From Candidatus Poribacteria bacterium (lineage in GTDB: Bacteria > Poribacteria > WGA-4E > WGA-3G): a DNA stretch of 64,000 nt. Under the pieces are notes generated by a model. The model saw nothing but the letters and a program-made list of their open reading frames with translations, was not told the origin of the DNA and did no database searches. Of the stretch, positions 1 to 64,000 are shown one piece after another. Position numbers and translations under genes: made by a program. The stretch covers positions 1-64,000 of the forward strand of contig JAGFCA010000011.1 of the NCBI GenBank assembly GCA_022394755.1, given 5' to 3'. Within the stretch, counting starts at the first letter, position 1; the number at the start of each line of letters is the position of its first letter.

Positions 1-28
1 GTATGACTTTAAATTGTTTAGCAGCCAT
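1..28 (-). CDS. Start of an unidentified gene, cut by the window edge
   Basis: On the minus strand an ATG at 28 is preceded by TTGGAG with a six-base spacing, a good ribosome binding site. The nine codons present read M-A-A-K-Q-F-K-V-I. This is too short to name a family. It would be transcribed leftwards, in the same direction as thiE. Confidence 0.4.
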
Positions 29-114
29 AATAGACTCCAAGGTAAATGAATAATTATCTTGAGTCTAAGTATACAATTATTTGAATAAACTATCAAAATT
101 AAGTTGACTTTACA

Positions 115-744
115 CTACTTTGCTTGATGGATCTCTTGTATAAGCTTTTGAGTCGCTTCCTGCGGATTGATTTGACTACACACAGCAGATATTACTGCAA
201 TACCGTGTGCACCTGCTCGAATTACATCCCTTGTTGTCTCTAAGGTGATCCCACCGATAGCAATCACAGGACATTCCGCAATATCACACATCCTTTCTAA
301 TTGCCCCAAACCTTTGGGTTTCTCTGCATCAGCTTTTGAGGATGTGCGAAAAATTGGTCCGAACCCAATATAGTCCGCCCCTTCTGTAATTGCCTTAAGA
401 ATCTTCTCTTCAGATCGGGCGGATGCTCCAATAATAGTCTCCAATGACATAATTCTTCTACCAATACTAACAGGCATATCATCTTGTCCAAAATGTACTC
501 CATTCGCTTCAACCGCCAAAGCTATATCTGTCCTATCGTTAACTATTAACGGTACGGCTTCATCTGAGCATATATTCTGCATCTCTTGTGCAATTTCCAC
601 TAACTCACGTGTAGTTCCATTTTTATGCCGAAATTGTACTGTATCCGCGCCACCTTTGATTGCAAGCTCGGTAAGTTGAGGATGGGAATATCTGGACTGA
701 TGTGTCGTATCTGTGATTACGTGAAGAACACCGATATTTTTCAT
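115..744 (-). CDS. thiE: Thiamine-phosphate synthase ThiE
   Basis: ThiE couples hydroxymethylpyrimidine diphosphate and thiazole phosphate to make thiamine phosphate in the cytosol. The 209-residue product has the usual family length and TIM-barrel signature blocks: VQFRHK near residue 37, where most ThiE have VQLR-K, then LIVNDRTDIA with the conserved Asn-Asp-Arg, GVHFGQDD for phosphate and magnesium binding, GPIFRTSSK in the catalytic loop, and PVIAIGGI and GIAVISAV at the phosphate-binding end. No other thiamine gene is visible, and I see no TPP riboswitch in the short upstream gap. It is divergent from the SGNH hydrolase gene. Confidence 0.93.
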   Translation of the reverse strand: MKNIGVLHVITDTTHQSRYSHPQLTELAIKGGADTVQFRHKNGTTRELVEIAQEMQNICSDEAVPLIVNDRTDIALAVEANGVHFGQDDMPVSIGRRIMSLETIIGASARSEEKILKAITEGADYIGFGPIFRTSSKADAEKPKGLGQLERMCDIAECPVIAIGGITLETTRDVIRAGAHGIAVISAVCSQINPQEATQKLIQEIHQAK

Positions 745-861
745 GTTGGAATACTATTTGATATATGGTAAGGTAATAGGATTAGTTGATACATGCATCA
801 TACTATATTCATATCATTTACTAAAAGTCATTTATTAGTATACCATAGAAGGAGACCCTTT

Positions 862-1497
862 GTGAGTAATTTATTATTTCAAAACGGAGAAAAAGTTCTA
901 TTCATTGGGGATAGTATTACAGATTGTGGAAGAAGAAACGAAAACACACCTTTAGGACAAGGCTATGTCCTAAAAATTACTGAGTTGATTACAGCGAAAT
1001 ATCCTGAAAGACAAATTGAATATGTCAATATGGGAATTGGTGGCGATATTGTTGAAGGCTTGGAAAATCGGTGGGATACCGATGTAATCGCTGAAAAACC
1101 AGATTGGGTTTCCGTTAAAATTGGTATTAACAATGCCAGCCGACAACTGAATCAAGAAGTTTCAAATGAAGATTACCACCCTGTATGGGAAGAATGTTAT
1201 CGACGAATTCTCACACGGGTCAAAAATGAACTAAATGCACCACTCTTCCTATTTGAGATTTTCTATATAGAGGAAGATGTCGAAAATCCACGCCCGTTAG
1301 CTGTAGATGCATACAATGAACGTATACATAAACTTGCCGATGAATTCGATGCACGGTTAATCAGAATAAACGAGGCATTTGACAAGGCTGTTGCAGCCCG
1401 TCCCGGAGCATTATGGACAACACAAGATGGTGTTCATCCAAACGCTGAAGGACACACTCTCATGGCTTTGGAATTCCTACAGCAAGCAGGATGGTAA
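862..1497 (+). CDS. SGNH/GDSL-family hydrolase (esterase or lipase type)
   Basis: This is a 211-residue SGNH hydrolase. Block I is FIGDSITD with the nucleophilic Ser near residue 18, block II contains the GIGGD glycine, and block V is DGVHPN, which supplies the catalytic Asp and His. Block III reads KIGINNA, so the usual Asn-Asp pair is Asn-Asn. I chose the GTG at 862 because AAGGAG lies seven bases upstream and the protein then begins MSNLLFQNGEKVLFIGDS, as is normal for the family. An ATG at 793 in the same frame has no ribosome binding site. There is no signal peptide, so it is probably cytoplasmic. The substrate is unknown; acetylated sugars are a common choice for this subgroup. Confidence 0.85.
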   Translation: MSNLLFQNGEKVLFIGDSITDCGRRNENTPLGQGYVLKITELITAKYPERQIEYVNMGIGGDIVEGLENRWDTDVIAEKPDWVSVKIGINNASRQLNQEVSNEDYHPVWEECYRRILTRVKNELNAPLFLFEIFYIEEDVENPRPLAVDAYNERIHKLADEFDARLIRINEAFDKAVAARPGALWTTQDGVHPNAEGHTLMALEFLQQAGW

Positions 1498-1539
1498 CCA
1501 TTATTATTTCTGGGACCTAATTACATATACGTCCCAGTT

Positions 1540-2034
1540 TCACTCTAAGTCAAGATGTTTCTTTATCTTCTCTTTACTAAAAACCCATACTTCTTCACCA
1601 AAATTCATCAAACGTTCTGCGAAAAGGGAGTTATCAATTTCATTTATAAAGAATTCGCTCATATATGGATTTAGGGAAGACAATAACACCGCTATAATCA
1701 ATCCACTGGTAGCAATACCAATACCCAATCCAAGCACACTATTCAACCAACCTAAAATTCCTTTTTCAAAAATCCGTTGAATCCGTTCAAATAATGTGTC
1801 TATGACGATTGAGGTAATTACAATTAGGACTATTATACTAATCCATATTGATACACTTTCACTTGCTATGACCTTCTGGACTATGATAGAAAGATCTGGC
1901 CAGAATTGACTGGCTACTACAAGACCCGCACCAATCGCAAAAACACCCCAGATGCTTCGCGTGAATCCCGCACGGTAACAACCAAAACCAGCAATTCCAA
2001 CAATGATGAAAATAGCGAAATCTAATTTAGACAT
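1540..2034 (-). CDS. CvpA-family membrane protein
   Basis: This is a 164-residue protein with about four hydrophobic segments and a short charged tail (SKEKIKKHLDLE). The opening MSKLDFAIFIIVGIAGFGCYRAG matches the CvpA (colicin V production) family pattern of a first helix followed by a G-x-x-x-G-rich stretch. CvpA proteins sit in the inner membrane; their biochemical role is unclear and they are linked to envelope stress tolerance. It is the last gene of a leftward run with the TPR metallopeptidase, FHA-like and sigma factor genes, 42 bases after the peptidase. Confidence 0.75.
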   Translation of the reverse strand: MSKLDFAIFIIVGIAGFGCYRAGFTRSIWGVFAIGAGLVVASQFWPDLSIIVQKVIASESVSIWISIIVLIVITSIVIDTLFERIQRIFEKGILGWLNSVLGLGIGIATSGLIIAVLLSSLNPYMSEFFINEIDNSLFAERLMNFGEEVWVFSKEKIKKHLDLE

Positions 2035-2076
2035 AGAAACTGTAAAATTGGGAATTCTATCCTAAGCTGAAAACAA

Positions 2077-3141
2077 TTACTTGATGATACCTATTTCTCC
2101 AAATGTATGTTCAAATGCATCTTCAATTGGAACTCTATTTCCCAACTGTTGTAATAGGGTTTGTATTGACTTATAGCCTGTCTTATTAATCAATTCTGCA
2201 ACTATTGCAGCAGATTGAAGGTAGGCAATTTTACGGTCAGATGAAGACAAATCTGAAAAAGGTGAGTTCAATTCAGATAATGTTGGTAAAGTGTTATTCT
2301 TATCTGCTTGTTCTAAATATCTTTTTTCAAAAGACATTAATGGACGAGAAAGGGTTTGTGCCAATCCTTCATTAAGCCAAGTAGGGCAATTCCCTTTAGT
2401 AATAAGATCAATCAAAAGATGTGTCCATTCATGACGTAATAGAGTGTAGATGACACCAAGTTCCGGTTCTTCTTCAGCACAATAGAAGATACGAATTTTT
2501 CCATCATAAACTCCACTTACCCAGTTTGGTACATCTGATTGAATCTGAGCACCATAGGTGTTAGTTATTGTTATGTCTATTTGTTCATCAGGATATCGAT
2601 CAAGTAAATTACCTACACGATTATATGTATGTTCAATCAATTGACAAATTAACCAAAACACCAGCAAGTCAATTACTGGATCAACAGTCAGCTTATAGGA
2701 ATCAGTGCCAATTTTGAATTGTGGTCGAAGTAATCCGTCAGACAGAAGATCTGGGACGAAATCTGATGGTCGTTCACTCACCAAATCAAGATCGTCAATT
2801 ATTGATTGATAAAATATTTTTTCTTCTGTTATACGGGATTTCCGTCTTTTTATTGTTGAGGAATTCGGACATAAACGGAGGGCGATATCTAAATTTAATA
2901 AGGCAAGTTCCCAATTTCCAACCATTTCATAGGCTTTAGCCAAATCAGCGTAAATATGATAATGGCTTGCATCATATTCTAAACCCAATAAATAATTTTG
3001 GATTGATTCAACGTATCGGGCTTGTTGGTAACAGGACGCAGCATCTTGAAAATAAGGTAAGGCAACTGAAGATTTATTCTGCACAAATTTGTTCATAATG
3101 TAATGTGAACAAAGGGTATTAGGAATAGATGCCTTGACCAT
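2077..3141 (-). CDS. TPR protein with a gluzincin (peptidase MA-like) domain
   Basis: The 354-residue protein has tetratricopeptide-like helices at about residues 28-95 and a zinc metallopeptidase domain after about 150. The zinc motif HEWTH is at 237-241 and the third ligand is expected from the NEGLA motif at 257-261, the pattern of the peptidase MA family. There is no clear signal peptide, although membrane-like stretches occur near 155-170. The first ATG is preceded by GAGG with good spacing on the minus strand. It follows the sigma factor and FHA-like genes in one direction, so it may be part of a signalling cascade. The substrate is unknown. Confidence 0.8.
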   Translation of the reverse strand: MVKASIPNTLCSHYIMNKFVQNKSSVALPYFQDAASCYQQARYVESIQNYLLGLEYDASHYHIYADLAKAYEMVGNWELALLNLDIALRLCPNSSTIKRRKSRITEEKIFYQSIIDDLDLVSERPSDFVPDLLSDGLLRPQFKIGTDSYKLTVDPVIDLLVFWLICQLIEHTYNRVGNLLDRYPDEQIDITITNTYGAQIQSDVPNWVSGVYDGKIRIFYCAEEEPELGVIYTLLRHEWTHLLIDLITKGNCPTWLNEGLAQTLSRPLMSFEKRYLEQADKNNTLPTLSELNSPFSDLSSSDRKIAYLQSAAIVAELINKTGYKSIQTLLQQLGNRVPIEDAFEHTFGEIGIIK

Positions 3142-3170
3142 CTAATCCTCTTTTTATACACCCTTTGTTC
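3107..3170 (-). promoter_or_regulatory. Inverted repeat enclosing the start site of the TPR-metallopeptidase gene
   Basis: The 10-base arms gaacaaaggg (3107-3116) and ccctttgttc (3161-3170) are perfect inverses, extended by a few more pairs with a bulge. In the leftward mRNA, the ribosome binding site and the ATG at 3141 both lie in the loop. This could control translation initiation, or it may be chance in AT-rich DNA. Confidence 0.35.
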
Positions 3171-3181
3171 CACAAGTACTA

Positions 3182-3820
3182 TTAAGAACTCTCAATATCA
3201 ACTACCTGGATGGTAATCTCGCCACATTTAATCTCAGAACCTTCATCTATTGGGGCTGATTCTTTAACACGAACACCTTCAACGTATGTAGGCGAACTTC
3301 CCATGTCAGTTATAGTTACTTCATCATCCTGTTTCTCAAAGGAGAGATTAAGATGTGCCAAAAGTTGATTACCAGATTCTGATGTCCCATCAGATTTTTC
3401 CCATTCAGATAATTCTTCATCAGTGGGAACTATCGCTGAACTCGGCAAGACATCGGTATCTACATTACCAGTTACCTCTGGACTATATGATGCCTGTGGA
3501 GTGAGATCTTCAGATCCAAAATGTGAAGACTCAGATGATTCGCCTCTGATTGCTTTCATCAACTTCTCTTCTACACGTGCTTTAGATCCGGCAATCGGGG
3601 TTTCACTCTCTGTCTCCTGAAAACGATAATGAGCAAAATCAATGAGTTCTTTTAACTTATGGAATTGGGTTGATTCCTGGATGTTTTTTAGAAGACTTTT
3701 TTGCTTTGTGGTCAACTTATCGTTCTTTAACCAACAAGTATAGGCTTCCAAGATTTCTGATTCTTTAACATCGGTATCGGTGTGCCGTGCATTTTTTGGC
3801 GTTTTTTTAAAGAAACGCAT
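3182..3820 (-). CDS. FHA-like C-terminal domain protein, downstream of the sigma factor
   Basis: The 212-residue protein is charged and acidic, without membrane segments. Residues 1-90 are helical with basic patches, 90-150 are a low-complexity Ser/Glu-rich linker, and the last 50 residues resemble the second half of an FHA domain: VTITDMGSSPTYVEGVRV followed by IDEGSEIKCGEITIQVV, close to the usual pattern T-I-x-D-x-G-S-S-x-G-T-Y-V-N-G. The first half of an FHA fold, with its Arg and Ser-His phosphopeptide contacts, is not obvious. FHA domains bind phosphothreonine. It lies 38 bases after the ECF sigma gene, the position often used for a sigma regulator, but no anti-sigma zinc motif is visible. 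Confidence 0.55.
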   Translation of the reverse strand: MRFFKKTPKNARHTDTDVKESEILEAYTCWLKNDKLTTKQKSLLKNIQESTQFHKLKELIDFAHYRFQETESETPIAGSKARVEEKLMKAIRGESSESSHFGSEDLTPQASYSPEVTGNVDTDVLPSSAIVPTDEELSEWEKSDGTSESGNQLLAHLNLSFEKQDDEVTITDMGSSPTYVEGVRVKESAPIDEGSEIKCGEITIQVVDIESS

Positions 3821-3858
3821 TCGTTATTCCTCCAAGTTGACAAATTTATTAGAGATGA

Positions 3859-4476
3859 TTATTGTATCCAACTAATTCCTTTATTAACTAATATTTGTCG
3901 CAATTCTTGTGTACAGCGGAAAATCCAAATCTTCACTGTACCGTCTTTTCTATTTAGTATTCGAGATATTTCTGCAACACTACAACCTTCTAAATGCCGT
4001 AAAATCCAAGCAATGCGGTGATTCGGTTTTGTTACCTGTTCAAGCGCATTTTCTAAAATTTCTTGTGCTTCTCTGGCAATTATATGCTTATCAGGTCCAG
4101 GGCGTCCATCTTCGTATTCATTGAGTGGAAGATCGTCCTGTTCTTCAAGAGTAAGAAGCGATTCTCGGATCCGATCCCTTTTACGAATAGCATCAATTAT
4201 AGTGTGTTTCGCTACGGTATTTAACCATGCTTGGAAACTTCCCTTTGCAGGATCCCATTTACCTTTATCCAACTTCTGCCAGACTTTTGTAAATATATCC
4301 AGACTAACTTCTTCCGTATCTTGATGGTCTCCGAGCATCCGATAGGCTTTACTATATACCCAGTTGTAGTGTTTATCAAATAGCTGACTAAACGCAGCCT
4401 CATCACCTTCTTTGGCTTGAGTAGCTAAATAAGTATCTTCGGTTGCGGATAGGGCATTTTTCGCTTGACGCGCCAT
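3859..4476 (-). CDS. ECF-type RNA polymerase sigma factor
   Basis: The 205-residue protein has sigma region 2 at about 25-95, with DTEEVSLDIF and WLNTVAKHTIIDAIRKR for core binding and -10 recognition, and sigma region 4 at about 145-200, with a helix-turn-helix around CSVAEISRILNRKDGTVK. There is no region 1.1 or region 3, as expected of ECF factors. It begins with ATG after a strong AAGGAGGT on the minus strand. It heads a four-gene leftward run (sigma, FHA-like, TPR-metallopeptidase, CvpA-like). The regulon and trigger cannot be seen. Confidence 0.9.
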   Translation of the reverse strand: MARQAKNALSATEDTYLATQAKEGDEAAFSQLFDKHYNWVYSKAYRMLGDHQDTEEVSLDIFTKVWQKLDKGKWDPAKGSFQAWLNTVAKHTIIDAIRKRDRIRESLLTLEEQDDLPLNEYEDGRPGPDKHIIAREAQEILENALEQVTKPNHRIAWILRHLEGCSVAEISRILNRKDGTVKIWIFRCTQELRQILVNKGISWIQ

Positions 4477-4882
4477 CAGTGGACCTCCTTGTCCTCCTTT
4501 TCTAAAAGAGCAGGATTTTTGCCTCGTCAGTTTTAATACGAAACTTAAAGAATTTACGTTACAAAAATGATATAATTCTTATAGTTAAAAAATGTAGTAA
4601 TTATGTGTGGAGTAATATTATAGTTTAATTATATAGAGTTAGGTCAGTTTGAGAAAATGATGCTTTTTCTAATACACTTTACTCTGTAGATTAAGTATAG
4701 CATTCAAGTAATGGCATATCAAATTTTAATTTCATTTAAATTTGGCACAAAATATCCCTTACAATTACAATTAAATCAGTTTCCCTACATCCATAATGTT
4801 TGACGAGGCAATAAATAAATGATATACTTCAAATAAATGATAATTGAATCTATATGTATGATTTTATACAGGTAAATAAAAA
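4477..4882. other. Intergenic region between divergent genes
   Basis: About 400 AT-rich bases separate the leftward sigma-factor operon from a small rightward membrane-protein gene. A TATAAT-like hexamer sits at 4571-4576, but I find no -35 partner at a standard distance. Both promoters presumably lie here. No gene or RNA gene was recognised. Confidence 0.5.
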
Positions 4883-5083
4883 ATGAATCCTTTATTTTCT
4901 GGTATATTTGGTCTATTAGTCGTCATATTTCTATATATTACAGGAGTAATCTTAGCTGTTGTGATGTTAGCTGTCGGTGTTGCATGGGGGATAAGATGGG
5001 GTTTGAAATGGGCACTAAAGGAAATTTCTAATGATCCAGAAATTGAACAATGGCTTAGAAAAACTTTCAATCGTACTGAATAA
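4883..5083 (+). CDS. Small membrane protein of unknown function
   Basis: This is a 66-residue protein with a long hydrophobic N-terminal half (about residues 5-42, one long or two short membrane helices) and a charged tail ending NPIEQW-like (NDPEIEQWLRKTFNRTE). The Gly/Trp-spaced stretch GVAWGIRWGLKWALKE looks amphipathic. No family was recognised. The start follows an AT-rich leader with only a weak ribosome binding site (CAGG). Codon use and the clean hydrophobic-charged layout favour a real gene. Confidence 0.55.
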   Translation: MNPLFSGIFGLLVVIFLYITGVILAVVMLAVGVAWGIRWGLKWALKEISNDPEIEQWLRKTFNRTE

Positions 5084-5167
5084 TCTAAACTTATACACAA
5101 AGTATACGTTCATAGAAACTTAAAGAATTGTAAGTCTACTTTAATACTATTCTCAAAGAGGTCGTAA

Positions 5168-5971
5168 ATGTATAAATCAATAATTATATATGTTGTATTT
5201 ACAATTATTTTAACTTATTCTGTAGAAAGTGAATTCTTACCAGAAGATAATAGTGATGCGTTTGGATTGGAATATGGAGAATCTATTGCAGGGATACCAC
5301 CATCTACTCCAAAAATTGATGGAAAACTCAATGATTGGATATATGCTGTTTGGGTGTCTTTTGATTCGGAGAAATAGCTTCTGCGTGGGAAGGGGGCATG
5401 GAAAGGCAAAGACGACCTAACAATGACATGGTCTACCATGTATGATGATAAGAACTTTTATTTTGCTGCTGCTGTTCGAGACGATATCTTCAGTCCGGCT
5501 AACAATCCAGGTGAACCATGGGTTGGTGATACTATTTTCTTATACATTGATTGGGAAAATATTGGGGCAGGTGTACCCGTATCAAAACCAAACTTTGCTC
5601 GAATCAATAACAAAGCTCTTGTTACAGACTTTAGTGCACAAAAGAATCCCGATCTACCAAATTCTGATATTGTAATTCTACCAACACCTGAATTAGGTAA
5701 AGGTGGTATGATTTACGAAGTGACAATGCCATTTGCATGGTTAACTAAAGAAAAAATAAAAACTGGATCTAAAGTCGGATTTACCCCTGGTTATGCAGAA
5801 GGAACAGCAAACCCAGAAAAGAAAGCGGAATTGGTCTTTATGGATTGGTTTGGATTGAATCCTGACGAATCTGCGAATTTAGGAACTCTAAAATTTGAAG
5901 GACCGCTTGAGGTTACTTCAACTGGGAAATTAACAACAAGATGGGGACTATTGAAGAAATTTAAACTATAA
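5168..5971 (+). pseudogene. Secreted CBM9-like protein with an in-frame amber stop and a W-G-x-L-K tail
   Basis: A signal-peptide-like start (MYKSIIIYVVFTIILTYSV) leads into IDGKLNDW, the usual opening of a CBM9-like sugar-binding fold. A TAG at 5375-5377 then interrupts the frame. Reading through it in the same frame continues the fold: WKGKDDLTMTWSTMYDDKN, then FYFAAAVRDD. The whole is 268 codons with the stop as the only break, so one base change would restore it. Translation could restart at the ATG at 5423, but that product would lack the export signal. The C terminus GKLTTRWGLLKKFKL shares the tail seen in three other exported proteins here. The start at 5168 has AGAGG upstream. Confidence 0.75.
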
Positions 5972-5991
5972 TCTGTATATAACCCAATCGA

Positions 5992-6885
5992 ATGTCCGAA
6001 AAACCTACTAATACTGAAACATTATTGCTCCAATTACTTGAAAAAGTTGACAATCTTCTTACCCGTTTTCAAGTGGAAACAACTCAATCATCTAACGATG
6101 TCTTAGATGATTATATTGCTTTTCAGTGGCGTCAACTAAATGGAAATGGTAATCTTAATCCAATAAAACATCCTCATCTGGTTGATCCCTCCGATTTAAT
6201 CGGGGTTGATACGCAACTTCAAACCTTAGATAGAAACACACGACAATTTCTGAATAATACCCCCGCTAATCATGTGTTGTTATGGGGGGACCGTGGGACT
6301 GGGAAATCTTCTTTAGTTAAGTCAATGTTGATGCGATATGCCGATCATGGACTTCGATTAATCAGTGTTGGAAAAGAAGAACTTATATACCTTCCAGATA
6401 TAGCAGAATTGGTTTGGGAACGAAAAGAAAAGTTTATCTTGTTTTGTGATGATTTAGCATTTAATGAAGATGATCCCGCATATCGTGAATTAAAAGCAAT
6501 GTTGGAGGGTGGTGTTTCAGCACAACCAGACAATCTACTGATTTATGCTACATCAAATCGACGACATCTGATGCCACGACAAGTAAATGAAAATAAATTT
6601 CCACTTGATGATGAAGATGAACTGTATCCACGCGAAGCCACTGAAGAAAAAGTTTCCTTGAGTGACCGATTTGGACTACGTCTGGCATTTTATCGTATTC
6701 CACAAAATACATATCTAAAAATTGTTTCTCATTATGCACAAAAACGTGGAATTAATATATCAACATCAGAATTACATCAAGCAGCTTTGGAATGGGAAGC
6801 ATCCTCAAGCGGACGTTCCGGTCGAGTCGCATATCAATTTATTACAGACCTTGCAGGAAAATTAGCATTAAGAGATAATGTATAA
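5992..6885 (+). CDS. DUF815-family AAA ATPase
   Basis: This is a 297-residue cytoplasmic ATPase. Walker A is GDRGTGKSS near residue 100, Walker B is LFCDDL near 146, and sensor-type motifs are YATSNRRHLMP and SLSDRFGL, both typical of the DUF815 (PF05673) family, which usually measures about 280-300 residues. The N-terminal 40 residues are predicted helical. The function of the family is unknown; it resembles a single-module AAA loader. It begins 20 bases after the broken CBM9-like gene and precedes a PhyH gene. Confidence 0.88.
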   Translation: MSEKPTNTETLLLQLLEKVDNLLTRFQVETTQSSNDVLDDYIAFQWRQLNGNGNLNPIKHPHLVDPSDLIGVDTQLQTLDRNTRQFLNNTPANHVLLWGDRGTGKSSLVKSMLMRYADHGLRLISVGKEELIYLPDIAELVWERKEKFILFCDDLAFNEDDPAYRELKAMLEGGVSAQPDNLLIYATSNRRHLMPRQVNENKFPLDDEDELYPREATEEKVSLSDRFGLRLAFYRIPQNTYLKIVSHYAQKRGINISTSELHQAALEWEASSSGRSGRVAYQFITDLAGKLALRDNV

Positions 6886-6936
6886 TCATGGTATTAAATC
6901 GACAATAAGTACATTCCTGAATACAGGAGCAAAATT

Positions 6937-7713
6937 ATGTATGATCTCCAAACTCTGCAATACCTCTTCGATGTACAAGGTTATTTAGTTGTTGAAGATG
7001 TATTAAATTCAGATGAGGTTGCAGAACTCAATGAACGAATCAATGAACAAGATCTTCCTGAACCTGGGAAAGTCCAAAGATTCGGTAGTGCACCGGACGG
7101 TCCTGGATTTCTACAATGGGGAAAATCCTTCTGTAGCCTACTTGATAATCCTACAATTATGGACATCCTTCGTTTTAGGTTAGGCGACTGTTTTCGTCTT
7201 GATAGAATATATGGAATGTATATGCGAGAAGGTATGCCAAGAGGTGGATTGCATGCGGACTATGGGGCTTCTTCACCCACTTCAAGATCAAAACACGGTG
7301 AATATTTTCCTTTCAAAGATAATGAGATTCACAACGGATTTGTTGTGGTAACATGGAATTTGGCTGATACCGGACCAGACTATGGTGGATTCTGTTGTAT
7401 CCCCGGTAGCCATAAAGGTAATTATCGATTACCTCAGGAAATTGCTGTTGAACCTGAAAAAGCATCTTGTGTTATAATACCAGAAGCACCTGCGGGATCA
7501 GCAATTCTCTTTAGTGAAGCACTAACACACGGTACTGCTGCTTGGAACGGTGCACACCAAAGACGATCACTCTTATATAAATACTGTGTCTCATCTATGG
7601 CATGGACTTCACGACGGGTAGCACAACCTGAAGATATAGAACTAACGGATCGACAGAAAATACTATTTCGTGATCCAGCAGATCCACATAGACACTTTCC
7701 TTCACTTTTCTAA
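6937..7713 (+). CDS. Phytanoyl-CoA dioxygenase (PhyH) family protein
   Basis: The 258-residue protein is an Fe(II)/2-oxoglutarate oxygenase. The metal facial triad is seen as HAD in GGLHADYGA near residue 105 and the distal His in ALTHGTAAW near 202; the 2-oxoglutarate-binding Arg follows in HQRRSL. GGFCCIPGSHKGNY is a typical PhyH block. The start is preceded by AGGAG at a normal distance. PhyH proteins hydroxylate varied small substrates, and the true substrate cannot be told. They are strikingly abundant in poribacterial genomes. Confidence 0.88.
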   Translation: MYDLQTLQYLFDVQGYLVVEDVLNSDEVAELNERINEQDLPEPGKVQRFGSAPDGPGFLQWGKSFCSLLDNPTIMDILRFRLGDCFRLDRIYGMYMREGMPRGGLHADYGASSPTSRSKHGEYFPFKDNEIHNGFVVVTWNLADTGPDYGGFCCIPGSHKGNYRLPQEIAVEPEKASCVIIPEAPAGSAILFSEALTHGTAAWNGAHQRRSLLYKYCVSSMAWTSRRVAQPEDIELTDRQKILFRDPADPHRHFPSLF

Positions 7714-7760
7714 TGTAAGGAAATAACTACAATAAAACATAAATCAATATGGAGGATTTT

Positions 7761-8393
7761 ATGAACAAACGATTTTATACCTGTACTTTCTTCATCACAC
7801 TATTATGCAGTCTATTTCTCATCCATACGGCATATTCTGTACCTAAGAATGGAACTGTTCGGGTAAGTGGGGATAACACTTGGGTGGTTTTTGTCAATGG
7901 TGAAAAAGTTGCTGAAAGCAATAATTGGCAGCAAGTAACAGTAAGCGATTTCACTCTTGACGACGGGTTTGCTGTCGTTGCTGTTTATGTACATGATAAT
8001 GAACCTGGGGCTGCAGGAAAAGGTGGGTTTCTCGCCGATATCATCCTTGACGATAAACCAAAATACATCGGCACTGGTGAAGAGGGGTGGAGATGTGATA
8101 CAGGAAAGCTATTAGCACAACGAAATGATGGTTGGGAAAAAGTTGATTTCGATGATAGTAAGTGGGAGGATGAACTTGAAATTTATGAGAAATTCGGCGC
8201 TGGAATATGGGGTTTTGGTGCAGCTGCTATGCGCGAATTCCTGAAAGATCCTGATTGTGAAGCAAATTGGGTTTGGTGCGGTCCAAATGATGTAGAAGAT
8301 GATATATACTTTCGTTATACAATAGGCACTCTCCCAGTTGAACCAAACGGAAAAATAGCTACCACATGGGGTAATCTAAAGACTGCAAACTAA
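7761..8393 (+). CDS. Secreted beta-sandwich protein with a C-terminal W-G-x-L-K tail
   Basis: The start at 7761 is chosen because GGAGG (7751-7755) lies five bases upstream; the in-frame ATG at 7749 overlaps that ribosome binding site. The 210-residue product has a signal peptide (MNKRFYTCTFFITLLCSLFLIHTAYS), then a galactose-binding-like module with TWVVFVNGEKV and FAVVAVYVHD, of the type found in sialate esterases and glycosidases, and a DDSKW segment. It ends NGKIATTWGNLKTAN, the tail shared with three other exported proteins in the window. No catalytic residues are recognised, so it may be a sugar-binding surface protein. Confidence 0.75.
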   Translation: MNKRFYTCTFFITLLCSLFLIHTAYSVPKNGTVRVSGDNTWVVFVNGEKVAESNNWQQVTVSDFTLDDGFAVVAVYVHDNEPGAAGKGGFLADIILDDKPKYIGTGEEGWRCDTGKLLAQRNDGWEKVDFDDSKWEDELEIYEKFGAGIWGFGAAAMREFLKDPDCEANWVWCGPNDVEDDIYFRYTIGTLPVEPNGKIATTWGNLKTAN

Positions 8394-8403
8394 GAGTCTA
8401 CAT

Positions 8404-9723
8404 TTACAAGTTCACACTATACTCAATTTTGTGCGATTGCACAATCTGTGCAATCGCACTAATGACCTCCTCAATTTCGTCTTCCTCTAAGCATGAATAT
8501 GCTATGCGAAGATCTCTTTCACCAAGTGATATCGTGCCAATCCCATATTCATGAAGAAGTGCTTGTCGTACTTTTTCTGCATTCGATAACCTTAGATTTA
8601 AACAGATAAAATATCCTGCGTGACTTGGGTAAACTTCCCATAAGCCAGCATATTTCTTATTAGTTGCAATCAGTTTTGCTTTTTCAGCACGGGTTTTAAG
8701 GATTTCATAATTCTTTCGTTTTTCCTCTTCATAATTTGATGACTTCATTGCCTTAAGTATTATGGACTGTGAAAGTTGTGCAGCCCCAGAAGTATTTGTA
8801 CGGATAATACCACTTAATTTTTCTTCAATTCCAGACATAACCTGATCTTTGAATGCAAATGTGAGAAACCCAACACGTAATCCCCACGCATATTCTTCCT
8901 TGGTTGCTCCATCAATTTTTACTGGGACTACATTCGGATGACATCCAACCAACTTGCTAAAAATAGATTCATGCATCACTTCTGAATCATACCAAAATCC
9001 AGCATAAGCATCATCTACCATTACCAGAATATTACAACCACAATCTGCACAATCCACGATTGATTCTACTATTTCACTCGCTTCTGTTTCGGTAATTGAA
9101 TATCCTGTAGGATTATGAGGAAAATTCAGCAGAATCAGGAGTTTTTCGTCTGTATGCTCTAATAGTGTCCGTTTAAAACCATCGATATTGAATTTTTTGA
9201 CTGTATTGAAAAACGTATAGGTGCTAACCTCAGCTCCCATTTTCGTTTCAAACAAGAGTCTGTAATTTCCCCAAATCATATCTGGAAGAATTAGTTTATC
9301 CCCGCTGTTGACAAATAAATCTGCAAGTATACTAAATCCTTGAGTCATTCCACTGGTCACAACTGGTAGATTAAATTCTATATTTTCGAGTAGAGGATTC
9401 TCCTTTCTAATATGAGCTTGCCATAAAGTACGCAACTCAGTATTTCCTAATATTGGAGGATAAGCAAAAGCACTTTCTACTGATAGATCCGGAATTAGTT
9501 GTCGTAAAACATCAAGACTCATCAACTGATTGTCTTTAATTGCTATGGCACGAGTCGCATTTAAACTATCAGCTTTTTCTTGGACTTCCGCACTTTGTCT
9601 TAGAATCCCTTTGGGTAAATAAATTCGTTTACCTAAATCGGAAAACAGGGAATAAACCACTGGAGAGAGATTCTTCATTAATTCATTAAGTTCTACTGCT
9701 ATAGGGTTTAAGGGTTGCATCAT
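8404..9723 (-). CDS. Class I/II (fold type I) PLP-dependent aminotransferase
   Basis: The 439-residue protein shows the aspartate-aminotransferase fold: NFPHNPTGYS with the conserved Asn and Pro, VDDAYAGFWYD with the Asp and Tyr that hold the PLP ring, and KIDGATKEEYAWGLRVGF, in which the second Lys forms the aldimine and Arg binds phosphate. The C-terminal RIAYSC contains the substrate-carboxylate Arg. There is no signal peptide. It is convergent with the secreted beta-sandwich gene, and the two ends are ten bases apart. The amino donor and acceptor cannot be told from sequence. Confidence 0.88.
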   Translation of the reverse strand: MMQPLNPIAVELNELMKNLSPVVYSLFSDLGKRIYLPKGILRQSAEVQEKADSLNATRAIAIKDNQLMSLDVLRQLIPDLSVESAFAYPPILGNTELRTLWQAHIRKENPLLENIEFNLPVVTSGMTQGFSILADLFVNSGDKLILPDMIWGNYRLLFETKMGAEVSTYTFFNTVKKFNIDGFKRTLLEHTDEKLLILLNFPHNPTGYSITETEASEIVESIVDCADCGCNILVMVDDAYAGFWYDSEVMHESIFSKLVGCHPNVVPVKIDGATKEEYAWGLRVGFLTFAFKDQVMSGIEEKLSGIIRTNTSGAAQLSQSIILKAMKSSNYEEEKRKNYEILKTRAEKAKLIATNKKYAGLWEVYPSHAGYFICLNLRLSNAEKVRQALLHEYGIGTISLGERDLRIAYSCLEEDEIEEVISAIAQIVQSHKIEYSVNL

Positions 9724-10064
9724 TTAAAAATATGTGTATACTAAAGGTTATATAGGTTACAAAATGTATCTGTTAATTATGATTCAACAAATATATCGGC
9801 AATTCAATATCAGACCTCGGAAGTGCGGTTTTCACCTGCATATAATCTCGGTGAATGACTATTTACAATCACATTGACGATTTCGCTAATTCACTGAACA
9901 TTCCACATGCCTGATAAGACTTCTCCGATAAAATACCCAATTAATAATTTATCGTCATTACAGATAAGGTAATTGTGTCTACCTATATACTTAATGTCAA
10001 TCAATTTGTTTATAAACATCGATTATTAGGATTACTACCTCTACGGAAATATGAGTATTGAAAA
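9724..10064. other. Intergenic region without a recognisable gene
   Basis: About 340 AT-rich bases lie between the divergent aminotransferase and a membrane-anchored protein gene. It presumably holds both promoters. No tRNA, hairpin terminator or open frame worth naming was seen. Confidence 0.5.
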
Positions 10065-11162
10065 ATGAAATCTCTTATTAAAGGACTACTCTGGTTAATC
10101 TTCATTCTCACTATAATTGGCTTCTGCGCAAGTGTTTATATTCTCAATGCCCCCGCAGCTCCTAAAGATGGAGAAGCAAAATTACAAGTACATCAGCGAA
10201 CTGCACTCCGTGGTAGACCGACTGTTAATTCAAGACCGATTTTATATACAAAAGATGTTTTCATATTTAGTATTAATAAGCAACATCTTAGTAATTTGAA
10301 CAGTGGAATTCTCAACAGAGAATTGCTGTTTAGCATTGCCTTAGGACAAAGAACAAACTTTAGTCCAGAACTTTTAGATAAAGAACTACAACAGAAATTT
10401 GACTGGATGCAGACTTTTCTAAATTCCGCTCCTGACATAAAATTTAGTTCAGGTAAACCTACAATTAAGGTCATCTTAAGTGGCAATGATTGGATATTGA
10501 CTGATAAATCTGGGGCAAGTTTTATAATTGAGAAAGTTGGTAATCAACTGGATGTATATCTACCAGATTTGCGAGAGGAATTCAACAATAATAAGATCTC
10601 TCTTTCTGAAAATTTGGAATTCTCAATTGAAAAAGTTGGAACACAGTGGATGATTAAAGATCGGGACACAACTCAAGTTTATGAAATTAGACTTAAAAAC
10701 AACAAACTCGATGTATTTCAACAATCAAAATATCCTATTCAAACATACCTATTCAAAGTTGATATTGCATCATTGGAATCAATAAGTAATGGTAATATAA
10801 CACAAGATATTAAAAACGGTTTTTCAAATATAAAGGCACCATTAACCTCTAAAGCAATTTTGACAAGTGTAGAGATAGGAGTAAAATGGAAGATAACTGA
10901 TGGATACCAGTTTTATCAAATACATAAAGAGGAGAATTCGCTAAAGGTATATCTCGATCTTGATAGTTCATGGATCCTTGTCCGAGTTAATGATACTCTT
11001 AAAGGTTGGGTACAAAGGATTACTGGCACTATTCACACACCTCCTAAACCTGTATTAAGTTCACGGCAGCAATTAAAGGTAAAGTTGCTTACACTCTTTG
11101 GACAAATTAACGAGATGATGGGAAATTCTGATGCGACTGATACTGACATTACAGAGAAATAA
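10065..11162 (+). CDS. Membrane-anchored protein with three internal repeats
   Basis: The 365-residue protein starts with an uncleaved signal anchor (residues 4-28, LIKGLLWLIFILTIIGFCASV) and is otherwise soluble, probably in the periplasm. Three diverged repeats of about 28 residues share the pattern W-x-I-x-D, then I-x-K, then L-x-V-Y/F-L: NDWILTDKSG, TQWMIKDRDT and VKWKITDGYQ, followed respectively by NQLDVYL, NKLDVFQ and NSLKVYL. Near the C terminus, WILVRVNDTLKGWVQ resembles an SH3b segment. I do not recognise the family. A GT4 gene follows after 85 bases. Confidence 0.65.
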   Translation: MKSLIKGLLWLIFILTIIGFCASVYILNAPAAPKDGEAKLQVHQRTALRGRPTVNSRPILYTKDVFIFSINKQHLSNLNSGILNRELLFSIALGQRTNFSPELLDKELQQKFDWMQTFLNSAPDIKFSSGKPTIKVILSGNDWILTDKSGASFIIEKVGNQLDVYLPDLREEFNNNKISLSENLEFSIEKVGTQWMIKDRDTTQVYEIRLKNNKLDVFQQSKYPIQTYLFKVDIASLESISNGNITQDIKNGFSNIKAPLTSKAILTSVEIGVKWKITDGYQFYQIHKEENSLKVYLDLDSSWILVRVNDTLKGWVQRITGTIHTPPKPVLSSRQQLKVKLLTLFGQINEMMGNSDATDTDITEK

Positions 11163-11247
11163 AACCTATCTTTAAACCAAGGAATTTCTATTACAATAAT
11201 GTGGTTAAAAGAATCACTATTTAAGGTGTTTCGATAGGGGTCTATAA

Positions 11248-12444
11248 ATGAAGATCTTATTTCTCTCTCCCACCTTACCATATCCTCTAACTGATGGGGG
11301 GCGAATACGCGTATTTAACCTTCTCAAACAAATCGCTATCGAAAATGATGTAACTTTATTAGCGTTGGAAACACAAGATTCAGATAAAGATAGTATTACA
11401 AATATACAAGATTTAGACGTTAAGGTTCATCTTGTAGAAAATGATACTTCTCCCCCAACTATTTCAATCAATACCATAATTTCATCTCTCATTAACAAAA
11501 AACCAATAACGGTAACCCGATATGATATCTCTGCATACAAACAAAAATTTAAAGAACTTTTAAATACCCAGAGTTATGATGTTGTCCACTATGAAATGTT
11601 ACATACCGCACAGTTTCATGTTGAAACTGACCTACCCAGTGTTCTATCCCTTCAAAATGTAGATTCAGCGATCTGGGGTAGACTCCAACAGGAGACTATA
11701 AACCCATTTTATAAATTAGCTTATTGGACACAATTTCGCGCATTTAAACAATATGAAGCAACGTTATGTCCATTGTTCAATGTTGTTACATGTACTTCTG
11801 ATATTGATGCTGCAGAATTCCATCAATATTGTTCGGATAATCGTGTGGTAGTAATTCCAAACGGTGTAGATGTTACACATTTTTCACCTGAAACTACATC
11901 TCAAGCATTAGCACACTTAATCTATATAGGGAGCATGGATTGGTTTCCTAATGAGGATGCGGTTACTTTCTTTTCTAAAGAGGTATTACCAATAATCCAA
12001 AAGAGTGTGCCAGATGTGAGATTTACAATCGTTGGCGGTAACCCATCTGAACGCATCCTACAATTAGCAAAAGAGGAAGCAATAGAAGTAACTGGACGAG
12101 TTCCCGAAATTAAACCATATTTCGCGAAGGCAACAATTTTTGTTGTACCATTAAGGATTGGTAGCGGCACACGGCTAAAGATATTAGAAGCACTTGCTAT
12201 GGGAAAGGCAGTAGTTTCTACTACTGTTGGGGCTGAAGGTTTATCACTTCAGAATAGGGAAGAAATTATCATTGCTGATGAACCCGTTAATTTTGCTGAA
12301 GAGGTTGTCCGTTTACTTACTATTCCATCCTTACGAAATGAAATTGGCAAAAATGGACGTAAAAAAGTAGAACAAGAATATGATTGGCGGAACATCGCAG
12401 AGAAATTGATTGGTATTTATGAATCCGTTATAAGTGACAATTGA
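11248..12444 (+). CDS. GT4-family glycosyltransferase
   Basis: The 398-residue protein is a GT-B fold retaining glycosyltransferase. The N-terminal domain opens with FLSPTLPYPLTDGGRIR, the glycine-rich acceptor-side loop. The C-terminal domain contains VIPNGVDVTHF, YIGSMDWFPN, FTIVGGNPS and the E-x7-E donor-binding motif in GSGTRLKILEALAMGKAVV. It is soluble and probably acts at the membrane surface in making an envelope or exported glycan. Its end is followed by a strong terminator. The donor sugar is unknown. Confidence 0.9.
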   Translation: MKILFLSPTLPYPLTDGGRIRVFNLLKQIAIENDVTLLALETQDSDKDSITNIQDLDVKVHLVENDTSPPTISINTIISSLINKKPITVTRYDISAYKQKFKELLNTQSYDVVHYEMLHTAQFHVETDLPSVLSLQNVDSAIWGRLQQETINPFYKLAYWTQFRAFKQYEATLCPLFNVVTCTSDIDAAEFHQYCSDNRVVVIPNGVDVTHFSPETTSQALAHLIYIGSMDWFPNEDAVTFFSKEVLPIIQKSVPDVRFTIVGGNPSERILQLAKEEAIEVTGRVPEIKPYFAKATIFVVPLRIGSGTRLKILEALAMGKAVVSTTVGAEGLSLQNREEIIIADEPVNFAEEVVRLLTIPSLRNEIGKNGRKKVEQEYDWRNIAEKLIGIYESVISDN

Positions 12445-12470
12445 TTTAATCTGATATTACATGAGAAAGT

Positions 12471-12498
12471 AAGGGGTGGCTATAGAAATCCACCCCTT
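12471..12498. terminator. Bidirectional hairpin terminator
   Basis: The 9-base arms aaggggtgg (12471-12479) and ccacccctt (12490-12498) pair perfectly around a 10-base loop. It lies between the convergent glycosyltransferase and PhyH genes, with short T-rich sequence on the right, so it can end transcription from both sides. Confidence 0.8.
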
Positions 12499-12506
12499 TA
12501 TTAGTC

Positions 12507-13676
12507 TTAACCTTCTTCTTTATTTTCTGACGCTTCTTCAGCAGCTTTCTTTTCTAACTCACCTCGCCACCCAAGTACCATACCAGATCTAATATGTTTT
12601 ATATCAAAACCTGTGTAACGATCTTCAAGGGTATCGCCGAGTTTCTGTGTTGCTGCCCAACGGTCCCATGCAATTTTCATCCACTCGTGTGGTAATGCTT
12701 CTCGTACCGCTGGATCAAGCTGCCAAGCATGGCGAACATCAGCAACAGAAGGTTCATCCGTAGACTCACCACCCCATTTTGACCAACCTATTGACAGTGT
12801 ATTCCTTTCACGTTCAGGTACACAGTGTCCAGTGTGGATTGCTGTACCATTCCGAATGAGTGCTTCACCAGCTCTAAGCCGAATTGCAACTTGACCTGGT
12901 AACGGATCTGTTCCATTCCAACTCGGGGTATACGGAACACCTTGATCTTTCATTGACTTTGGCAACAACACATCATGCTCATAAGGTGTACGCCATCTAT
13001 TGTGACTCCCAGGTACCATCTCATGACATTCGTCATCTGTAAGAGCAAGGAACATACTTACGCCATTACGCTCTTTGATACTCTTCTCATTATTTTCTTG
13101 GATTTCCTTCCAACGAATACGTTCTACTTCCTCAGAGTATGCTTCAGGACCATCACCCCGTACTTCCTTCTGTGCAAAGTAACCTTTACCTGTACCCCAC
13201 CAAGTTGTATCTCTGTGCCAACCCAACTTGTTTTCATGGGTTCTCGGATTTGCCCATAATAGTGTTCCTCTGAATGTAAGATCTTCTGGTTGAAGCCCGT
13301 GACACCAAGATGCAACAAAATCTAAAAACTCTGTTGAACCATGAAATTCATTAAAACTCGGTTCCCCAAAAGCTGGATGTATAATCCCACGTAATGCCCA
13401 CGGTTGCTCCTCGCCTGTTCGATGTATAAACCCTTTCGAACAGTCGATAACATCATATTTATTTTCTGGTGCACAAGCTTGTGTTACACGTCGTCCTGCT
13501 TCACGAAGAATTGGGATCCAAGGACTATCAACAAAATCGTTAATGATGACATATCCATGTTCTTTCAAATGTTCTAATCGTTCTGGTGTGCCACCAGGTG
13601 CTGAATGTTCTGGATTAAAATCTGCAAAAGATGTAGCTCGATAAGTTTCTTGCGTTTGAGATTCATTCGCTTCCAT
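12507..13676 (-). CDS. Phytanoyl-CoA dioxygenase (PhyH) family protein, long form
   Basis: The 389-residue protein has the Fe(II) ligands HRD in LGWHRDTTWW near residue 178 and the distal His in AIHTGHC near 285, with an Arg-rich strand after it (VPERERNTLSIGWS). VPGSHNRWRTP is the typical PhyH block before the distal strand. The tail is acidic and low in complexity (KKAAEEASENKEEG). It is larger than the other PhyH at 6937 and only distantly similar. The start follows a GAAGGA sequence on the minus strand. The substrate is unknown. Confidence 0.87.
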   Translation of the reverse strand: MEANESQTQETYRATSFADFNPEHSAPGGTPERLEHLKEHGYVIINDFVDSPWIPILREAGRRVTQACAPENKYDVIDCSKGFIHRTGEEQPWALRGIIHPAFGEPSFNEFHGSTEFLDFVASWCHGLQPEDLTFRGTLLWANPRTHENKLGWHRDTTWWGTGKGYFAQKEVRGDGPEAYSEEVERIRWKEIQENNEKSIKERNGVSMFLALTDDECHEMVPGSHNRWRTPYEHDVLLPKSMKDQGVPYTPSWNGTDPLPGQVAIRLRAGEALIRNGTAIHTGHCVPERERNTLSIGWSKWGGESTDEPSVADVRHAWQLDPAVREALPHEWMKIAWDRWAATQKLGDTLEDRYTGFDIKHIRSGMVLGWRGELEKKAAEEASENKEEG

Positions 13677-14451
13677 TTTATTCCTTCCTTCCGATAAAAA
13701 ATACCAAGTTCATTTCTTGGTAAAATACTCGGTCATGAAAAGTTGGTATGGTTGTTAAGAACTCACTCGTATACCACTATCTCAGAATTATTACATTAAA
13801 GGTTAATTTTGTCAAAATTCTTATACACGATATTTGAAAAAGAATATATACATCTCTAAAAATTGTCTTATAATTTCACACAACATACCATTTTGAGAGT
13901 ATAGGTGTGTGTAAAGTTCTTGGTATAAAGATATTATAAGGTCTATGGAAAATTCATAGGAGATATTCTAACTATCCAATACATTTAGAATAAGATTAAG
14001 ACTAAAAAAATACATCCCAAACATAATAAGTTAATATAACTATAACATACGTGATTCACGAAGATTTGGTGTCTATAAATTTATAAACCCTTATAGAATA
14101 AGGATACGTAAAATTGCTCCGTGCAGGTTTTCGTGAAAGTGGCATCATTATTAAACGAAACAAATTAACAACTTTAGGGCTGAACCAGTTCTTACAATAA
14201 AAGTCCAACCGAAAACTAAAAACTATAAACCAAAAAACTAAACACTAATGATTATTAGGATAATTAATGTATCCGAACACACAGATTGTGTGAATATTCT
14301 GACAAAAACTATATATCTTTCAATAGAATGACTTTTTTCTCATTATCCACATTTTGTGTTAATATGATATAATAGGATAACTGAATCAGTTTAGTATCTT
14401 ATCACACCATCAGGTATATGCATTATATTCAATTAAAACAGAGAAATACAA
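13677..14451. other. Long intergenic region, no gene seen
   Basis: About 775 AT-rich bases lie between divergent genes. They include runs of the type aaaactataaac near 14210-14240 that recur near 63750, and a gtgattca motif near 14050 seen in other gaps. One 33-codon open stretch around 14107-14205 is not supported as a gene. A TATAAT hexamer at 14368-14373 may serve the next gene, though I see no good -35. Confidence 0.5.
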
Positions 14452-15495
14452 ATGTTGAAAAAGATAAGAAAGAAAAAATTCTTTTTCTCATCTATGCTAA
14501 ATCTATTATTTCTACTCATTGGGTATACATCATTGGTTTATGCTGATGCTCCATCAACACAGAAAATACTGTTTTCATCAACACGTGATGGCAATTGGGA
14601 GATTTACATGATGAATCCAGATGGTTCAAATCAAGTGAACTTGACCCAACATCCATCAAATGATTTTGAAGCTGTATGGTCTCCAACAGGCGAACAGATA
14701 CTTTTCGTTTCTGATCGCGGAGGTAAAGGTATACAGGATCTATATTTAATGGATTCTAATGGTTCCAATCATAGACGAGTATTCAAACGAAAAACAAATG
14801 TAGATAAAAGAAGTCCTGCCTGGTCTCCAGATGGAAATCAGTATGTGTTTTGGTCAGTGAATCACGATCGTCATGAATACGATCTTTATCTTGCAACGTT
14901 TGGTGATGAAAATGTTGAACGTCTTCCGTATTGTATGTCCCCTGAATGGTCACCAGATGGATCAGAGATTTCTTGTACTGTTTCACATGTATCGGGCAGA
15001 CGGCTTAAATATATCAATTTACGCACACGAAAAATGGAACAACCTATTCGTGACAAGACTCTCCAATGGCAAAATACCCCATCTTGGGCGAAAACTGGTG
15101 GTCGACTTGCCATTTCAGGCAACAAACATAAAATACCTGTCGAATTGGATAGGGATCTACATAATGCATGGAACGATAAAACAACAATCTATATTGTAAA
15201 TAGAGACGGAACAGGTCTACGCCAACTCGTTGATGAAGTTGGTCCACCTGCATCAATACCTGAAATATCACCTGATGGTTTGGAACTTATTTACACACAG
15301 GAAATTATAGGTAGGCAACAAATTTTCAAATTGAATATTAATACGGGTGACCGTATACAATTAACTGATACTGGTGCAATTTCTCGTCAGGCAAATATCG
15401 GGGGAGATTGGTTTGATCCTGCATTTAAGTCGTTGCCAGTTAATCCACAAACAAATCAAATTACGTCAACGTGGGGACAACTGAAAATGAAGTAA
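14452..15495 (+). CDS. Secreted TolB-like beta-propeller protein with a W-G-x-L-K tail
   Basis: The 347-residue product has a signal peptide after a lysine-rich start (MLKKIRKKKFFF, hydrophobic to about residue 31, ending VYADA). PD40 repeats follow: FSSTRDGNWEIYMMNPDGSN, WSPTGEQILFVSDRGG, WSPDGNQYVFWS, WSPDGSEISCT, WAKTGGRLAIS and ISPDGLELIYTQE, consistent with a six-bladed propeller as in TolB or WD40-like PD40 proteins. The C terminus TNQITSTWGQLKMK is the tail shared by four exported proteins in the window. It is likely an extracytoplasmic binding protein; no enzyme motif was seen. Confidence 0.8.
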   Translation: MLKKIRKKKFFFSSMLNLLFLLIGYTSLVYADAPSTQKILFSSTRDGNWEIYMMNPDGSNQVNLTQHPSNDFEAVWSPTGEQILFVSDRGGKGIQDLYLMDSNGSNHRRVFKRKTNVDKRSPAWSPDGNQYVFWSVNHDRHEYDLYLATFGDENVERLPYCMSPEWSPDGSEISCTVSHVSGRRLKYINLRTRKMEQPIRDKTLQWQNTPSWAKTGGRLAISGNKHKIPVELDRDLHNAWNDKTTIYIVNRDGTGLRQLVDEVGPPASIPEISPDGLELIYTQEIIGRQQIFKLNINTGDRIQLTDTGAISRQANIGGDWFDPAFKSLPVNPQTNQITSTWGQLKMK

Positions 15496-15632
15496 TATAT
15501 TCTTTATTCAGATTGTGCTACATAAATATTTAGTATCGTTCTTTTTCAATAATAGTGTCATATAACCTAAATTTGTTATTTCTTTAATTACTAAACTTCC
15601 CACTATGATGGGATTTAAATAGGAATACTCTA

Positions 15633-16013
15633 ATGACAATTAACAATAATAGTATAGAAATAGAAAAACAACTTGAAGTCTACCAAGAATGTATGGATGG
15701 AATACGTAAACAACTTGAAGCATATCAAGATGCTATGGCTACTTTACCAAAGTATTTTGAAGAGTTAAAAGAAACTATTGCCGGAATACCGAGACATACT
15801 GAGGAATTACGAAAAGCCATAGCAAGTGTAACAGGACATTCTGGTGACCTACTTGACGTTCTTGCAATAATATCACAACAATCTGAGAAACTACAAAAAG
15901 GTGTTGAAGGTATACCTAAACATTCCGTAGAAATTGAAAAGACTATAACAGGTATATCTGAGCATTCTGCAAAGTTGCAAACTACCATTTCAGATATCTT
16001 GAAAGATGATTAG
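15633..16013 (+). CDS. Coiled-coil protein built of 14-residue repeats
   Basis: The 126-residue protein has a strict period of 14 residues with an aliphatic residue at 10, 24, 38, 52, 66, 80, 94, 108 and 122. The pattern is I-x3-x-E-x-L-x3-I-x-G with frequent Gly/Ser-Ile-Pro/Ser-x-His at the joint (GIPRHTEELRKAIA, GIPKHSVEIEKTIT). This predicts a continuous helical bundle or coiled coil with regular breaks. There is no signal peptide or membrane segment. No family is recognised. It lies alone between the propeller gene and the DUF2088 operon. Confidence 0.6.
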   Translation: MTINNNSIEIEKQLEVYQECMDGIRKQLEAYQDAMATLPKYFEELKETIAGIPRHTEELRKAIASVTGHSGDLLDVLAIISQQSEKLQKGVEGIPKHSVEIEKTITGISEHSAKLQTTISDILKDD

Positions 16014-16125
16014 AATTGACATTTACACACAATTCATATCTTGCGTTCACACTATATTTTTGATAGAATTCTGTTTAGTCACATATTCCAAACTAACATA
16101 TACCAACCTATAAGGACGGCAATTA

Positions 16126-17391
16126 ATGGCACTTCCAAGAATGGCAAGAGTTAAGCAACATTTCGATGCACCCGTTCTCTCTAACCTGCCTGCAGCAATT
16201 CATGAAGAATTAGATCGGATAAACGCTACCAATATCATCCAATCAGGTGAATCAGTGGCAATCACTGCTGGAAGTCGCGGGGTAGCAAACATAGCAACAG
16301 CAGTAAAGTCAACTGTAGAATACTTAAAGAATCTCGGAGCAAAACCGTTTGTCGTACCTGCAATGGGAAGCCATGGCGGCGCAACAGCAGAAGGACAAAC
16401 AACCGTATTGGAACACTACGGTATTACAGAATCGACTGTTGGTGCTCCTGTAAAGGCAACGATGGATGTTGTTCAACTCGGTAGTATAAAAAATGCGGAT
16501 GCTGATGACTTACCTGTGTTTATGGACAGATATGCTGCTGAAGCAGATCATGTAATTCCACTCAATCGAATTAAGGCGCATACAGATTTCAACGGATCAA
16601 TAGAAAGCGGTGTTCTAAAAATGATGGTTATCGGACTTGGAAAACAACAAGGTGCTAACTACTATCATCGTGCTTTTTTCCAATACGGTCTCGAACATGT
16701 CATCACAGCTGTTGGCGGATTTATACTTGATACAGGTAAGATTGCATTTGGTATCGGCCTACTCGAAAATGCACATGAAGACACTGCAAAAGTTGTTGCT
16801 ATGCCAGCAAAGAATTTGCTCAGAACAGAACGAGAACTTCTGGTCGAAGCAAAATCTATGATGGGAAGACTTCCCTTTGATGAGCTTGATTTATTAATTG
16901 TGGATTGGTCAGGTAAGAATATCAGTGGAACAGGAATGGATACAAATGTCATTGGTAGAATGATGCAAAACTTTGAACCTGAACCTCTCAAACCTGCTAT
17001 TTTACGCATTTTTGTTCGTGATCTCACCGAGGAGAGTGACGGAAATGCCACAGGAATTGGACTCGCGGACTTCACAACTACACGATTGGTAGATCAAATT
17101 GATCGTCATTCGACATATATGAACGGTATCACTGCTTTGGGACCACAAAAATCAAAGATTCCATTTTATTACGATACCGATAAAGAAGCTATTGAAGTTG
17201 CACTGGAAACTATCGGATTAACAAAACCTGAGAACGCACGGGTAATTCGAATTGAAAGCACTTTGAGATTAACAGATCTTGATATATCAGAAGTTCTATT
17301 AAAGGATGTTGATTTACATTCAAATCTTGAAGTTGTCGGTGACACCCTACCTCTAAAATTTGATTCATCAAACAACCTGTTACCATTCTAA
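16126..17391 (+). CDS. DUF2088 (lactate racemase N-domain) protein
   Basis: The 421-residue protein belongs to the LarA-related DUF2088 group, seen in AGSRGVANI, VPAMGSHGGAT with its His near residue 88, PLNRIKAHTDFNG with a second His, and the Lys-containing SGVLKMMVIGLGK. Compared with true LarA, the first motif is SRG rather than D-D-x-S/T-R-P and the Lys loop is changed, so lactate racemase activity is doubtful. It is the first gene of a tight rightward run (15, 4 and 30 bases between genes) with UbiX, a UbiA-type prenyltransferase and a TIM-barrel protein. Confidence 0.8.
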   Translation: MALPRMARVKQHFDAPVLSNLPAAIHEELDRINATNIIQSGESVAITAGSRGVANIATAVKSTVEYLKNLGAKPFVVPAMGSHGGATAEGQTTVLEHYGITESTVGAPVKATMDVVQLGSIKNADADDLPVFMDRYAAEADHVIPLNRIKAHTDFNGSIESGVLKMMVIGLGKQQGANYYHRAFFQYGLEHVITAVGGFILDTGKIAFGIGLLENAHEDTAKVVAMPAKNLLRTERELLVEAKSMMGRLPFDELDLLIVDWSGKNISGTGMDTNVIGRMMQNFEPEPLKPAILRIFVRDLTEESDGNATGIGLADFTTTRLVDQIDRHSTYMNGITALGPQKSKIPFYYDTDKEAIEVALETIGLTKPENARVIRIESTLRLTDLDISEVLLKDVDLHSNLEVVGDTLPLKFDSSNNLLPF

Positions 17392-17406
17392 TCGGAGATT
17401 ATAGTA

Positions 17407-17997
17407 TTGAAAAGATTGATTGTTGGAATCACCGGAGCAAGTGCTGTAGTTTATGGTGTACGTTTACTTGAAGTGCTCTCAAAACGAGATGACATTGAAA
17501 TACATCTAACAATTTCTGCTTCAGGAGCACGCGCTCTATGTGAAGAACTTCAGATTGAAGTAGATATTGATAACTTCAAAATTGAATCACTACTAAACAC
17601 TCATAAGGCACAGGTAATATATCATCATCAAAGCGATATTGGTGCTTCTATTGCAAGTGGATCTTTCCGTACTGCTGGAATGATTGTTGTACCGTGTAGT
17701 ATGGGTACTGTTGCATCTATTGCTGCTGGTATATCCCGCAATCTAATTCAGCGTTCAGCAGATGTATGTATTAAGGAAAGAAGAAAGCTTGTTATTGTAC
17801 CGCGAGAGACACCACTCAGTTCTATCCATCTTGAAAATATGTTAAAACTATCTCAGAATGGTGTATGTGTCCTACCCGCGATGCCTGGATATTATCATTT
17901 TCCAAAAACTGTTGACGACCAAATTAACTTTATCGTAACAAAAATTTTAGATCAATTTGATATTGAATCTGGACTAACACAACGCTGGAAAGAGTAG
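17407..17997 (+). CDS. ubiX: Flavin prenyltransferase UbiX
   Basis: UbiX makes prenylated FMN, the cofactor of UbiD-type decarboxylases. The 196-residue protein has the flavin-binding start VGITGASAVVYGVRLLE, the dimethylallyl-phosphate region SGSFRTAGMIVVPCSMGTVA, and KLVIVPRETPLSSIHLENM with the conserved Arg-Glu-x-Pro. The start codon is TTG, supported by GGAG ten bases upstream. It is 15 bases after the DUF2088 gene. No UbiD is in the window, so its partner must be elsewhere. Confidence 0.93.
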   Translation: MKRLIVGITGASAVVYGVRLLEVLSKRDDIEIHLTISASGARALCEELQIEVDIDNFKIESLLNTHKAQVIYHHQSDIGASIASGSFRTAGMIVVPCSMGTVASIAAGISRNLIQRSADVCIKERRKLVIVPRETPLSSIHLENMLKLSQNGVCVLPAMPGYYHFPKTVDDQINFIVTKILDQFDIESGLTQRWKE

Positions 17998-18001
17998 AGA
18001 A

Positions 18002-18853
18002 TTGATACGTAAATTGAAAATTATCCTTGAGATGATTAAATTTGAGCATACTGTGTTTGCTCTCCCATTTGCAATCATGAGTGCCTTTATTGCTTCAAAT
18101 GGAATACCCCCCTTTGCAAAACTTGGATGGATTCTCGTTGCAATGGTCGGAGCTCGTAGTTGTGCAATGGCATATAACAGACTCGCTGATTCACAAATTG
18201 ATAGTCAAAACCCACGGACCTCAACACGAGCAATACCAGCAGGACTCATTACAAAAGGCTCGGTTTGGTTGTTTACTATTATCTCGGCTGGATTACTGGT
18301 AATTGCTGCATGGCAATTAAATCCTCTCGCTTTGGCTCTTTCACCTGTTGCCCTTGCTGTTATCATGGGGTACTCCTATACTAAGCGGTTTACATCGCTA
18401 TCACATTTCTGGTTAGGACTTGCTCTTTCCATATCACCTGTAGGCGCATGGATTGCAATTACAGGTAGATTTGACTGGACACCAATAATATTGTGTGGTG
18501 TAGTATTGCTATGGACTGCTGGATTCGACATTATATATGCTTGCCAAGATATAAATTTTGACAGAAAACATGGACTATACTCTATCCCTGCACGAATCGG
18601 AATTCGTTGGTCTTTATGGATATCCTCTACACTCCATGTAGTTGCTGTTTTATTACTCTTTGCCATTCCATTACTTACAGAATTAGGTCTGTTCTACTAC
18701 ATTGGGGTTGGAATCGTTGTACTCATTTTTATATACGAACATGCAATCGTCAAACCCGATGATCTATCCAGGGTTAACCTTGCCTTTTTTACCCTGAATG
18801 GTATGATTAGTTTGGTATTGATGGCACTCTCAATTACAGATATTCTTCTATAG
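18002..18853 (+). CDS. UbiA-family prenyltransferase (MqnP/4-hydroxybenzoate type)
   Basis: The 283-residue integral membrane protein has about eight or nine helices and both Asp-rich prenyl diphosphate motifs: NRLADSQIDSQNPRT near residue 58 and CQDINFDRKHGLYSIPARIG near 182. The opening IKFEHTVFALPFA is typical of the MqnP and UbiA subgroup. It attaches an isoprenoid tail to an aromatic acid in quinone synthesis. Pairing with UbiX without a chorismate gene suggests the futalosine menaquinone route, but this is an inference. The start is TTG, four bases after the ubiX stop. Confidence 0.88.
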   Translation: MIRKLKIILEMIKFEHTVFALPFAIMSAFIASNGIPPFAKLGWILVAMVGARSCAMAYNRLADSQIDSQNPRTSTRAIPAGLITKGSVWLFTIISAGLLVIAAWQLNPLALALSPVALAVIMGYSYTKRFTSLSHFWLGLALSISPVGAWIAITGRFDWTPIILCGVVLLWTAGFDIIYACQDINFDRKHGLYSIPARIGIRWSLWISSTLHVVAVLLLFAIPLLTELGLFYYIGVGIVVLIFIYEHAIVKPDDLSRVNLAFFTLNGMISLVLMALSITDILL

Positions 18854-18883
18854 TCCAAATCCTTCTGTTTGGAGACATTTAAC

Positions 18884-19705
18884 ATGAAACTCTCTTTATC
18901 CGTACGTGTTTCAGAAACTTCATCGAAAAAAGATTCAACACACACTTTTGTTCAACTCACTGAATTGGCAGCAAACATCGGCTATGAAGCAATGTGCATG
19001 CGTGCCTCCCAAGTTGGTATTCACTCGCCTTTAGAAGAAATTACTGCTGTTCGTAAACAAGCAGAGTCCTTAAACCTCAAGATCTCTATGATAACAGGTG
19101 ATTTTCCCGTACCTCTTAATAATGATGAAGGACCAGATGGACTCCGCAATATCACACCATATCTTGATCTTACCGAGCTTCTTGGATCCAATCTAATTCG
19201 GATTGCAATGAAGGTTGAGGAGGATATTGTTTGGGCACAACGCGCAGCTGATGAGGCTTCAGAACGAGGAATCAGAATCGCACATCAATCCCATACACAA
19301 AGCCTATTTGAAACTGTTGACGGATCAATTGATGTACTAAAACGGGTTGATAGGGATAATTTCGGGATTATTTATGAACCTGCAAACTTGGACTTATGTG
19401 CTCAGGACTATGGTGTCGAAACTCTAAAAAGGTTTTCTCCATATCTGTTTAATGTCTATCTTCAAAATCACATCCGTAGACCAGAAGGAAATACTCATCT
19501 GTTAACTTGGATTCAGGGTGTTGTTCCACATGATCCAATACGTTTACAAGATGAAGGTGGAATCGATTTTCCAATTGTGTTTGAAGGTTTAGAGGCTATT
19601 GGATATGATGGTTATGTTACAGTTCATCAAGCATTCCGTGAGATTATGGAACCTGAAGACGCAGCAGAACAAAGCTATGACTATTTGATGCAATTTTGCA
19701 AGTGA
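18884..19705 (+). CDS. Sugar phosphate isomerase/epimerase-like TIM barrel
   Basis: This 273-residue AP-endonuclease-2-type TIM barrel begins at the ATG at 18884, with GGAG nine bases upstream; a TTG at 18869 overlaps this ribosome binding site and is not used. Typical blocks are IAHQSHTQSLFETVDGS, FGIIYEPANLDL, FNVYLQNH and GYDGYVTVHQAF, which carry the metal-binding Glu, His and Asp residues of the family. It ends the operon of DUF2088, ubiX and the UbiA-type gene. The sugar or inositol substrate is unknown. Confidence 0.82.
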   Translation: MKLSLSVRVSETSSKKDSTHTFVQLTELAANIGYEAMCMRASQVGIHSPLEEITAVRKQAESLNLKISMITGDFPVPLNNDEGPDGLRNITPYLDLTELLGSNLIRIAMKVEEDIVWAQRAADEASERGIRIAHQSHTQSLFETVDGSIDVLKRVDRDNFGIIYEPANLDLCAQDYGVETLKRFSPYLFNVYLQNHIRRPEGNTHLLTWIQGVVPHDPIRLQDEGGIDFPIVFEGLEAIGYDGYVTVHQAFREIMEPEDAAEQSYDYLMQFCK

Positions 19706-19935
19706 GGCTTCATACTCTATTGTGTTATAACCTTAATGGTTAACAAGAAAACCGAGAGATTACTTGCCATTCAGTGATTATAATACTTTTTCTGCAGTAA
19801 AGAAAACTACAGTTTTACTCGTAATAGACTGAATTTCAGTTTGGATAAGATTCCTATACTATCTGGTGTAATGGATTCTATTTTCAAAGCAATTCAAATA
19901 TACCAACAAATTCTCTCTAAATTTAAAAATCATTT

Positions 19936-21450
19936 ATGAAAGACCTTACTCCCAATATTCTTATTATCACGACAGACCAACAGCGAACAGATACTCTTAG
20001 TTGTTACGGTTCTCCCTTCACTGATACTCCAAATATCGATAGGCTCGCTGCTGATGGCGTGTGTTTGGAACGTGCTTATTGTACAAATCCAGTCTGTACA
20101 CCTGCTCGCGCATCTATATTTACCGGAAAATATGTCAGCCGCCACGGTGCATGGAATGTAGGGATGAACATCCCTGAAGATGAACCGATGATTTCCCATC
20201 GACTCTCAGAGGTTGGATATCGTACACACTATATCGGTAAAGCACATTTTCAACCTTTTGGGGCTTCTCCTGAAAATTCCATTGAAACAAGAAACAATAC
20301 GGAACGATATCCGGACTTTCAAGGACCTTATTACGGGTTTGAAACTATCGAACTGGCTCTTGGACATGCAACCTACGGTATCGCTGGACATTAAGGGGAA
20401 TGGGTGAAAACTCAGGTTTCTAAAGAGACTTTTGAGAGTTATAGTAAAGCAAGACGATTATCCGATACAGGATTCGGTGGCGGAGCACACGATTGGGATA
20501 TACCATTAAAATATCACAATAGCATTTGGACTGCTGATCGTACTATAGATTTTTTGCAGAAACACGATACCAATCAACCTTTCCTTTTAGCGGTTGGTTT
20601 CCAAGATCCACATCATCCACATTGTGTTCCAACTGAATTTGAAGAACGAGTTGATCCAAATAACGTACCACTCCCAGATTATATTGAAGGAGAATTAGAG
20701 GATAAACCACCACATTTTATGGCTGCACGTTGTGGGGAACTTAGTAAGCTGGAAACTCGTGGAAAATTTGCTATGGCTGGACAAGGTGGAGGTGCAGATT
20801 TTCGGAAAGTCTCTGAAGAGGATGCCCGATTCGGACGCGCATATTATTACAATATGGTGAAGATCATAGACCAACAAATGGGGCGGATAATGGAGTGTCT
20901 TGATACATACGATTTGAGTGAGAATACATTGGTTGTATTCACCACTGACCATGGAGAACTGTTAGGTGATCATGGCTTATGGATGAAGGGACCTTTTCAT
21001 TATGAACAACTTGTCAGAGTTCCAACGATAATTAGATATCCCCAAGCAATCCCATCTGGACAGCGTTCTAATGCACTATTCAGTCATACCGATATTGTCC
21101 CAACAATTCTTGGTGCAGTAGGATTACCTATACCGGCAGATGTTGATGGTGTTGATGCTATGCCGATGCTTAGTAGAGAAATGGAAACAACACGTGATTC
21201 ACTTCTGATTGAATGTGTTGATGATCCACAAGGTTTACGTTTAAAAACAATTGTTACAGATAATCGTAAATTAACATGGTACTGTGGTAACTCGTATGGT
21301 GAACTCTACGACTTAGAAAACGATCCTGCAGAACGCGTAAATCTCTGGGATAATCCTTCCTACGCATCGGATAAAGCACAACTTATCGGTGAAATCCTTC
21401 AGGAAATGGAAATATTAGAGAAACGTGTTGAACGTACCTCCTACGCATAG
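19936..21450 (+). pseudogene. Sulfatase interrupted by an in-frame TAA
   Basis: The frame reads as a type I sulfatase of 504 residues with one stop at 20392-20394. The first part has NILIITTDQQR for metal binding and CTPARASIFTG with the Cys that is converted to formylglycine. The second part has FTTDHGELLGDHGLWMKGPF, whose Asp-His supplies the remaining metal ligands. At the break, GIAGH-stop-GEWVKT would become GIAGHYGEWVKT if TAA were TAT or TAC. The two halves are in one frame, so a single substitution explains it. The GTG at 20404 is therefore not a real start. No ribosome binding site is clear at 19936. Confidence 0.85.
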
Positions 21451-21622
21451 GAATACAATTAGTTCAAAGATTGTCATTCTAAAACGATCCAAATCATGAA
21501 TATAATATGGAATAAAGCTTATTTTATCTGAATGTATTTTTCATAACATCACTGAAGTATAAAATTATGATTTTTCATACACACATTCAATTAGAAACCA
21601 TTATTACTTTCCCAAAAGAGAT

Positions 21623-22723
21623 TCAACCCTTTAACCGACGAACACGAGCAGGTGTATCATCACCATGGATCTCTGAAGAGAGTATTCGTTGACTTCGATC
21701 TTCAATAGGTAAATTCACCTTCACACCACCACGACGATGCGATTCCCTTAATGCAATAGCAACTTCTAACGCTTCTAATCCATCTTCACCAGAACATTTA
21801 GGTGAACCACCATTTTCTATTGCATCAATTATATCATCAACTATTGTCAATCCCATACCTTGCATTCGAACTGGATAAGGGAATGGACAGGTTGCAGGTA
21901 CACCACGTCCTCTTCTACCGCCGGGAACAGAACGTATCAACTCAAACTTTTCAGCATTATTTATGGATCGAATTCGTCCGGATGTACCAATAACATCTAC
22001 CTCCCACGAAGCAACACCACATGCTGTACTTCGCAGATACCCTCGTACACCGTTATCAAATACAAGATAACCATTCCCCATCAAGTCATTTTCACCTTCA
22101 GCGGCTTCATCGGATTGCATTTCACCGAAAACCCAGTCTACATTTCCACCTGCCATATAACGTAGAATATCTATGGCATGACTCCCGTTATGTGATAATC
22201 CACATTGAGCATAAACTGTAACTTGAAGGACATTACCAATTTCACCCTCATCAATAAGTTTTCGTGCTTCACTAAAAAAAGGATTCCACCTCCGTGCACA
22301 GTTGATAGCCATCACCGTACCATTTTCGTTACATACTTTCAACATCTCATCGGCTTCTTCAAGAGAAAGCGATATTGGTTTTTCCGCCCAGATTCCTTTG
22401 ACACCAGCAACAGAAATATCTTGCACTATTGTTGATCGCACTCTTGCCGTTGTACATACACTGACAAGGTCAAGATCTTCCTTCTCTAACATCTCTCGAT
22501 AATCACTATAAATATGTTCCGATCCAAGTCCCCACCGTTCTCCGAATATAGTTCCTTGTTCCTCATGGAGATCAGCACCTGCTACCAATTCCGTCTTAGT
22601 GGACGCATCGTAACTTGGAGCATGACAATAAGGTAGAAAAAGTGAACCACCCTGTGTGATTTCATCATCAAATGTACTTCCCATGCGTCCTAAACCGATT
22701 ACACCTGCACGATATATTGACAT
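21623..22723 (-). CDS. Gfo/Idh/MocA-family NAD(P)-dependent oxidoreductase
   Basis: The 366-residue protein has the Rossmann start AGVIGLGRMGSTFD, then VSVCTTARVRS and KGIWAEKPISLSLEEADEM, in which the EKP motif holds the catalytic Lys region. AINCARRWNPFFSEARKLI and LSHNGSHAIDILRYMAGG fit the sugar-binding domain and the conserved His. It is cytoplasmic and would oxidise a sugar or a derivative. It is convergent with the broken sulfatase. Its ribosome binding site is AGAGGAG on the minus strand. Confidence 0.88.
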   Translation of the reverse strand: MSIYRAGVIGLGRMGSTFDDEITQGGSLFLPYCHAPSYDASTKTELVAGADLHEEQGTIFGERWGLGSEHIYSDYREMLEKEDLDLVSVCTTARVRSTIVQDISVAGVKGIWAEKPISLSLEEADEMLKVCNENGTVMAINCARRWNPFFSEARKLIDEGEIGNVLQVTVYAQCGLSHNGSHAIDILRYMAGGNVDWVFGEMQSDEAAEGENDLMGNGYLVFDNGVRGYLRSTACGVASWEVDVIGTSGRIRSINNAEKFELIRSVPGGRRGRGVPATCPFPYPVRMQGMGLTIVDDIIDAIENGGSPKCSGEDGLEALEVAIALRESHRRGGVKVNLPIEDRSQRILSSEIHGDDTPARVRRLKG

Positions 22724-22789
22724 AGTGTTCTCCTCTGAGAATTTCTCTCAAACATACTTTAACTGTTCTTGGTAATACATAAAATTGTC

Positions 22790-23452
22790 TTAACTTTCAT
22801 GGCGATAGGATAGTATTTTCTCATATACAAAATCTAACCATCTGTTCTGTGGGTAGACGATATCAGGTTTTGGTGAAATGGGTATCCAAAATGGTTGAAA
22901 TATATGATTCATATCACTCTTCAATTCCCACCTATCTTCAGTTTCATCTGTTGTTGATAATAAAAAGAAATGTCGTTTTTTCTGATTATTGATGCACCCA
23001 TTCGGCACCCAACCAGAGACATTATAGGCAATATATGATGGGTTAGGAAACTGATCATATTCAAAGTAAGTAACATGTGTGAAGTCTGTGGTAGAAGAAT
23101 GAAAGATTACAGTTAAACCTCTAGTGAGTTTGTCTTTGAAAGTAATTGCATTCTGATCAGGTTTTATGTATACCTCAGTTGATTCAGATATAAGCCTTTC
23201 CTGTTCGTCTAATTCATTTTCAATACAACCAAGATATTGTTGACACATTAGTTCCTTTAGACCTGTTTCTTCTTGTGCCTCTCGAATTGCAGCTTTTTCA
23301 ATAGCTTCCCCAACTTCAACACTTCCTGCAGGTATTTGAATTCCTGCATTAGGATGTTTAAACACAAGTAGAGAATCAACCCCATTTCTCTTTTGTGTAA
23401 TGAATGCTGTAACTTTTTCAAATGGTAGATCCAAATCTGCATTAATCTTCAT
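22790..23452 (-). CDS. Nudix hydrolase overlapping the sacsin-like ATPase gene
   Basis: The 220-residue protein carries an exact Nudix box (G-x5-E-x7-R-E-A-x-E-E-x-G-L) at about residues 38-60, from GSVEVGEAIEK to REAQEETGL. It hydrolyses a nucleoside diphosphate linked to another group; the substrate is unknown. Its C-terminal half (about 90-220) is long for the family and unassigned. The start overlaps the end of the ATPase-nuclease gene by 11 bases, so the two are probably co-translated and work together. Confidence 0.87.
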   Translation of the reverse strand: MKINADLDLPFEKVTAFITQKRNGVDSLLVFKHPNAGIQIPAGSVEVGEAIEKAAIREAQEETGLKELMCQQYLGCIENELDEQERLISESTEVYIKPDQNAITFKDKLTRGLTVIFHSSTTDFTHVTYFEYDQFPNPSYIAYNVSGWVPNGCINNQKKRHFFLLSTTDETEDRWELKSDMNHIFQPFWIPISPKPDIVYPQNRWLDFVYEKILSYRHES

Positions 23453-26400
23453 ATGGTATTCTCACCTCTATAGGTTCAATTCCCAATTCACTACATTTTG
23501 CTTTTACATCCTCAGGGATTTCTGGAGCCACAAGTATACTTCGAACTTGCTCACAGGACAAGCCAAATTCAGCTGCAGCGAGATGTTTATATTTTGCTGC
23601 TTGCCAAACTCCTATTTCCCAATTATCTGGGTAAAATCCTATCTCAACTTCTACAGGAACGGGGTTCCCATTACTGTCTGCCATTAATATATCTACTCTG
23701 TCATTTGATTTGAAACTATACTCGATTTTAACCAGCCTTAGTCGTTGATCCAGTTCAGTAGGATTGTATGCGATATATTCCTTTAAATGCTTGTGATTAG
23801 AGCTTTCTTCTTTAATAACAGGTATTACAGTTTTATCTTTGATTCCGCCTACTTGACCATTTGATGTAGGATTTGGAGGATACAATGGCGAAATAATCTG
23901 ATCGTCTTTAGAATCAACTTGTTTTATAATTATTGGTTCATGACTATTCTCATTTTTTTTATCAGGTCCTGTATCAACTTCATCCTGTACCACACCCATC
24001 GCTTCATCCTGTTTAGGAATTTTATCGTTTACATTAGTTGCGCCCACTGGTTTTACATGACTATTTTCATCATCCTCTGTTGGTAAATGGATAAGCTCCG
24101 ATTGAAGTCCTTTTCGTTTCCAATGATCAAGGACAGTGTTTATATGTCTTGTCAATAAATGTTCAATAAATCTCCCCAAGTCTTTAACGTTAAAGTAATC
24201 TTGAATTGCATCACCAATAAGCATAGCATTGTCATTCTTGTCTGTATTGTATGACAACCAAATGATGGAATTCTGATTAGATATTTCTAAATATTTCTGT
24301 GTATCAGTAGAGATTATTGGGACTTCCTTTAGAATATACTTTACCTCTAATACATCTGCCAAAGAAACTGATAAAAACTCTAAGTCGGATGCTGTTTTAT
24401 CCTGATTTATTGTCTTACATAGACCCGGTGAATTGAGGAATGCATGTATGTATAAATGTAAATTCTGCACCTTATCTGACCAAACAGTATCTCTTTCCTG
24501 ATTGCCATTAGGGGTTAATGATATTCTTGCTTGAGAACACGCCTCTATGCCAATTATTTTTGCGAGTTCTATTAGTTCATCGCCGTTCCCAAAAAATGGT
24601 ATAATTCCATCAAAAATTTCTGCAATCAAGGTATGATCATTCCATACAAGATTCTTCAAAGTGAAAAATCCCCACTCATCTCCTATCTTACCAAGCCAAC
24701 ATTTGCTTTCAAGTGTCTGTTCCCATTCTTTGGTCTCTTTCCACTTTCCACCTTCCTGTATTGACCGTAATAGACGATCATAGAGAATATAGATACGTTT
24801 CCGAATATTCGGGTCGTCGGTTTGTCCATTAGATGATATTTCTTTAATTCCACGAATGTAATCCAACGGTGCAGCTCGTTCTGAAACTCCTAAAGATATG
24901 AAGAATGCTTTTTGTTCTTCCGGGTAAATGTCTTTGAGATATCCACGATTATCTTCAAATAAGACACTTTCATCATACCAAAATACTTTATTCGACTTCC
25001 ACCAGTATGGTTCTGAGGTAGGTGTAAAAATGAGCTGGTGTTCTTGGAATTTATCACGAGGAAGGGCATTTTGTAGGTTAAGAAAATCGTAGATAGGTAT
25101 GATATCTTCAATATCTATAGAAGACCCACTTAGAGTTTGTAGATAGACCATTACACTATCTGTATCGGCATTTAGATGTACCCCCAATTTCTTAGCCAGT
25201 GATCTGGATTCTTTGTTATCTTGGCTAATATCGATATCTGGATGTAGATATACTACACTATCTCCTAATATAGCTCTATTGTCAATAGAAGGAATAAAAC
25301 ACTCAGTAGGACGATAGAAATTACCTTCTTTATCAGGTACCCATTCTTTTTCCCTTAGTAAGGTATAGTTTGTTTCATCTAATGAATTTAAACAATCAAC
25401 CAAGATACGCCAGAGAGTCAATGAAAGTGTTTGATCCTGGTCAGTGTATATTTTTTCTAATACCTCTTGTAAGCCATCTAAATACTCTTGCTGAGCTTTC
25501 TTTGGAGATCGGGGCGAATCCATTACTCCGATCATTTTCAAGAATCTTAGCCATATCTCCTTATCAGTATTATTATCTAAATATACAGCATCTATGAACC
25601 ATGTATTATCTTTTCCTGAAAAGTAGGTTTCTAAATCAGTATTACCTGTAAAAGCTTGTGTTAGGTAGGTCTCACATGGTTTAATGAAATACGTTTTTTC
25701 CGGTCGTTCCTCCCTATAGGCCAATATTAATTTGGTCTCGCTAATCTGTAGCTTTAAGTCTTTCAATCCAGTTTTCTTGTCAGATAAAACATATTGAAGG
25801 AAATTGATGTGGTGCCGGTTTTGATCTATTGTAGGTACTTTATCTTTTGAAGTATATTCTGGTATTATAAATTTCTTAATCAAGTTTTCAGGACTTAACG
25901 GACTAACCCCTATTGTTTTTAAAAACCTTTTGATTTCACCACTTGTATCATCCTTAAGTAATGAAGCCTTTATAATTGGCAATTCGCTTATAAATGAATC
26001 TATTTCTTCAATTTCTTCAATTCTTTCCGGTGGAAAGAACACTGGTTCCATATGAGTACTTTTATGTGAACCGTTTTCAAGCCGAATAAGTGGAATATCC
26101 TTAATTTCCTTCAATTTGGATTTCTGTTCATGTAAATAAATATATAGTAAACACAACCAGTCGTCACACCTATTCTCAATCCATTCCTTATTTTTTTCAA
26201 GAGTACGTCTAAGCCATCCCAAAAAATCTTCGATTTTGTATTTTCTTACTCTTGCCTTCTCCATTATCTTAAAACACCTATTCATTTCTTTGGTATTTCG
26301 TATTTCAGGATGCAACCATTTTTTTTCTTTCATCCATTCCTCTTTAACCAATTCACGTAAGATCTTGGTGTGTGGATCTAAAACATTCTCTGCTAATGCT

Positions 26401-27590
26401 AATTCCCCATTTTGTGTTGGTATGTATGGTTTTTCTTGCAGGATTTTGTGTATAGTATTAAAAATAGAATTATACTCTTCAGGTATATTGTCCTCCGGTA
26501 GAGGTAATACATTAAAGAAAGTTGGAGTAAGCAAATCTGCTGATTTTAACTGTTCCAAAACTGCTGGAAGGAAGTCTTCAGTTTGCTTCAATAACCATTT
26601 GTTCCAGGGACTACATGTAATGTTATCGCGGGCAGGTGTGGTCTGATAGCGTGCTTGAATGAGAAAACGAAAGTGTGTTTCTTTAAATGTAGGAAGAAAG
26701 GCATACAATACACAATTGTCCATTCCTATAATTCTATCGTCTTGTATTTTGAATGCGACTTCAACATGTTGTGGTTTCTGAGCGGACCGTTGAATACGTT
26801 CACGATCCCCATCAAAATCTTCTTCTTCTAATAGTTCCTTAATCAATTTTCCTGGAGGTAGAATTTCATTCCGAAAAACGAGAAATTCTTCAGACGATTT
26901 TTGATTGTTATTATGGGACATAGTCAACTCAACCTTGGTCGCATCCTGAATCTTGTCATGAGGATGTCGGTGACAGTTATATGAACCTTGTAATTTATTC
27001 TGGACATCACACCATTGTATTGTCTTGAGATGTTGTAGGAATAATAATGTTCGCATATTTAATTGACTAAATCTGTTTCTCAGTTGTTTTATATCATCAT
27101 CATGTATTTTATCTTTAAATGGTAAACAAAAGACAGTTCTTCCTTTATCCACTTGTTCAATAACTATTCCTTTTGAACTCATTTCAATCTCAGTAATTTC
27201 TTCTGGAAATATAAGATCTGTAATTTTAAAACGTTCATCACCTGAGTAAATCTCAGGTGCATCCGAATAAGTATAAACGGCTTTGAATCCGATTCCAAAA
27301 GTACCTATTTGTGTAAGATCTTTATTACTTGCATACAACGAACATATCTTTTTTACATCTTCTTGAGTAAAAGGAGTACCATCGTTCCAAACCAGCAATT
27401 TGTCATTGTATAATCGAAATGCAATGCATGAACTTTTATTATCATCTGCATTCTGAATAAGCTCATATATAAAATGTGTTCTGTCACTATAAAGTTCCTT
27501 AAATATTCGCCGTGGCTTCTTATCCCAACCATATCGTTTTTCATGTTCATTCGAGATTTGCTTATAATCCGTTGCCATGATTATATCCAT
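23442..27590 (-). CDS. Giant sacsin-like GHKL ATPase with a C-terminal nuclease-like domain
   Basis: The 1382-residue protein starts with a GHKL (Hsp90-type) ATPase: N-box ELIQNADDN at 43-51, G1 box NDGTPF at 69-74 and G2 box GTFGIGFKAVY at 96-106. This is the sacsin/NO VEIN type. The middle 1000 residues are helical and unassigned. A linker rich in charged and polar residues (about 1185-1270) precedes a final domain whose core, RVDILMADSNGNP then PVEVEIG, followed by WQAAKYKHLAAAE, resembles the D-x(n)-E-x-E/K pattern of NucS-type PD-(D/E)XK nucleases. The usual Lys is replaced by Glu. It lies near a restriction-modification pair and overlaps a Nudix gene, which suggests anti-phage defence. 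Confidence 0.75.
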   Translation of the reverse strand: MDIIMATDYKQISNEHEKRYGWDKKPRRIFKELYSDRTHFIYELIQNADDNKSSCIAFRLYNDKLLVWNDGTPFTQEDVKKICSLYASNKDLTQIGTFGIGFKAVYTYSDAPEIYSGDERFKITDLIFPEEITEIEMSSKGIVIEQVDKGRTVFCLPFKDKIHDDDIKQLRNRFSQLNMRTLLFLQHLKTIQWCDVQNKLQGSYNCHRHPHDKIQDATKVELTMSHNNNQKSSEEFLVFRNEILPPGKLIKELLEEEDFDGDRERIQRSAQKPQHVEVAFKIQDDRIIGMDNCVLYAFLPTFKETHFRFLIQARYQTTPARDNITCSPWNKWLLKQTEDFLPAVLEQLKSADLLTPTFFNVLPLPEDNIPEEYNSIFNTIHKILQEKPYIPTQNGELALAENVLDPHTKILRELVKEEWMKEKKWLHPEIRNTKEMNRCFKIMEKARVRKYKIEDFLGWLRRTLEKNKEWIENRCDDWLCLLYIYLHEQKSKLKEIKDIPLIRLENGSHKSTHMEPVFFPPERIEEIEEIDSFISELPIIKASLLKDDTSGEIKRFLKTIGVSPLSPENLIKKFIIPEYTSKDKVPTIDQNRHHINFLQYVLSDKKTGLKDLKLQISETKLILAYREERPEKTYFIKPCETYLTQAFTGNTDLETYFSGKDNTWFIDAVYLDNNTDKEIWLRFLKMIGVMDSPRSPKKAQQEYLDGLQEVLEKIYTDQDQTLSLTLWRILVDCLNSLDETNYTLLREKEWVPDKEGNFYRPTECFIPSIDNRAILGDSVVYLHPDIDISQDNKESRSLAKKLGVHLNADTDSVMVYLQTLSGSSIDIEDIIPIYDFLNLQNALPRDKFQEHQLIFTPTSEPYWWKSNKVFWYDESVLFEDNRGYLKDIYPEEQKAFFISLGVSERAAPLDYIRGIKEISSNGQTDDPNIRKRIYILYDRLLRSIQEGGKWKETKEWEQTLESKCWLGKIGDEWGFFTLKNLVWNDHTLIAEIFDGIIPFFGNGDELIELAKIIGIEACSQARISLTPNGNQERDTVWSDKVQNLHLYIHAFLNSPGLCKTINQDKTASDLEFLSVSLADVLEVKYILKEVPIISTDTQKYLEISNQNSIIWLSYNTDKNDNAMLIGDAIQDYFNVKDLGRFIEHLLTRHINTVLDHWKRKGLQSELIHLPTEDDENSHVKPVGATNVNDKIPKQDEAMGVVQDEVDTGPDKKNENSHEPIIIKQVDSKDDQIISPLYPPNPTSNGQVGGIKDKTVIPVIKEESSNHKHLKEYIAYNPTELDQRLRLVKIEYSFKSNDRVDILMADSNGNPVPVEVEIGFYPDNWEIGVWQAAKYKHLAAAEFGLSCEQVRSILVAPEIPEDVKAKCSELGIEPIEVRIPYED

Positions 27591-27668
27591 TACCTTATGA
27601 TCAAATAATTTTACTCAAATTGAAAACATTTGCTAAATTTCCCTGGGACATTCTTTAATTGCCAAGAG

Positions 27669-27768
27669 CAAAAGCGAAATACCGTTTCTATCTTCCTACA
27701 AGGATAATATGGGAAGAATAGGTGAATCAGTTTGTCAAAACCTACATTATTAAGGTATTTCGCTTTTG
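27669..27768. repeat. Nested inverted repeats before the sacsin-like gene
   Basis: The 15-base arms caaaagcgaaatacc (27669-27683) and ggtatttcgcttttg (27754-27768) are perfect inverses 70 bases apart. Inside, ctatcttcc (27688-27696) pairs with ggaagaatag (27712-27721) with one bulge. It sits between the leftward GH32 gene and the leftward ATPase gene. It could be a structured leader or small RNA, an attenuator, or a miniature element relic. Confidence 0.55.
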
Positions 27769-27835
27769 GTCAAAAGAAACACAACAAAATTCACATTTAA
27801 AAGTATAATATTGTGTTTATAGATTGGTTGGCATA

Positions 27836-29392
27836 TCACTCATAGATATCCTTCATCTGCCACGCATCAAGAGACACGAGTTCAGATGCTTGTCCTTGGG
27901 ATCGTAAAGACACACCAACGCTATCTCCTCTATCAGGATACACACGCATTGCCACACATTGTCGACCGTTGGCAAATACCTCAACAACACTCTTATCAAC
28001 AAAGACCCGTAGCTTGAGTGTTTCGTCTCCTAATATAGATAAACCACCTGTTTCGGGAGCACGTGAACGTACATCTGGAGCAATTGAAGAATATGAGGAA
28101 TCTATGGTAAGAAGGCTTTCACGCACATTTCTTTCTGAATTATGGTTATTCATGCCACGCTCTCTGAAGAATGCTATTCGGGTGAATTCCTCTTTGTTAG
28201 GTGAACGGAGAACATTAAGTTCTACCATCGGTGCACCTTTTACATCAATTTCAAGATCAAGTTCCATTGCGTTACCATTAATCCCATCAAGAACTACTTC
28301 CTCATTTGCAGGAAGTGTTGTAGCACCGACATGCTGATGATCATAACGCAACGATTCAATATCTCCTGCAGGTTCAACACCTAAATCATCTCTCGAGAGT
28401 AAGGTTAAACGACGTGGTAAGGTCATTATCTGATTCCAACCCTTAGTTGGTTTGGCTGGATTCATGTTATATATAACAATAACTCCACCGTTTCCATCAG
28501 GTGTAGCAGAAGGAGCATGAACTCCAGCAGGGGATGCAGCACCAAAATTATTTTTTGCCCCTCCAGTGACAATGAACTTATCCCGTGCTTTATCGTAATC
28601 ACCAAGGAGATATTGTCCACCACTCATATGACTGAAAAAGAGCAGTATGTGACGATCACCTATAGGCCAAAAATAGGGACAAGCACCATCATCACCAACT
28701 AATGTGAATTGGTCATCTTCAACGAAAGGATGTAGATATACCCAGTTCGCTAAGTCTGCTGAACGAAGAAGGAAATTTGCACGAACAGGTTTCCCACCTG
28801 GTCCGTGTGGAAGTGTACCACCTGATAGTGAATAGTACATATCATCCTTCTTCCAAATACATGGATCAAATACACGATACACAGGCGTTGTTCCATCCGC
28901 ATGTCTTGATGGAATAACGGCTTTCCCTGATACTTTTTCCCAATTGAGTAGAAGTGGGTCACTTGATACTGCTACCATATTCCCAACAACAGTACCGTGA
29001 TACATCGCTATAACACGATCTTCTTCAACATAAGTTGATCCAGAAAAACAGCAACGTTCAGGATTAGGATAGATTGCATAAGGCAAATCACGCCAGTGTA
29101 TTAAGTCGTCGCTAATAGCGTGTCCCCAATGTTGACGTGTATCTTCGGGTGGATATGCCTGATAGAATAGATGCCACCGATCCTGCCAGAAACAGAGTCC
29201 ATTTGGATCATTGAGCATTGCTTCCGGATTGATATAGTGATAGATCGGACGATGCGGATCACCATCAAATGCTTTCCGAGCAGCGTTCATCCGTTGTAAC
29301 AGAGGGTTAGATTCTAATTCTTTTTCCTGTTCTTCAAGAGTTTCTGAATATGTATAATGTGGAACTTTCGAGGTAAAGTCTTCGTTTGCCAT
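27836..29392 (-). CDS. GH32-family glycoside hydrolase-like protein with altered catalytic motifs
   Basis: The 518-residue protein has the GH32 five-bladed propeller and a C-terminal beta-sandwich (LKLRVFVDKSVVEVFANGRQ is a hallmark). The nucleophile motif is intact: INPEAMLNDPNGLCF near residue 55. The RDP motif reads YRVFDPCIW, keeping Asp but not the preceding Arg. Where an E-C-P block with the acid/base Glu is expected, the sequence is GACPYFWPIG, with Ala in place of Glu; I checked the codon as GCT. There is no signal peptide. It may act on an unusual fructoside or be a binding protein. SD GGAG precedes the ATG. Confidence 0.8.
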   Translation of the reverse strand: MANEDFTSKVPHYTYSETLEEQEKELESNPLLQRMNAARKAFDGDPHRPIYHYINPEAMLNDPNGLCFWQDRWHLFYQAYPPEDTRQHWGHAISDDLIHWRDLPYAIYPNPERCCFSGSTYVEEDRVIAMYHGTVVGNMVAVSSDPLLLNWEKVSGKAVIPSRHADGTTPVYRVFDPCIWKKDDMYYSLSGGTLPHGPGGKPVRANFLLRSADLANWVYLHPFVEDDQFTLVGDDGACPYFWPIGDRHILLFFSHMSGGQYLLGDYDKARDKFIVTGGAKNNFGAASPAGVHAPSATPDGNGGVIVIYNMNPAKPTKGWNQIMTLPRRLTLLSRDDLGVEPAGDIESLRYDHQHVGATTLPANEEVVLDGINGNAMELDLEIDVKGAPMVELNVLRSPNKEEFTRIAFFRERGMNNHNSERNVRESLLTIDSSYSSIAPDVRSRAPETGGLSILGDETLKLRVFVDKSVVEVFANGRQCVAMRVYPDRGDSVGVSLRSQGQASELVSLDAWQMKDIYE

Positions 29393-29585
29393 TGTTTCTC
29401 CTTGAGATAAAGACTATAAGAATTTATGTTTAACATACCATAGCAAACACCCTCTGTCCAGAATTTAATATCAGACTTAGGACATTCCATTTATATATTC
29501 GGTTTGATGTAAGGTTTTGATAGGAGGAATGAAAGAAGGAAGTATTAGAAGTTTGATTTGAGTTCTATTTTGTATAGAAATATTT

Positions 29586-30341
29586 TTACGACTGGGTATT
29601 AGAGGAATTAAACTTTATGAGTTCTTCCCATAGAATCTTACCGTCTTTATTACAAAAATCAGTCATGAATTCATAAGAAAATCTATTAAGTACTGTTTCA
29701 TATTCTTCTTTAAATTGTTCATTTCTGGTTCTCGCTTGATGACCCAATGGTTCAATTATTTCTGTGTATAGATTCGGATTTCCAGAGATAAACTCCCAAA
29801 ACATCTGTCCACAATACTTTAAATTATCACCTTTATCTGGTTCCTGATTCTTACCATAACAGCAACCATTTATAGCCACGACATTCACAGATGATTTATT
29901 TGTTCGTAGTATCCGCTTTGCTTTACTGAAGTTATCCTTGAGTTTAGAAATCTGGCTACTATTTCCCCAATTCGGTCCTGATTTAATTGATACGATGTAC
30001 CTTATGTTTTCTCTTTCAAACTCTAAATCAATTCCTTCTGCAGAAGATTTCTGTCCACTATAAACATGTGAACAGATAAACACTGCAAGACCTTCAAGAA
30101 AACCCCCAAAAATCGTTTCTTCTTGTGAGGAAAGACGGGCATCAAGTATGTGTTTTACAAAATCTTGGGCTGTATTGATTGCTTTGGCTTTGAATAAATA
30201 TGGATTTTTTCTTTTGATTACATCCATTAATTTCAGATTTTGAAGACTCTCTAATCTTCTCTGGTGAAAATATTGGATATTTTCCTCAACATATTTGGTA
30301 ATTTCAAGTAGAGTAATGGGTTTCATTTTCAGACTCTTCAA
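29586..30341 (-). CDS. Type II restriction endonuclease, PmeII-like
   Basis: The 251-residue protein has a PD-(D/E)XK core: GIDLEF (Asp-105), then IVSIKSGPNWGNSSQ with the catalytic Lys-120, and an upstream acidic residue in EETIFGGFLEG. The block KRKNPYLFKAK and CGQMFWEFISGNPNLYTEI match what I recall of the PmeII family, so I name it with moderate confidence. It overlaps the end of the methyltransferase gene by up to 38 bases; a second in-frame ATG at 30326 is an alternative start. It would cut the sequence that the methyltransferase protects. Confidence 0.78.
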   Translation of the reverse strand: MKSLKMKPITLLEITKYVEENIQYFHQRRLESLQNLKLMDVIKRKNPYLFKAKAINTAQDFVKHILDARLSSQEETIFGGFLEGLAVFICSHVYSGQKSSAEGIDLEFERENIRYIVSIKSGPNWGNSSQISKLKDNFSKAKRILRTNKSSVNVVAINGCCYGKNQEPDKGDNLKYCGQMFWEFISGNPNLYTEIIEPLGHQARTRNEQFKEEYETVLNRFSYEFMTDFCNKDGKILWEELIKFNSSNTQS

Positions 30342-31163
30342 AAAGAAGGTATTGTGTTGGAGTTATGTTTTCTTTTGCCAATTGGTAATACTCTGGTAAG
30401 ATCTCTATGCCAGCAGAATTTCTATATAAATCATGAGCAACTCGGCAGGTAGTTCCTGATCCTGCAAACGGATCTAATACCCAATCATTCTCTTTCGTGA
30501 AGAGTTTAATGAACCATTCAGGTAAGGTCTTTGGAAAAACAGCACTATGATTTCGATTGCCGGTTTCTGTAGCTAAATGTAATACATTCGTAGGATATGC
30601 CTTTTTTCGATCCAACCAATTTGAAACATTTTTACCAAATCCACTCCCTACCTTTGAAGTATCTCTCGTTTGATCAGTCTCACTTAGGTTTTTTAGTCTC
30701 TTCTTTGCCCAATCTCCCATAGGTACCATTACTTCATCTTGGTACATATTAAAGTTTTTTTCTTTATTAAATTGAATACACCGTTCCCAAGCATCTCTGA
30801 AACGGTTTGGCCATTTTCCAGGATAACTGTTTTTCTTATGCCAAACGAATTCTTCTGTCCATAACCATCCCTGCTTTTTCATCTCAAGAATCAGTTCAAT
30901 TACATAGGTGTGCCGTTCACCGTTAACTGCTTTTTCTTTTATATTTAGTATGAAAGTACCACAAGGTTTTAAAACCCTTAAGAATTGTTCAGCTCGCGGC
31001 ATAAACCAATTTACATATTCTTCTGGTTTAATACCACCATAAGTCTTAGATCGTCTATCCGCATATGGTGGTGAGGTTACAATAAGATCAATAGAATCCT
31101 CATCAAAGTTTTTAAGGATATCTAAGCAGTCCCGAGATAAAGATCTGTTTTTATTTCTCTCAT
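30304..31163 (-). CDS. DNA methyltransferase (beta class, N4-cytosine or N6-adenine) with an early frameshift
   Basis: The open part gives DPFAGSGTT (the SAM-binding motif I, at corrected residue 231) late in the protein. Reading the other frame upstream of 31002 adds TSPPY (motif IV, corrected residue 30) followed by ADRRSKTYGG, so the order is IV before I, the beta class. TSPPY favours an m4C enzyme. The best start is the ATG at 31163 (MREIKTDLYLG); the frame breaks at the three Cs at 31131-31133 (GGG in the gene), where one more G would give LYLGDCLDILK and a 286-residue protein. It is paired with the restriction gene. The break may be an error or a phase switch. Confidence 0.8.
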
Positions 31164-31227
31164 ATTATAAGTCTGTAGTTTCAGTTTATGTCAGTAAGAA
31201 TCATTAATATTGATCTATATTCTTTCC

Positions 31228-31249
31228 AAGGGTGGGTCTCCCCATCCTT
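31228..31249 (+). terminator. Possible hairpin terminator
   Basis: Bases aagggtggg (31228-31236) can pair with cccatcctt (31241-31249) as RNA, with one G-U pair and a four-base loop, followed by a short T-rich run. No gene on the plus strand ends just before it, so its role is doubtful. Confidence 0.25.
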
Positions 31250-32167
31250 TGTTTCAAAATATAAAACAGGAAATGATTGAAAACCTAACTTAATATTTTA
31301 GCTGAAATAAATGCTAACAACATTATAGTTACGTTCAATGCATTTTACCATATATGGTAGTTGTAAACAATTGAATACTATATGTCGGTGTGTAACTTTT
31401 TTTCATTATATAACTGTATATCACAAAATAAGTGACGAAAAATTCGTTATAATTTCTCATCATTCCAACAATGTTTCTCCAATATAATACAAGGGATCAG
31501 AGACGACAATTTTAGCATTTAGTTGAAAGTCGATCATACAACAATATAAAATACCATTCTTCACTTAATCCGTGATTCAGACATCTAACCTGTAAAATCA
31601 ACGAAAACCCCATTTCAGATTATAACTTACTGCACACAAAATACCTTTATAAAATAATGTGAAGAAAAACTGATCTTGAACAACTAATACATATAACAAT
31701 ATAGCAACGTATAGATTCTATATTTATCAAAACATAAATAAAATCAGAGTTATAGATAAGTTTTATAAGTAAAATACAACTAAAAACAATAACAATAAAA
31801 TAATTACTATCTACATATTCATAGGAAAATAAAAGATGAAAATTCATCTCGATCTTCAAACTGAGAATTTAGGATTAAATACCCTTTTTACACAAATTTT
31901 CATGCTACAAATTACTATAAATTGTCAGTCTTTATGTCTTTTTCCTTACGAAAAAAATCTGGTGTTGAATCGTATTCTCAATACAAATAACTGTGATAAT
32001 TAATAATACATAACAATGGGGTGATGTTACAATCTATATATCTGATTCGTACAAAATGTGTATTCAGTGGAATCCAAACACAAGATTTACGTTATCCATG
32101 ACTCAATCCACTCAAGACAATCACAATGAAAAGACTCACATGGCAACTAATTATTTACATACCCAGT

Positions 32168-32205
32168 TATCATTCATGATTTGACCCATTATTCAATGAA
32201 TGATA
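32168..32205. promoter_or_regulatory. Inverted repeat upstream of the mannonate-dehydratase-like gene
   Basis: The 9-base arms tatcattca (32168-32176) and tgaatgata (32197-32205) are perfect inverses with a 20-base centre, 65 bases before the GTG start at 32270. This is the size and place of an operator for a dimeric regulator, but no regulator gene is nearby. Confidence 0.35.
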
Positions 32206-32269
32206 GAATATGAACACAGTTTGTTCTCAGTGATGTATTTCGCACTCATCAAAATTTAGGAGAAAACCC

Positions 32270-33268
32270 GTGAATACAAACGATAAACAGTCTATAAAGA
32301 AAGCAGATATGCATGTCGGTGTTCAAGGCATTGGAACTTCAAAGAAAGAGCTGGAATTCCTCGTACGACACGGGGTTACACATATGGATGCTTCAGTCAA
32401 AGGAACTGACCCAGAAACACTGATGGATCACAAAGCTGAAGCGGAGGCAGCTGGTGTCAGTCTTGAGATGATACATATTGGATTACCAAAAAGTATTACA
32501 CTCGCACAAGATCCACAAAGAGACAAGGATCTTGATGGAATATGCAAGACCATAGAAAACGCTGCAAAAGCAGGTTTGCGCGGTTTGAACTACAATTTCT
32601 GTATCCTAAATCATCAGCGAACCGAAAGCTCTATGGGGCGAGGGGGTTCAAGTTATAGTACATTCGACTTATCGAAATATGATAATGATACTTTATCCGA
32701 GGCTGGTGTAGTTAGCAGAGAGGAAGCATTTGACCGTATCGGTTATTTTCTTGAAAAAGTAATACCAGTGGCTGAAGAAAATAAAATACAAATGGCATGT
32801 CATCCTAATGATCCACCTGCACCTATATTACGCGGTGTTGAAAGATGGAATTACCCCATATTTGATGGATTAAAACGGTACACTGAGATTGTGGATAGTC
32901 CATTTAACGGTTTTAACTTTTGTTGTGGTGTTGTGTCAGAAGGATTGGATGATCCCGGTACTGAATTGTATGAGATCATAGATTATTTTGGTAAACGTAA
33001 GAAAATATTCAATATCCATTTTCGTAATATCAAGGGCGGGTTACATAATTTCCAAGAGGTATGGCCAGATGAAGGAGATGTTGATATGTATCGAGTTGCA
33101 AAAACATTGCGTGATGTACAATATCCATACATGTTGATGCCTGACCATGCACCATCACACCCAGATGATAAATCACCTGAAGGTGTTTCTGGGCGAGTTC
33201 GTCAAGCATGGGCGTACCAATTTGGATATATAATTGCATTGATTCAAGCGGTTAATTCTATGAATTGA
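32270..33268 (+). CDS. Mannonate dehydratase-like (UxuA family) protein
   Basis: The 332-residue TIM barrel has blocks typical of UxuA: LRGLNYNFCILNHQRTESSM, MACHPNDPPAPILRG, NGFNFCCGVVSE, NIHFRNIKGG, EVWPDEGDVDM and LMPDHAPSHPDD, which supply the metal ligands Cys, His and Asp. UxuA removes water from mannonate in hexuronate breakdown. It is somewhat shorter than most bacterial UxuA (about 350-395 residues), so a related acid sugar is possible. The start is GTG, with AGGAG seven bases upstream. It is followed by a sulfatase, which suggests use of sulfated uronic polysaccharides. Confidence 0.82.
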   Translation: MNTNDKQSIKKADMHVGVQGIGTSKKELEFLVRHGVTHMDASVKGTDPETLMDHKAEAEAAGVSLEMIHIGLPKSITLAQDPQRDKDLDGICKTIENAAKAGLRGLNYNFCILNHQRTESSMGRGGSSYSTFDLSKYDNDTLSEAGVVSREEAFDRIGYFLEKVIPVAEENKIQMACHPNDPPAPILRGVERWNYPIFDGLKRYTEIVDSPFNGFNFCCGVVSEGLDDPGTELYEIIDYFGKRKKIFNIHFRNIKGGLHNFQEVWPDEGDVDMYRVAKTLRDVQYPYMLMPDHAPSHPDDKSPEGVSGRVRQAWAYQFGYIIALIQAVNSMN

Positions 33269-33384
33269 TTTCAATTATTTAATAAGAAACAATATATACA
33301 ACGTGTTGGTTGTAAGAAAATGGTGTGAAATACAAGATTGAGACATTCTAAGTCTTAACTGATTCAATAAAATCGGAGACAAAT

Positions 33385-34668
33385 ATGCCACAAACACCAA
33401 ATATAGTTTTTATTCTTGCTGATGATCACGGTTATGGTGATATATCAGCACATAATGGTCCTTCAATTCAAACTCCACATATTGATAGAATCGCAGAAAG
33501 TGGCGTGAGACTTACTCAATTCTATGCAAACTCCTCGGTCTGTTCACCAAGTCGGGCATCACTCATGACAGGTCGATATCCAGATAGAGTCGGTGTTCCA
33601 GGAGTTATTCGGACACATGCAAAAGACAATTGGGGGTATTTTCAACAGGATGCTATTACACTTCCATCAATTCTAAAACTTAAAAATTACAACACATCTC
33701 TAATTGGTAAATGGCATCTTGGGCTTGAAGATGAGAATCATCCTTGTAAACGGGGCTTTGACCATTTTCACGGGTTTCTCGGTGATATGATGGATGACTA
33801 TTATACACATCTTCGCCATCAGAATAACTATATGCGTCGAGACTTTGAAACAATTGATCCAAGAGGTCACGCAACCGACTTATTCTCCGATTGGAGTGTT
33901 GAGTTCATCAAAGAACAGGTACAATCCTCCGAACCATTCTTCCTTTATCTTGCCTATAATGCACCTCACACTCCTATTCAACCACCGGACGAATGGATTG
34001 ATAGAGTGAAGAACCGTGAACCAGATATTTCTGAACAAAGGGCAAAATATATTGCACTCGTTGAACATATGGATGCAGGTATAGGACGGGTACTTGATTC
34101 TCTTGAAAAAACAGATCAACTCTCCAACACTCTTGTCATCTATACATCGGACAACGGTGGTCAATTGGGGGTTGGTGCACATAATGGACCATTGCGTGGT
34201 CAGAAGGGTGAAATGTATGAAGGCGGTATACGTGTTCCTACTTGTGCTATGTGGGAAGGACATATACCAGATGGACATGTTTCAGATCAAGTAGGTATGA
34301 TTATGGATTTCTATCCAACACTTTGTGATATAACGGGTATTCCAATTAACCATGAAATTGAGGGACAGTCTATACTAAAGACCTTACAAGGAGAAAAACA
34401 GGATTTCTCGGAACGTCTACTCTACTGGATTCGAAGAGAAGGGGGACAACAATTCTTAGGTGATTGTCAACATGCTATTAGACATGGGGATGTAAAACTC
34501 TTACATAACAGACCATTTGAACCTCTTGAACTTTACAACCTATCAGAGGATCCATTAGAAGCTACTGATATGGCAACAACAAATACAGATCAATTCAGAG
34601 AGATGGGAAATCTATTCCGACAAGAGATACAAAAATCTGGCAGCATCCCTTGGCAAAAGAATAATTAA
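33385..34668 (+). CDS. Type I sulfatase (arylsulfatase family), intact
   Basis: The 427-residue protein has the metal-binding start NIVFILADDHGYGD, the formylglycine motif CSPSRASLMTGRYP near residue 52, LIGKWHLGL, FFLYLAYNAPHTPIQPP and YTSDNGGQLGVGAHNGPLRG, all standard for the family. No signal peptide is seen, so it is either cytoplasmic or exported by another route. It needs a formylglycine-generating enzyme; the SUMF1-fold proteins of this window lack the required cysteines. It follows the mannonate-dehydratase-like gene after 116 bases, with GGAG upstream of the ATG. Confidence 0.92.
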   Translation: MPQTPNIVFILADDHGYGDISAHNGPSIQTPHIDRIAESGVRLTQFYANSSVCSPSRASLMTGRYPDRVGVPGVIRTHAKDNWGYFQQDAITLPSILKLKNYNTSLIGKWHLGLEDENHPCKRGFDHFHGFLGDMMDDYYTHLRHQNNYMRRDFETIDPRGHATDLFSDWSVEFIKEQVQSSEPFFLYLAYNAPHTPIQPPDEWIDRVKNREPDISEQRAKYIALVEHMDAGIGRVLDSLEKTDQLSNTLVIYTSDNGGQLGVGAHNGPLRGQKGEMYEGGIRVPTCAMWEGHIPDGHVSDQVGMIMDFYPTLCDITGIPINHEIEGQSILKTLQGEKQDFSERLLYWIRREGGQQFLGDCQHAIRHGDVKLLHNRPFEPLELYNLSEDPLEATDMATTNTDQFREMGNLFRQEIQKSGSIPWQKNN

Positions 34669-34845
34669 TTCTATGGATTTGAGGATTATACAATATCATT
34701 TGTCATTGAAAATATCTCTTTTTTATATCACAAACTATCTGTCTGTAGTCTATTAGGTCTAAAAATTATATAATTTTCAATTGAAATATCTAAATTGGAA
34801 CTTTCAACCAATATCACTAATTATCTATAAAATTACGTAATCCTT

Positions 34846-34861
34846 TTTAGTCATGACTAAA
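34846..34861. promoter_or_regulatory. Perfect 16-bp palindrome, candidate operator
   Basis: TTTAGTCATGACTAAA is a perfect palindrome 125 bases upstream of the -35 element of the array promoter. The size is right for a helix-turn-helix dimer site. The place is far upstream, so activation is more likely than repression if it is real. Confidence 0.35.
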
Positions 34862-34985
34862 TGAGAATAAATAAAAATGACATATCCCCATTGGAAATTC
34901 CCATCAGAATTTACTATCTTTTATATATAAAATGACTCTCTAATTTAGGAGTAAGTTATCTCTATATAATCGTCTTTCGATAACA

Positions 34986-35014
34986 TTGACTTGCCTTAAA
35001 AACCGTTGTATAAT
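34986..35014 (+). promoter_or_regulatory. Sigma-70-type promoter of the GrpE/Hsp70 array
   Basis: TTGACT (34986-34991) and TATAAT (35009-35014) are separated by exactly 17 bases. The expected start of transcription is near 35021, leaving a leader of about 50 bases before the TTG start at 35073. No heat-shock-type (CIRCE) repeat is present, so this Hsp70 is probably not heat-controlled by HrcA. Confidence 0.75.
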
Positions 35015-35072
35015 CAACCTATTACAACTCAATTGTGTAAATTCATTATCATAAGTATGAGGGGATTCAATC

Positions 35073-35789
35073 TTGAGTAATGAAAATAAAAATGATATCG
35101 ATTCAAAATTAAAAGAAATCTTGGATAGTGAGTCAGATATTATGGTAGAGAATACTGATGAGACTGTAGATCCTGTTAAGAATTCCACTATAGATAACAT
35201 GGAATTACAACAAGAAAATTCTCTCGAAAAGATAAACCAGTCTTTAACTGAATTACTCGAAATATTCGAAAAACACATCTCTGGTAATCAGAATCAAATA
35301 CAGATGTTTGATAAAATGTATACCGAAATGAAGGACTATAAAGAGAATTTTCTACTTGATGTACTTCATAAACCCGTAATTCATAACTTAATTCAACTGT
35401 ACGATAGTTTTCTATCACTCGAATCTCAACTATCTTGTCTTATTGATGATAACAATGACAACACTCTATTAAATGAGTTAGTACAATATAATAGTAATTT
35501 ACAAAATTTTCGTTATGAACTGGAAGAAGTATTATACCGTTTGGATGTAACTCCTTACAAGGATTCGCCTGATACATTGGATAGGCAGTTACACAAGACA
35601 CGGAAAGTCATATCTACAGATGATCCAAATTTGGATCAGAAAGTTGCAGAAGTGCATAAAATTGGATTCTATTGGCGTGAGAAAGTGTTTCGGCCGGAAG
35701 ATGTAACCATTTATCGTTATATATCCTCTACTGATGAATCTGAAAATGGAAACACACATAATTCTTCAGATGAACTAAGGGGGAATTAA
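35073..35789 (+). CDS. Divergent GrpE-like nucleotide exchange factor
   Basis: The 238-residue protein begins with an acidic, disordered stretch of about 60 residues, then a long helix (about 60-110), a helical region, and a small C-terminal beta domain with VHKIGFYWREKVFRPEDVTIYRY, which matches the GrpE C-terminal pattern of K-x-G-x-x-x-x-x-R-V-x-R-P-x-x-V. GrpE proteins release ADP from DnaK. Length is larger than usual (about 190). The start is TTG with GAGGGG eight bases upstream. Its stop codon touches the ATG of the DnaK-like gene, so the two are co-translated. Confidence 0.78.
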   Translation: MSNENKNDIDSKLKEILDSESDIMVENTDETVDPVKNSTIDNMELQQENSLEKINQSLTELLEIFEKHISGNQNQIQMFDKMYTEMKDYKENFLLDVLHKPVIHNLIQLYDSFLSLESQLSCLIDDNNDNTLLNELVQYNSNLQNFRYELEEVLYRLDVTPYKDSPDTLDRQLHKTRKVISTDDPNLDQKVAEVHKIGFYWREKVFRPEDVTIYRYISSTDESENGNTHNSSDELRGN

Positions 35790-37385
35790 ATGGGTAAAGT
35801 TGTTGGAATAGATTTAGGTACGACATTTTCTGTGATTGCACATATAAATGAGCATGGACAACCTGAAATTATACCAAATTTAGAAAGTGATCGAATTACA
35901 CCTTCGGTTGTAATGTTTGAAGATAATCTGGTAACAGTTGGAAAAATTGCTAAACAAAATGCCAGAGCTGTCCCTGAACAGATTGTTGAGTTCATAAAAA
36001 GAGAGATGGGAAAATCAAAAACAAATTTCTTTCGTACATTCGAGGAAAAAGACTATTCACCTGAGGAACTTTCTTCACTAATTTTGATGAAACTGAAACA
36101 GGATGCAGAGATTTATTTGAATGAAGAAGTAACTGATGCTGTAATCACTGTACCTGCATATTTTCATGACGCAGAAAGAGAAGCAACGCGAAATGCTGGA
36201 AAAATCGCTGGATTTAATGTGCTACAAGTTCTAAACGAACCTACAGCAGCTGCTCTTGCTTATGGTATTGATCAACTTGGTAATAACCAGAATGTGTTTG
36301 TGTTTGACCTCGGTGGAGGCACATTTGATGTAACTATCATGCAAGTCTCTGAATCAGAAATTAAAATGTTGGCAACGAATGGAGATCATCGGTTAGGAGG
36401 TAAGGATTGGGACGATAAAATAATTACTTATGTTGCTGAGATGTTTGAGATTGAACATGGTGAAAATCCGCTGGATGATCTTCATACATATCAAGACCTT
36501 CAACTGGATGCCATTGGGGCAAAAGAATCGTTATCTCAACGTCAAAGATCATTAATTGTCTGTGGTTATAATGGGAAGACAACACGGGTCGAATTACAGC
36601 GTGAAAAATTTGAAGAACTTACTACAGATCTACTTGAAAGAAGCAGAACTCTTTGTGAGTTAGTATTAGATGAAGCAGAAATGTCCTGGGCTGATATTGA
36701 CAAGATTCTATTGGTTGGTGGTTCGACACGGATGCCAATGGTACAGGAAATGATTCGCTCAATTAGTGGGAAAGAGATTAATCCACATGAAGTTAATCCT
36801 GATGAGGTCGTCGCATTAGGGGCTGCTATTCAAGGAACTCTTCGTCAAATCACTGATGATACCATTGAAACACCGGATATGCCAGAAGCTGTCATTGAAC
36901 GATTTATTGGTCCTAATGGTGCTCCAAAAGTCACTGTAACAGATGGTGCTACACATAATCTGGGTCTTGTCGTCCTTAATTCAGAACGAGACTATATTGT
37001 TCATGTCATGATCCCCAAAATGACTGCTGTACCCTGTGAAATTGCAGATCAATTCTTGACTGTTGATGAAAATCAACAAACTGTACTAATTGAAGTAGTA
37101 CAAGGTCTTGAACAAGATCAACCGAAGGAACAAATTCCATTCTTTGATGAATATAAACTCGGAGAATGCATACTTGAGTTACCTTTTGGATTGCCACAAG
37201 GTTCTCCAATAGAGGTAAATTATAAATATAATTTAGACCAAAATCTTGAGGTGACAGCAAAATCATTGACTGATGACGGTCCTACTGCTGTTTTTGATAT
37301 CTTTTCAATAATTGATAGACCAACCCTGAATGAAGAAGAGGTATCACAAGCACAGACAGATCTTCAAGACCTTACAGTTGAATAG
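35790..37385 (+). CDS. Lidless DnaK/Hsp70 paralogue
   Basis: The 531-residue protein has a complete Hsp70 ATPase domain: GIDLGTTFS at 6-14, VPAYFHDAER, VFDLGGGTFDVTI at 171-183 and ILLVGGSTRMPMVQ at 306-319. The hydrophobic linker (normally D-V-L-L-L-D) reads KVTVTDG at about 380-386, after an insertion of about 20 residues. The beta substrate-binding half follows, to about 490, but the helical lid and EEVD-like tail are absent; housekeeping DnaK has about 640 residues. So it should bind ATP and partners, with altered coupling. It is flanked by a GrpE-like gene and by nine genes with J-like N-terminal modules. Confidence 0.9.
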   Translation: MGKVVGIDLGTTFSVIAHINEHGQPEIIPNLESDRITPSVVMFEDNLVTVGKIAKQNARAVPEQIVEFIKREMGKSKTNFFRTFEEKDYSPEELSSLILMKLKQDAEIYLNEEVTDAVITVPAYFHDAEREATRNAGKIAGFNVLQVLNEPTAAALAYGIDQLGNNQNVFVFDLGGGTFDVTIMQVSESEIKMLATNGDHRLGGKDWDDKIITYVAEMFEIEHGENPLDDLHTYQDLQLDAIGAKESLSQRQRSLIVCGYNGKTTRVELQREKFEELTTDLLERSRTLCELVLDEAEMSWADIDKILLVGGSTRMPMVQEMIRSISGKEINPHEVNPDEVVALGAAIQGTLRQITDDTIETPDMPEAVIERFIGPNGAPKVTVTDGATHNLGLVVLNSERDYIVHVMIPKMTAVPCEIADQFLTVDENQQTVLIEVVQGLEQDQPKEQIPFFDEYKLGECILELPFGLPQGSPIEVNYKYNLDQNLEVTAKSLTDDGPTAVFDIFSIIDRPTLNEEEVSQAQTDLQDLTVE

Positions 37386-37462
37386 AACTCCTTCACCTAT
37401 TATCATATTCTTACATACTATCATTTTAATTTCTTAAATGTAGAAACATCAGGAACATCTAT

Positions 37463-38842
37463 ATGTCCGATCGAGATGAATTTATCTCATTTGTATCAGA
37501 TTTCAAAGTAGTATCACCTACTATCTCACAGGAGCAACGAAAAGGTCTTTTGCGAAGAGGTGTTAACCAACACGGTCTCCAAATTGATGATGTAAATGAT
37601 ATTTTGAATAATTCAGGATTGATAATTGGTGAACAACAGGTAAATTTCTTTGAAGTATTAGACTTTAAGGTTGAAGATTTTGAAACTTACACCGAATCGG
37701 AGATTGAAGAACGTGTTCAGTCAACACACCAAAGTCTATATAGGAAATCCTTGAATTCAGGTGGACGTCCACGACCGGATGGAAAATCAGAAGAACAGTG
37801 GAGAAAAATTTTAAATGATGCACGGGATACCCTGTTAAATTCCAATAAAAGACAAGAACATATTTCTATACTCACTGCAAATTATGGTAATCAGATTCTT
37901 GATGAATCTGAAATTAATCAAACAACATCTTCTATAAGGTCTTCAACAATTACTGTTGAGGATAGGGTTATAGCAGTACATAAAAAGGTTGTAAATTCTA
38001 TAGTATTTTCACCTGATGGCACTTGTATTGCCAGTGGAAGTGCGGATAAATCAATATGTATCTGGGATGTGAATACTGGTGAAAAAAAACACACGCTAAA
38101 TGGTCATAAGGATCAAGTAAGATCTGTTGTGTATTCACCAGATGGACTAACAATTGTAAGTGGGAGTAATGACCGGACAGTATGTATCTGGAATGCTAAT
38201 TCCGGTGAGTTAAAAAAACGATTAATTGAACAAAAAGATAAGATTAGTTCCGTTGCTTATTCTCCTGATGGGAAAACTATCGCAAGTGGGAGTTATAATG
38301 GAACTATTCAATTATACAATGCTGAGACAGGGGAGCCTAAAATCCTACTCAAAGGACATAGAAATTGGGTTAGTTCCGTTTCTTATTCTCCTGATGGGAA
38401 AACAGTCGCATGTGCAAGTTATGACGGAAATGTCTATTTATGGAATTCTGAATCAGGGGAAAATACGCATGTTCTTACAGGTCATAAATTTAGTGTTATT
38501 GCAGTAACCTATTCCCCCAATTCTGAAACAATCATAAGTATTGATCTGCAAGGAACAATTCTTGCATGGAATGCTATCTCAGGGAAATCCAAGATCCTTC
38601 CAAAGGGTTTGATGTCTTGGATTAGTTCAGTAACATATTCTCCAGATACAACTATTCTCGCATGTGGTAGTTATCATGGGTCAATCACTTTATGGGATAT
38701 AAATAGCTGGGAAGAAATAAAAACTATTACTGGACATACCTCAACTGTAAAAGCACTATCCTATTCTCCAAATGGAAGGATTCTGGCAAGTTGTGGTGGA
38801 GATGGTAAGGTACGAATTTGGAATTCATCAATAAATAAGTAA
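37463..38842 (+). CDS. Array protein 1: adaptor plus J-like module with a seven-bladed WD40 propeller
   Basis: Residues 1-58 are helical (EFISFVSDFK, then EQRKGLLRRGVNQHGL). Residues 60-135 look like a J domain: FFEVLDFKVEDF as helix I, then a helix II ending YRKSLNSGGRPRPDG in place of Y-H-P-D, then EQWRKILNDARDTLLNSNKR as helix III. From about 175, seven WD40 repeats follow (for example FSPDGTCIASGSADKSICIW). WD40 propellers bind proteins or peptides. It is the only WD40 member of the array and is closest to the Hsp70 gene (77 bases). No enzyme motif is present. Confidence 0.85.
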   Translation: MSDRDEFISFVSDFKVVSPTISQEQRKGLLRRGVNQHGLQIDDVNDILNNSGLIIGEQQVNFFEVLDFKVEDFETYTESEIEERVQSTHQSLYRKSLNSGGRPRPDGKSEEQWRKILNDARDTLLNSNKRQEHISILTANYGNQILDESEINQTTSSIRSSTITVEDRVIAVHKKVVNSIVFSPDGTCIASGSADKSICIWDVNTGEKKHTLNGHKDQVRSVVYSPDGLTIVSGSNDRTVCIWNANSGELKKRLIEQKDKISSVAYSPDGKTIASGSYNGTIQLYNAETGEPKILLKGHRNWVSSVSYSPDGKTVACASYDGNVYLWNSESGENTHVLTGHKFSVIAVTYSPNSETIISIDLQGTILAWNAISGKSKILPKGLMSWISSVTYSPDTTILACGSYHGSITLWDINSWEEIKTITGHTSTVKALSYSPNGRILASCGGDGKVRIWNSSINK

Positions 38843-38927
38843 AACAATATGGAGCCACCAACCATCCATGCAAGGTATATTACAACGAAATTACTACTGA
38901 TCATATAATTTCAAATAGGTTCAATTC

Positions 38928-40211
38928 ATGTCCAAATCCGATGACTTCATTGCATTCATCAGTACTTTCAAAGATGCATCCCCTACGATTTCCGATGAAC
39001 AACGGAAAGGTTTTCTCAGGCTTGCAGTGGAAAAATATGGATTAACCTTTGATGAAGCAACATCTATATTTGATGCTTCGGGGATAGTAATTGGGGAAAT
39101 AGATAATCTACTTGAAATCTTTGGATTAACTGTCACAGAGATTAAAAGATATAATCAATCTGAAATTGTCAATCGCGTTGAGTCAATCCACAAGAAACTA
39201 TATAATGAATCTTTAATGTCGGGTGGTCGTCCACGGCAAGACGGCAGGTCAGAAGAACAGTGGCGTAGGATATTAAATCAAGCAAGAGATACACTAACTG
39301 ACTCGAAAAAACGTAACGAATATCTATCTTCACTACAATATAAAGAACCCTTCAATGAAATTAATTCAGGAGCAACAAGTCTTGAGGATATGTCATTTAT
39401 ACCTGAAGGTGAGTTTGAAATGGGTAGTAATGATGAAGAGGCGTTTGATGATGAGAATCCGGTTCATACTGTTTTTTTAAATGAATTCTATATTGACCAA
39501 TATCCTGTAACCAATGCACAATACAAGGTATTCCTTGATGCTAATCCACACTGGAATAAGCATGAAATGCCAAAAAAATATGGGGATGTTGATTATCTTA
39601 AACATTGGCGATGGGATACTTTTCCGAAAGGTGAAGCAGAATTTCCTGTTAGCAATGTTAGTTGGTATGCTGCTATGGCTTATGCACAATGGAAAGGTAA
39701 ACGATTGCCAACTGAGGCGGAATGGGAAAAAGCTGCACGCGGTGGATTAGTGGGTTATAATTATCCTCACGGTAATTCTATAGATGCAACTTCTGCGAAT
39801 TTTGACTGGAATATTGGTAAAACCACTCCTATTGGAAAATACCCTGCAAACGGATATGGTCTCTATGATATGTGTGGAAATGTGTGGGAATGGTGTCTTG
39901 ACAAATATGAGAAATCATTTTATAAAAATTCTCCCGATCGAAACCCTATTGCTAGTGAACAGACAATTGATTCCTTAAATCACAACTTCTTAGAGATCGA
40001 TTCCAATCGGGTTTTACGGGGTGGTTCATGGCGTATTCCTGCATCATTAATCAGAACAGCAAAACGAAATGCTGAAGCACCATGGTTTTCACTGAATGTT
40101 ATTGGGTTTCGGTGTGTATATCAAGATTTACATAAGGATAAATCTCTTATTTCTCCTTCCGATGGATCACTTATCTCACATTATTCAAAATTAGATTATG
40201 CCAAAACGTAA
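38928..40211 (+). CDS. Array protein 2: adaptor plus J-like module with a SUMF1-fold domain
   Basis: The 427-residue protein has the shared N-terminal module (residues 1-135, with GGRPRQDGRSEEQWRRIL) and, from about 150, a formylglycine-generating-enzyme-like (SUMF1) fold: MSFIPEGEFEMGS, QYPVTNAQYKVFL, VSWYAAMAYAQWKGKRLPTE, DMCGNVWEWCLD and RVLRGGSWRIPAS...IGFRCVY. The catalytic Cys pair of true FGE (after GGSY) is absent; the segment reads GGSWRIPASLIRTA. So it is more likely a binding domain than a sulfatase maturase. Its end overlaps the next gene by 14 bases. Confidence 0.85.
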   Translation: MSKSDDFIAFISTFKDASPTISDEQRKGFLRLAVEKYGLTFDEATSIFDASGIVIGEIDNLLEIFGLTVTEIKRYNQSEIVNRVESIHKKLYNESLMSGGRPRQDGRSEEQWRRILNQARDTLTDSKKRNEYLSSLQYKEPFNEINSGATSLEDMSFIPEGEFEMGSNDEEAFDDENPVHTVFLNEFYIDQYPVTNAQYKVFLDANPHWNKHEMPKKYGDVDYLKHWRWDTFPKGEAEFPVSNVSWYAAMAYAQWKGKRLPTEAEWEKAARGGLVGYNYPHGNSIDATSANFDWNIGKTTPIGKYPANGYGLYDMCGNVWEWCLDKYEKSFYKNSPDRNPIASEQTIDSLNHNFLEIDSNRVLRGGSWRIPASLIRTAKRNAEAPWFSLNVIGFRCVYQDLHKDKSLISPSDGSLISHYSKLDYAKT

Positions 40212-41484
40212 TGAGTATATTGAATTGATTAATGAATTCAAGACTGTCTCCCCAACAATTACAGATCAACAACGGATCGGTCTTCTTCGACGGGGTGTTC
40301 AACAATATGGCATATCAATTTCTGAAGCAGAGGACATAATTCAATCATCAGGCTTAATTGTTGGTGTAAAAATAGATTACTTCAAAATATTAGGGATTTC
40401 CATAAAAGATATACAGAATAAAAACGAGGAATTAATCACCTCAGAAATTCATTCGAAACACAAAGAACTATATAACACCTCATTAAAAGCAGGAGGTCGT
40501 ATACGATCTGATGGTAAAACTGAAGAACAGTGGCGGATCATACTAAATGAAGCACGCGATACACTTAAGAATGTTGAAAAACGTAAATACTATATTGCAG
40601 CATTACAAGCCGATGTTCAACCTGTAATTGAATTCCTACATGAGAATCCACCTATTCAAGATGCTGATGTATTAGGAGAATCAATTTCATTACAACCCGT
40701 AATTGAAGATAGTATGGCACTCATCCCCGCTGGAGAATTTCTGATGGGGAGTGAGGACATTGAAGCATACAATGACGAAAAGCCAATACACACTGTATAC
40801 ATTGATGACTTTTATATCGATCAATATCCTGTTACAAATATAGAATATAAAGAATTTGTCGATGCTAATCCTGAATGGGGTAAATCTAAAAAATGGTATG
40901 AGACTACCAGAGATACTATAAGTATTGACAAAAAATATCATGACGGTGATCACCTAAAAAACTGGAAAGGAAATAATTATCGGAGACATTGTGATTACCA
41001 TCCTGTAACTTGGGTTAGTTGGTATGGAGCAATGGCTTACGCACTATGGAAGGGTAAACGACTACCAACGGAAGCTGAGTGGGAAAAAGCTGCACGGGGA
41101 GGTTTAGTCGGACAGAAATATCCATGGGGTAACTCTTCAATTGTAAAACATCCTAACAGCGGCAACTTTTTCCATTATACCAACAAAGTTGGTCAAAATT
41201 ATGAAAATGGGTATGGTATTTATGATATGGCTGATAATGTTTTTGAATGGTGTATAGATTTATGGGATGAAAACTACTATACGCATTCTCCATATAATAA
41301 TCCTATCGCTGATGGATATTTAGTAGATATTTTACAGGATTTTACAAGTGTCATTACTCCGAGAGTGATTCGGGGCGGATCCTCTGTAATTACACCAATA
41401 AACACTCGTGTTTCATATCGACATAGAAATACACCTAATTATACAAGCTTTCATATCGGATTTCGTTGTGTAAAATCTATATAA
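40198..41484 (+). CDS. Array protein 3: adaptor plus J-like module with a SUMF1-fold domain
   Basis: The 428-residue protein has the shared module (GVQQYGISISEAEDII, then FKILGISIKDI and GGRIRSDGKTEEQWRIIL) and a SUMF1 domain from about 175 (MALIPAGEFLMGSED, QYPVTNIEYKEF, VSWYGAMAYALWKGKRLPTE, DMADNVFEWCID, RVIRGGSSVITP, IGFRCVKSI). The usual G-N-x-W-E-W block is D-N-V-F-E-W, slightly changed. No Cys follows the GGSS motif. It starts inside the previous gene (14-base overlap), so the two are translationally coupled, the only such overlap in the array. Confidence 0.85.
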   Translation: MPKRNEYIELINEFKTVSPTITDQQRIGLLRRGVQQYGISISEAEDIIQSSGLIVGVKIDYFKILGISIKDIQNKNEELITSEIHSKHKELYNTSLKAGGRIRSDGKTEEQWRIILNEARDTLKNVEKRKYYIAALQADVQPVIEFLHENPPIQDADVLGESISLQPVIEDSMALIPAGEFLMGSEDIEAYNDEKPIHTVYIDDFYIDQYPVTNIEYKEFVDANPEWGKSKKWYETTRDTISIDKKYHDGDHLKNWKGNNYRRHCDYHPVTWVSWYGAMAYALWKGKRLPTEAEWEKAARGGLVGQKYPWGNSSIVKHPNSGNFFHYTNKVGQNYENGYGIYDMADNVFEWCIDLWDENYYTHSPYNNPIADGYLVDILQDFTSVITPRVIRGGSSVITPINTRVSYRHRNTPNYTSFHIGFRCVKSI

Positions 41485-41536
41485 ATTAAATAAAATAATA
41501 ATCATCTACTTTTGGCTCATAAGAAATTATTCAATT

Positions 41537-42753
41537 ATGACAGAAAACAAAGAATTCATAGAATTTGTAAATAGATTAAAAACACTATCACCTATAATAA
41601 CAGAAGAACAGCGTATTGGTCTTATACGCCAAGGTGTTCATGAGTACGGTCTCACAACTGATGATGCCGAAAATATTCTGAAAACTTCAGGATTAATTGT
41701 TGGTGAACAGGAAAATCATTTTGAGATATTAGGTATCCCTATTGAAGATATTAAAAATCTAACTGAATCTGATATCGTAGCGTATGTAAAATCTGTACAT
41801 GAAGAACTGTACAGAGCTTCTTTGAATGCGGGGGACGTCCACGGTCTGATGGTAGAACAGAAGAAGAGTGGCGAAAACTGTTAAATCAAGCAAGAGATAA
41901 ATTAATAGATCCTAATGTACGATGGTTACATATTCCAAGTGAAGAAAAAGACATTCAATCAGAAACCAAAGGAACGCAGATTATTACAGATAACATGGTG
42001 TTGATTCCACATGGAGAGTTACAAATGGGAAGTGATGATCTTGGGTCTGACAAAAACGAAATACCTATCCAAACAGTATATGTTAGGGAATTCTATATAG
42101 ACGCTTTTCCTGTAACAAATATTGAATTTAAGCTATTTTTGGATAAAAATCCTAAATGGAAAACTTCCAAACTAATGGATGGGTTTACCATGAGAAAATA
42201 TCGTGATAGTGATTACTTAAAAACTTGGGACAGGAACAAATTTCCAGCCGGAAAAGAAGATCATCCGGTAACTTGGGTAAGTTGGTATGCAGCTATGGCT
42301 TATGCTCAATGGTTAGGCAAAAGATTGCCTACAGAAGCAGAATGGGAAAAAGCCGCCCGCGGTGGTTTAGATGGAGAGAAATACCCATGGGGGAATTCTC
42401 TTGATAAATCGTTGGCAAATTATGGTATAAACTTAGGCAGTACAACCCCAATTCGACATTATCCTCCGAATAATTATGGAATATACGATATGGTGGGAAA
42501 TGTAAATGAATGGTGTTTAGATAACAGAGAGCCAGACTTATATCAATCTTCACAAGGGATTAATCATGTCATGGATGACACCATTCAGAATATAGTAAAA
42601 GCATATACAAACATTAGAAAAAAGCGTATAGTAAGAGGCGGTTCATGGCATACTGCTGTTAAAGACCTACGAATATCCTACAGAAAGGATTTACCTCCAA
42701 CGACAACTGCAAGTGTTACAGGTTTTCGTTGTGTGAAACCTACCAACAAGTAA
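41537..42753 (+). pseudogene. Array protein 4: adaptor plus J-like module with SUMF1-fold domain, one-base frameshift
   Basis: The first frame (41537 onward) gives the shared module up to LYRASLNAG, then fails. In the paralogue at 42796 the same DNA reads GGA GGA CGT CCA CGG; here a G run at 41830-41834 is one base short, so the frame shifts. Adding one G restores GGRPRSDGRTEEEW and joins the SUMF1 part (MVLIPHGELQMGSDD, VSWYAAMAYAQWLGKRLPTE, DMVGNVNEWCLD, RIVRGGSWHTAVKD, TGFRCVK), for 405 residues. The C-terminal part could only be made from the ATG at 41995. Error or decay cannot be told apart here. Confidence 0.8.
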
Positions 42754-42795
42754 GAAATATTATTCTTATATTAAAATCCTAATTGAGGATCAAGA

Positions 42796-44073
42796 ATGCG
42801 TGAATATGATGAATTTCTCACTGTAATCAACACCCTCAAATCATTATCACCTGTAATAACAGAAGAACAGCGAATTGGTCTTATACGACAAGGCATTCAA
42901 GAATATGGTCTTACTACAGAGGAAGCGGATAATATTCTGAGAACCTCAGGATTAATTGTTGGTAAACAAGATAGTTATTTTGATGTCTTAGGAATCTCAA
43001 TTGAAGAACTGGAAAAACTCAGTGAAGCTGATATCATAGAATATGTTGAAGCTGTATTCGAAAGACTCTACCGAGCTTCTTTGAATGCTGGAGGACGTCC
43101 ACGGTCTGATGGTAGAACAGAAGAAGAATGGCGAAACATTTTGAATCAAGTAAAAGACACATTAATTGATCCAAGAAAAAGACATAACTACATTTCAACA
43201 CTTCATCATGAGGATACCCAGAACATTGAAAACGAAGTGTCAACAGAAAGTCTGACAACACCACAGGGATTATTGAAAGAAATTGTTCCAATTGGTATTG
43301 ATGTACCTGAAGATATGGTATATATACCAGCAGGAGAATTCCAGATGGGTAGCGAACATGCTGATGCTGAGGAAGATGAAAAGCCAATTCATACTGTTTC
43401 TGTTAATGAATTTCTTATGGATAAACATCCTGTTACAAATCGGGAATTTAGAGAATTTCTACAAAATAATCCTCAGTGGCGTAAACCTGAATTCCTTCAT
43501 AGTCATATCAAAATGGGTTTACATGATGGATCATATTTGAAGGATTGGCAGATGAGCATGTATCCAGCAGGGAAAGGTGATCATCCAGTTACCCAGGTGA
43601 GCTGGTATGCCGCTATGGCTTATGCACAATGGAAAGGTAAACGATTGCCAACTGAGGCAGAATGGGAAAAAGCTGCACGTGGTGGTTTGGAGGGAAAAGA
43701 CTATTCATTTGCTAATATTGAAGAGATCGACATTACAAAATCAACTTTCAATTCCGACGATACTGTTAGGATCGGACTTACACCGGAAAACAATTACGGA
43801 TTGTATGATATGTGTGGAAATGTCTGGGAATGGTGTCTTGATGCATATAATGCCGATTTCTATAACCACGCACCACAGAATAACCCTTTCTATGGACCAA
43901 ACAGCAGAGAATGGGTTTTAGATAACTTTCGACTTATAACTATCGGACGGGTCTTACGTGGTGGTCCATGGGGTATTGAATCTATAGGAGCTCGTGTTTC
44001 ACAACGTCTAAGAAGTCATCCAACTGATACATTATCAACATATAGCTTTCGTTGCGTAAAAGATATAGGATAA
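42796..44073 (+). CDS. Array protein 5: adaptor plus J-like module with a SUMF1-fold domain
   Basis: The 425-residue protein is the clearest case of the shared module: EEQRIGLIRQGIQEYGLTTE (helical), FDVLGISIEELEKL (J helix I), FERLYRASLNAGGRPRSDG (helix II and the loop without HPD) and WRNILNQVKDTLIDPRKRHN (helix III). The SUMF1 domain starts near 175 (MVYIPAGEFQMGSE, VSWYAAMAYAQWKGKRLPTE, DMCGNVWEWCLD, RVLRGGPWGIESIG, SFRCVKDIG). It lacks FGE cysteines. The ATG follows GAGG. A stretch of its middle is almost identical in DNA to array protein 2. A 480-base repeat-rich gap follows. Confidence 0.86.
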   Translation: MREYDEFLTVINTLKSLSPVITEEQRIGLIRQGIQEYGLTTEEADNILRTSGLIVGKQDSYFDVLGISIEELEKLSEADIIEYVEAVFERLYRASLNAGGRPRSDGRTEEEWRNILNQVKDTLIDPRKRHNYISTLHHEDTQNIENEVSTESLTTPQGLLKEIVPIGIDVPEDMVYIPAGEFQMGSEHADAEEDEKPIHTVSVNEFLMDKHPVTNREFREFLQNNPQWRKPEFLHSHIKMGLHDGSYLKDWQMSMYPAGKGDHPVTQVSWYAAMAYAQWKGKRLPTEAEWEKAARGGLEGKDYSFANIEEIDITKSTFNSDDTVRIGLTPENNYGLYDMCGNVWEWCLDAYNADFYNHAPQNNPFYGPNSREWVLDNFRLITIGRVLRGGPWGIESIGARVSQRLRSHPTDTLSTYSFRCVKDIG

Positions 44074-44554
44074 AACCGCATTTGTTATAAATATAATTTA
44101 ATTTCCTTATCATCTATAGGTACTTTAGTTTGGACAATCCTGAGTGTTATTGTCAATTTTCAAACTGTTCTTGGTTTTCACCACATTATTGAGTAAATCC
44201 GATTATAAGATATATTAATAGATATGAATAAAACAGCTCCCTGCAGGACGAAATGTGTGTAGAATCACTATAACGTACAATGGTAAAGCCCCAGAGGGGT
44301 GAAATGTGAGAGAATTACTATAACATACAATGGTAAAACCCAAGAGGGGCGAATGTCTGTAGAATTACTATAACATACAATGCTCAAGTACAAGAGGGGC
44401 GAAATGTGAGAGAATTACTATAACATACAATGGTAAAGCCCCAGAGGGGTGAAATGTCTGTAGAATTACTAAAACAAATAATGGTAAAGCCCCAGAGGGG
44501 CGAAATGTCTGTAGATCAAAACTGTCCAAACTATAGTAATAGGTATACTTCATT
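44074..44554. other. Gap with the 50-bp repeat array between array proteins 5 and 6
   Basis: The 480-base gap is far longer than the other gaps of the array (about 50-90 bases, except one). Its second half is the tandem repeat listed separately. The first half is AT-rich and holds no gene. It may separate two transcription units. Confidence 0.55.
44234..44516 (+). repeat. Tandem 50-bp repeat, five full units and one partial
   Basis: Units start at about 44234, 44285, 44335, 44385, 44435 and 44486, each 50-51 bases. A unit holds a GC-rich palindrome, GCCCCAGAGGGGC or a variant, then GAAATGT, a GAGAGAATTACTATAAC block and ATACAATGGT. The copies differ at a few places. There are no unrelated spacers, so it is not a CRISPR array. 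A related 51-bp repeat lies at 63605-63690. The hairpin could pause transcription or act as a recombination site. Confidence 0.85.
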
Positions 44555-45844
44555 ATGGCAAGACGTGAAGAATTCATTCAGATTATCAACACTTTTAAAA
44601 CGGTGTCAGCAATTATAACAGACAATCAAAGACGAGGTCTGTTGCAACAGGCTGTACAAACATACAATCTCTCTATTCAGGAAGGTATAGAGATTTTGGA
44701 TTCCTTAGGAATAGTTGTCGGTGAACAGACAAACTAGCTTGAGATTTTAGGTCTATCCCTACAGGAAATACAAGGTAAGGATGACCAGACAATCACGGAT
44801 ATTGTTAAAATAGCACATGATGACTTATATAAAGCATCGTTAGCTGCTGGTGGACGCATAAGATCAGATGGAAAAACTGAAGATCAGTGGCGAATGATAC
44901 TGAATCAAGCACGAGATATTCTGTGTGATATAAACAAAAGAAACGAATATATTACAAATCTACTTCAAGATGAATCTGAAGATTACACAATCCAAAATTC
45001 TTCCACAGGTCACAGTACCAATCCAAACGAAATACAGACCAGTGGAATTCCATCTGAAGCTGCCATTCAACAAATAATAGATCCTGTAGAAATTGATATA
45101 CCTTCTGAAATGGTATTGATCCCTTCAGGAGTATTTTTGGCAGGATTACAAGACAAAAAAATCAATGAGAGTGAGACATCGTCACATAATGTATACTTAA
45201 ATGGCTTTTTGATAGATAAATATCCTGTAACTAATTCTGAATTCAGTGTCTTTCTATCAGAAAACGAACTGTGGCAAAAATACAACATTTCTAAGAAATA
45301 CAACAGTGGAAAATATCTTAGTTCTTGGAATGGAAATAGCTATCCAAAAAATAAAGGTGATGATCCGGTTGTTGGTGTGAGTTGGTATGCAGCAATGGCT
45401 TATGCTAAATGGATAGAAAAACGGCTACCTACAGATATTGAATGGGAAAAAGCAGCGCGCGGCGGATTAACTGAAAAAACATACCCTTGGGGTGAAGATA
45501 TTACTAATAACCTGGCGAATTACGGAATGAGAGTAGGGAGTACTACCCCTGTTGGGACCTACCCACCAAATGAATATGGTGTATATGATATAGTAGGAAA
45601 TGTATGGGAATGGTGCCTAAATCAATATCAAGAAAATTCAGCGAATAGTAAACCAAATATATCTATTCAAGAGATTAGTGATATTATAGATTCCTACTTA
45701 GAAATTGAAAGTGATCGTGTATTACGGGGAGGTTCATGGGCAAGTAGTGAGCAAGCTCTCTCAGTGGGATATAGAGGTTTTGCCACCCCTAATATTACAT
45801 ATTATAGTTACGGATTTCGATGTGTAAAGGATATTCATAGTTAA
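44555..45844 (+). pseudogene. Array protein 6: adaptor plus J-like module with SUMF1-fold domain, in-frame amber
   Basis: The frame from the ATG at 44555 covers 430 codons with one TAG at 44735-44737. It falls where the paralogues have a Tyr or Phe (EQTN-stop-LEILGLSLQEI compared with NYFEVLGLSIEEL), so one base change (TAG to TAT or TAC) would mend it. The J-like module continues as AAGGRIRSDGKTEDQWRMIL, then the SUMF1 domain (MVLIPSGVFLAG, VSWYAAMAYAKWIEKRLPTD, DIVGNVWEWCLN, RVLRGGSWASSEQ, YGFRCVKDI). The first metal-side block is weaker (FLAGLQ in place of F-x-M-G-S). Restart at 44894 would lose the J-like part. Confidence 0.8.
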
Positions 45845-45902
45845 AATACTTCATTCCTTATAAAACTAATTAATAGTGTTCATCTATTTAGGAATTACCT
45901 GA

Positions 45903-47279
45903 ATGAAAAAACGTGAAGAATTCATAGATACTATCAATTTATTAAGATCTACATCCAATACCATCTCTGTAGAACAACGGACAGGTATTTTAAAACAAGG
46001 TGTACAAGAATACGGACTATCAATTAAAGAAGCCGATATAATTATAAGAGAAACAGGATTAAGAGTCGCGGACACTATTAATTACTTTAGAGCCTTAGGT
46101 TTGTCCAATCATGAATTTGAAAATCTAAATGAAAACACTATTACATCAATTATAGAAGATGCACATAGACAACATTATACAGATTCATTAAAAGCAGGTG
46201 GACTTCCTCGTACAGACGGGAGAACACAAAAACAGTGGAGAATTATTCTAAATTATGCAAGAGATACTTTAATAGATCCTCAAAAACGTGAGAAATATTT
46301 ATCTCAATTATTAAGTGAAGAATACACTTCAGATAATTTCAATGAGGATTTATTAAACATACATTCCACTGATATTGAAAACGGTAATCAAAAGCTTGAT
46401 GCCCGAATATCACTAAATAATCAGACTCCCCTACTACAATCACCGCAGATAGATTCAAATCAGAAGGTAATTACCCCTACTGATATTCCTTCAGATATGG
46501 AATATGTACCTGCTGGCGATTTCAAAATGGGAAGTAATGATGAAAAAGGTAGCAACAGAGAAAAACCCGCACATGACGTGTATGTTGATGACTTTTACAT
46601 CGACACGTATTTAGTTACCAATGCAAAATATAAAGAATTTTTAGATGCTAACCCGCAATGGACAAAACCAATAAAATGGTCTCTCTTTGAAAAAAGCAAG
46701 AAATCCTATATCAATGAAAAATATCATGACGGTGATTACCTCAAACATTGGCATGAAAATACCTACCCTGATGATAAAGCAGACCATCCTGTAACGTGGG
46801 TGAGTTGGTATGCTGCAATGGCTTATGCTCAATGGATCGGAAAACGGCTACCTACAGAAGCAGAATGGGAAAAAGCTACACGCGGTGGAATATCTGACCA
46901 GAAGTATCCTTGGGGTGAATCAATTGATTATACCATCGCTAATTATAATAACTATATTGGTAAAACAACTTCTGTCGGTCAGTATCCTGCTAATGGATAT
47001 GGAATTCATGATATGATAGGCAATGTTTGGGAATGGTGTCTTGACGAATACCAGGAAAATTTCTATTCAATTTCAGAACCCAAAAACCCAATCTGTGGAA
47101 TAAGTACGGTTGAATCAATAGAATATAGTAATGTGGACCATAGAAAAGAACGAGTATTGCGTGGAGGTTCTTGGCTTGATGCATCTCAATTCGTGCGGTC
47201 TGCATCTCGATATAGGAATTCACCAACACGCACTCTCGCAAGAATTGGGTTTCGTTGTGTAAAAATGGTTAACTCTTAA
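45903..47279 (+). CDS. Array protein 7: adaptor plus J-like module with a SUMF1-fold domain
   Basis: The 458-residue protein has the shared module (RTGILKQGVQEYGLSIKE, then FRALGLSNHEFENL and GGLPRTDGRTQKQWRIIL) and a longer linker of about 60 polar residues before the SUMF1 domain (MEYVPAGDFKMGSND, TYLVTNAKYKEFL, VSWYAAMAYAQWIGKRLPTE, DMIGNVWEWCLD, RVLRGGSWLDASQF, IGFRCVKMV). Its variable C-terminal segment reads RSASRYRNSPTRTLAR, close in style to the variable regions of DGR-targeted FGE-fold proteins. It lacks FGE cysteines. Confidence 0.85.
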   Translation: MKKREEFIDTINLLRSTSNTISVEQRTGILKQGVQEYGLSIKEADIIIRETGLRVADTINYFRALGLSNHEFENLNENTITSIIEDAHRQHYTDSLKAGGLPRTDGRTQKQWRIILNYARDTLIDPQKREKYLSQLLSEEYTSDNFNEDLLNIHSTDIENGNQKLDARISLNNQTPLLQSPQIDSNQKVITPTDIPSDMEYVPAGDFKMGSNDEKGSNREKPAHDVYVDDFYIDTYLVTNAKYKEFLDANPQWTKPIKWSLFEKSKKSYINEKYHDGDYLKHWHENTYPDDKADHPVTWVSWYAAMAYAQWIGKRLPTEAEWEKATRGGISDQKYPWGESIDYTIANYNNYIGKTTSVGQYPANGYGIHDMIGNVWEWCLDEYQENFYSISEPKNPICGISTVESIEYSNVDHRKERVLRGGSWLDASQFVRSASRYRNSPTRTLARIGFRCVKMVNS

Positions 47280-47335
47280 TCTTAAACGTTTGATTTTATT
47301 GCTTAGAATGTTAATTAACAATATGGTGGTTTGTT

Positions 47336-48682
47336 GTGTCTAATCGTAACGAATTTATTTCAATCGTCAATACACTTATATCCCTATCAAAATCAATTAC
47401 AGATGAGCAGTATAAGGCTCTTCTTCAACAAGCTGTTCAGGAATATGACCTAACTGTTGATGAGGCTTCAGATATCTTGAGGGCTTATGGATTGGTTATT
47501 GGTAAAAGGGTTAACTATTTTGAAGTATTAGGTCTATCTATTGAAGAACTTACCAATCAAGAAGAAATTGAGATTGCTTCACTTATTGAAAATGAGCATA
47601 AAAGACGTTATACAGAATCCTTACAAGCGGGTGGACTACCCCGTTCAGATGGCAGAACACAAGAACAGTGGCGAACATTACTAAACGAAGCATTTGAAAC
47701 TTTAATAGATCCCCATAAACGGACTGAATACATTACTACAATTCACTCTGAAGAATCGCAACCTGGTGCTCCTTTACCTCAAGAGGAACTATCTTCAACA
47801 GATGAGGCAACTTTCGGTATTTCTATTACAAAAGATATGGCACTCATACCAGTAGGTGAGTTCCAAATGGGAAATGATAACGAGAGAGCAAATGATAGTG
47901 AAATACCAGTACATACTGTTTACGTAGATACATTTTATATGGATAAATATCCAGTTACGAATATACAATACAAGCAATTTATTGATGCAAATCCACTATG
48001 GAGTAAACCAACAGGACGGTATGGATTAACGGGTTTGAAGACCTTGTCTGTTTTTCGTAAATTCCACGATGGAGATTACCTAAAAGATTGGAACGGTAGC
48101 AATTTTCCGGTAGGAAAAGATTCCCATCCTGTTACGCACATTAGTTGGTATGCAGCAATGGCGTATGCACAATGGATAGGGAAACGTTTACCAACAGAAG
48201 CAGAATGGGAAAAAGCAGCCCGCGGTGGCTTGACAGAACAAAAATATCCTTGGGGAAATGTCTTGGATTTAAACAAGTCATATTATGACAAAAACTTTAA
48301 TCAAACCATATCTGTTGGAGAATACCCTCCAAATGATTATGGATTATTTGACATGGTGGGAAACGTCTGGGAGTGGTGTCTGGATGCGTATAATTCGAAG
48401 TATTATATTTCTTCACCGAAACGGAATCCGATTGCTGGTATGAATTCTAAGGATGATTTGGATATACTAATTTCCAATTTTAGAAAGGTTGAAACTGATC
48501 GCGTCTTGCGGGGTGGAACGCAGTTTACTACCTCAGAACCCATCCATATAGGTACACGTTGGGCAGCTTCACCTGAAACCACTGGTATTCTTGCCTCAAA
48601 TCCGACTAAGGTGGCAACACTTCTATCTCCAGGATTGATAGCAAATATTGGGTTCAGATGTGTTCGGGATGTGAATATGTAA
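47336..48682 (+). CDS. Array protein 8: adaptor plus J-like module with a SUMF1-fold domain
   Basis: The 448-residue protein starts with GTG (MSNRNEF, as in most paralogues). It has the shared module (LLQQAVQEYDLTVDEASDIL, FEVLGLSIEELTN, AGGLPRSDGRTQEQWRTLL) and the SUMF1 domain (MALIPVGEFQMGNDN, KYPVTNIQYKQF, ISWYAAMAYAQWIGKRLPTE, DMVGNVWEWCLD, RVLRGGTQFTTSEPIH, IGFRCVRDV). Compared with the others it has about 22 extra residues between the GG motif and IGFRCV, shared only with array protein 9, so the two form a subgroup. No FGE cysteines. Confidence 0.85.
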   Translation: MSNRNEFISIVNTLISLSKSITDEQYKALLQQAVQEYDLTVDEASDILRAYGLVIGKRVNYFEVLGLSIEELTNQEEIEIASLIENEHKRRYTESLQAGGLPRSDGRTQEQWRTLLNEAFETLIDPHKRTEYITTIHSEESQPGAPLPQEELSSTDEATFGISITKDMALIPVGEFQMGNDNERANDSEIPVHTVYVDTFYMDKYPVTNIQYKQFIDANPLWSKPTGRYGLTGLKTLSVFRKFHDGDYLKDWNGSNFPVGKDSHPVTHISWYAAMAYAQWIGKRLPTEAEWEKAARGGLTEQKYPWGNVLDLNKSYYDKNFNQTISVGEYPPNDYGLFDMVGNVWEWCLDAYNSKYYISSPKRNPIAGMNSKDDLDILISNFRKVETDRVLRGGTQFTTSEPIHIGTRWAASPETTGILASNPTKVATLLSPGLIANIGFRCVRDVNM

Positions 48683-48760
48683 AACAGTCTTAATATAGTG
48701 TTTATACTTTCAACCGTAACTGATAGTTTGAGTTAAGGATAAGTGATTTAGATTTGTTCC

Positions 48761-48874
48761 GTGGCTTATGCTAAATGGATTGATAAACGTCTCCTGACAG
48801 AAACAGAATGGGAAAGAGTCACATGCACTCTTGAAAGAATTGGGATTCGTTGTGTAAAATTAACAACAACATAA
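48761..48874 (+). pseudogene. Remnant of a SUMF1-fold array gene
   Basis: A 37-codon frame begins VAYAKWIDKRLLTETEWERV and goes directly into RIGIRCVKLTTT before TAA. The first part is the central A-Y-A-x-W-x-x-K-R-L-P-T-E block and the second is the C-terminal I-G-F-R-C-V-K block, so about 130 residues between them are missing. It is an internal-deletion relic between array proteins 8 and 9. Confidence 0.8.
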
Positions 48875-48929
48875 TTCCGGGTGTTTTACGAATTTAATAT
48901 ATCTACACATTAATTATTTAGGGTTATGT

Positions 48930-50315
48930 ATGTCAAATCGTGAAGAGTTCATTGCAGTCGTAAATACACTGAAATCACTCTCCAATTCAATCTCAGATGA
49001 ACAGAATAGGAGTCTGTTACATCAAGCTGTCAATGACCATGGTATTTCAATAGAAGATGCAATAGAGATAATTAATTCATTAGGGATAACTGTTGGGGAA
49101 GCCATAAATTACATAGAAATATTAGAACTTTCTATTGAAGATTTTAGCTTACAAAATGAATCAACCATTGTTGAGAAGCTTGACATAGCACATAAAAAGC
49201 AATACTCAGAATCATTACAAGCAGGTGGGTTACCACGTCAGGATGGGAGAACCCAAGAACAATGGCGTAAAATTCTCAATCAAGCATATGATACATTAAA
49301 AGATCCAATTAAACGAAAAAATCATATTGAAGCTATACAAACTCAGACATTTCTTGAGGAAAGACCGTTCATAAGAGAAAATAAAACACCCATCTCTGAA
49401 GATGTCTCATTACAAGTAGCAGTACCAGAAGATATGGTTCTAATTCCATCTGGTAATTTTCTGATGGGTAATAGTGGTGATAATGCAAATTCACGCGAAA
49501 CACCTGTTCATACTGTCGATACTGATGAATTTTATATTGACAAATATCCTGTTACAAATGAACAATTTAAAGCGTTTGTAGATGAAAACCCATTATGGCG
49601 GAAACCCTCCTCTGGATTATGGTTAGATATTCAATATTGGTATGAGAAAGGAGATCAACCTTCAAGATTCATATATGATAAATATCATGATGGATATTAT
49701 CTCAAAAATTGGAAAAACAACAGATTCCCACTTGAGAAGGAAGATCATCCTGTTACACATGTCAGTTGGTATGCTGCAATGGCATATGCAGAATGGGTTG
49801 GAAAACGACTACCAACTGAAGCAGAATGGGAAAAAGCCGCACGCGGAGGTATGGATGGACAGAAATATCCATGGGGAGATATAATGGATTCTAAAAATGC
49901 CAATTGTACTGAGGAAGCATATAGAACTACCCCAAAAGGCAAGTATCCTGCTAACAAATTCGGTATCTATGATATGGTTGGGAATACATGGGAATGGTGC
50001 CTTGACGAATATAATATTGATTTCTATTCTTCTTCAGTTTCATCGAATCCTATTGCAGGTGTAGACTCTGATAAGGATATCAAAGAGCTCCTAGCCAATT
50101 TTAGACATGTTGACAGTGATCGTGTTTTGCGTGGAGGTAATTCCTTTATTTCGTCTGAACCGATCCATACATCCGCCCGATGGGGTGGCAAACCTATTCT
50201 TACAGAACTTGTGGCAAACTATTCAAGTCTATATTTACCTACACTTGCTAAGAGTATTGCAGCAAACATCGGTTTCAGATGTGTAAGAGATAAAAACGTA
50301 AAGATGAATTCCTAA
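48930..50315 (+). CDS. Array protein 9: adaptor plus J-like module with a SUMF1-fold domain
   Basis: The 461-residue protein is the last array member. It has the shared module (NRSLLHQAVNDHGISIEDAI, then IEILELSIEDFSLQ and AGGLPRQDGRTQEQWRKIL) and a SUMF1 domain (MVLIPSGNFLMGNS, KYPVTNEQFKAFVD, VSWYAAMAYAEWVGKRLPTE, DMVGNTWEWCLD, RVLRGGNSFISSEPIH, IGFRCVRDKN). With array protein 8 it shares the SEPIH motif and the long C-terminal insertion. There are no FGE cysteines. A GH95 gene follows after 58 bases and is probably not part of the system. Confidence 0.85.
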   Translation: MSNREEFIAVVNTLKSLSNSISDEQNRSLLHQAVNDHGISIEDAIEIINSLGITVGEAINYIEILELSIEDFSLQNESTIVEKLDIAHKKQYSESLQAGGLPRQDGRTQEQWRKILNQAYDTLKDPIKRKNHIEAIQTQTFLEERPFIRENKTPISEDVSLQVAVPEDMVLIPSGNFLMGNSGDNANSRETPVHTVDTDEFYIDKYPVTNEQFKAFVDENPLWRKPSSGLWLDIQYWYEKGDQPSRFIYDKYHDGYYLKNWKNNRFPLEKEDHPVTHVSWYAAMAYAEWVGKRLPTEAEWEKAARGGMDGQKYPWGDIMDSKNANCTEEAYRTTPKGKYPANKFGIYDMVGNTWEWCLDEYNIDFYSSSVSSNPIAGVDSDKDIKELLANFRHVDSDRVLRGGNSFISSEPIHTSARWGGKPILTELVANYSSLYLPTLAKSIAANIGFRCVRDKNVKMNS

Positions 50316-50373
50316 TTCTTGTGATAATCAATTTTAAGAGACATTGATTTCACATCCTAAAGAGAGATTAATT

Positions 50374-52680
50374 ATGATAAACAAAAATAGTTATGTATTA
50401 TGGTATAACAAACCAGCAAAAGAGTGGACTGATGCATTACCAGTTGGAAATGGTCGACTTGGTGCAATGGTATTTGGTGGTGTCGAACAAGAACGCATAC
50501 AACTCAATGAAGAGAGTCTTTGGGAAGGTTGTTTTCAGGATACAAATAATCCGAAAGCTCTTGAAGCTTTGCCAATCATACAAAAATTGCTGTTTGAAGA
50601 TAAAAATGATGAAGCGACTGCTCTTGCAGGCGAAACAATGTTGGGGATTCCACATCGAATAAAATCATATCAATCTTTAGGTGACATTCTCATTGATTTT
50701 ATCAACAATAGTGAAATTAATGAGTATCAACGGGAACTGGATATTGATACTGGTATAGCAAAGACTACCTATCAGACTGGAAACGAGAGTATAAAAAGAG
50801 AGGTCTTTGCAACTGCGGTTGATGATCTCATTGTTATCCGTATTGAATCTGATTCAGGAAATGGTGTTAGTTTTGATGTTACAATGACACGAGAACAAGA
50901 TGCCTCGGTCGAAATAATCTCGGACTCTATCCTAAAACTTGATGGCGAATGCAGTGATGGCGGTTTACGATTTTCCGCATACCTAAAGATAATTAATGAG
51001 GATGGGGAAGTAGAATCACATGATGATCGATTGTCTATTCGAACAGCAAAAGGTGTAACACTGTTATTATCGGGGGCAACCAGTTATATCAATCAGAAAG
51101 ATGCAACTGGAAATCCGCATGAATTGTGTGAAGGATACCTGAAATCTGCAGAAAGTAAATCCTATAATCAACTCCGTTCTGATCACATTCAGGAACATCA
51201 ATCACTTTTCCAACGTGTGGACATTAACCTCGGTTCAAGTGATACAGAGAATCTACCTACTGATGAACGTTTAGCAAAAGTCAAGGAAGGTGCATCTGAT
51301 CCAGGTCTTGTTTCACTATATTTTCAGTTTGGACGCTATCTATTAATGGGCAGTTCAAGACCGGGATGTTTACCTGCCAACCTACAGGGCGTTTGGAACC
51401 ATCACATGAAAGCACCATGGAACAGTGATTACCATACAAATATTAATCTACAGATGAATTACTGGGTTCCAGAAGTGTGTAATCTCCCAGAATGTCATAA
51501 GCCACTTTTTGATTATATGGATACACTGGTTGAACCTGGAAGCGAAACAGCAAAACGCCACTACGGTGCTGGGGGTTGGGTAGTACATCACCTATCTGAT
51601 ATATGGGGATTTACAACACCCGCAGACGGTACTTGGGGTATTTCTCCTGTGGGGGCTGCATGGTTAAGTGAACACGTTTGGGAACACTATCTATTTGGTG
51701 GTGATGAGGAGTTTCTTAGAGAACAGGGTTATCCCTTGATGAAAGGTGCTGCACGTTTTATGCTTGATTTTCTAATTGAAGCACCAGAAGGTACACCTTT
51801 TGCTGGAAAGCTTGTTACAAATCCATCCCATTCACCAGAAAATAGTTTTCAAAAACCTGATGGAACCCGTTCACTATTCACTTATGCAGCAACAATTGAC
51901 CTTGAAATTATACATGAACTCTTCACAAATTGTATTGATTGTCTTGATGTGCTCGGAATAGATGCAGAGTTCCGAGAAGAATTGGTTTCTTCACTGGAAC
52001 GTTTGGCACCCCTACAGATAAGTGAAAAAACAGGTAGACTGCAGGAATGGATATACGACTATGACGAACCAGAACCGGGACATAGACACATGTCTCATAT
52101 GTATGGTCTACATCCAAGTTGTCAAATTACATTACGCGGAACTCCAGAATTAGCAGAGGCTGCACGAAAATCTTTGGAATATCGATTACAACACGGTGGA
52201 GGACAGACGGGTTGGAGTCGTGCATGGTTGATAAATTTCTTAGCACGACTTGAAGATTCAGAAGAAGCATATAACCATCTACATGCACTCCTGGCAAGAT
52301 GTACCTTAACCAACCTATTCGATACACATCCACCATTCCAAATTGACGGGAACTTTGGAGGTACAGCAGGAATTGCAGAAATGTTACTCCAGAGTCATGA
52401 TGGTGAAATTAACCTCCTCCCTGCACTACCAAAAATATGGGATACGGGTTATGTTAATGGATTACGCGCCAGAGGTGGATTTGAAGTGGATATGGAATGG
52501 GAAAATGGAACACTTACTAACTCAAAAATTACATCTAATCTTGGGAGAGTATGTTCTGTACGTTCGACTAAACCTGTTTCGGTGTCCTGTGAAGGTCAAG
52601 CTATCGAATCAACACAATCTGATTTAGTCATAACCTTCAACACTGAGATTGGAAAAACCTACGTTATATCTGCTACATAG
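50374..52680 (+). CDS. GH95-family alpha-L-fucosidase-like glycosidase
   Basis: The 768-residue protein has the GH95 layout: an N-terminal beta-sandwich ([29 protein letters not shown]), then an (alpha/alpha)6 barrel with [54 protein letters not shown] with the acid Glu and [17 protein letters not shown] with the general-base Asp. It hydrolyses alpha-L-fucosides or galactosides. The start at 50374 has AGAGAG upstream; a TTG at 50344 is less likely. There is no signal peptide, so it should act on imported oligosaccharides. A strong terminator follows. Confidence 0.92.
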
Positions 52681-52719
52681 GAATCAATCAAATTCTACCC
52701 AATCCAAGCCGTAAAAAAC

Positions 52720-52756
52720 AATAGACTCCGTCAACAATACGTTGACGGAGTCTATT
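52720..52756. terminator. Strong bidirectional hairpin terminator
   Basis: The 16-base arms (52720-52735 and 52741-52756, beginning aatagactccg) pair perfectly around the five-base loop aatac. It lies between the convergent GH95 and LamG genes and serves both. A-rich sequence on the left and T/A-rich sequence on the right supply the U tracts. Confidence 0.88.
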
Positions 52757-52797
52757 AATAAATTCCAAGAATTTTGATGTTGATATTGCGATGGTAT

Positions 52798-53589
52798 CTA
52801 CTTAGTCTTCAAATTCCCCCAAGTTGTTGCTAACTTACCAACTGCTTCAACAGCAGTTATAGAGGAAATCCCATCTTCCATTACAGATTTCACTTCATCA
52901 TGACTTAAACCACGTTTCCAGACTTGCATATCATCCATTAGTCCAGCAAATGGACGATTATTATCTATATTTTTACCTACGCGTGCACCTTGACCCCAAT
53001 CTCCTGCGATAGGATCTGGCAATCGGGCTTTTTCCTCACCTACTTTTTCTCCATTAATATATAGATATGCCATTGCTTCTTCACGACTAAATGTACCAGC
53101 GTAATGTACCCATTCTTTTGGTGTGTTTTTACCTGCGCGGATATCAAATAACGTTTTACCTGGATTATGTCCCCGATTCAGCCAACGGAAATTACCATCT
53201 CCACGTGCTTCTGGGTGTACAACCCATGTTCCATCAGTAGCACGAGCGTTGAAAAGTGCCATATCTGTAACTGAATCAACATTAATCCAAGCAATAATAC
53301 TCATACCTTCGGTGGGTATATGGTCTGGATCAACATTCGCACCATCTATATCAAGATAACCACCGGCAACAAAATGTGCAGCTTTACCGAATTTACCTGC
53401 ATTCGCTTGCGTAACATCTCCATTGATAGTTCCGTCATAACCATGTCCAGACTGATCTACGACTGTATTTCCAGAAAATTCTTCAAAATCAAAGTAGAAA
53501 ACTAAATCTTCGTCTAATACTCTGGCAGATAAGCTGCTCATATAGGTTACAAACATCAAACAGAGAACTACCATTATGTAACGTTTCAT
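52798..53589 (-). CDS. Secreted LamG/concanavalin-fold protein with a W-G-x-L-K tail
   Basis: The 263-residue protein starts at the ATG at 53589, with AAGGAG nine bases upstream on the minus strand; the first in-frame ATG at 53622 has no such site. A signal peptide (MKRYIMVVLCLMFVTYMSSLSA) leads into a LamG-like jelly roll: LVFYFDFEEFSGNTVVDQSG, GMSIIAWINVDS, WVHYAGTFSREEAMAYLYIN and FAGLMDDMQVWKRGLSHDEV. It probably binds glycans outside the cell. It ends VGKLATTWGNLKTK, the tail shared with three other exported proteins here. Confidence 0.85.
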   Translation of the reverse strand: MKRYIMVVLCLMFVTYMSSLSARVLDEDLVFYFDFEEFSGNTVVDQSGHGYDGTINGDVTQANAGKFGKAAHFVAGGYLDIDGANVDPDHIPTEGMSIIAWINVDSVTDMALFNARATDGTWVVHPEARGDGNFRWLNRGHNPGKTLFDIRAGKNTPKEWVHYAGTFSREEAMAYLYINGEKVGEEKARLPDPIAGDWGQGARVGKNIDNNRPFAGLMDDMQVWKRGLSHDEVKSVMEDGISSITAVEAVGKLATTWGNLKTK

Positions 53590-54036
53590 TCTAATTACTC
53601 CTTGTGTTTTATATAATATCAACCTACTGATTGCTAAATAATGGTTAGTATAACAGAGTTAATATTCTAAGACAATTGAATTTCAATCCTTGTCTCTCAT
53701 GGTAACATCAGTTTCTTTCTTGGTGAACCAACAAGGCATTCATACATTTGGTTCCGAATTTGTCAGAATCCATTGATTATATGTCTTAACGTAATACCGT
53801 TTTGGTTTGAAAACCGAAACTACCGGTACAACATCTGTACAAATTACCAAATATGGTGCTGTTTTCTCCTGTAGAATAAAATAAAAATAGGAAGAAGAAT
53901 GCTCTACTCAACAGCAAAATCTAAATACTATATTTTAGTAGAATTCAAGTAAAATAAAAGACTGTCTCAAATTCTTTTAACTTGATTAATGAAAACTAAT
54001 TGGGTAAATTACGTAAGGAAATTAGGAGAAACCAGA
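53590..54036. other. Intergenic region with dispersed-repeat fragments
   Basis: About 450 AT-rich bases lie between divergent genes. The 14-base word aaggcattcataca at 53733-53746 recurs at 63078-63091 in similar surroundings, which suggests a dispersed element. A weak hairpin lies near 53806-53827. No gene or RNA gene was recognised. Confidence 0.5.
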
Positions 54037-55821
54037 ATGAAAATATCACCTATTGATTGGGCAATAATTATCGGCTATATCCTATTTGCCTTAGGTCTTG
54101 GCATTTACTTCTCAAAACGTGCCGGTAAGAATATCAACGAATTCTTCATCTCTGGACGAAACCTGCCATGGTGGCTGGCTGGTACTTCTATGGTCGCCAC
54201 TACCTTCGCTTCTGACACACCCCTTGCAGTTACCGAAATTGTTGTTAAGGATGGCATATCAGGTAATTGGTTATGGTGGAATCTGGTCTTGAGTGGAATG
54301 TTAGCAACATTCCTGTTTTCTCGATTATGGAGACGATCTGAAATTATAACAGATGTTGAATTCACTGAGTTAAGGTATTCTGGTCCTTCAGCGAGTTTTC
54401 TCCGAGGTTTTAGAGCATTATATATAGGACTACCATTTAACTGTATTACAATGGGATGGGTCATCTTGGCAATGCAGAAAATTGTTGTGATTACCTTCAA
54501 TCTACCAGATACCACATATACCAAAATTCTTGTTGTATTAGGATGTCTGATCATTGCAGGGGTCTATTGTGCACTTTCAGGCTTTTGGGGTGTAGTTATG
54601 ACCGACCTTGTGCAATTTGGTATGGCAATGATAGGTTCATTTTCTTTGGCTATTATCGCCATTACAAAAATTGGAGGTATAGGCGCATTAAAGGATAAAC
54701 TGGTTGAAAACTATGGTGTACAACACAATATTCTCGATTTTACACCCGATTTTAGTACTGGAAAAATGGCAATAATTACATTTGGGGTTTATCTTGGAAT
54801 GCAATGGTGGGCATCAAACGGTGTTGATGGAAGTGGTTATATCGCACAGAGAATGTTTGCTGCAAAGAATGAACGACATACGCTCTTGGCTACGCTATGG
54901 TTTAACATTGCACACTATACGCTACGACCCTGGCCCTGGATACTTGTAGCTTTGGTCGCTATGGTGGTGTACCCAGGGATAGGTGATCCAGATCATGTCG
55001 ATCCGGCATTACAGGATCCTGCAGCCGGATATGTAATGTTAATGCTCGATTATTTACCGGTCGGTCTATTAGGATTAATGCTTACTGCATTCTTAGCCGC
55101 ATTCATGTCTACAATCGACACACATCTGAATTGGGGGGCATCCTACCTTGTGAATGATTTCTATAAAAGGTTTATTGCTCCTGAGAAAACACCTGAACAT
55201 TATGTGATGATCTCCCGGTTTTCTGTAATTCTGATTATGGTTTTCGCAGGTATAACCAGTTTATTCATGGATTCAATTGCAGGGGCTTGGAAGTTTCTGA
55301 TTGCCCTAAATGCTGGAATCGGACTTGTGCAAATTCTAAGATGGTATTGGTGGCGGATAAATGCATGGTCAGAAATATCGGCTATGCTTGCAGCATTAGT
55401 TGTTTCTATTTTTGTCTTTACTCTTCCAGCGACCGAAGATGAATTCGCACTACAAATGTTAATCATTGTTCCTGTATCAACTATTGTATGGTTGGTTGTA
55501 ACATTTGTAACTGAACCTGTTTCCACTGAAAAATTGATTAGCTTCTATAAGAAGGTAAGGCCATCTAAATTAGGGTGGAATGGAATTATCGAAAAAATAA
55601 ATGAATCTGATGAAACAAATATCACTACCGATACCTTCACAAAGATACCGCCTATTATAAATTGGGTTGTTGGTGTAATTTTCATATATTCACTGTTATT
55701 TGGAATAGGAAAATTGATTTTAGGTTTTAATGGTTTAGGAGGGTTATATCTATTAATTGCAATAATCTCAGGCTATATCATGTATGTTAACCTACCTCGT
55801 GAAGAGAAAAACAACACTTGA
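54037..55821 (+). CDS. Sodium/solute symporter (SSS family)
   Basis: The 594-residue protein has about 14 membrane helices. Typical SSS blocks are FFISGRNLPWWLAGTSMVAT near residue 35, TPLAVTEIVVKDGISGNW and LMLTAFLAAFMSTIDTHLNWG near 350, which includes the sodium-site Ser-Thr pair. The start at 54037 has AGGAG eight bases upstream; an upstream ATG at 53989 is less likely. It imports a sugar, an acid or another solute with sodium. Its stop overlaps the kdsB start, although the functions are not obviously related. Confidence 0.9.
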   Translation: MKISPIDWAIIIGYILFALGLGIYFSKRAGKNINEFFISGRNLPWWLAGTSMVATTFASDTPLAVTEIVVKDGISGNWLWWNLVLSGMLATFLFSRLWRRSEIITDVEFTELRYSGPSASFLRGFRALYIGLPFNCITMGWVILAMQKIVVITFNLPDTTYTKILVVLGCLIIAGVYCALSGFWGVVMTDLVQFGMAMIGSFSLAIIAITKIGGIGALKDKLVENYGVQHNILDFTPDFSTGKMAIITFGVYLGMQWWASNGVDGSGYIAQRMFAAKNERHTLLATLWFNIAHYTLRPWPWILVALVAMVVYPGIGDPDHVDPALQDPAAGYVMLMLDYLPVGLLGLMLTAFLAAFMSTIDTHLNWGASYLVNDFYKRFIAPEKTPEHYVMISRFSVILIMVFAGITSLFMDSIAGAWKFLIALNAGIGLVQILRWYWWRINAWSEISAMLAALVVSIFVFTLPATEDEFALQMLIIVPVSTIVWLVVTFVTEPVSTEKLISFYKKVRPSKLGWNGIIEKINESDETNITTDTFTKIPPIINWVVGVIFIYSLLFGIGKLILGFNGLGGLYLLIAIISGYIMYVNLPREEKNNT

Positions 55822-56573
55822 AGAGTATAGGAATCATTCCAGCGCGATTTGCTTCATCTCGGTTTGAGGGTAAACCTTTAGCTGATATATTTGGTAAACC
55901 TATGATACAGCATGTTTACGAAGGGGCATGTCAATCAAAATTATTAAACCAAGTAATTATCGCTACCGATGACGAACGTATTTATAATGCTGTACAGGAT
56001 TTTAACGCTAATGTTGTGATGACTTCTGAGTGTTCTACTGGTACTGAAAGAGTCGCTGTTGTGGCAAAAAACCTGAACTGCGATATCGTACTCAACATAC
56101 AAGGTGATGAACCATTACTTGAACCTGAACACATTGATTTATTACTTCAACCATTCATAACAACACCGTCCATACAAGTATGTACACTAAAAGAGAAAAT
56201 TAATTCTATTGAGGATTACTTGGATCCGAATGTGGTTAAAGTTGTTACAAATCTGAACGGAAATGCGTTGTATTTTTCAAGAAGTTCTCTACCATGTATT
56301 CAAGATAAAAATCATAATGTTATAGACAAGTATAACCATTTATTTCGACATATTGGTTTATATGCATATCGCAGAGAGCAACTTCTTGAATTCATTTCAT
56401 GGGAATCTACACCCAATGAAAAAACCGAAGGATTAGAGCAATTACGATTTCTGGAACACGAAGTAAATATACATGTCGTTGAAACCGATAAACCCCTTAT
56501 TGGAGTTGATGTTCCTACAGACTTAGATCGGGTAAAACATATCTTAGAAAAGAGAGGTAGTAAAAGAAAATGA
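55818..56573 (+). CDS. kdsB: 3-deoxy-manno-octulosonate cytidylyltransferase KdsB
   Basis: KdsB joins CTP and KDO to make CMP-KDO for lipopolysaccharide core synthesis. The 251-residue length is standard. The nucleotide site is IGIIPARFASSRFEGKPLAD at the N terminus, and IVLNIQGDEPLLEPEHI holds the metal-binding Asp near residue 98. YNHLFRHIGLYAYRREQLLEF and EGLEQLRFLEHEVNIHVV are further family blocks. The start is TTG, overlapping the transporter stop by four bases. Its stop overlaps the pyrG start by four bases, coupling it to CTP production. Confidence 0.95.
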   Translation: MKSIGIIPARFASSRFEGKPLADIFGKPMIQHVYEGACQSKLLNQVIIATDDERIYNAVQDFNANVVMTSECSTGTERVAVVAKNLNCDIVLNIQGDEPLLEPEHIDLLLQPFITTPSIQVCTLKEKINSIEDYLDPNVVKVVTNLNGNALYFSRSSLPCIQDKNHNVIDKYNHLFRHIGLYAYRREQLLEFISWESTPNEKTEGLEQLRFLEHEVNIHVVETDKPLIGVDVPTDLDRVKHILEKRGSKRK

Positions 56574-58201
56574 CAAAATATATCTTTGTAACAGGTGGTG
56601 TGATCTCAGGTATTGGAAAGGGAATTACTACGGCTTCACTCGGAAGATTACTTATCAATCGCGGGTTTAAAGTTAATGTCGTCAAAATTGATCCATATCT
56701 AAATGTTGATGCAGGCGTTATGAATCCTTTCCAGCATGGAGAAGTGTTTGTAACACACGATGGAGCTGAAACTGATTTAGATGTAGGTAATTATGAACGG
56801 TTCTTAGGTGTCGACCTCAATCAGCAATCCAATTTTACGACTGGTTCGGTATATTATGAAGTAATTCAGAAAGAACGAAGAGGGGATTACCTCGGTCAAA
56901 CTGTACAACTCATTCCTCATATTACTGACGAAATCAAGAGACGAATCTATCAAATCGGAAAAGATAACCACGTCGATATTGTTATTACAGAAATCGGTGG
57001 TACAATTGGTGATTTTGAGATGCCGCCTTATGTTGAAGCAATTCGCCAAATTGCTATGGAAGTCGGCAGAGAAAACACACTATTCTTACACGTCTCTTTA
57101 ATTTATACATTACCAAATGGAGAAAGTAAGAGTAAACCTACACAACATAGTATTAGAAAACTACAAGAATTTGGTATACAACCAGATCTGTTATTGTGTC
57201 GTACCAGCCAACATCTTGAAGATAGTATCAGACGTAAAATCTCTCTCCTATGTGGTATAAGCGAGGATTTTATCATTGAAGGATTAGATACAGACTGTGT
57301 GGACGAAATACCTCTGAATTTTGAAGAACAAGGTATGGGACACCTTGTAGCAAAAAAATTGGGTCTCGAAAGACGCGCTACCTTAGATGCTGAATGGGTG
57401 GCAATGGTTGATAAATTAAAAAATCCAAAATACCAAACTACTATTGCTATTGTTGGTAAGTATACTACCGGTAGTGATGCATATATAAGTGTTAAAGAAG
57501 CAATTAAACATGGTGGTATAGCAAACGAAGCATCTGTAAAAATTGATTGGATCGAAGCAGAAGAAGTAACTGAACTGACGAATCTTGATAAATTGTTTGA
57601 AAATATTGATGGGATTTTAGTTCCTGGAGGTTTTGGGGATCGCGGAATTGAAGGGATGTTAACTACTGTCAAATATGCTCGAGAAAATAATATCCCTTAC
57701 TTCGGATTATGTCTTGGTATGCAATGCCTTGTAATAGAATATGCACGGAATGTTGCAAACTTAGAAAACGCAAATAGTACTGAGGTCGATGAAAACACTC
57801 AATACCCTGTAATTGATCTAATGTTGGACCAACGCTCTATCGCTGACTTAGGAGCAACGATGCGTCTTGGCCACTATCCATGTGTTCTTAAGGAAAATAC
57901 GAAAAGCTACGAGGCGTTTCAACAACCTATTATCATTGAACGACACAGACATAGATATGAATTGAATAACGATTTTCGCACAGAATTGGAAAACGCCGGT
58001 CTCTGTTTTAGTGGTGTTTCTCCTGATGAAAGTCTTGTCGAAATCGCTGAAGTTCCAGACCATCCATGGATGGTTGGATCTCAATTTCATCCTGAGTTCC
58101 AATCTAAACCACTTGCACCACATCCATTGTTCAAAGACTTCATCTCTGCAGTATTAACTTACCAAAAACAGAGAATGAATATAGGAGATGATGATGAGTA
58201 A
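56570..58201 (+). CDS. pyrG: CTP synthase PyrG
   Basis: PyrG converts UTP to CTP with ATP and glutamine. The 543-residue protein has the usual two parts: the synthetase domain opens with KYIFVTGGVISGIGKGITTA and includes VDAGVMNPFQHGEVFVTHDG, and the glutamine amidotransferase domain has PGGFGDRG, FGLCLGMQ with the nucleophilic Cys, and VGSQFHPEFQSKP with the His-Glu pair. Order and length match the family. It overlaps kdsB upstream and the LarA-like gene downstream, so CTP synthesis and CMP-KDO synthesis are co-expressed. Confidence 0.96.
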   Translation: MTKYIFVTGGVISGIGKGITTASLGRLLINRGFKVNVVKIDPYLNVDAGVMNPFQHGEVFVTHDGAETDLDVGNYERFLGVDLNQQSNFTTGSVYYEVIQKERRGDYLGQTVQLIPHITDEIKRRIYQIGKDNHVDIVITEIGGTIGDFEMPPYVEAIRQIAMEVGRENTLFLHVSLIYTLPNGESKSKPTQHSIRKLQEFGIQPDLLLCRTSQHLEDSIRRKISLLCGISEDFIIEGLDTDCVDEIPLNFEEQGMGHLVAKKLGLERRATLDAEWVAMVDKLKNPKYQTTIAIVGKYTTGSDAYISVKEAIKHGGIANEASVKIDWIEAEEVTELTNLDKLFENIDGILVPGGFGDRGIEGMLTTVKYARENNIPYFGLCLGMQCLVIEYARNVANLENANSTEVDENTQYPVIDLMLDQRSIADLGATMRLGHYPCVLKENTKSYEAFQQPIIIERHRHRYELNNDFRTELENAGLCFSGVSPDESLVEIAEVPDHPWMVGSQFHPEFQSKPLAPHPLFKDFISAVLTYQKQRMNIGDDDE

Positions 58202-59450
58202 TACTGCTACAGTGTATACTGGGGCATGGTATGGAGATAACCAACTTGACCTTAATTTTCCTTCTGGATGGGAAGTTGAGATGCTTCAACAGAACGATGC
58301 TCCTGCTCTTTCCGATCCTGAAATTGAAAAAGCATTCTCAGAACCGATCGGGACAAAACGTATATCTGAATTAGCAAAAAATAAAAAGAGTGCTGCCATC
58401 ATTGTAGACGACCTTAGTCGACCAACCCCGGCATACAAGGTTATACCGTTCTTACTTAGGGAACTTTTTGCTGCGGGTGTGCCAAAATCTGAGATACGTT
58501 TCGTTGTAGGTGTTGGTGGACATCGTCCTATATCAGAAGAGGAAATGGTCAAAAAAGTTGGCGCTGATATCTTCGCAGAATATGAGGTCACAAATCACAA
58601 TTTCCTAAGTGGTGACCTTAGAGCAATTGGGAAACTTGATAACGGTACACCTGTATATATCAATAGAACAGTAGCAGATTCAGATTTCAAAATCTGTTTA
58701 GGTGGTATATATCCTCACAGCTCAGTTGGATTTAGCGGTGGAGCCAAGTTAATTGTCCCAGGTACCGCCGGTTTCTCAACGATGTACTATTTCCATAAAT
58801 TCCCACCGGGTAGGGGACCAGCAAATATAGAGGGGGAGAGTGACGAACCTGATCGACGAGATACCATTGAAATGGCAGCTGGACTCTTGGGACTTGATGC
58901 TATTGCGAATGTTGTTCTAAATAGTCGCCGTGAAATCGCTGGTCTATTTGTTGGTGATTTTATAAAAGCACATCGAAAAGGCGCACATTTTGCTTTAAAT
59001 ACATATAAAACCGACATTTCAGAAACAACTCGCACACAAAGCGATCTTGTCGTTATAAATTGCTATCCTTTAGATGCTGATGGAATACAACTTGATAAAG
59101 CTCTTGCTGCATTTTCCTATTTTGAAAATGCATATACAATAGCACTATATCCTGCTTCTGATGGATCATGTTTTCACGGTTTATTTGACAGACTTGATTA
59201 TCCACGATATCTACAGCAGAAATTAGAGCACATACCCAGTACACCTTCTCCCCCACCGAAACTTGGCACACAAAACCAACTACATGTCTGGTCTGAGAGT
59301 TTTGATAGAGATGATTTTTACAAGGAATACCCATCCTCCCTTCTATTCCGAGATATAGATCAACTCATAAACCTATTCACCGAAAAACTACCAGCACAAG
59401 CAAAAGTAGCAATATTGCCTGTAGCAGGAATTCAGGTATTATCACCATAA
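58194..59450 (+). CDS. LarA-like nickel-pincer racemase/epimerase, paralogue 1
   Basis: The 418-residue protein keeps the LarA active-site pattern: DDLSRPTP at 72-79, GVGGHRP with His-110, YPHSSVGFSGGAKLIVPG with His-175 and Lys-185, and His-201. In LarA of Lactobacillus these positions (D72, R75, H108, H174, K184, H200) bind the nickel pincer nucleotide and substrate. So it probably racemises or epimerises a 2-hydroxy acid. The ATG at 58194 is six bases after AGGAG; the earlier ATGs at 58188 and 58191 are too close. It overlaps pyrG by eight bases. No LarB/C/E cofactor gene is here. Confidence 0.85.
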   Translation: MSNTATVYTGAWYGDNQLDLNFPSGWEVEMLQQNDAPALSDPEIEKAFSEPIGTKRISELAKNKKSAAIIVDDLSRPTPAYKVIPFLLRELFAAGVPKSEIRFVVGVGGHRPISEEEMVKKVGADIFAEYEVTNHNFLSGDLRAIGKLDNGTPVYINRTVADSDFKICLGGIYPHSSVGFSGGAKLIVPGTAGFSTMYYFHKFPPGRGPANIEGESDEPDRRDTIEMAAGLLGLDAIANVVLNSRREIAGLFVGDFIKAHRKGAHFALNTYKTDISETTRTQSDLVVINCYPLDADGIQLDKALAAFSYFENAYTIALYPASDGSCFHGLFDRLDYPRYLQQKLEHIPSTPSPPPKLGTQNQLHVWSESFDRDDFYKEYPSSLLFRDIDQLINLFTEKLPAQAKVAILPVAGIQVLSP

Positions 59451-59866
59451 TCCCATCAGTATTGTCTTTTGTACTACAATATGGTAGGTTCGGTTTCTAA
59501 CTGAACCGTACTCCATCTTTTCATAGATTCAGTTTGCCGGAATGCGAAACGCTATTCATACCGTCGTTTCCAGATTCTGATTCACGGACGAAGATGTAAT
59601 ATATTCGGGACACCACATCAATTGGCTAATCATCTGATTACCCAAGAACCCTCTTCTCCGTGTAACCTGTGTTATCCGCGATTCAGAAAATATTCTAAAC
59701 GTAATCCTGTATAATCTGAGATTCAGAAAGAGAACCATCCACATCCAACATCATCTTCTCCAATTAATCCACCATTATCACACAAATCTTGACATAGGAT
59801 TCATTCTCATATACAATGAGAATTATAATAGAATTGTGTTCACAAGGTTAACATTGGAGAATACCT
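59451..59866. other. Intergenic region with gattcaga-type repeat words
   Basis: About 415 bases separate the LarA-like paralogues. Words of the form (c)gattcaga occur near 59679 and 59710, with a gattctgattcacgg form near 59575, and similar words recur near 31571, 14050 and 63781. No gene is seen. The promoter of the second LarA-like gene and the TRAP genes probably lies near 59790-59860, but I cannot place it with confidence. Confidence 0.5.
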
Positions 59867-61129
59867 ATGAATAACACTGCAACTGTACATTCTCAAGCAT
59901 GGTATGGCGATGAAGAACTAACATTAACATTTCCTACAGGATGGGAAGTTGAAATGTTAGCACCAAAAGATGCTCCAGCACTTTCTGACCAACAAATTGA
60001 AAATGCTTTCTCAAAACCAATTGAATCTCCCGGAATCACCGAATTGGCAAAAGGCAAAAAGAGTGCTGTCATTATTGTCGACGACCTGAGTAGACCCACA
60101 CCTGCTGCTCAGATCATCCCCTATATTCTCCATGAACTCACATCCGCAGGAATCCCAAAATCGGAAATACGTTTCGTCATCGGTGGTGGTTCACACCGTC
60201 CTCTAACAAAAGATGAAATGGCTAAGAAAGTTGGAGCAGACATTGTATCTAATTATGAAGTTTCATCCCATAACTTCATGAGTGGAGATTTACAAGGCTA
60301 TGGATCACTTGACAATGGAATGCCAATTTACATAAATAGAGTTGTAGCTGAGTCAGAATTTAAAATGTGTGTAGGTGGAATATATCCACATGGTGCTGTT
60401 GGATTCGGCGGTGGAGCAAAACTAATTGTTCCCGGTATCTCTGGATTCGATACGATGTTCTATTTTCATACTTTCTCTAACAGTCGGGGACACGCTGTAA
60501 TTGAAAGAGAAGGTTCAGAACTTGACCATCGAGATTACTCCGAAGCTACAGCAGCTGTAATTGGACTTGATATTATCGCAAACGCTGTTATAAATAAACA
60601 ACGGGAGATATGTGGCTTATTTGTCGGTGACTATGTAAAAGCACACCGTACTGCCGCAAAGTTTGCATTAGAAACCTACGGAACAGAAATACCCGAAGAA
60701 TCAAGAAAAGATACTGATCTTGTCGTATTAAACTGTTATCCCCTCGATAGTGATCCCATCCAAACTGGAAAAGCCTTATGGGCAGCTGGATATTTTGAAA
60801 AAGCATATCGTATGGCACTTAATCCCGCATGTGATGGAATTTGCTATCATGGATTATTCGACCAAATTGATTATGCACGTTTCAAGCAACAGAGAGAAGA
60901 AATTACCCCTCCAGAACTTCCCGAACCCAAACTTGGTAATCAAAATCAACTTCACGTTTGGTCTGAAAACTTTCTTGTAGATGATTTCTACAAGAAACAT
61001 CCTGATGCTATACTATTCCGTAACTTAGAACAATTAATCAATCTCTTTGCAGAAGTTCTCCCTCCTCAAGCAAAAGTTGCTGTTTTACCATCTGCAGGGA
61101 TTCAAGTATTAGCAGAAGAAAGTAACTGA
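59867..61129 (+). CDS. LarA-like nickel-pincer racemase/epimerase, paralogue 2
   Basis: The 420-residue protein aligns along its whole length with paralogue 1 and keeps the same active-site residues: DDLSRPTP, GGGSHRP, YPHGAVGFGGGAKLIVPG and FYFHTF. The duplicates share LGNQNQLHVWSE near the C terminus. The GGSHRP motif replaces the GGHRP of paralogue 1 with one extra Ser-for-Gly change. It is seven bases upstream of the TRAP genes and is most likely in their operon, so the transporter may import its substrate. Confidence 0.85.
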   Translation: MNNTATVHSQAWYGDEELTLTFPTGWEVEMLAPKDAPALSDQQIENAFSKPIESPGITELAKGKKSAVIIVDDLSRPTPAAQIIPYILHELTSAGIPKSEIRFVIGGGSHRPLTKDEMAKKVGADIVSNYEVSSHNFMSGDLQGYGSLDNGMPIYINRVVAESEFKMCVGGIYPHGAVGFGGGAKLIVPGISGFDTMFYFHTFSNSRGHAVIEREGSELDHRDYSEATAAVIGLDIIANAVINKQREICGLFVGDYVKAHRTAAKFALETYGTEIPEESRKDTDLVVLNCYPLDSDPIQTGKALWAAGYFEKAYRMALNPACDGICYHGLFDQIDYARFKQQREEITPPELPEPKLGNQNQLHVWSENFLVDDFYKKHPDAILFRNLEQLINLFAEVLPPQAKVAVLPSAGIQVLAEESN

Positions 61130-61136
61130 TAATCCA

Positions 61137-61661
61137 ATGTATTCTATAAGAAATTATATAATTCGCATAAATACTTTCCTCGGTAGAGCTGAAACAGGTA
61201 TGTTATGTGTTATTGTAGCGATGATGGTTGCTCTTGCAGTCCTTGAAATCATACTACGTTATGTTTTCAAGACAAGCCTGTTGTGGAAAACGGTTATGCT
61301 TGAAAACCTTACACTCTGGTTATGTTTTCTGGGTGCAGCTCTTGCCTCCTGTGAAAAACGTCACATCAGCATAGATGTACTCAATAGAATTCTTCCAAAA
61401 CACTTACAACGATTTCGAGGATACATCATTGATGGACTGAGTGTAATTATTATTGGTTTTCTTATATACTTCAGTTGTTCTTACTTATCAGATGAGATGA
61501 AGAGTGATGCATTGTTAATCGGTCCTATACCGCTATGGTTTGCAAAAGCAATCATTCCAGCAGGATTTTCTCTTATGGGTCTACATTTAATTTTACATCT
61601 ATTCTTAAATATCACTGGTGAAGAGGATGTTGATAATATACCAGTAGGAGAATCTGATTGA
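61137..61661 (+). CDS. dctQ: TRAP transporter small membrane subunit DctQ
   Basis: The 174-residue protein has four membrane helices with the DctQ family block LWLCFLGAALASCEKRHISIDVL (split by the window rule into FLGAALASCEKRHISID) in the second helix pair. It works with DctM and a periplasmic binding protein to import a carboxylic acid with sodium. It follows LarA-like paralogue 2 by seven bases and overlaps DctM by four. No DctP binding protein is in view; the lipoprotein at 63906 is one possible candidate but cannot be identified. Confidence 0.88.
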   Translation: MYSIRNYIIRINTFLGRAETGMLCVIVAMMVALAVLEIILRYVFKTSLLWKTVMLENLTLWLCFLGAALASCEKRHISIDVLNRILPKHLQRFRGYIIDGLSVIIIGFLIYFSCSYLSDEMKSDALLIGPIPLWFAKAIIPAGFSLMGLHLILHLFLNITGEEDVDNIPVGESD

Positions 61662-62977
61662 TGGGATACATCATAGGAATAGGATTAGTTGGTTTTGCAC
61701 TATTTGGTGGGGCATTATTTGTCCTACTCGGGGGTGCTTCTATCATCGGATACGCTCTTGAAGGTGAACCAATATCCCAAATTCTAATTGATATAAATAG
61801 GGTCACAAGAAATCCTACTATCCTGATAATACCCCTATTTACTTTTGCAGGATATATTATCGCTGAAGGAAAAGCACCTCAAAGATTAGTTTCATTCGCA
61901 CGGGCAAGTGTAGGGTGGTTACCGGGTGGAATAGCGATCGTAGTTCTTGTCACCTGTGCATTTTTTACTACATTCACAGGTGCTTCTGGTGTAACCATCA
62001 TAGCACTCGGTGGATTAGTCTATCCAATTCTCAGGCAAACATATAATGATAGATTTTCATTAGGTCTCATAACAGCATCCGGTAGTATCGGTCTTCTATT
62101 TCCACCAAGTATTCCGTTAGTTCTATATGCGATTATCGCACAAATCCCAATTACCGCAATGTTCGTTGCTGGAATGATTCCTGGAGTGCTGATTCTTTCC
62201 ATCTTGGGTATATACTGTTGTGGTTGGAGTATTTTCAAACGAACTGAAACCACACCTTTCAATTTACAGGAATTTCTCAGTTCATTTTGGCAAGCAAAGT
62301 GGGAACTTCTCCTACCTTTTCTAATCCTTGGTGGGATAATCAAAATAAAACTTCCAATCTTAACTTACATTACAGGATTAGTTTCTCTTGATGAAGCAGC
62401 TGCTTTAACTGTAATTTATGTATCTATCATAGAAATCTGCGTTCACCGATCTATCTCTGTGAAAGCATTACCCAATTTAGTAAAAGAAAGTATGATTCTC
62501 GTTGGGGCAATTTTGATTATTCTGGGGATTGCCTTAGGGTTATCCAACTATCTTATCACTTTGGAAGTGCCTTATGCTGTAATTGATTGGATTGAATCGA
62601 TCACGGATAATAAAATAATCACATTAATTGGTTTAAACATCTTCTTACTTCTTGTTGGATGTCTAATGGATATTTTCTCTGCTATTGTGATTGTTGTGCC
62701 GTTACTAATTCCAATGGCAGAAGCATTAGGCATAGACAAAGTGCACCTGGGTATAATCGTATTAACTAACCTTGAAATTGGATATTTAACACCTCCAATC
62801 GGTATGAATCTTTTCATATCCAGCATGAAATTTGATAGGTCAGTGATAGTACTCTATCGATCTGTACTTCTATTTATCGGATTATTAATAATAGCCTTAT
62901 TATGTGTGACTTATATACCAGAATTAAGCCTATGGCTTCCACGATTACTTGGTATCACATCAGAACCATTATTATGA
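61658..62977 (+). CDS. dctM: TRAP transporter large permease DctM
   Basis: The 439-residue protein has about 12 membrane helices and DctM blocks: FTTFTGASGVTIIALGGLVY, GSIGLLFPPSIPLVLYAI, TDNKIITLIGLNIFLLLVG and GYLTPPIGMNLFISSM. It carries the transport path of a TRAP system, driven by sodium. The ATG overlaps the dctQ stop by four bases. Its partner LarA-like enzymes suggest a hydroxy acid as cargo. Confidence 0.93.
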   Translation: MMGYIIGIGLVGFALFGGALFVLLGGASIIGYALEGEPISQILIDINRVTRNPTILIIPLFTFAGYIIAEGKAPQRLVSFARASVGWLPGGIAIVVLVTCAFFTTFTGASGVTIIALGGLVYPILRQTYNDRFSLGLITASGSIGLLFPPSIPLVLYAIIAQIPITAMFVAGMIPGVLILSILGIYCCGWSIFKRTETTPFNLQEFLSSFWQAKWELLLPFLILGGIIKIKLPILTYITGLVSLDEAAALTVIYVSIIEICVHRSISVKALPNLVKESMILVGAILIILGIALGLSNYLITLEVPYAVIDWIESITDNKIITLIGLNIFLLLVGCLMDIFSAIVIVVPLLIPMAEALGIDKVHLGIIVLTNLEIGYLTPPIGMNLFISSMKFDRSVIVLYRSVLLFIGLLIIALLCVTYIPELSLWLPRLLGITSEPLL

Positions 62978-63438
62978 AAACAATTTTTACTTAGGGAAAA
63001 GACTAAATCTCCGCAAACTTTCGAATGGACGGTTTCCCAATCTCAGGTAACGTTCTGGGAATGCCAAGGAACGCCATAAGGCATTCATACAGTTGATTCA
63101 AATATAAAATGTAATTTATCATACGGACCTTACTTCAAAATAATGAAGAAGTAAAGAACATCATTCATCATATATATTAATCAGCCAATCAATTACAGTT
63201 AGTTAGAATAATCAGACAACTATTTTGAATCAAATCAGGAACAAATACTACTGATAAATTTAAACATTTTGAATATCATAACAAAAAACCAACAAGAAAA
63301 ATCTTAATTAACTTTTTCACAGAAATATGACGTTTTACAATATCGTCTGAAAACACAGTCTAAAAGAAGGATTGTCGCAAATTTACTAAAGAGGAAAAAC
63401 CCTATAAAGTTACGATTTCGTAACTTTTTGCAAATAAG

Positions 63439-63834
63439 GTGTCAAATTATTTACATCCTCATTATCTGGGGTGTGTAAACTTTTTAACACCTTACAACAG
63501 TGTATCAGAATATATCAATAACACTGTCTTGATTCATAGACTTCAATTTATGAATTCTGCTCTTTGTAGGAGGTATCTCCAAATCCTGACTCCTTGTATT
63601 TCCGCAAGCTCCAGAGGAGCGAAAGGTGTGTAGAAAAACAAGACTAACATAGAGACAAGCTCCAGAGGAGCGAAAGGTGTGTAGAAAAAACGTTGACATA
63701 AAACAAAAAGCCACGGTTTAGAAAAATAACTCATTCACGAAAATTCAAACTGAAAACTATAAACTGAAAACAAATCCAATCCGCGATTCTGATACAAGAA
63801 ACACTTATAGTGTCAAATTATTTACATCCTCATT
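63439..63834. repeat. 25-bp direct repeats flanking about 345 bases
   Basis: The sequences at 63439-63463 and 63810-63834 are identical over 25 bases (starting gtgtcaaattattta). Between them lie the 51-bp repeats and a gaaaactataaac run. This could be a relic of an inserted element or a local duplication. No transposase remains. Confidence 0.7.
63605..63690 (+). repeat. Two copies of a 51-bp repeat related to the 44.2-kb array
   Basis: Copies starting at 63606 and 63657 share aagctccagaggagcgaaag, then gtgtgtagaaaaa. The palindromic core gctccagaggagc matches the gccccagaggggc core and gaaatgtgtgtagaa of the 44.2-kb repeat in layout and spacing. No spacers are present between copies. Confidence 0.75.
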
Positions 63835-63847
63835 GATTTCAAGCAAT

Positions 63848-63876
63848 TTTACATCTAATTCTATATATGTTATAAT
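63848..63876 (+). promoter_or_regulatory. Sigma-70-type promoter of the lipoprotein gene
   Basis: TTTACA (63848-63853) and TATAAT (63871-63876) are 17 bases apart. The start of transcription should be near 63883, only about 23 bases before the ATG at 63906. Confidence 0.65.
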
Positions 63877-63905
63877 TGGGATAATTCTTAATTAGGAGAT
63901 ATGTC

Positions 63906-64000
63906 ATGAATAAAGTTCGAAATTCTTTATGCATTCAAAAGACTTCTATTTTCTTATTGATTTTATCATTTTGTATTGGATCATTTTTGCTCGGTTGTTC
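63906..64000 (+). CDS. Lipoprotein, N-terminal part, cut by the window edge
   Basis: The visible 31 residues have a positively charged start (MNKVRNSLCIQK), a hydrophobic core (TSIFLLILSFCIGSF) and the lipobox LLGC, so the protein is a lipidated exported protein. AGGAG lies seven bases before the ATG. The rest is outside the window, so no function can be given. It could be a solute-binding protein for the TRAP genes, but nothing seen supports this. Confidence 0.8.
   Translation, partial: MNKVRNSLCIQKTSIFLLILSFCIGSFLLGC

Follow-up and report, generated by a model that had tools for sequence, protein, structure and literature searches.

A putative private Hsp70 circuit in Poribacteria: SUMF1-fold and WD40 adaptors carrying a predicted J-fold module without HPD

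Kaur et al. (PMC7159879) describe, in the part of their article used here, neighbourhoods that combine HSP70 and GrpE genes with a DnaJ-fused FNIII protein, and a subset of these neighbourhoods contains a second HSP70 without the peptide-binding domain. In the same excerpts, EADs are N-terminal domains common to many effectors, and FGS (SUMF1-fold) heads are treated as neutralising binders. This GAP1-N2 HSP70 theme is reported there from actinobacteria and firmicutes, and the term 'poribacter' has no match in the main text. According to the excerpted text of a 2026 review (PMC13254874), type IV J proteins, which lack HPD, for example Pam16, may not touch Hsp70 at all, and Hsc70 can be stimulated by a designed J analogue that has no HPD. 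Whether HPD losses are accidental or selected is called enigmatic in that review, which also asks about Hsp70 recruitment without stimulation. The known J-Hsp70 contacts include D35-R167 and H33-L391, as given in a portion of PMC13012618. Here we analyse a poribacterial gene array of which no description was found in the open-licence PMC literature.

The window is a stretch of 64,000 nucleotides from Candidatus Poribacteria bacterium (contig JAGFCA010000011.1, positions 1 to 64,000), and all features described below lie on its plus strand. A GrpE-like gene (35073-35789; 238 aa, TTG start; Pfam GrpE E 7.7e-9) is directly abutted by a DnaK-like gene (35790-37385; 531 aa; HSP70 E 9.7e-121), whose product comprises a nucleotide-binding domain (NBD) and a β-type substrate-binding domain (SBD-β) and lacks the lid. 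Nine module-bearing adaptor genes occupy 37463-50315 on the same strand. Adaptor 1 (37463-38842) joins the module to a WD40 propeller, and the other eight carry SUMF1-fold (FGE-sulfatase) heads: adaptor 2 (38928-40211), adaptor 3 (40198-41484, overlapping adaptor 2 by 14 bases), adaptor 4 (41537-42753), adaptor 5 (42796-44073, the source of the modelled module), adaptor 6 (44555-45844), adaptor 7 (45903-47279), adaptor 8 (47336-48682) and adaptor 9 (48930-50315). A profile built from the seven intact modules matched ten stretches of the own genome, all inside the array (E ≤7.8e-13). Gene coordinates, Pfam matches and this profile thus bear out the gene content given in the preliminary description, and all nine tandem adaptor genes carry the module, although two of the nine are broken in the assembly, adaptor 4 by a broken frame near 41.8 kb and adaptor 6 by an in-frame TAG near 44.73 kb. 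The promoter claimed for the operon is represented by a sigma-70-like pattern, TTGACT-17-TATAAT, upstream of it (34986-35014, 11 of 12), although the whole region shows no excess of promoter-like sites (52 versus 69.1 in shuffles), and the shuffled upstream gap reaches a score of at least 11 in 7 of 200 cases. For ten other loci with a GrpE-like gene, taken from the 12 in alignment A6, the top-scoring site within 400 bases upstream reached 12/12 in seven, followed by 11, 10 and 7.

The second half of the module (residues 57-139) was predicted as a J fold in the AF2 model of the adaptor 5 module (pLDDT 87.9). Among the best 20 Foldseek rows, 18 were DnaJ, Hsp40 or J-domain entries and two were radial-spoke or axoneme chains, with a probability above 0.9 in 19 of the 20, while the E values were weak (best 0.32, none below 0.001). 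VIA placed J domains at the head of its list with Z values up to 9.3 on residues 58-139, to be read with the caution that values below 8 (below about 13 in the case of helical bundles) may reflect no more than a common arrangement. At the sequence level, NCBIfam HscB matched the J stretch weakly in two window adaptors, Pfam on the module alone gave DnaJ below the cut-off in two of seven (E 0.013 and 0.095) and nothing above threshold, and the module profile found nothing among PDB sequences. The J-like reading of the module therefore stands as a fold prediction, but HPD is missing from all 110 modules, so that ordinary ATPase stimulation by the module cannot be assumed. At the place of HPD stands a fixed loop, Y..SL..G...R.DG.....W, in these 110 modules, and HPD is present in 30/30 ordinary J-domain loci of the genus. 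Conservation within the module peaks at residues 92-117 (mean entropy 0.75 versus 1.39-1.78 elsewhere).

The DnaK-like protein of the window consists of an NBD at about residues 1-353 and a weak SBD-β match at 402-520, with no lid segment, in agreement with its earlier designation as lidless; the 24 array DnaKs are 523-534 aa long and likewise have no lid match. The actin-like NBD retains its nucleotide-site residues, since 16 of 21 checked positions are invariant in the 24 array DnaKs and identical to ordinary DnaKs. The other five comprise the R167 place, the T199 place and positions 194, 201 and 313 of the window protein, the last being T in 22 proteins and I in two. At the R167 place, Q is found in 23 of 24 array DnaKs, including the window protein, and H in one; the T199 place is H in 24/24, and the LLLD linker is absent from 24/24, the window linker being KVTVTDGAT. 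Ordinary DnaKs keep R167, T199 and LLLD in 21/21. The changes in the array proteins appear to sit at the places that HPD contacts in ordinary pairs, and replacement of T199 by H could mean that ATP is not hydrolysed and that the protein has a scaffold role. The predicted structure of the DnaK-like protein was poor (pLDDT 62) and unusable.

The module is closely linked to this Hsp70. A DnaK-like gene lies within 2 kb of a module gene in all 26 genomes with a full module, where a chance association would have placed the module mostly away from DnaK/GrpE genes, and in one relative the NBD, the N-terminal half of the module and a GrpE-like portion are encoded by a single fused ORF. The Hsp70 link proposed from the window is thus maintained across genomes. 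When module clusters were counted by hand, 27 of 34 contained the DnaK-like gene, and five of the remaining seven adjoin a GH95 gene and appear to be the distal part of an array that has been split. A GTDB contig scan gave 30 related loci, every one titled Poribacteria, although the scan used one degenerate peptide pattern, which relatives in other phyla lacking the motif would escape. Paralogous loci, which we call type B, contain DnaK-like and GrpE-like genes together with an additional HSP70, which is fused to vWA in the one that was scanned, and six of them hold a caspase-PEGA-FGE gene (one by Pfam scan, five by full-length similarity). HPD is found in 0/13 of their J halves, a 14th row spanning just the first half. 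Because the first HSP70 of type B loci keeps R167 (5/5) but has H at the T199 place (5/5), the loss of T199 is not coupled to the loss of R167.

The GrpE-like protein scores 35.9 bits with Pfam GrpE, above the curated cut-off of 25.8, and the NCBIfam GrpE equivalogs score far under their cut-off on it; a PDB sequence search with its profile found no relative. Among 84 genomes of the phylum, 24 contain relatives of the gene, of which the one in G079 is weak. Eight of the 14 complete cassettes include it, and in the other six an ankyrin-repeat gene occupies its place. Three genomes whose complete cassettes lack the gene (G047, G053 and G071) have it in a type B locus, and three others with such cassettes (G061, G070 and G081) have no GrpE-like gene genome-wide at E 0.001. 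The GrpE-like component is optional in the cassette: of the formerly proposed GrpE and DnaK pair, the Hsp70 part holds and the GrpE part does not hold generally. Outside the GrpE, DnaK, module, FGE and WD40 genes, the 14 complete cassettes contain 14 ORFs, of which six were ankyrin by eye and three more were read. Among these nine, no nuclease, toxin, protease or other killing effector was recognised, and no GTPase was recognised by reading.

The SUMF1-fold heads contain the FGE-sulfatase Pfam domain, which is matched 27 times in the own genome. The catalytic cysteine pair of FGE is a CxxxxC following GG in the C-terminal part. At this place the pair is found in 0/99 heads, one head without RGG there being examined by reading, and two heads have C....C at another place, in CYGFRC. 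SUMF1 enzyme activity of the heads was rejected on the basis of the missing pair. The heads had been described as interchangeable, and they do not look freely so by sequence: 81 of 99 fall into eight conserved classes, with at most one copy of each class per genome. Of the 40 positions that best separate six head classes, 18 fall in a 36-residue C-terminal stretch out of 257 positions, for which the hypergeometric value of 9e-8 is no more than a guide, since it assumes that positions are independent and the same measure served to select the 40. The C-terminal loops are conserved within head classes across genomes. No match to reverse transcriptase PF00078 was found in the own genome (93.8% complete). 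Hypervariable heads made by a DGR were rejected for the own genome on this result and the conserved loops.

Based on these observations, we suggest that the array encodes an insulated, self-contained Hsp70 circuit, separate from the housekeeping DnaK/DnaJ, whose adaptors are target-specific, and we give this explanation an even chance. The J-fold module would dock on the dedicated DnaK-like protein through an altered contact, formed by module residues Y92, S95, L96, G99, R103, D105, G106 and W112 instead of HPD, and on the partner side by Q in place of R167 together with the changed linker. The C-terminal loop region of each head may bind one particular target, and a target-loaded head would bring the lidless, probably slow-hydrolysing DnaK-like protein to that target, which it might then hold or remodel. 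Reset would be provided by the GrpE-like protein where present, or by the housekeeping GrpE. Because no nuclease, toxin or protease was recognised in the cassettes, the output is likely holding, neutralising or remodelling rather than cell killing. Such a circuit is supported by the 26/26 linkage, the J-fold prediction, the two-sided contact change, the conserved residues 92-117, the fusion ORF, the heads without the cysteine pair, the C-terminal concentration of class-separating residues and the stimulation of Hsc70 by the designed HPD-less analogue. Against it stand the type IV precedent, the weak Foldseek E values, the VIA caution, the sub-cut-off Pfam DnaJ matches, the type B mismatch, the six of 14 complete cassettes without the GrpE-like gene, the poor DnaK-like model and the T199-to-H change. 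Compared with the preliminary description, the J-like reading and the Hsp70 link are retained, and the missing HPD, the conserved head classes and the optional GrpE-like gene call for changes. Its suggested roles in defence, self/nonself sensing or symbiosis stay conjectural. A more specific version, a natural orthogonal Hsp70-J pair with the R.DG loop replacing HPD and with matching changes at R167 and the linker, serving as the hub of an intracellular SUMF1/WD40 receptor array for a fixed set of foreign or altered molecules, appears doubtful.

The position of the array bears on other explanations. The unit occupies, as a cassette, a variable slot bounded by a sulfatase-type gene (33385-34668) on the left and a GH95-type (fucosidase) gene (50344-52680) on the right; both lie outside the unit, and their orthologues scan as Sulfatase and GH95, respectively. 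These flanks would suit ordinary duplicated genes of a polysaccharide-use locus. However, in 19 of 32 family genomes without a full module the sulfatase and GH95 genes lie within 3 kb of each other with the array absent, on which ground polysaccharide use as the function was rejected, and the array components show conserved changes of their own; this explanation is largely refuted and we consider it most improbable. SUMF2 is catalytically dead, and the array could, by likeness, be a dedicated housekeeping chaperone with SUMF2-like heads for own clients such as sulfatases and other SUMF1-fold or WD40 proteins. The heads without the catalytic pair, the 27 FGE matches in the genome, the presence of a sulfatase orthologue at 22 of the 41 loci searched and the conserved head classes, which suit stable own clients, favour such a role. 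It seems improbable all the same, as the array is not needed for the sulfatase, because 56 of 58 family genomes have that gene and the flanks occur together without the array in the 19 of 32.

The remaining two explanations concern the module and the purpose of the circuit. The modules might be pseudo-J domains that no longer bind Hsp70 and merely oligomerise, the DnaK-like protein folding the heads or acting elsewhere. HPD is lost in 110/110, HPD replacements mostly abolish stimulation and Pam16 sets a precedent as a J fold whose partner is a second J domain (both in the excerpts of PMC13254874), and in type B loci the first HSP70 retains R167 while the J halves there lack HPD. Nevertheless, no part of the module is better conserved than the stretch replacing HPD, the DnaK side is changed at the matching contacts, and the 26/26 linkage and the fusion ORF tie the two together, so that we regard this explanation as unlikely. 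A conflict (defence) system, in which the heads recognise and neutralise parts of phages or rivals, akin to Kaur et al. 2020, would keep the mechanism of the insulated circuit and add a purpose to it. We hold this as a tentative possibility. It agrees with the chaperone-centred systems with HSP70 and GrpE, shortened HSP70, EADs common to many effectors and FGS binders in the cited part of PMC7159879, with the use of DnaJ in bNACHT25 phage sensing (PMC12169576), with the further HSP70 of type B loci and the caspase-PEGA-FGE gene in six of them, and with patchy presence in a single slot. On the other hand, no effector was recognised in the nine of 14 non-core ORFs read, the head classes are kept across genomes, unlike hypervariable recognition, and the own genome has no reverse transcriptase match. 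PADLOC was applied to six of the 11 array genes: the GrpE-like protein and three SUMF1 adaptors matched nothing, the DnaK-like protein matched PDC-M61B weakly (2.3e-4), and adaptor 1 had a match of the WD40 type (HEAT-ARM_XIII, 2.6e-24). A search with a single module gave no match in plasmids and phages, and no relative was confirmed in viral contigs.

The spare Hsp70 and adaptor row of some poribacteria thus looks like a private chaperone circuit with a changed contact point on both sides. With total HPD loss, an invariant replacement loop in 110 modules and two lost Hsp70 contacts, the question of HPD loss becomes directly testable here on one Hsp70 with several adaptors, and the system could yield a chaperone circuit without cross-talk to a host DnaK. 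If our explanation is true, chaperone-centred multi-head systems extend to Poribacteria. The array heads share the FGE-sulfatase Pfam domain with FGE/SUMF1 and SUMF2 and, unlike FGE, have the cysteine pair in 0/99. They also belong to the FGE/CLec fold family of the DGR variable proteins TvpA, Mtd and TaqVP (PMC6328139, in part), with class-separating residues in the C-terminal stretch that is variable in those proteins, but their loops are conserved within classes across genomes and the own genome has no reverse transcriptase match. Like the EADs in the excerpts of PMC7159879, a single module is common to many paralogous proteins per genome; EADs are multimerising adaptors there, whereas the module of the array is predicted to be a J fold and its genes accompany an Hsp70 gene. 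The array shares with the GAP1-N2 HSP70/GrpE conflict systems, as far as that text describes them, the GrpE and HSP70 neighbourhood, a shortened HSP70 (in a subset there) and the fusion of a J domain to a head. It differs from them in having no GTPase recognised by reading, SUMF1-fold or WD40 in place of FNIII heads, a J half without HPD and many paralogous adaptors. Finally, Pam16 and DjlB/DjlC, as presented in the excerpts of PMC13254874, likewise combine a J fold with an altered HPD, and DjlB/DjlC (HPE) also have a diverged partner, HscC; in the array, by contrast, a fixed R.DG loop stands in place of the whole HPD, and R167 and the linker leucines are both missing from the neighbouring Hsp70.

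The DnaK-like gene (531 aa; window 35790-37385) starts directly after the stop codon of the GrpE-like gene (35073-35789), and nine adaptor genes on the same (+) strand follow up to position 50315. The adaptors carry an N-terminal module common to all of them, and their C-terminal heads are one WD40 propeller and eight FGE-sulfatase (SUMF1) folds. Two of the nine genes are broken in this assembly (5.19 Mb in 228 contigs, with the window in contig 7), and the layout claimed in the preliminary description is otherwise sound. A pattern search placed a promoter-like site, TTGACT-17-TATAAT, at 34986 upstream of the GrpE-like gene. When we scored the best site in the 400 bases upstream of the GrpE-like gene in 10 of the 12 other loci of alignment A6, seven reached 12/12 and the others 11, 10 and 7, while the shuffled window gap scored at least 11 in 7 of 200 cases. 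The gap ahead of the broken adaptor 6 holds a 50-base unit in 5.3 tandem copies (44249-44515). Elsewhere in the window, a 1382-aa protein with PADLOC TmtA matches (23442-27590, minus strand; best E 2.1e-101) lies some 7.5 kb to the left of the array; at 29586-31002 (minus strand), a DNA methyltransferase-like gene (PADLOC MTase_II) overlaps a 251-aa gene that may be a restriction partner; and several unrelated proteins (7749-8393, 14452-15495, 52798-53622) have a common C-terminal tail like TTWGxLK.

The AlphaFold2 model of the module (110 modules) had a pLDDT of 87.9 and a pTM of 0.57; residues 1-56 are predicted to form three helices and the second half a J fold (the J half). A Foldseek comparison of the model with the PDB gave a best E of 0.32, with no row under 0.001, and among its 20 best rows 18 were DnaJ, Hsp40 or J-domain chains and two were radial-spoke or axoneme chains, with a probability above 0.9 in 19. 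VIA-align returned Z values of up to 9.3, and 7.8 against 5nro_B, a J domain seen bound to DnaK, although by the program's own notes such values may reflect merely a common helical arrangement. The HPD motif is found in none of the 110 modules and in all 30 ordinary J-domain loci of the genus that served as control. Ten module residues are invariant (I21, Y92, S95, L96, G99, R103, D105, G106, W112 and L116), nine of them between late helix II and helix III, and in the 99 SUMF1-headed modules residues 92-117 have a mean entropy of 0.75, compared with 1.39, 1.78 and 1.63 in the other parts.

The DnaK-like proteins of 23 other arrays are 69-93% identical to that of the window. With positions placed through the NEPTAAALAYG and GDTHLGG motifs, in what we take to be the E. 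coli numbering, the R167 place is Q in 23 of the 24 array proteins and H in one, the T199 place is H in all 24, and LLLD is absent from all 24. R, T and LLLD are kept in 21/21 ordinary DnaKs (that of the same genome and 20 chosen from a wider list), and 16 of 21 nucleotide-binding domain positions checked are invariant and identical in array and ordinary DnaKs. PMC13012618 describes the contact in E. coli: HPD touches R167 through D35 and the linker residue L391 through H33. Since the modules have lost HPD and the array DnaKs have lost R167 and LLLD, both sides of the known contact have changed. A strict pairing of the two losses is contradicted by the paralogous type B loci, where the first HSP70 keeps R167 in 5/5 cases, though the J halves there are without HPD; it has H at the T199 place in all five. 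At the diverged locus of genome G063, R.DG is missing from the modules and K replaces R167 in the DnaK; an ORF of this locus (L050:4331-6310) joins a DnaK nucleotide-binding domain, the first half of a module and a GrpE-like part, which is seen in a single genome bin and may be an assembly error.

All 30 module loci retrieved from GTDB contigs are on records titled Poribacteria, the phylum that these relatives suggest for the host of the window. A search profile built from the seven intact window modules matched 29 of the phylum's 84 genomes; these belong to 3 of its 21 genera and to a single family. Searches of plasmids, phages and viral contigs did not find the module. The usual full-length form occurs in 26 of the 29 genomes; the other three (G054, G055 and G063) have the J half alone or diverged copies. 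All 26 full-module genomes have a DnaK-like gene no more than 2 kb from a module gene. They include G031, where the DnaK-like gene is divided between two ORFs, and G036, where a WD40 gene without module and with a signal-like start (L059:12785-14353) stands between the DnaK-like gene and the array. By hand count, 27 of 34 module clusters hold the DnaK-like gene, and five of the remaining seven adjoin a GH95-type fucosidase gene and look like the far end of split arrays; the last two, on contigs 15 and 20 of G036, are satellites.

Among 108 module proteins, the head is an FGE domain in 99, WD40 in seven and neither in two (L096:6964-8574 and L100:10001-11608, the latter scanned with Pfam as L042:5542-7149), whose heads have no Pfam match and, by eye, seeming membrane helices. 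The cysteine pair of the active enzyme, CxxxxC, is missing at the corresponding place in all 99 FGE heads. The nearest relative by head lies in another genome for 96 of the 99, and in the midpoint-rooted head tree 81 fall into eight classes (14, 13, 13, 11, 10, 10, 5 and 5 members) in which no genome has more than one copy, 18 standing outside; node support is low for three classes (0.08, 0.24 and 0.70). Head and module have the same nearest relative in 55/99, and therefore they often, not strictly, travel together. For the six larger classes, 18 of the 40 best class-separating positions lie in a C-terminal stretch of 36 positions out of 257. In diversity-generating retroelement (DGR) proteins with an FGE-type fold, the variable region is this same stretch, as described in PMC6328139; no reverse transcriptase was found in the genome of the window.

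The array sits in a slot between a sulfatase gene and the GH95 gene. In 14 loci with both flanks on one stretch (non-nested ORFs of at least 90 aa counted), the slot holds a DnaK-like gene in 14, a GrpE-like gene in eight, 58 module-FGE ORFs, five module-WD40 ORFs, three pieces bearing either module or FGE by itself and 14 other ORFs, nine of them inspected. An ankyrin-repeat gene (by eye) adjoins the sulfatase in six of these cassettes, and the GrpE-like gene is missing in those six. A non-adaptor gene of 250-263 aa, which looks like one for a DUF2971-type protein, lies inside two arrays (L063:6259-7008 and L070:14963-15751). Of 58 family genomes, 56 have a sulfatase match at E 1e-180 (with the 30 best candidates scored per genome) and 51 a GH95 match at E 1e-250. 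By hand count of the 32 family genomes that lack the full module, the flank genes lie within 3 kb of each other in 19 and about 70 kb apart in three, and in 10 one or both are missing or on separate contigs; the spacing is about 55 bases in G040 and about 195 in G028. We fetched 12 array-less slots, 10 from those 19 genomes and two (G062, G068) from genomes with an array elsewhere; two contain nothing sizeable, and in the other 10 an ORF with ankyrin repeats was recognised by eye. Such a gene occupies the same slot with or without an array (L140-L149; L032, L034, L035, L039, L040, L041). The slot of G080 has a 364-aa ORF that looks by eye like a TnpB-type transposon protein (L146:3873-4964). 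In the G062 slot, residues 1-117 of a 347-aa ORF (L144:2673-3713) are DnaK-like (82% identity) and are followed by an adaptor SUMF1 head; this ORF is the scar of a deletion and shows that the cassette was formerly present there. Based on the array-less slots and this scar, the unit of DnaK and adaptors comes and goes as a cassette, and the sulfatase-fucosidase pair does not need it.

With the anatomy, the linkage, the contact residues lost on both sides, the conserved replacement loop, the conserved head classes and the cassette borders as observations, our interpretation is that the array comprises an insulated Hsp70 and adaptors specific to particular targets. The evidence for the Hsp70 link is stronger than what the preliminary description could draw on. 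The adaptor module would bind the DnaK-like protein, which would hydrolyse slowly or not at all, and the output of the circuit may be the holding or neutralising of a target. Killing is a less likely output, because no effector was recognised in the 14 cassettes (nine of their 14 other ORFs inspected); a role in defence is possible. The R167 kept in type B loci, the low node support of some head classes and the PADLOC matches of array genes count against this interpretation, and the G062 scar counts for it. The array is of interest mainly because it offers a way to test what becomes of J domains without HPD.

We found type B loci, which combine a DnaK-like gene with a GrpE-like part, on nine contigs (G041:C103, G043:C125, G046:C60, G047:C87, G053:C239, G054:C76, G055:C68, G063:C22 and G071:C139), and of the module their adaptors mostly have the J half alone. 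A caspase-PEGA-FGE gene, called once by Pfam and five times by full-length similarity to that one, stands beside six of these loci (L045, L046, L047, L048, L049 and L135); by eye, the L048 protein has a seeming N-terminal membrane or signal segment. A Pfam scan of one first HSP70 (L043) showed a vWA domain behind the HSP70 part. The type B loci are similar to the parts list of conflict systems in PMC7159879.

Follow-up and report, generated by a model that had tools for sequence, protein, structure and literature searches.

The HPD motif is regarded as the trigger that defines J domains, and the contact between its aspartate and R167 of the partner chaperone (E. coli DnaK numbering, used throughout) as the heart of Hsp70 activation. 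J-like proteins without HPD, such as Pam16, are already known. In the canonical complex, contacts form between R167 and the HPD aspartate and between H33 and L391, and in simulations of this complex SBD-beta is pushed by helix III (PMC13012618). The nearest described system, judged from the parts of Kaur et al. 2020 (PMC7159879) that deal with it, is the GAP1-N2 GTPase theme that includes HSP70, GrpE, and DnaJ-FNIII proteins, in which HSP70 and GrpE genes lie next to a J-type domain joined with further modules.

The locus described here, from a Candidatus Poribacteria bacterium, shares this arrangement, and divergent poribacterial loci further resemble GAP1-N2 systems in their Ig-like (HYDIN/DUF1573) fusions and second Hsp70. 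It differs from them in its up to nine paralogous FGE/WD40 proteins and in the loss of HPD, which those parts of PMC7159879 do not mention; a GAP1-N2 protein was found in 0 of 11 tested genomes, with a positive control genome, and membership in that system was rejected. With J-domain proteins in general (DnaJ/Hsp40, PF00226), the poribacterial module shares the order of helices I-II-III-IV, the L-x-D-P-x-K-R motif of helix III, and the linkage to Hsp70 and GrpE, but it lacks HPD, has a helix II about seven residues longer, falls under the Pfam cut-off, and has a partner Hsp70 without R167. The type IV J-like proteins (Pam16/Tim16) have in common with it the J fold and a degenerate HPD. However, the partners of Pam16 are Pam18, which is a canonical J protein, and a mitochondrial Hsp70 of the normal type, whereas here there is no nearby HPD partner, the Hsp70 is altered, and the module heads multidomain proteins arranged in arrays.

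Organization and setting of the array

The window, that is, the whole stretch of DNA analysed, comprises positions 1-64,000 of contig JAGFCA010000011.1 (GCA_022394755.1) and belongs to a poribacterial genome of 5.2 Mb (assembly 94% complete), of the phylum that takes its name from sponge symbionts. Its forward (+) strand, to which all array coordinates refer, carries an operon-like run at 35073-50315 made up of a GrpE-like gene, an Hsp70 gene, and nine genes with the module. The genes for the GrpE-like protein (35073-35789; 238 aa, Pfam GrpE 7.7e-9) and for the dedicated Hsp70 (35790-37385; 531 aa, Pfam HSP70 1e-120) abut. The first array protein (37463-38842) joins the module (37463-37882) to a WD40 beta-propeller and the remainder join it to an FGE-sulfatase domain, namely proteins 2 (38928-40211), 3 (40198-41484), 5 (42796-44073, the 425-aa ORF studied here), 7 (45903-47279), 8 (47336-48682), and 9 (48930-50315), plus two broken genes. 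Gene 4 (41537-42753) has a frameshift inside the loop region, with its second part starting at about 41809, and gene 6 (44555-45844) has an in-frame TAG (44735-44737) inside the module. These two broken genes and a decayed FGE remnant at 48683-48929 indicate that, in this genome, array copies are being lost or replaced. Directly 5' of gene 6, a 50-base unit is repeated 5.3 times in tandem (44249-44515).

In the studied ORF, the FGE domain, which has a C-type lectin fold, occupies residues 172-422 (43309-44064; PF03781, 1.2e-56). The Cys-x4-Cys pair of the enzyme was found in 0 of 67 array FGE domains and, given this absence, they are probably non-catalytic binding domains. Repeated proteins with FGE domains devoid of catalytic cysteines are also known among the FGE/C-type-lectin variable proteins diversified by DGRs. 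However, a search of the 94% complete assembly for a reverse transcriptase (PF00078) gave no match, and for several array slots the best counterpart sits at the equivalent position of the array in related species, so that DGR-type diversification was rejected; nothing points to rapid diversification, and the array proteins look like stable, old paralogues instead of a hypervariable repertoire. In relatives, the C-terminal partners of the module include ankyrin or Ig-like (HYDIN/DUF1573) domains; the protein at L084:6945-9086 joins it to a long run of ankyrin repeats (Pfam Ank 1e-113).

The array adjoins a defense-like island on the reverse strand (22790-31002, -), which codes for a Sacsin-domain protein of 1382 aa (Pfam SACS 2e-17, PADLOC TmtA 2e-101) and for an EcoO109I-type restriction endonuclease whose gene overlaps that of a DNA methylase, with a GH32 glycosidase gene between the two. 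PADLOC assigned no defense family to the module protein. Sugar-related genes flank the array on both sides (32270-34668 and 50344-55821), including those for a UxuA-like dehydratase, a sulfatase, a GH95 glycosidase, a laminin-G-like protein, and a sodium:solute symporter.

A J-type module without HPD

The N-terminal region of about 140 residues of the array proteins has two parts. Residues 1-56 (42796-42963) form a three-helix domain (helices 2-17, 23-37, and 41-51 in the AF2 model) that has no J similarity of its own when aligned with J domains (hhalign probability 11) and is missing in divergent module proteins of about 1030 aa. The second part, residues 57-139 (42964-43212), is the J-like module, with helix I at 61-65, helix II at 77-97, a loop at 98-108, helix III at 109-124, and helix IV at 126-139. 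The sequence-only reading had taken this region for a J domain that has lost HPD, which the profile and structure comparisons bear out, except that the J-like interval is limited to residues 57-139 and does not extend over the whole of 42796-43230. The two results that the reading had named as fatal to it, a predicted structure unlike a J domain and the lack of any profile match, were both absent.

A profile of 66 module sequences compared by hhalign with an alignment of 30 true J domains matched at a probability of 89% (E 2.4e-6) over residues 58-132, about the whole J domain, and the J part alone did so at 92% (E 5e-7). Since the score was 37.3 against a maximum of 17.4 in 200 column-shuffled controls (9.3 for the reversed profile), the resemblance is beyond chance. 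HMMER matches to PF00226 stayed below the cut-off, compared with the profile-profile E value of 2e-6; still among sub-threshold matches, DnaJ was the Pfam family with matches in the largest number of members (20 of 66, best E 0.013), Pam16 appeared among the weak Pfam matches of two members, and nine of the 12 weak PDB sequence matches were J proteins. The AF2 model (pLDDT 88) shows a short helix I, helices II and III flanking the loop in the antiparallel topology of J domains, and helix IV. The best nine PDB matches found by Foldseek were eight J domains and one J-PKA chimera (probability 0.93-0.99, TM on target up to 0.72), with modest E values (0.3-1.4) because the query includes the unrelated N-terminal domain.

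The motifs that had been read from the sequence were located where expected, YFDVLGISIEE at residues 61-71, LYRASLNAGGRPRSDG at 91-106, and WRNILNQVKDTLIDPRKRHNYI at 112-133, although the A-R described for helix III is V-K in the studied protein itself. The loop that replaces the HPD loop (43087-43119) begins with A98, G99, G100, and R101 and continues P-R-x-D-G, as delimited by hhalign and conservation; in the alignment, HPD lies opposite G99-G100-R101. The proposed A-G-G-x-P-R consensus holds broadly, with I in place of P in two window copies and S in place of A in two. Over 112 array-type modules, Y92, S95, G99, R103, D105, G106, W112, and L116 are invariant, and helix III, mostly near-invariant, is the best conserved J element. 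Helix II is less charged than that of DnaJ (mean +1.2 versus +2.4 over 15 residues, with overlapping ranges).

A canonical HPD was found in none of 126 distinct modules (0/126). Conservation of the new loop, also proposed from the sequence, applies to the 112 array-type modules but not to the divergent clade B, whose loop is of the GAYANVPRSDG type, nor to the copies of one genome (G029) that lack both R-x-D-G and the Trp. Since divergent members vary the loop while none has HPD, the alignments indicate that HPD loss is the trait of the family and that the A-G-G-x-P-R-x-D-G loop is a later fixation.

The linked Hsp70 and its genomic coupling to the module

The dedicated Hsp70 consists of an NBD, a longer linker, and SBD-beta, which is present (hhalign E 2.7e-10), and stops at the beginning of lid helix A; it thus lacks the SBD-alpha lid, with about 145 residues after the linker compared with about 250. 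Ahead of the linker, the dedicated Hsp70 has some 20 more residues than DnaK. In a fold search, its closest PDB folds include DnaK and lid-truncated Hsp70s; the model is of modest confidence (pLDDT 65) and was the basis for the fold assignment alone. The lid-less structures 2v7y and 5obu, which are of truncated DnaK, also consist of NBD and SBD-beta without SBD-alpha, whereas the linked Hsp70 is truncated naturally, has a longer linker, and has R167 replaced.

The position of R167 is Q146 in the window protein (codon 36225-36227), and among 34 linked Hsp70s it is Q in 31, H in two, and K in one, compared with R in 12 of 12 housekeeping DnaKs (11 poribacterial plus E. coli). E206 is mostly K or R and D477 mostly K, and the linker leucines 390-392 are mostly T-V-T (VTVTDG at 36930-36947, where DnaK has VLLLDV). 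All the ATPase residues checked are kept, namely the equivalents of K70, P143, R151, E171, D194, T199, and D201. Among 104 sites fixed in both housekeeping DnaKs and vWA-type Hsp70s, the array type departs at only nine, of which four (167, 168, 169, and 206) belong to the J site (P=0.0016), and a wider list of J-interface sites was weakly enriched for change at a borderline level (P=0.05). The array Hsp70s form a single clade (0.94), so that R167 may have been lost just once, in an ancestor, with no repeated co-variation. Beside divergent J-like loci, we also found fusions of Hsp70 to a C-terminal von Willebrand A domain that keep R167 (L078:1500-3584 and L084:2428-4515).

Most module loci have the Hsp70 directly upstream, usually preceded by GrpE, and no gene for an HPD-bearing J protein was seen in any of them; the genome to which the window belongs has a single housekeeping DnaK gene and two ordinary DnaJ genes with HPD, all away from the array. 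In a survey of 85 poribacterial genomes, 29 carry the module and 56 do not, and the array-type Hsp70 C-terminus is found in 28 of the 29 and in 0 of the 56 (Fisher 1e-21, genomes uncorrected for phylogeny). The exception is again G029, where a 661-aa ORF (L084:4328-6310) fuses the Hsp70 NBD, the N-terminal domain of the module proteins, and GrpE, and has K at the R167 position. Within two genera (g1 and g2) the module has a patchy distribution, suggesting gain or loss of the unit as a whole. Clade B represents a second system. Its modules, which head proteins of about 330-1050 residues without the N-terminal domain, are monophyletic among the J modules (0.985), and its Hsp70s are so among the Hsp70s (0.916), even though systems A and B coexist in several genomes. 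Such matched A/B phylogenies are what partner-specific descent predicts.

The module was found outside Poribacteria neither in the scan of a genome collection nor in 40 further genomes of one other phylum plus one of another, which are weak negatives. As far as searched, this chaperone-centered recognition array is confined to one Poribacteria family. A plasmid search with the Ig-like J protein gave one weak match in Nostoc, limited to the middle region. Other poribacterial DnaJ-like genes with partial Pfam matches (G058, G014) were discarded as candidates, since those examined code for canonical HPD proteins with no adjoining Hsp70 or GrpE.

A probable rewired Hsp70 pair and its alternatives

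It is probable, in our view, that the module represents a diverged J domain and acts as a tag for docking and specificity in a dedicated Hsp70-GrpE machine whose genes lie upstream. In hand are homology to J domains and a J-type fold prediction, the absence of HPD, the strict coupling to the Hsp70 at the genome level, the altered J site with intact ATPase residues, and the fusion of the NBD, the N-terminal domain of the tag, and GrpE. From these we infer physical docking, ATPase stimulation, and a recognition role for the C-terminal domains. The contact between the HPD aspartate and R167 would have been lost on both sides and the pair rewired together, with the module still binding where J domains normally do (lobe IIA of the NBD, the linker, and SBD-beta), the conserved helix III driving the ATPase cycle, and GrpE resetting it. 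The recognition domain attached to the tag would differ from one array protein to the next (WD40 or a non-catalytic FGE/C-type-lectin fold, and ankyrin or Ig-like domains in relatives), so that one lidless Hsp70 could be directed to several targets. A bolder version, which we put forward tentatively, is that the pair is naturally orthogonal, its J domain activating the Hsp70 with neither HPD nor the partner arginine, by means of the G-G-x-P-R-x-D-G loop and helix III, and that one machine is aimed by interchangeable recognition proteins. In DnaK, R167H suppresses DnaJ D35N, and substitutions of R167 raise basal ATPase activity and uncouple DnaJ (PMC7289447). The linked Hsp70 may accordingly run without any J trigger, which speaks against the main reading, as do the single clade of the array Hsp70s, the sub-threshold level of the DnaJ matches, and the borderline enrichment of the wider list of interface sites.

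The sequence-only reading had favored a module that holds or inhibits Hsp70. Such a module would bind without triggering hydrolysis, as Pam16 restrains the import motor. The absence of HPD from all modules and the weak Pam16 matches of two members agree with such a brake, but the linked Hsp70 lacks R167, so that even a normal HPD would miss its usual partner there, the locus has no HPD-bearing J protein to oppose, and the R167 change is restricted to the linked Hsp70, the housekeeping DnaK being normal. Because the linked Hsp70 has lost R167, E206, and the linker leucines yet kept its ATPase residues, a rewired cognate pair fits better than a brake on the housekeeping DnaK, and we regard the brake reading in general as unlikely. 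If instead the 140-residue N-terminus were a homotypic adaptor that gathers the array proteins, comparable to effector-associated domains, Hsp70 and GrpE would act on the assembly and not through the J site. This would explain the conservation of an N-terminal three-helix domain without J similarity, and the FGE, WD40, and ankyrin C-termini do resemble the conflict-system effectors described in the relevant parts of PMC7159879. However, the divergent proteins of about 1030 aa encoded beside Hsp70 keep the J part alone, and the changes in the Hsp70 cluster at the J site, which makes this assembly role rather improbable.

The array proteins could also be dedicated substrates, folded or held by the lidless Hsp70, with the module as a recognition handle only. 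Both the presence of SBD-beta and the ratio of one Hsp70 to up to nine similar proteins would suit this, but a handle requires neither a J fold nor change in step with the J site, and FGE domains fold in many bacteria that have no such Hsp70 array system; we think this very unlikely.

Returning to the rewired pair, a limited literature search found no described case in which an HPD-less J domain is matched by an Hsp70 that has lost the partner arginine. Both halves of the contact are absent here from a system of 29 poribacterial genomes, whose cells also possess a normal DnaK and DnaJ. The system offers a natural test of whether the HPD-R167 contact is indispensable, and the Hsp70-J pair, possibly orthogonal to the housekeeping one, may be usable for engineering.
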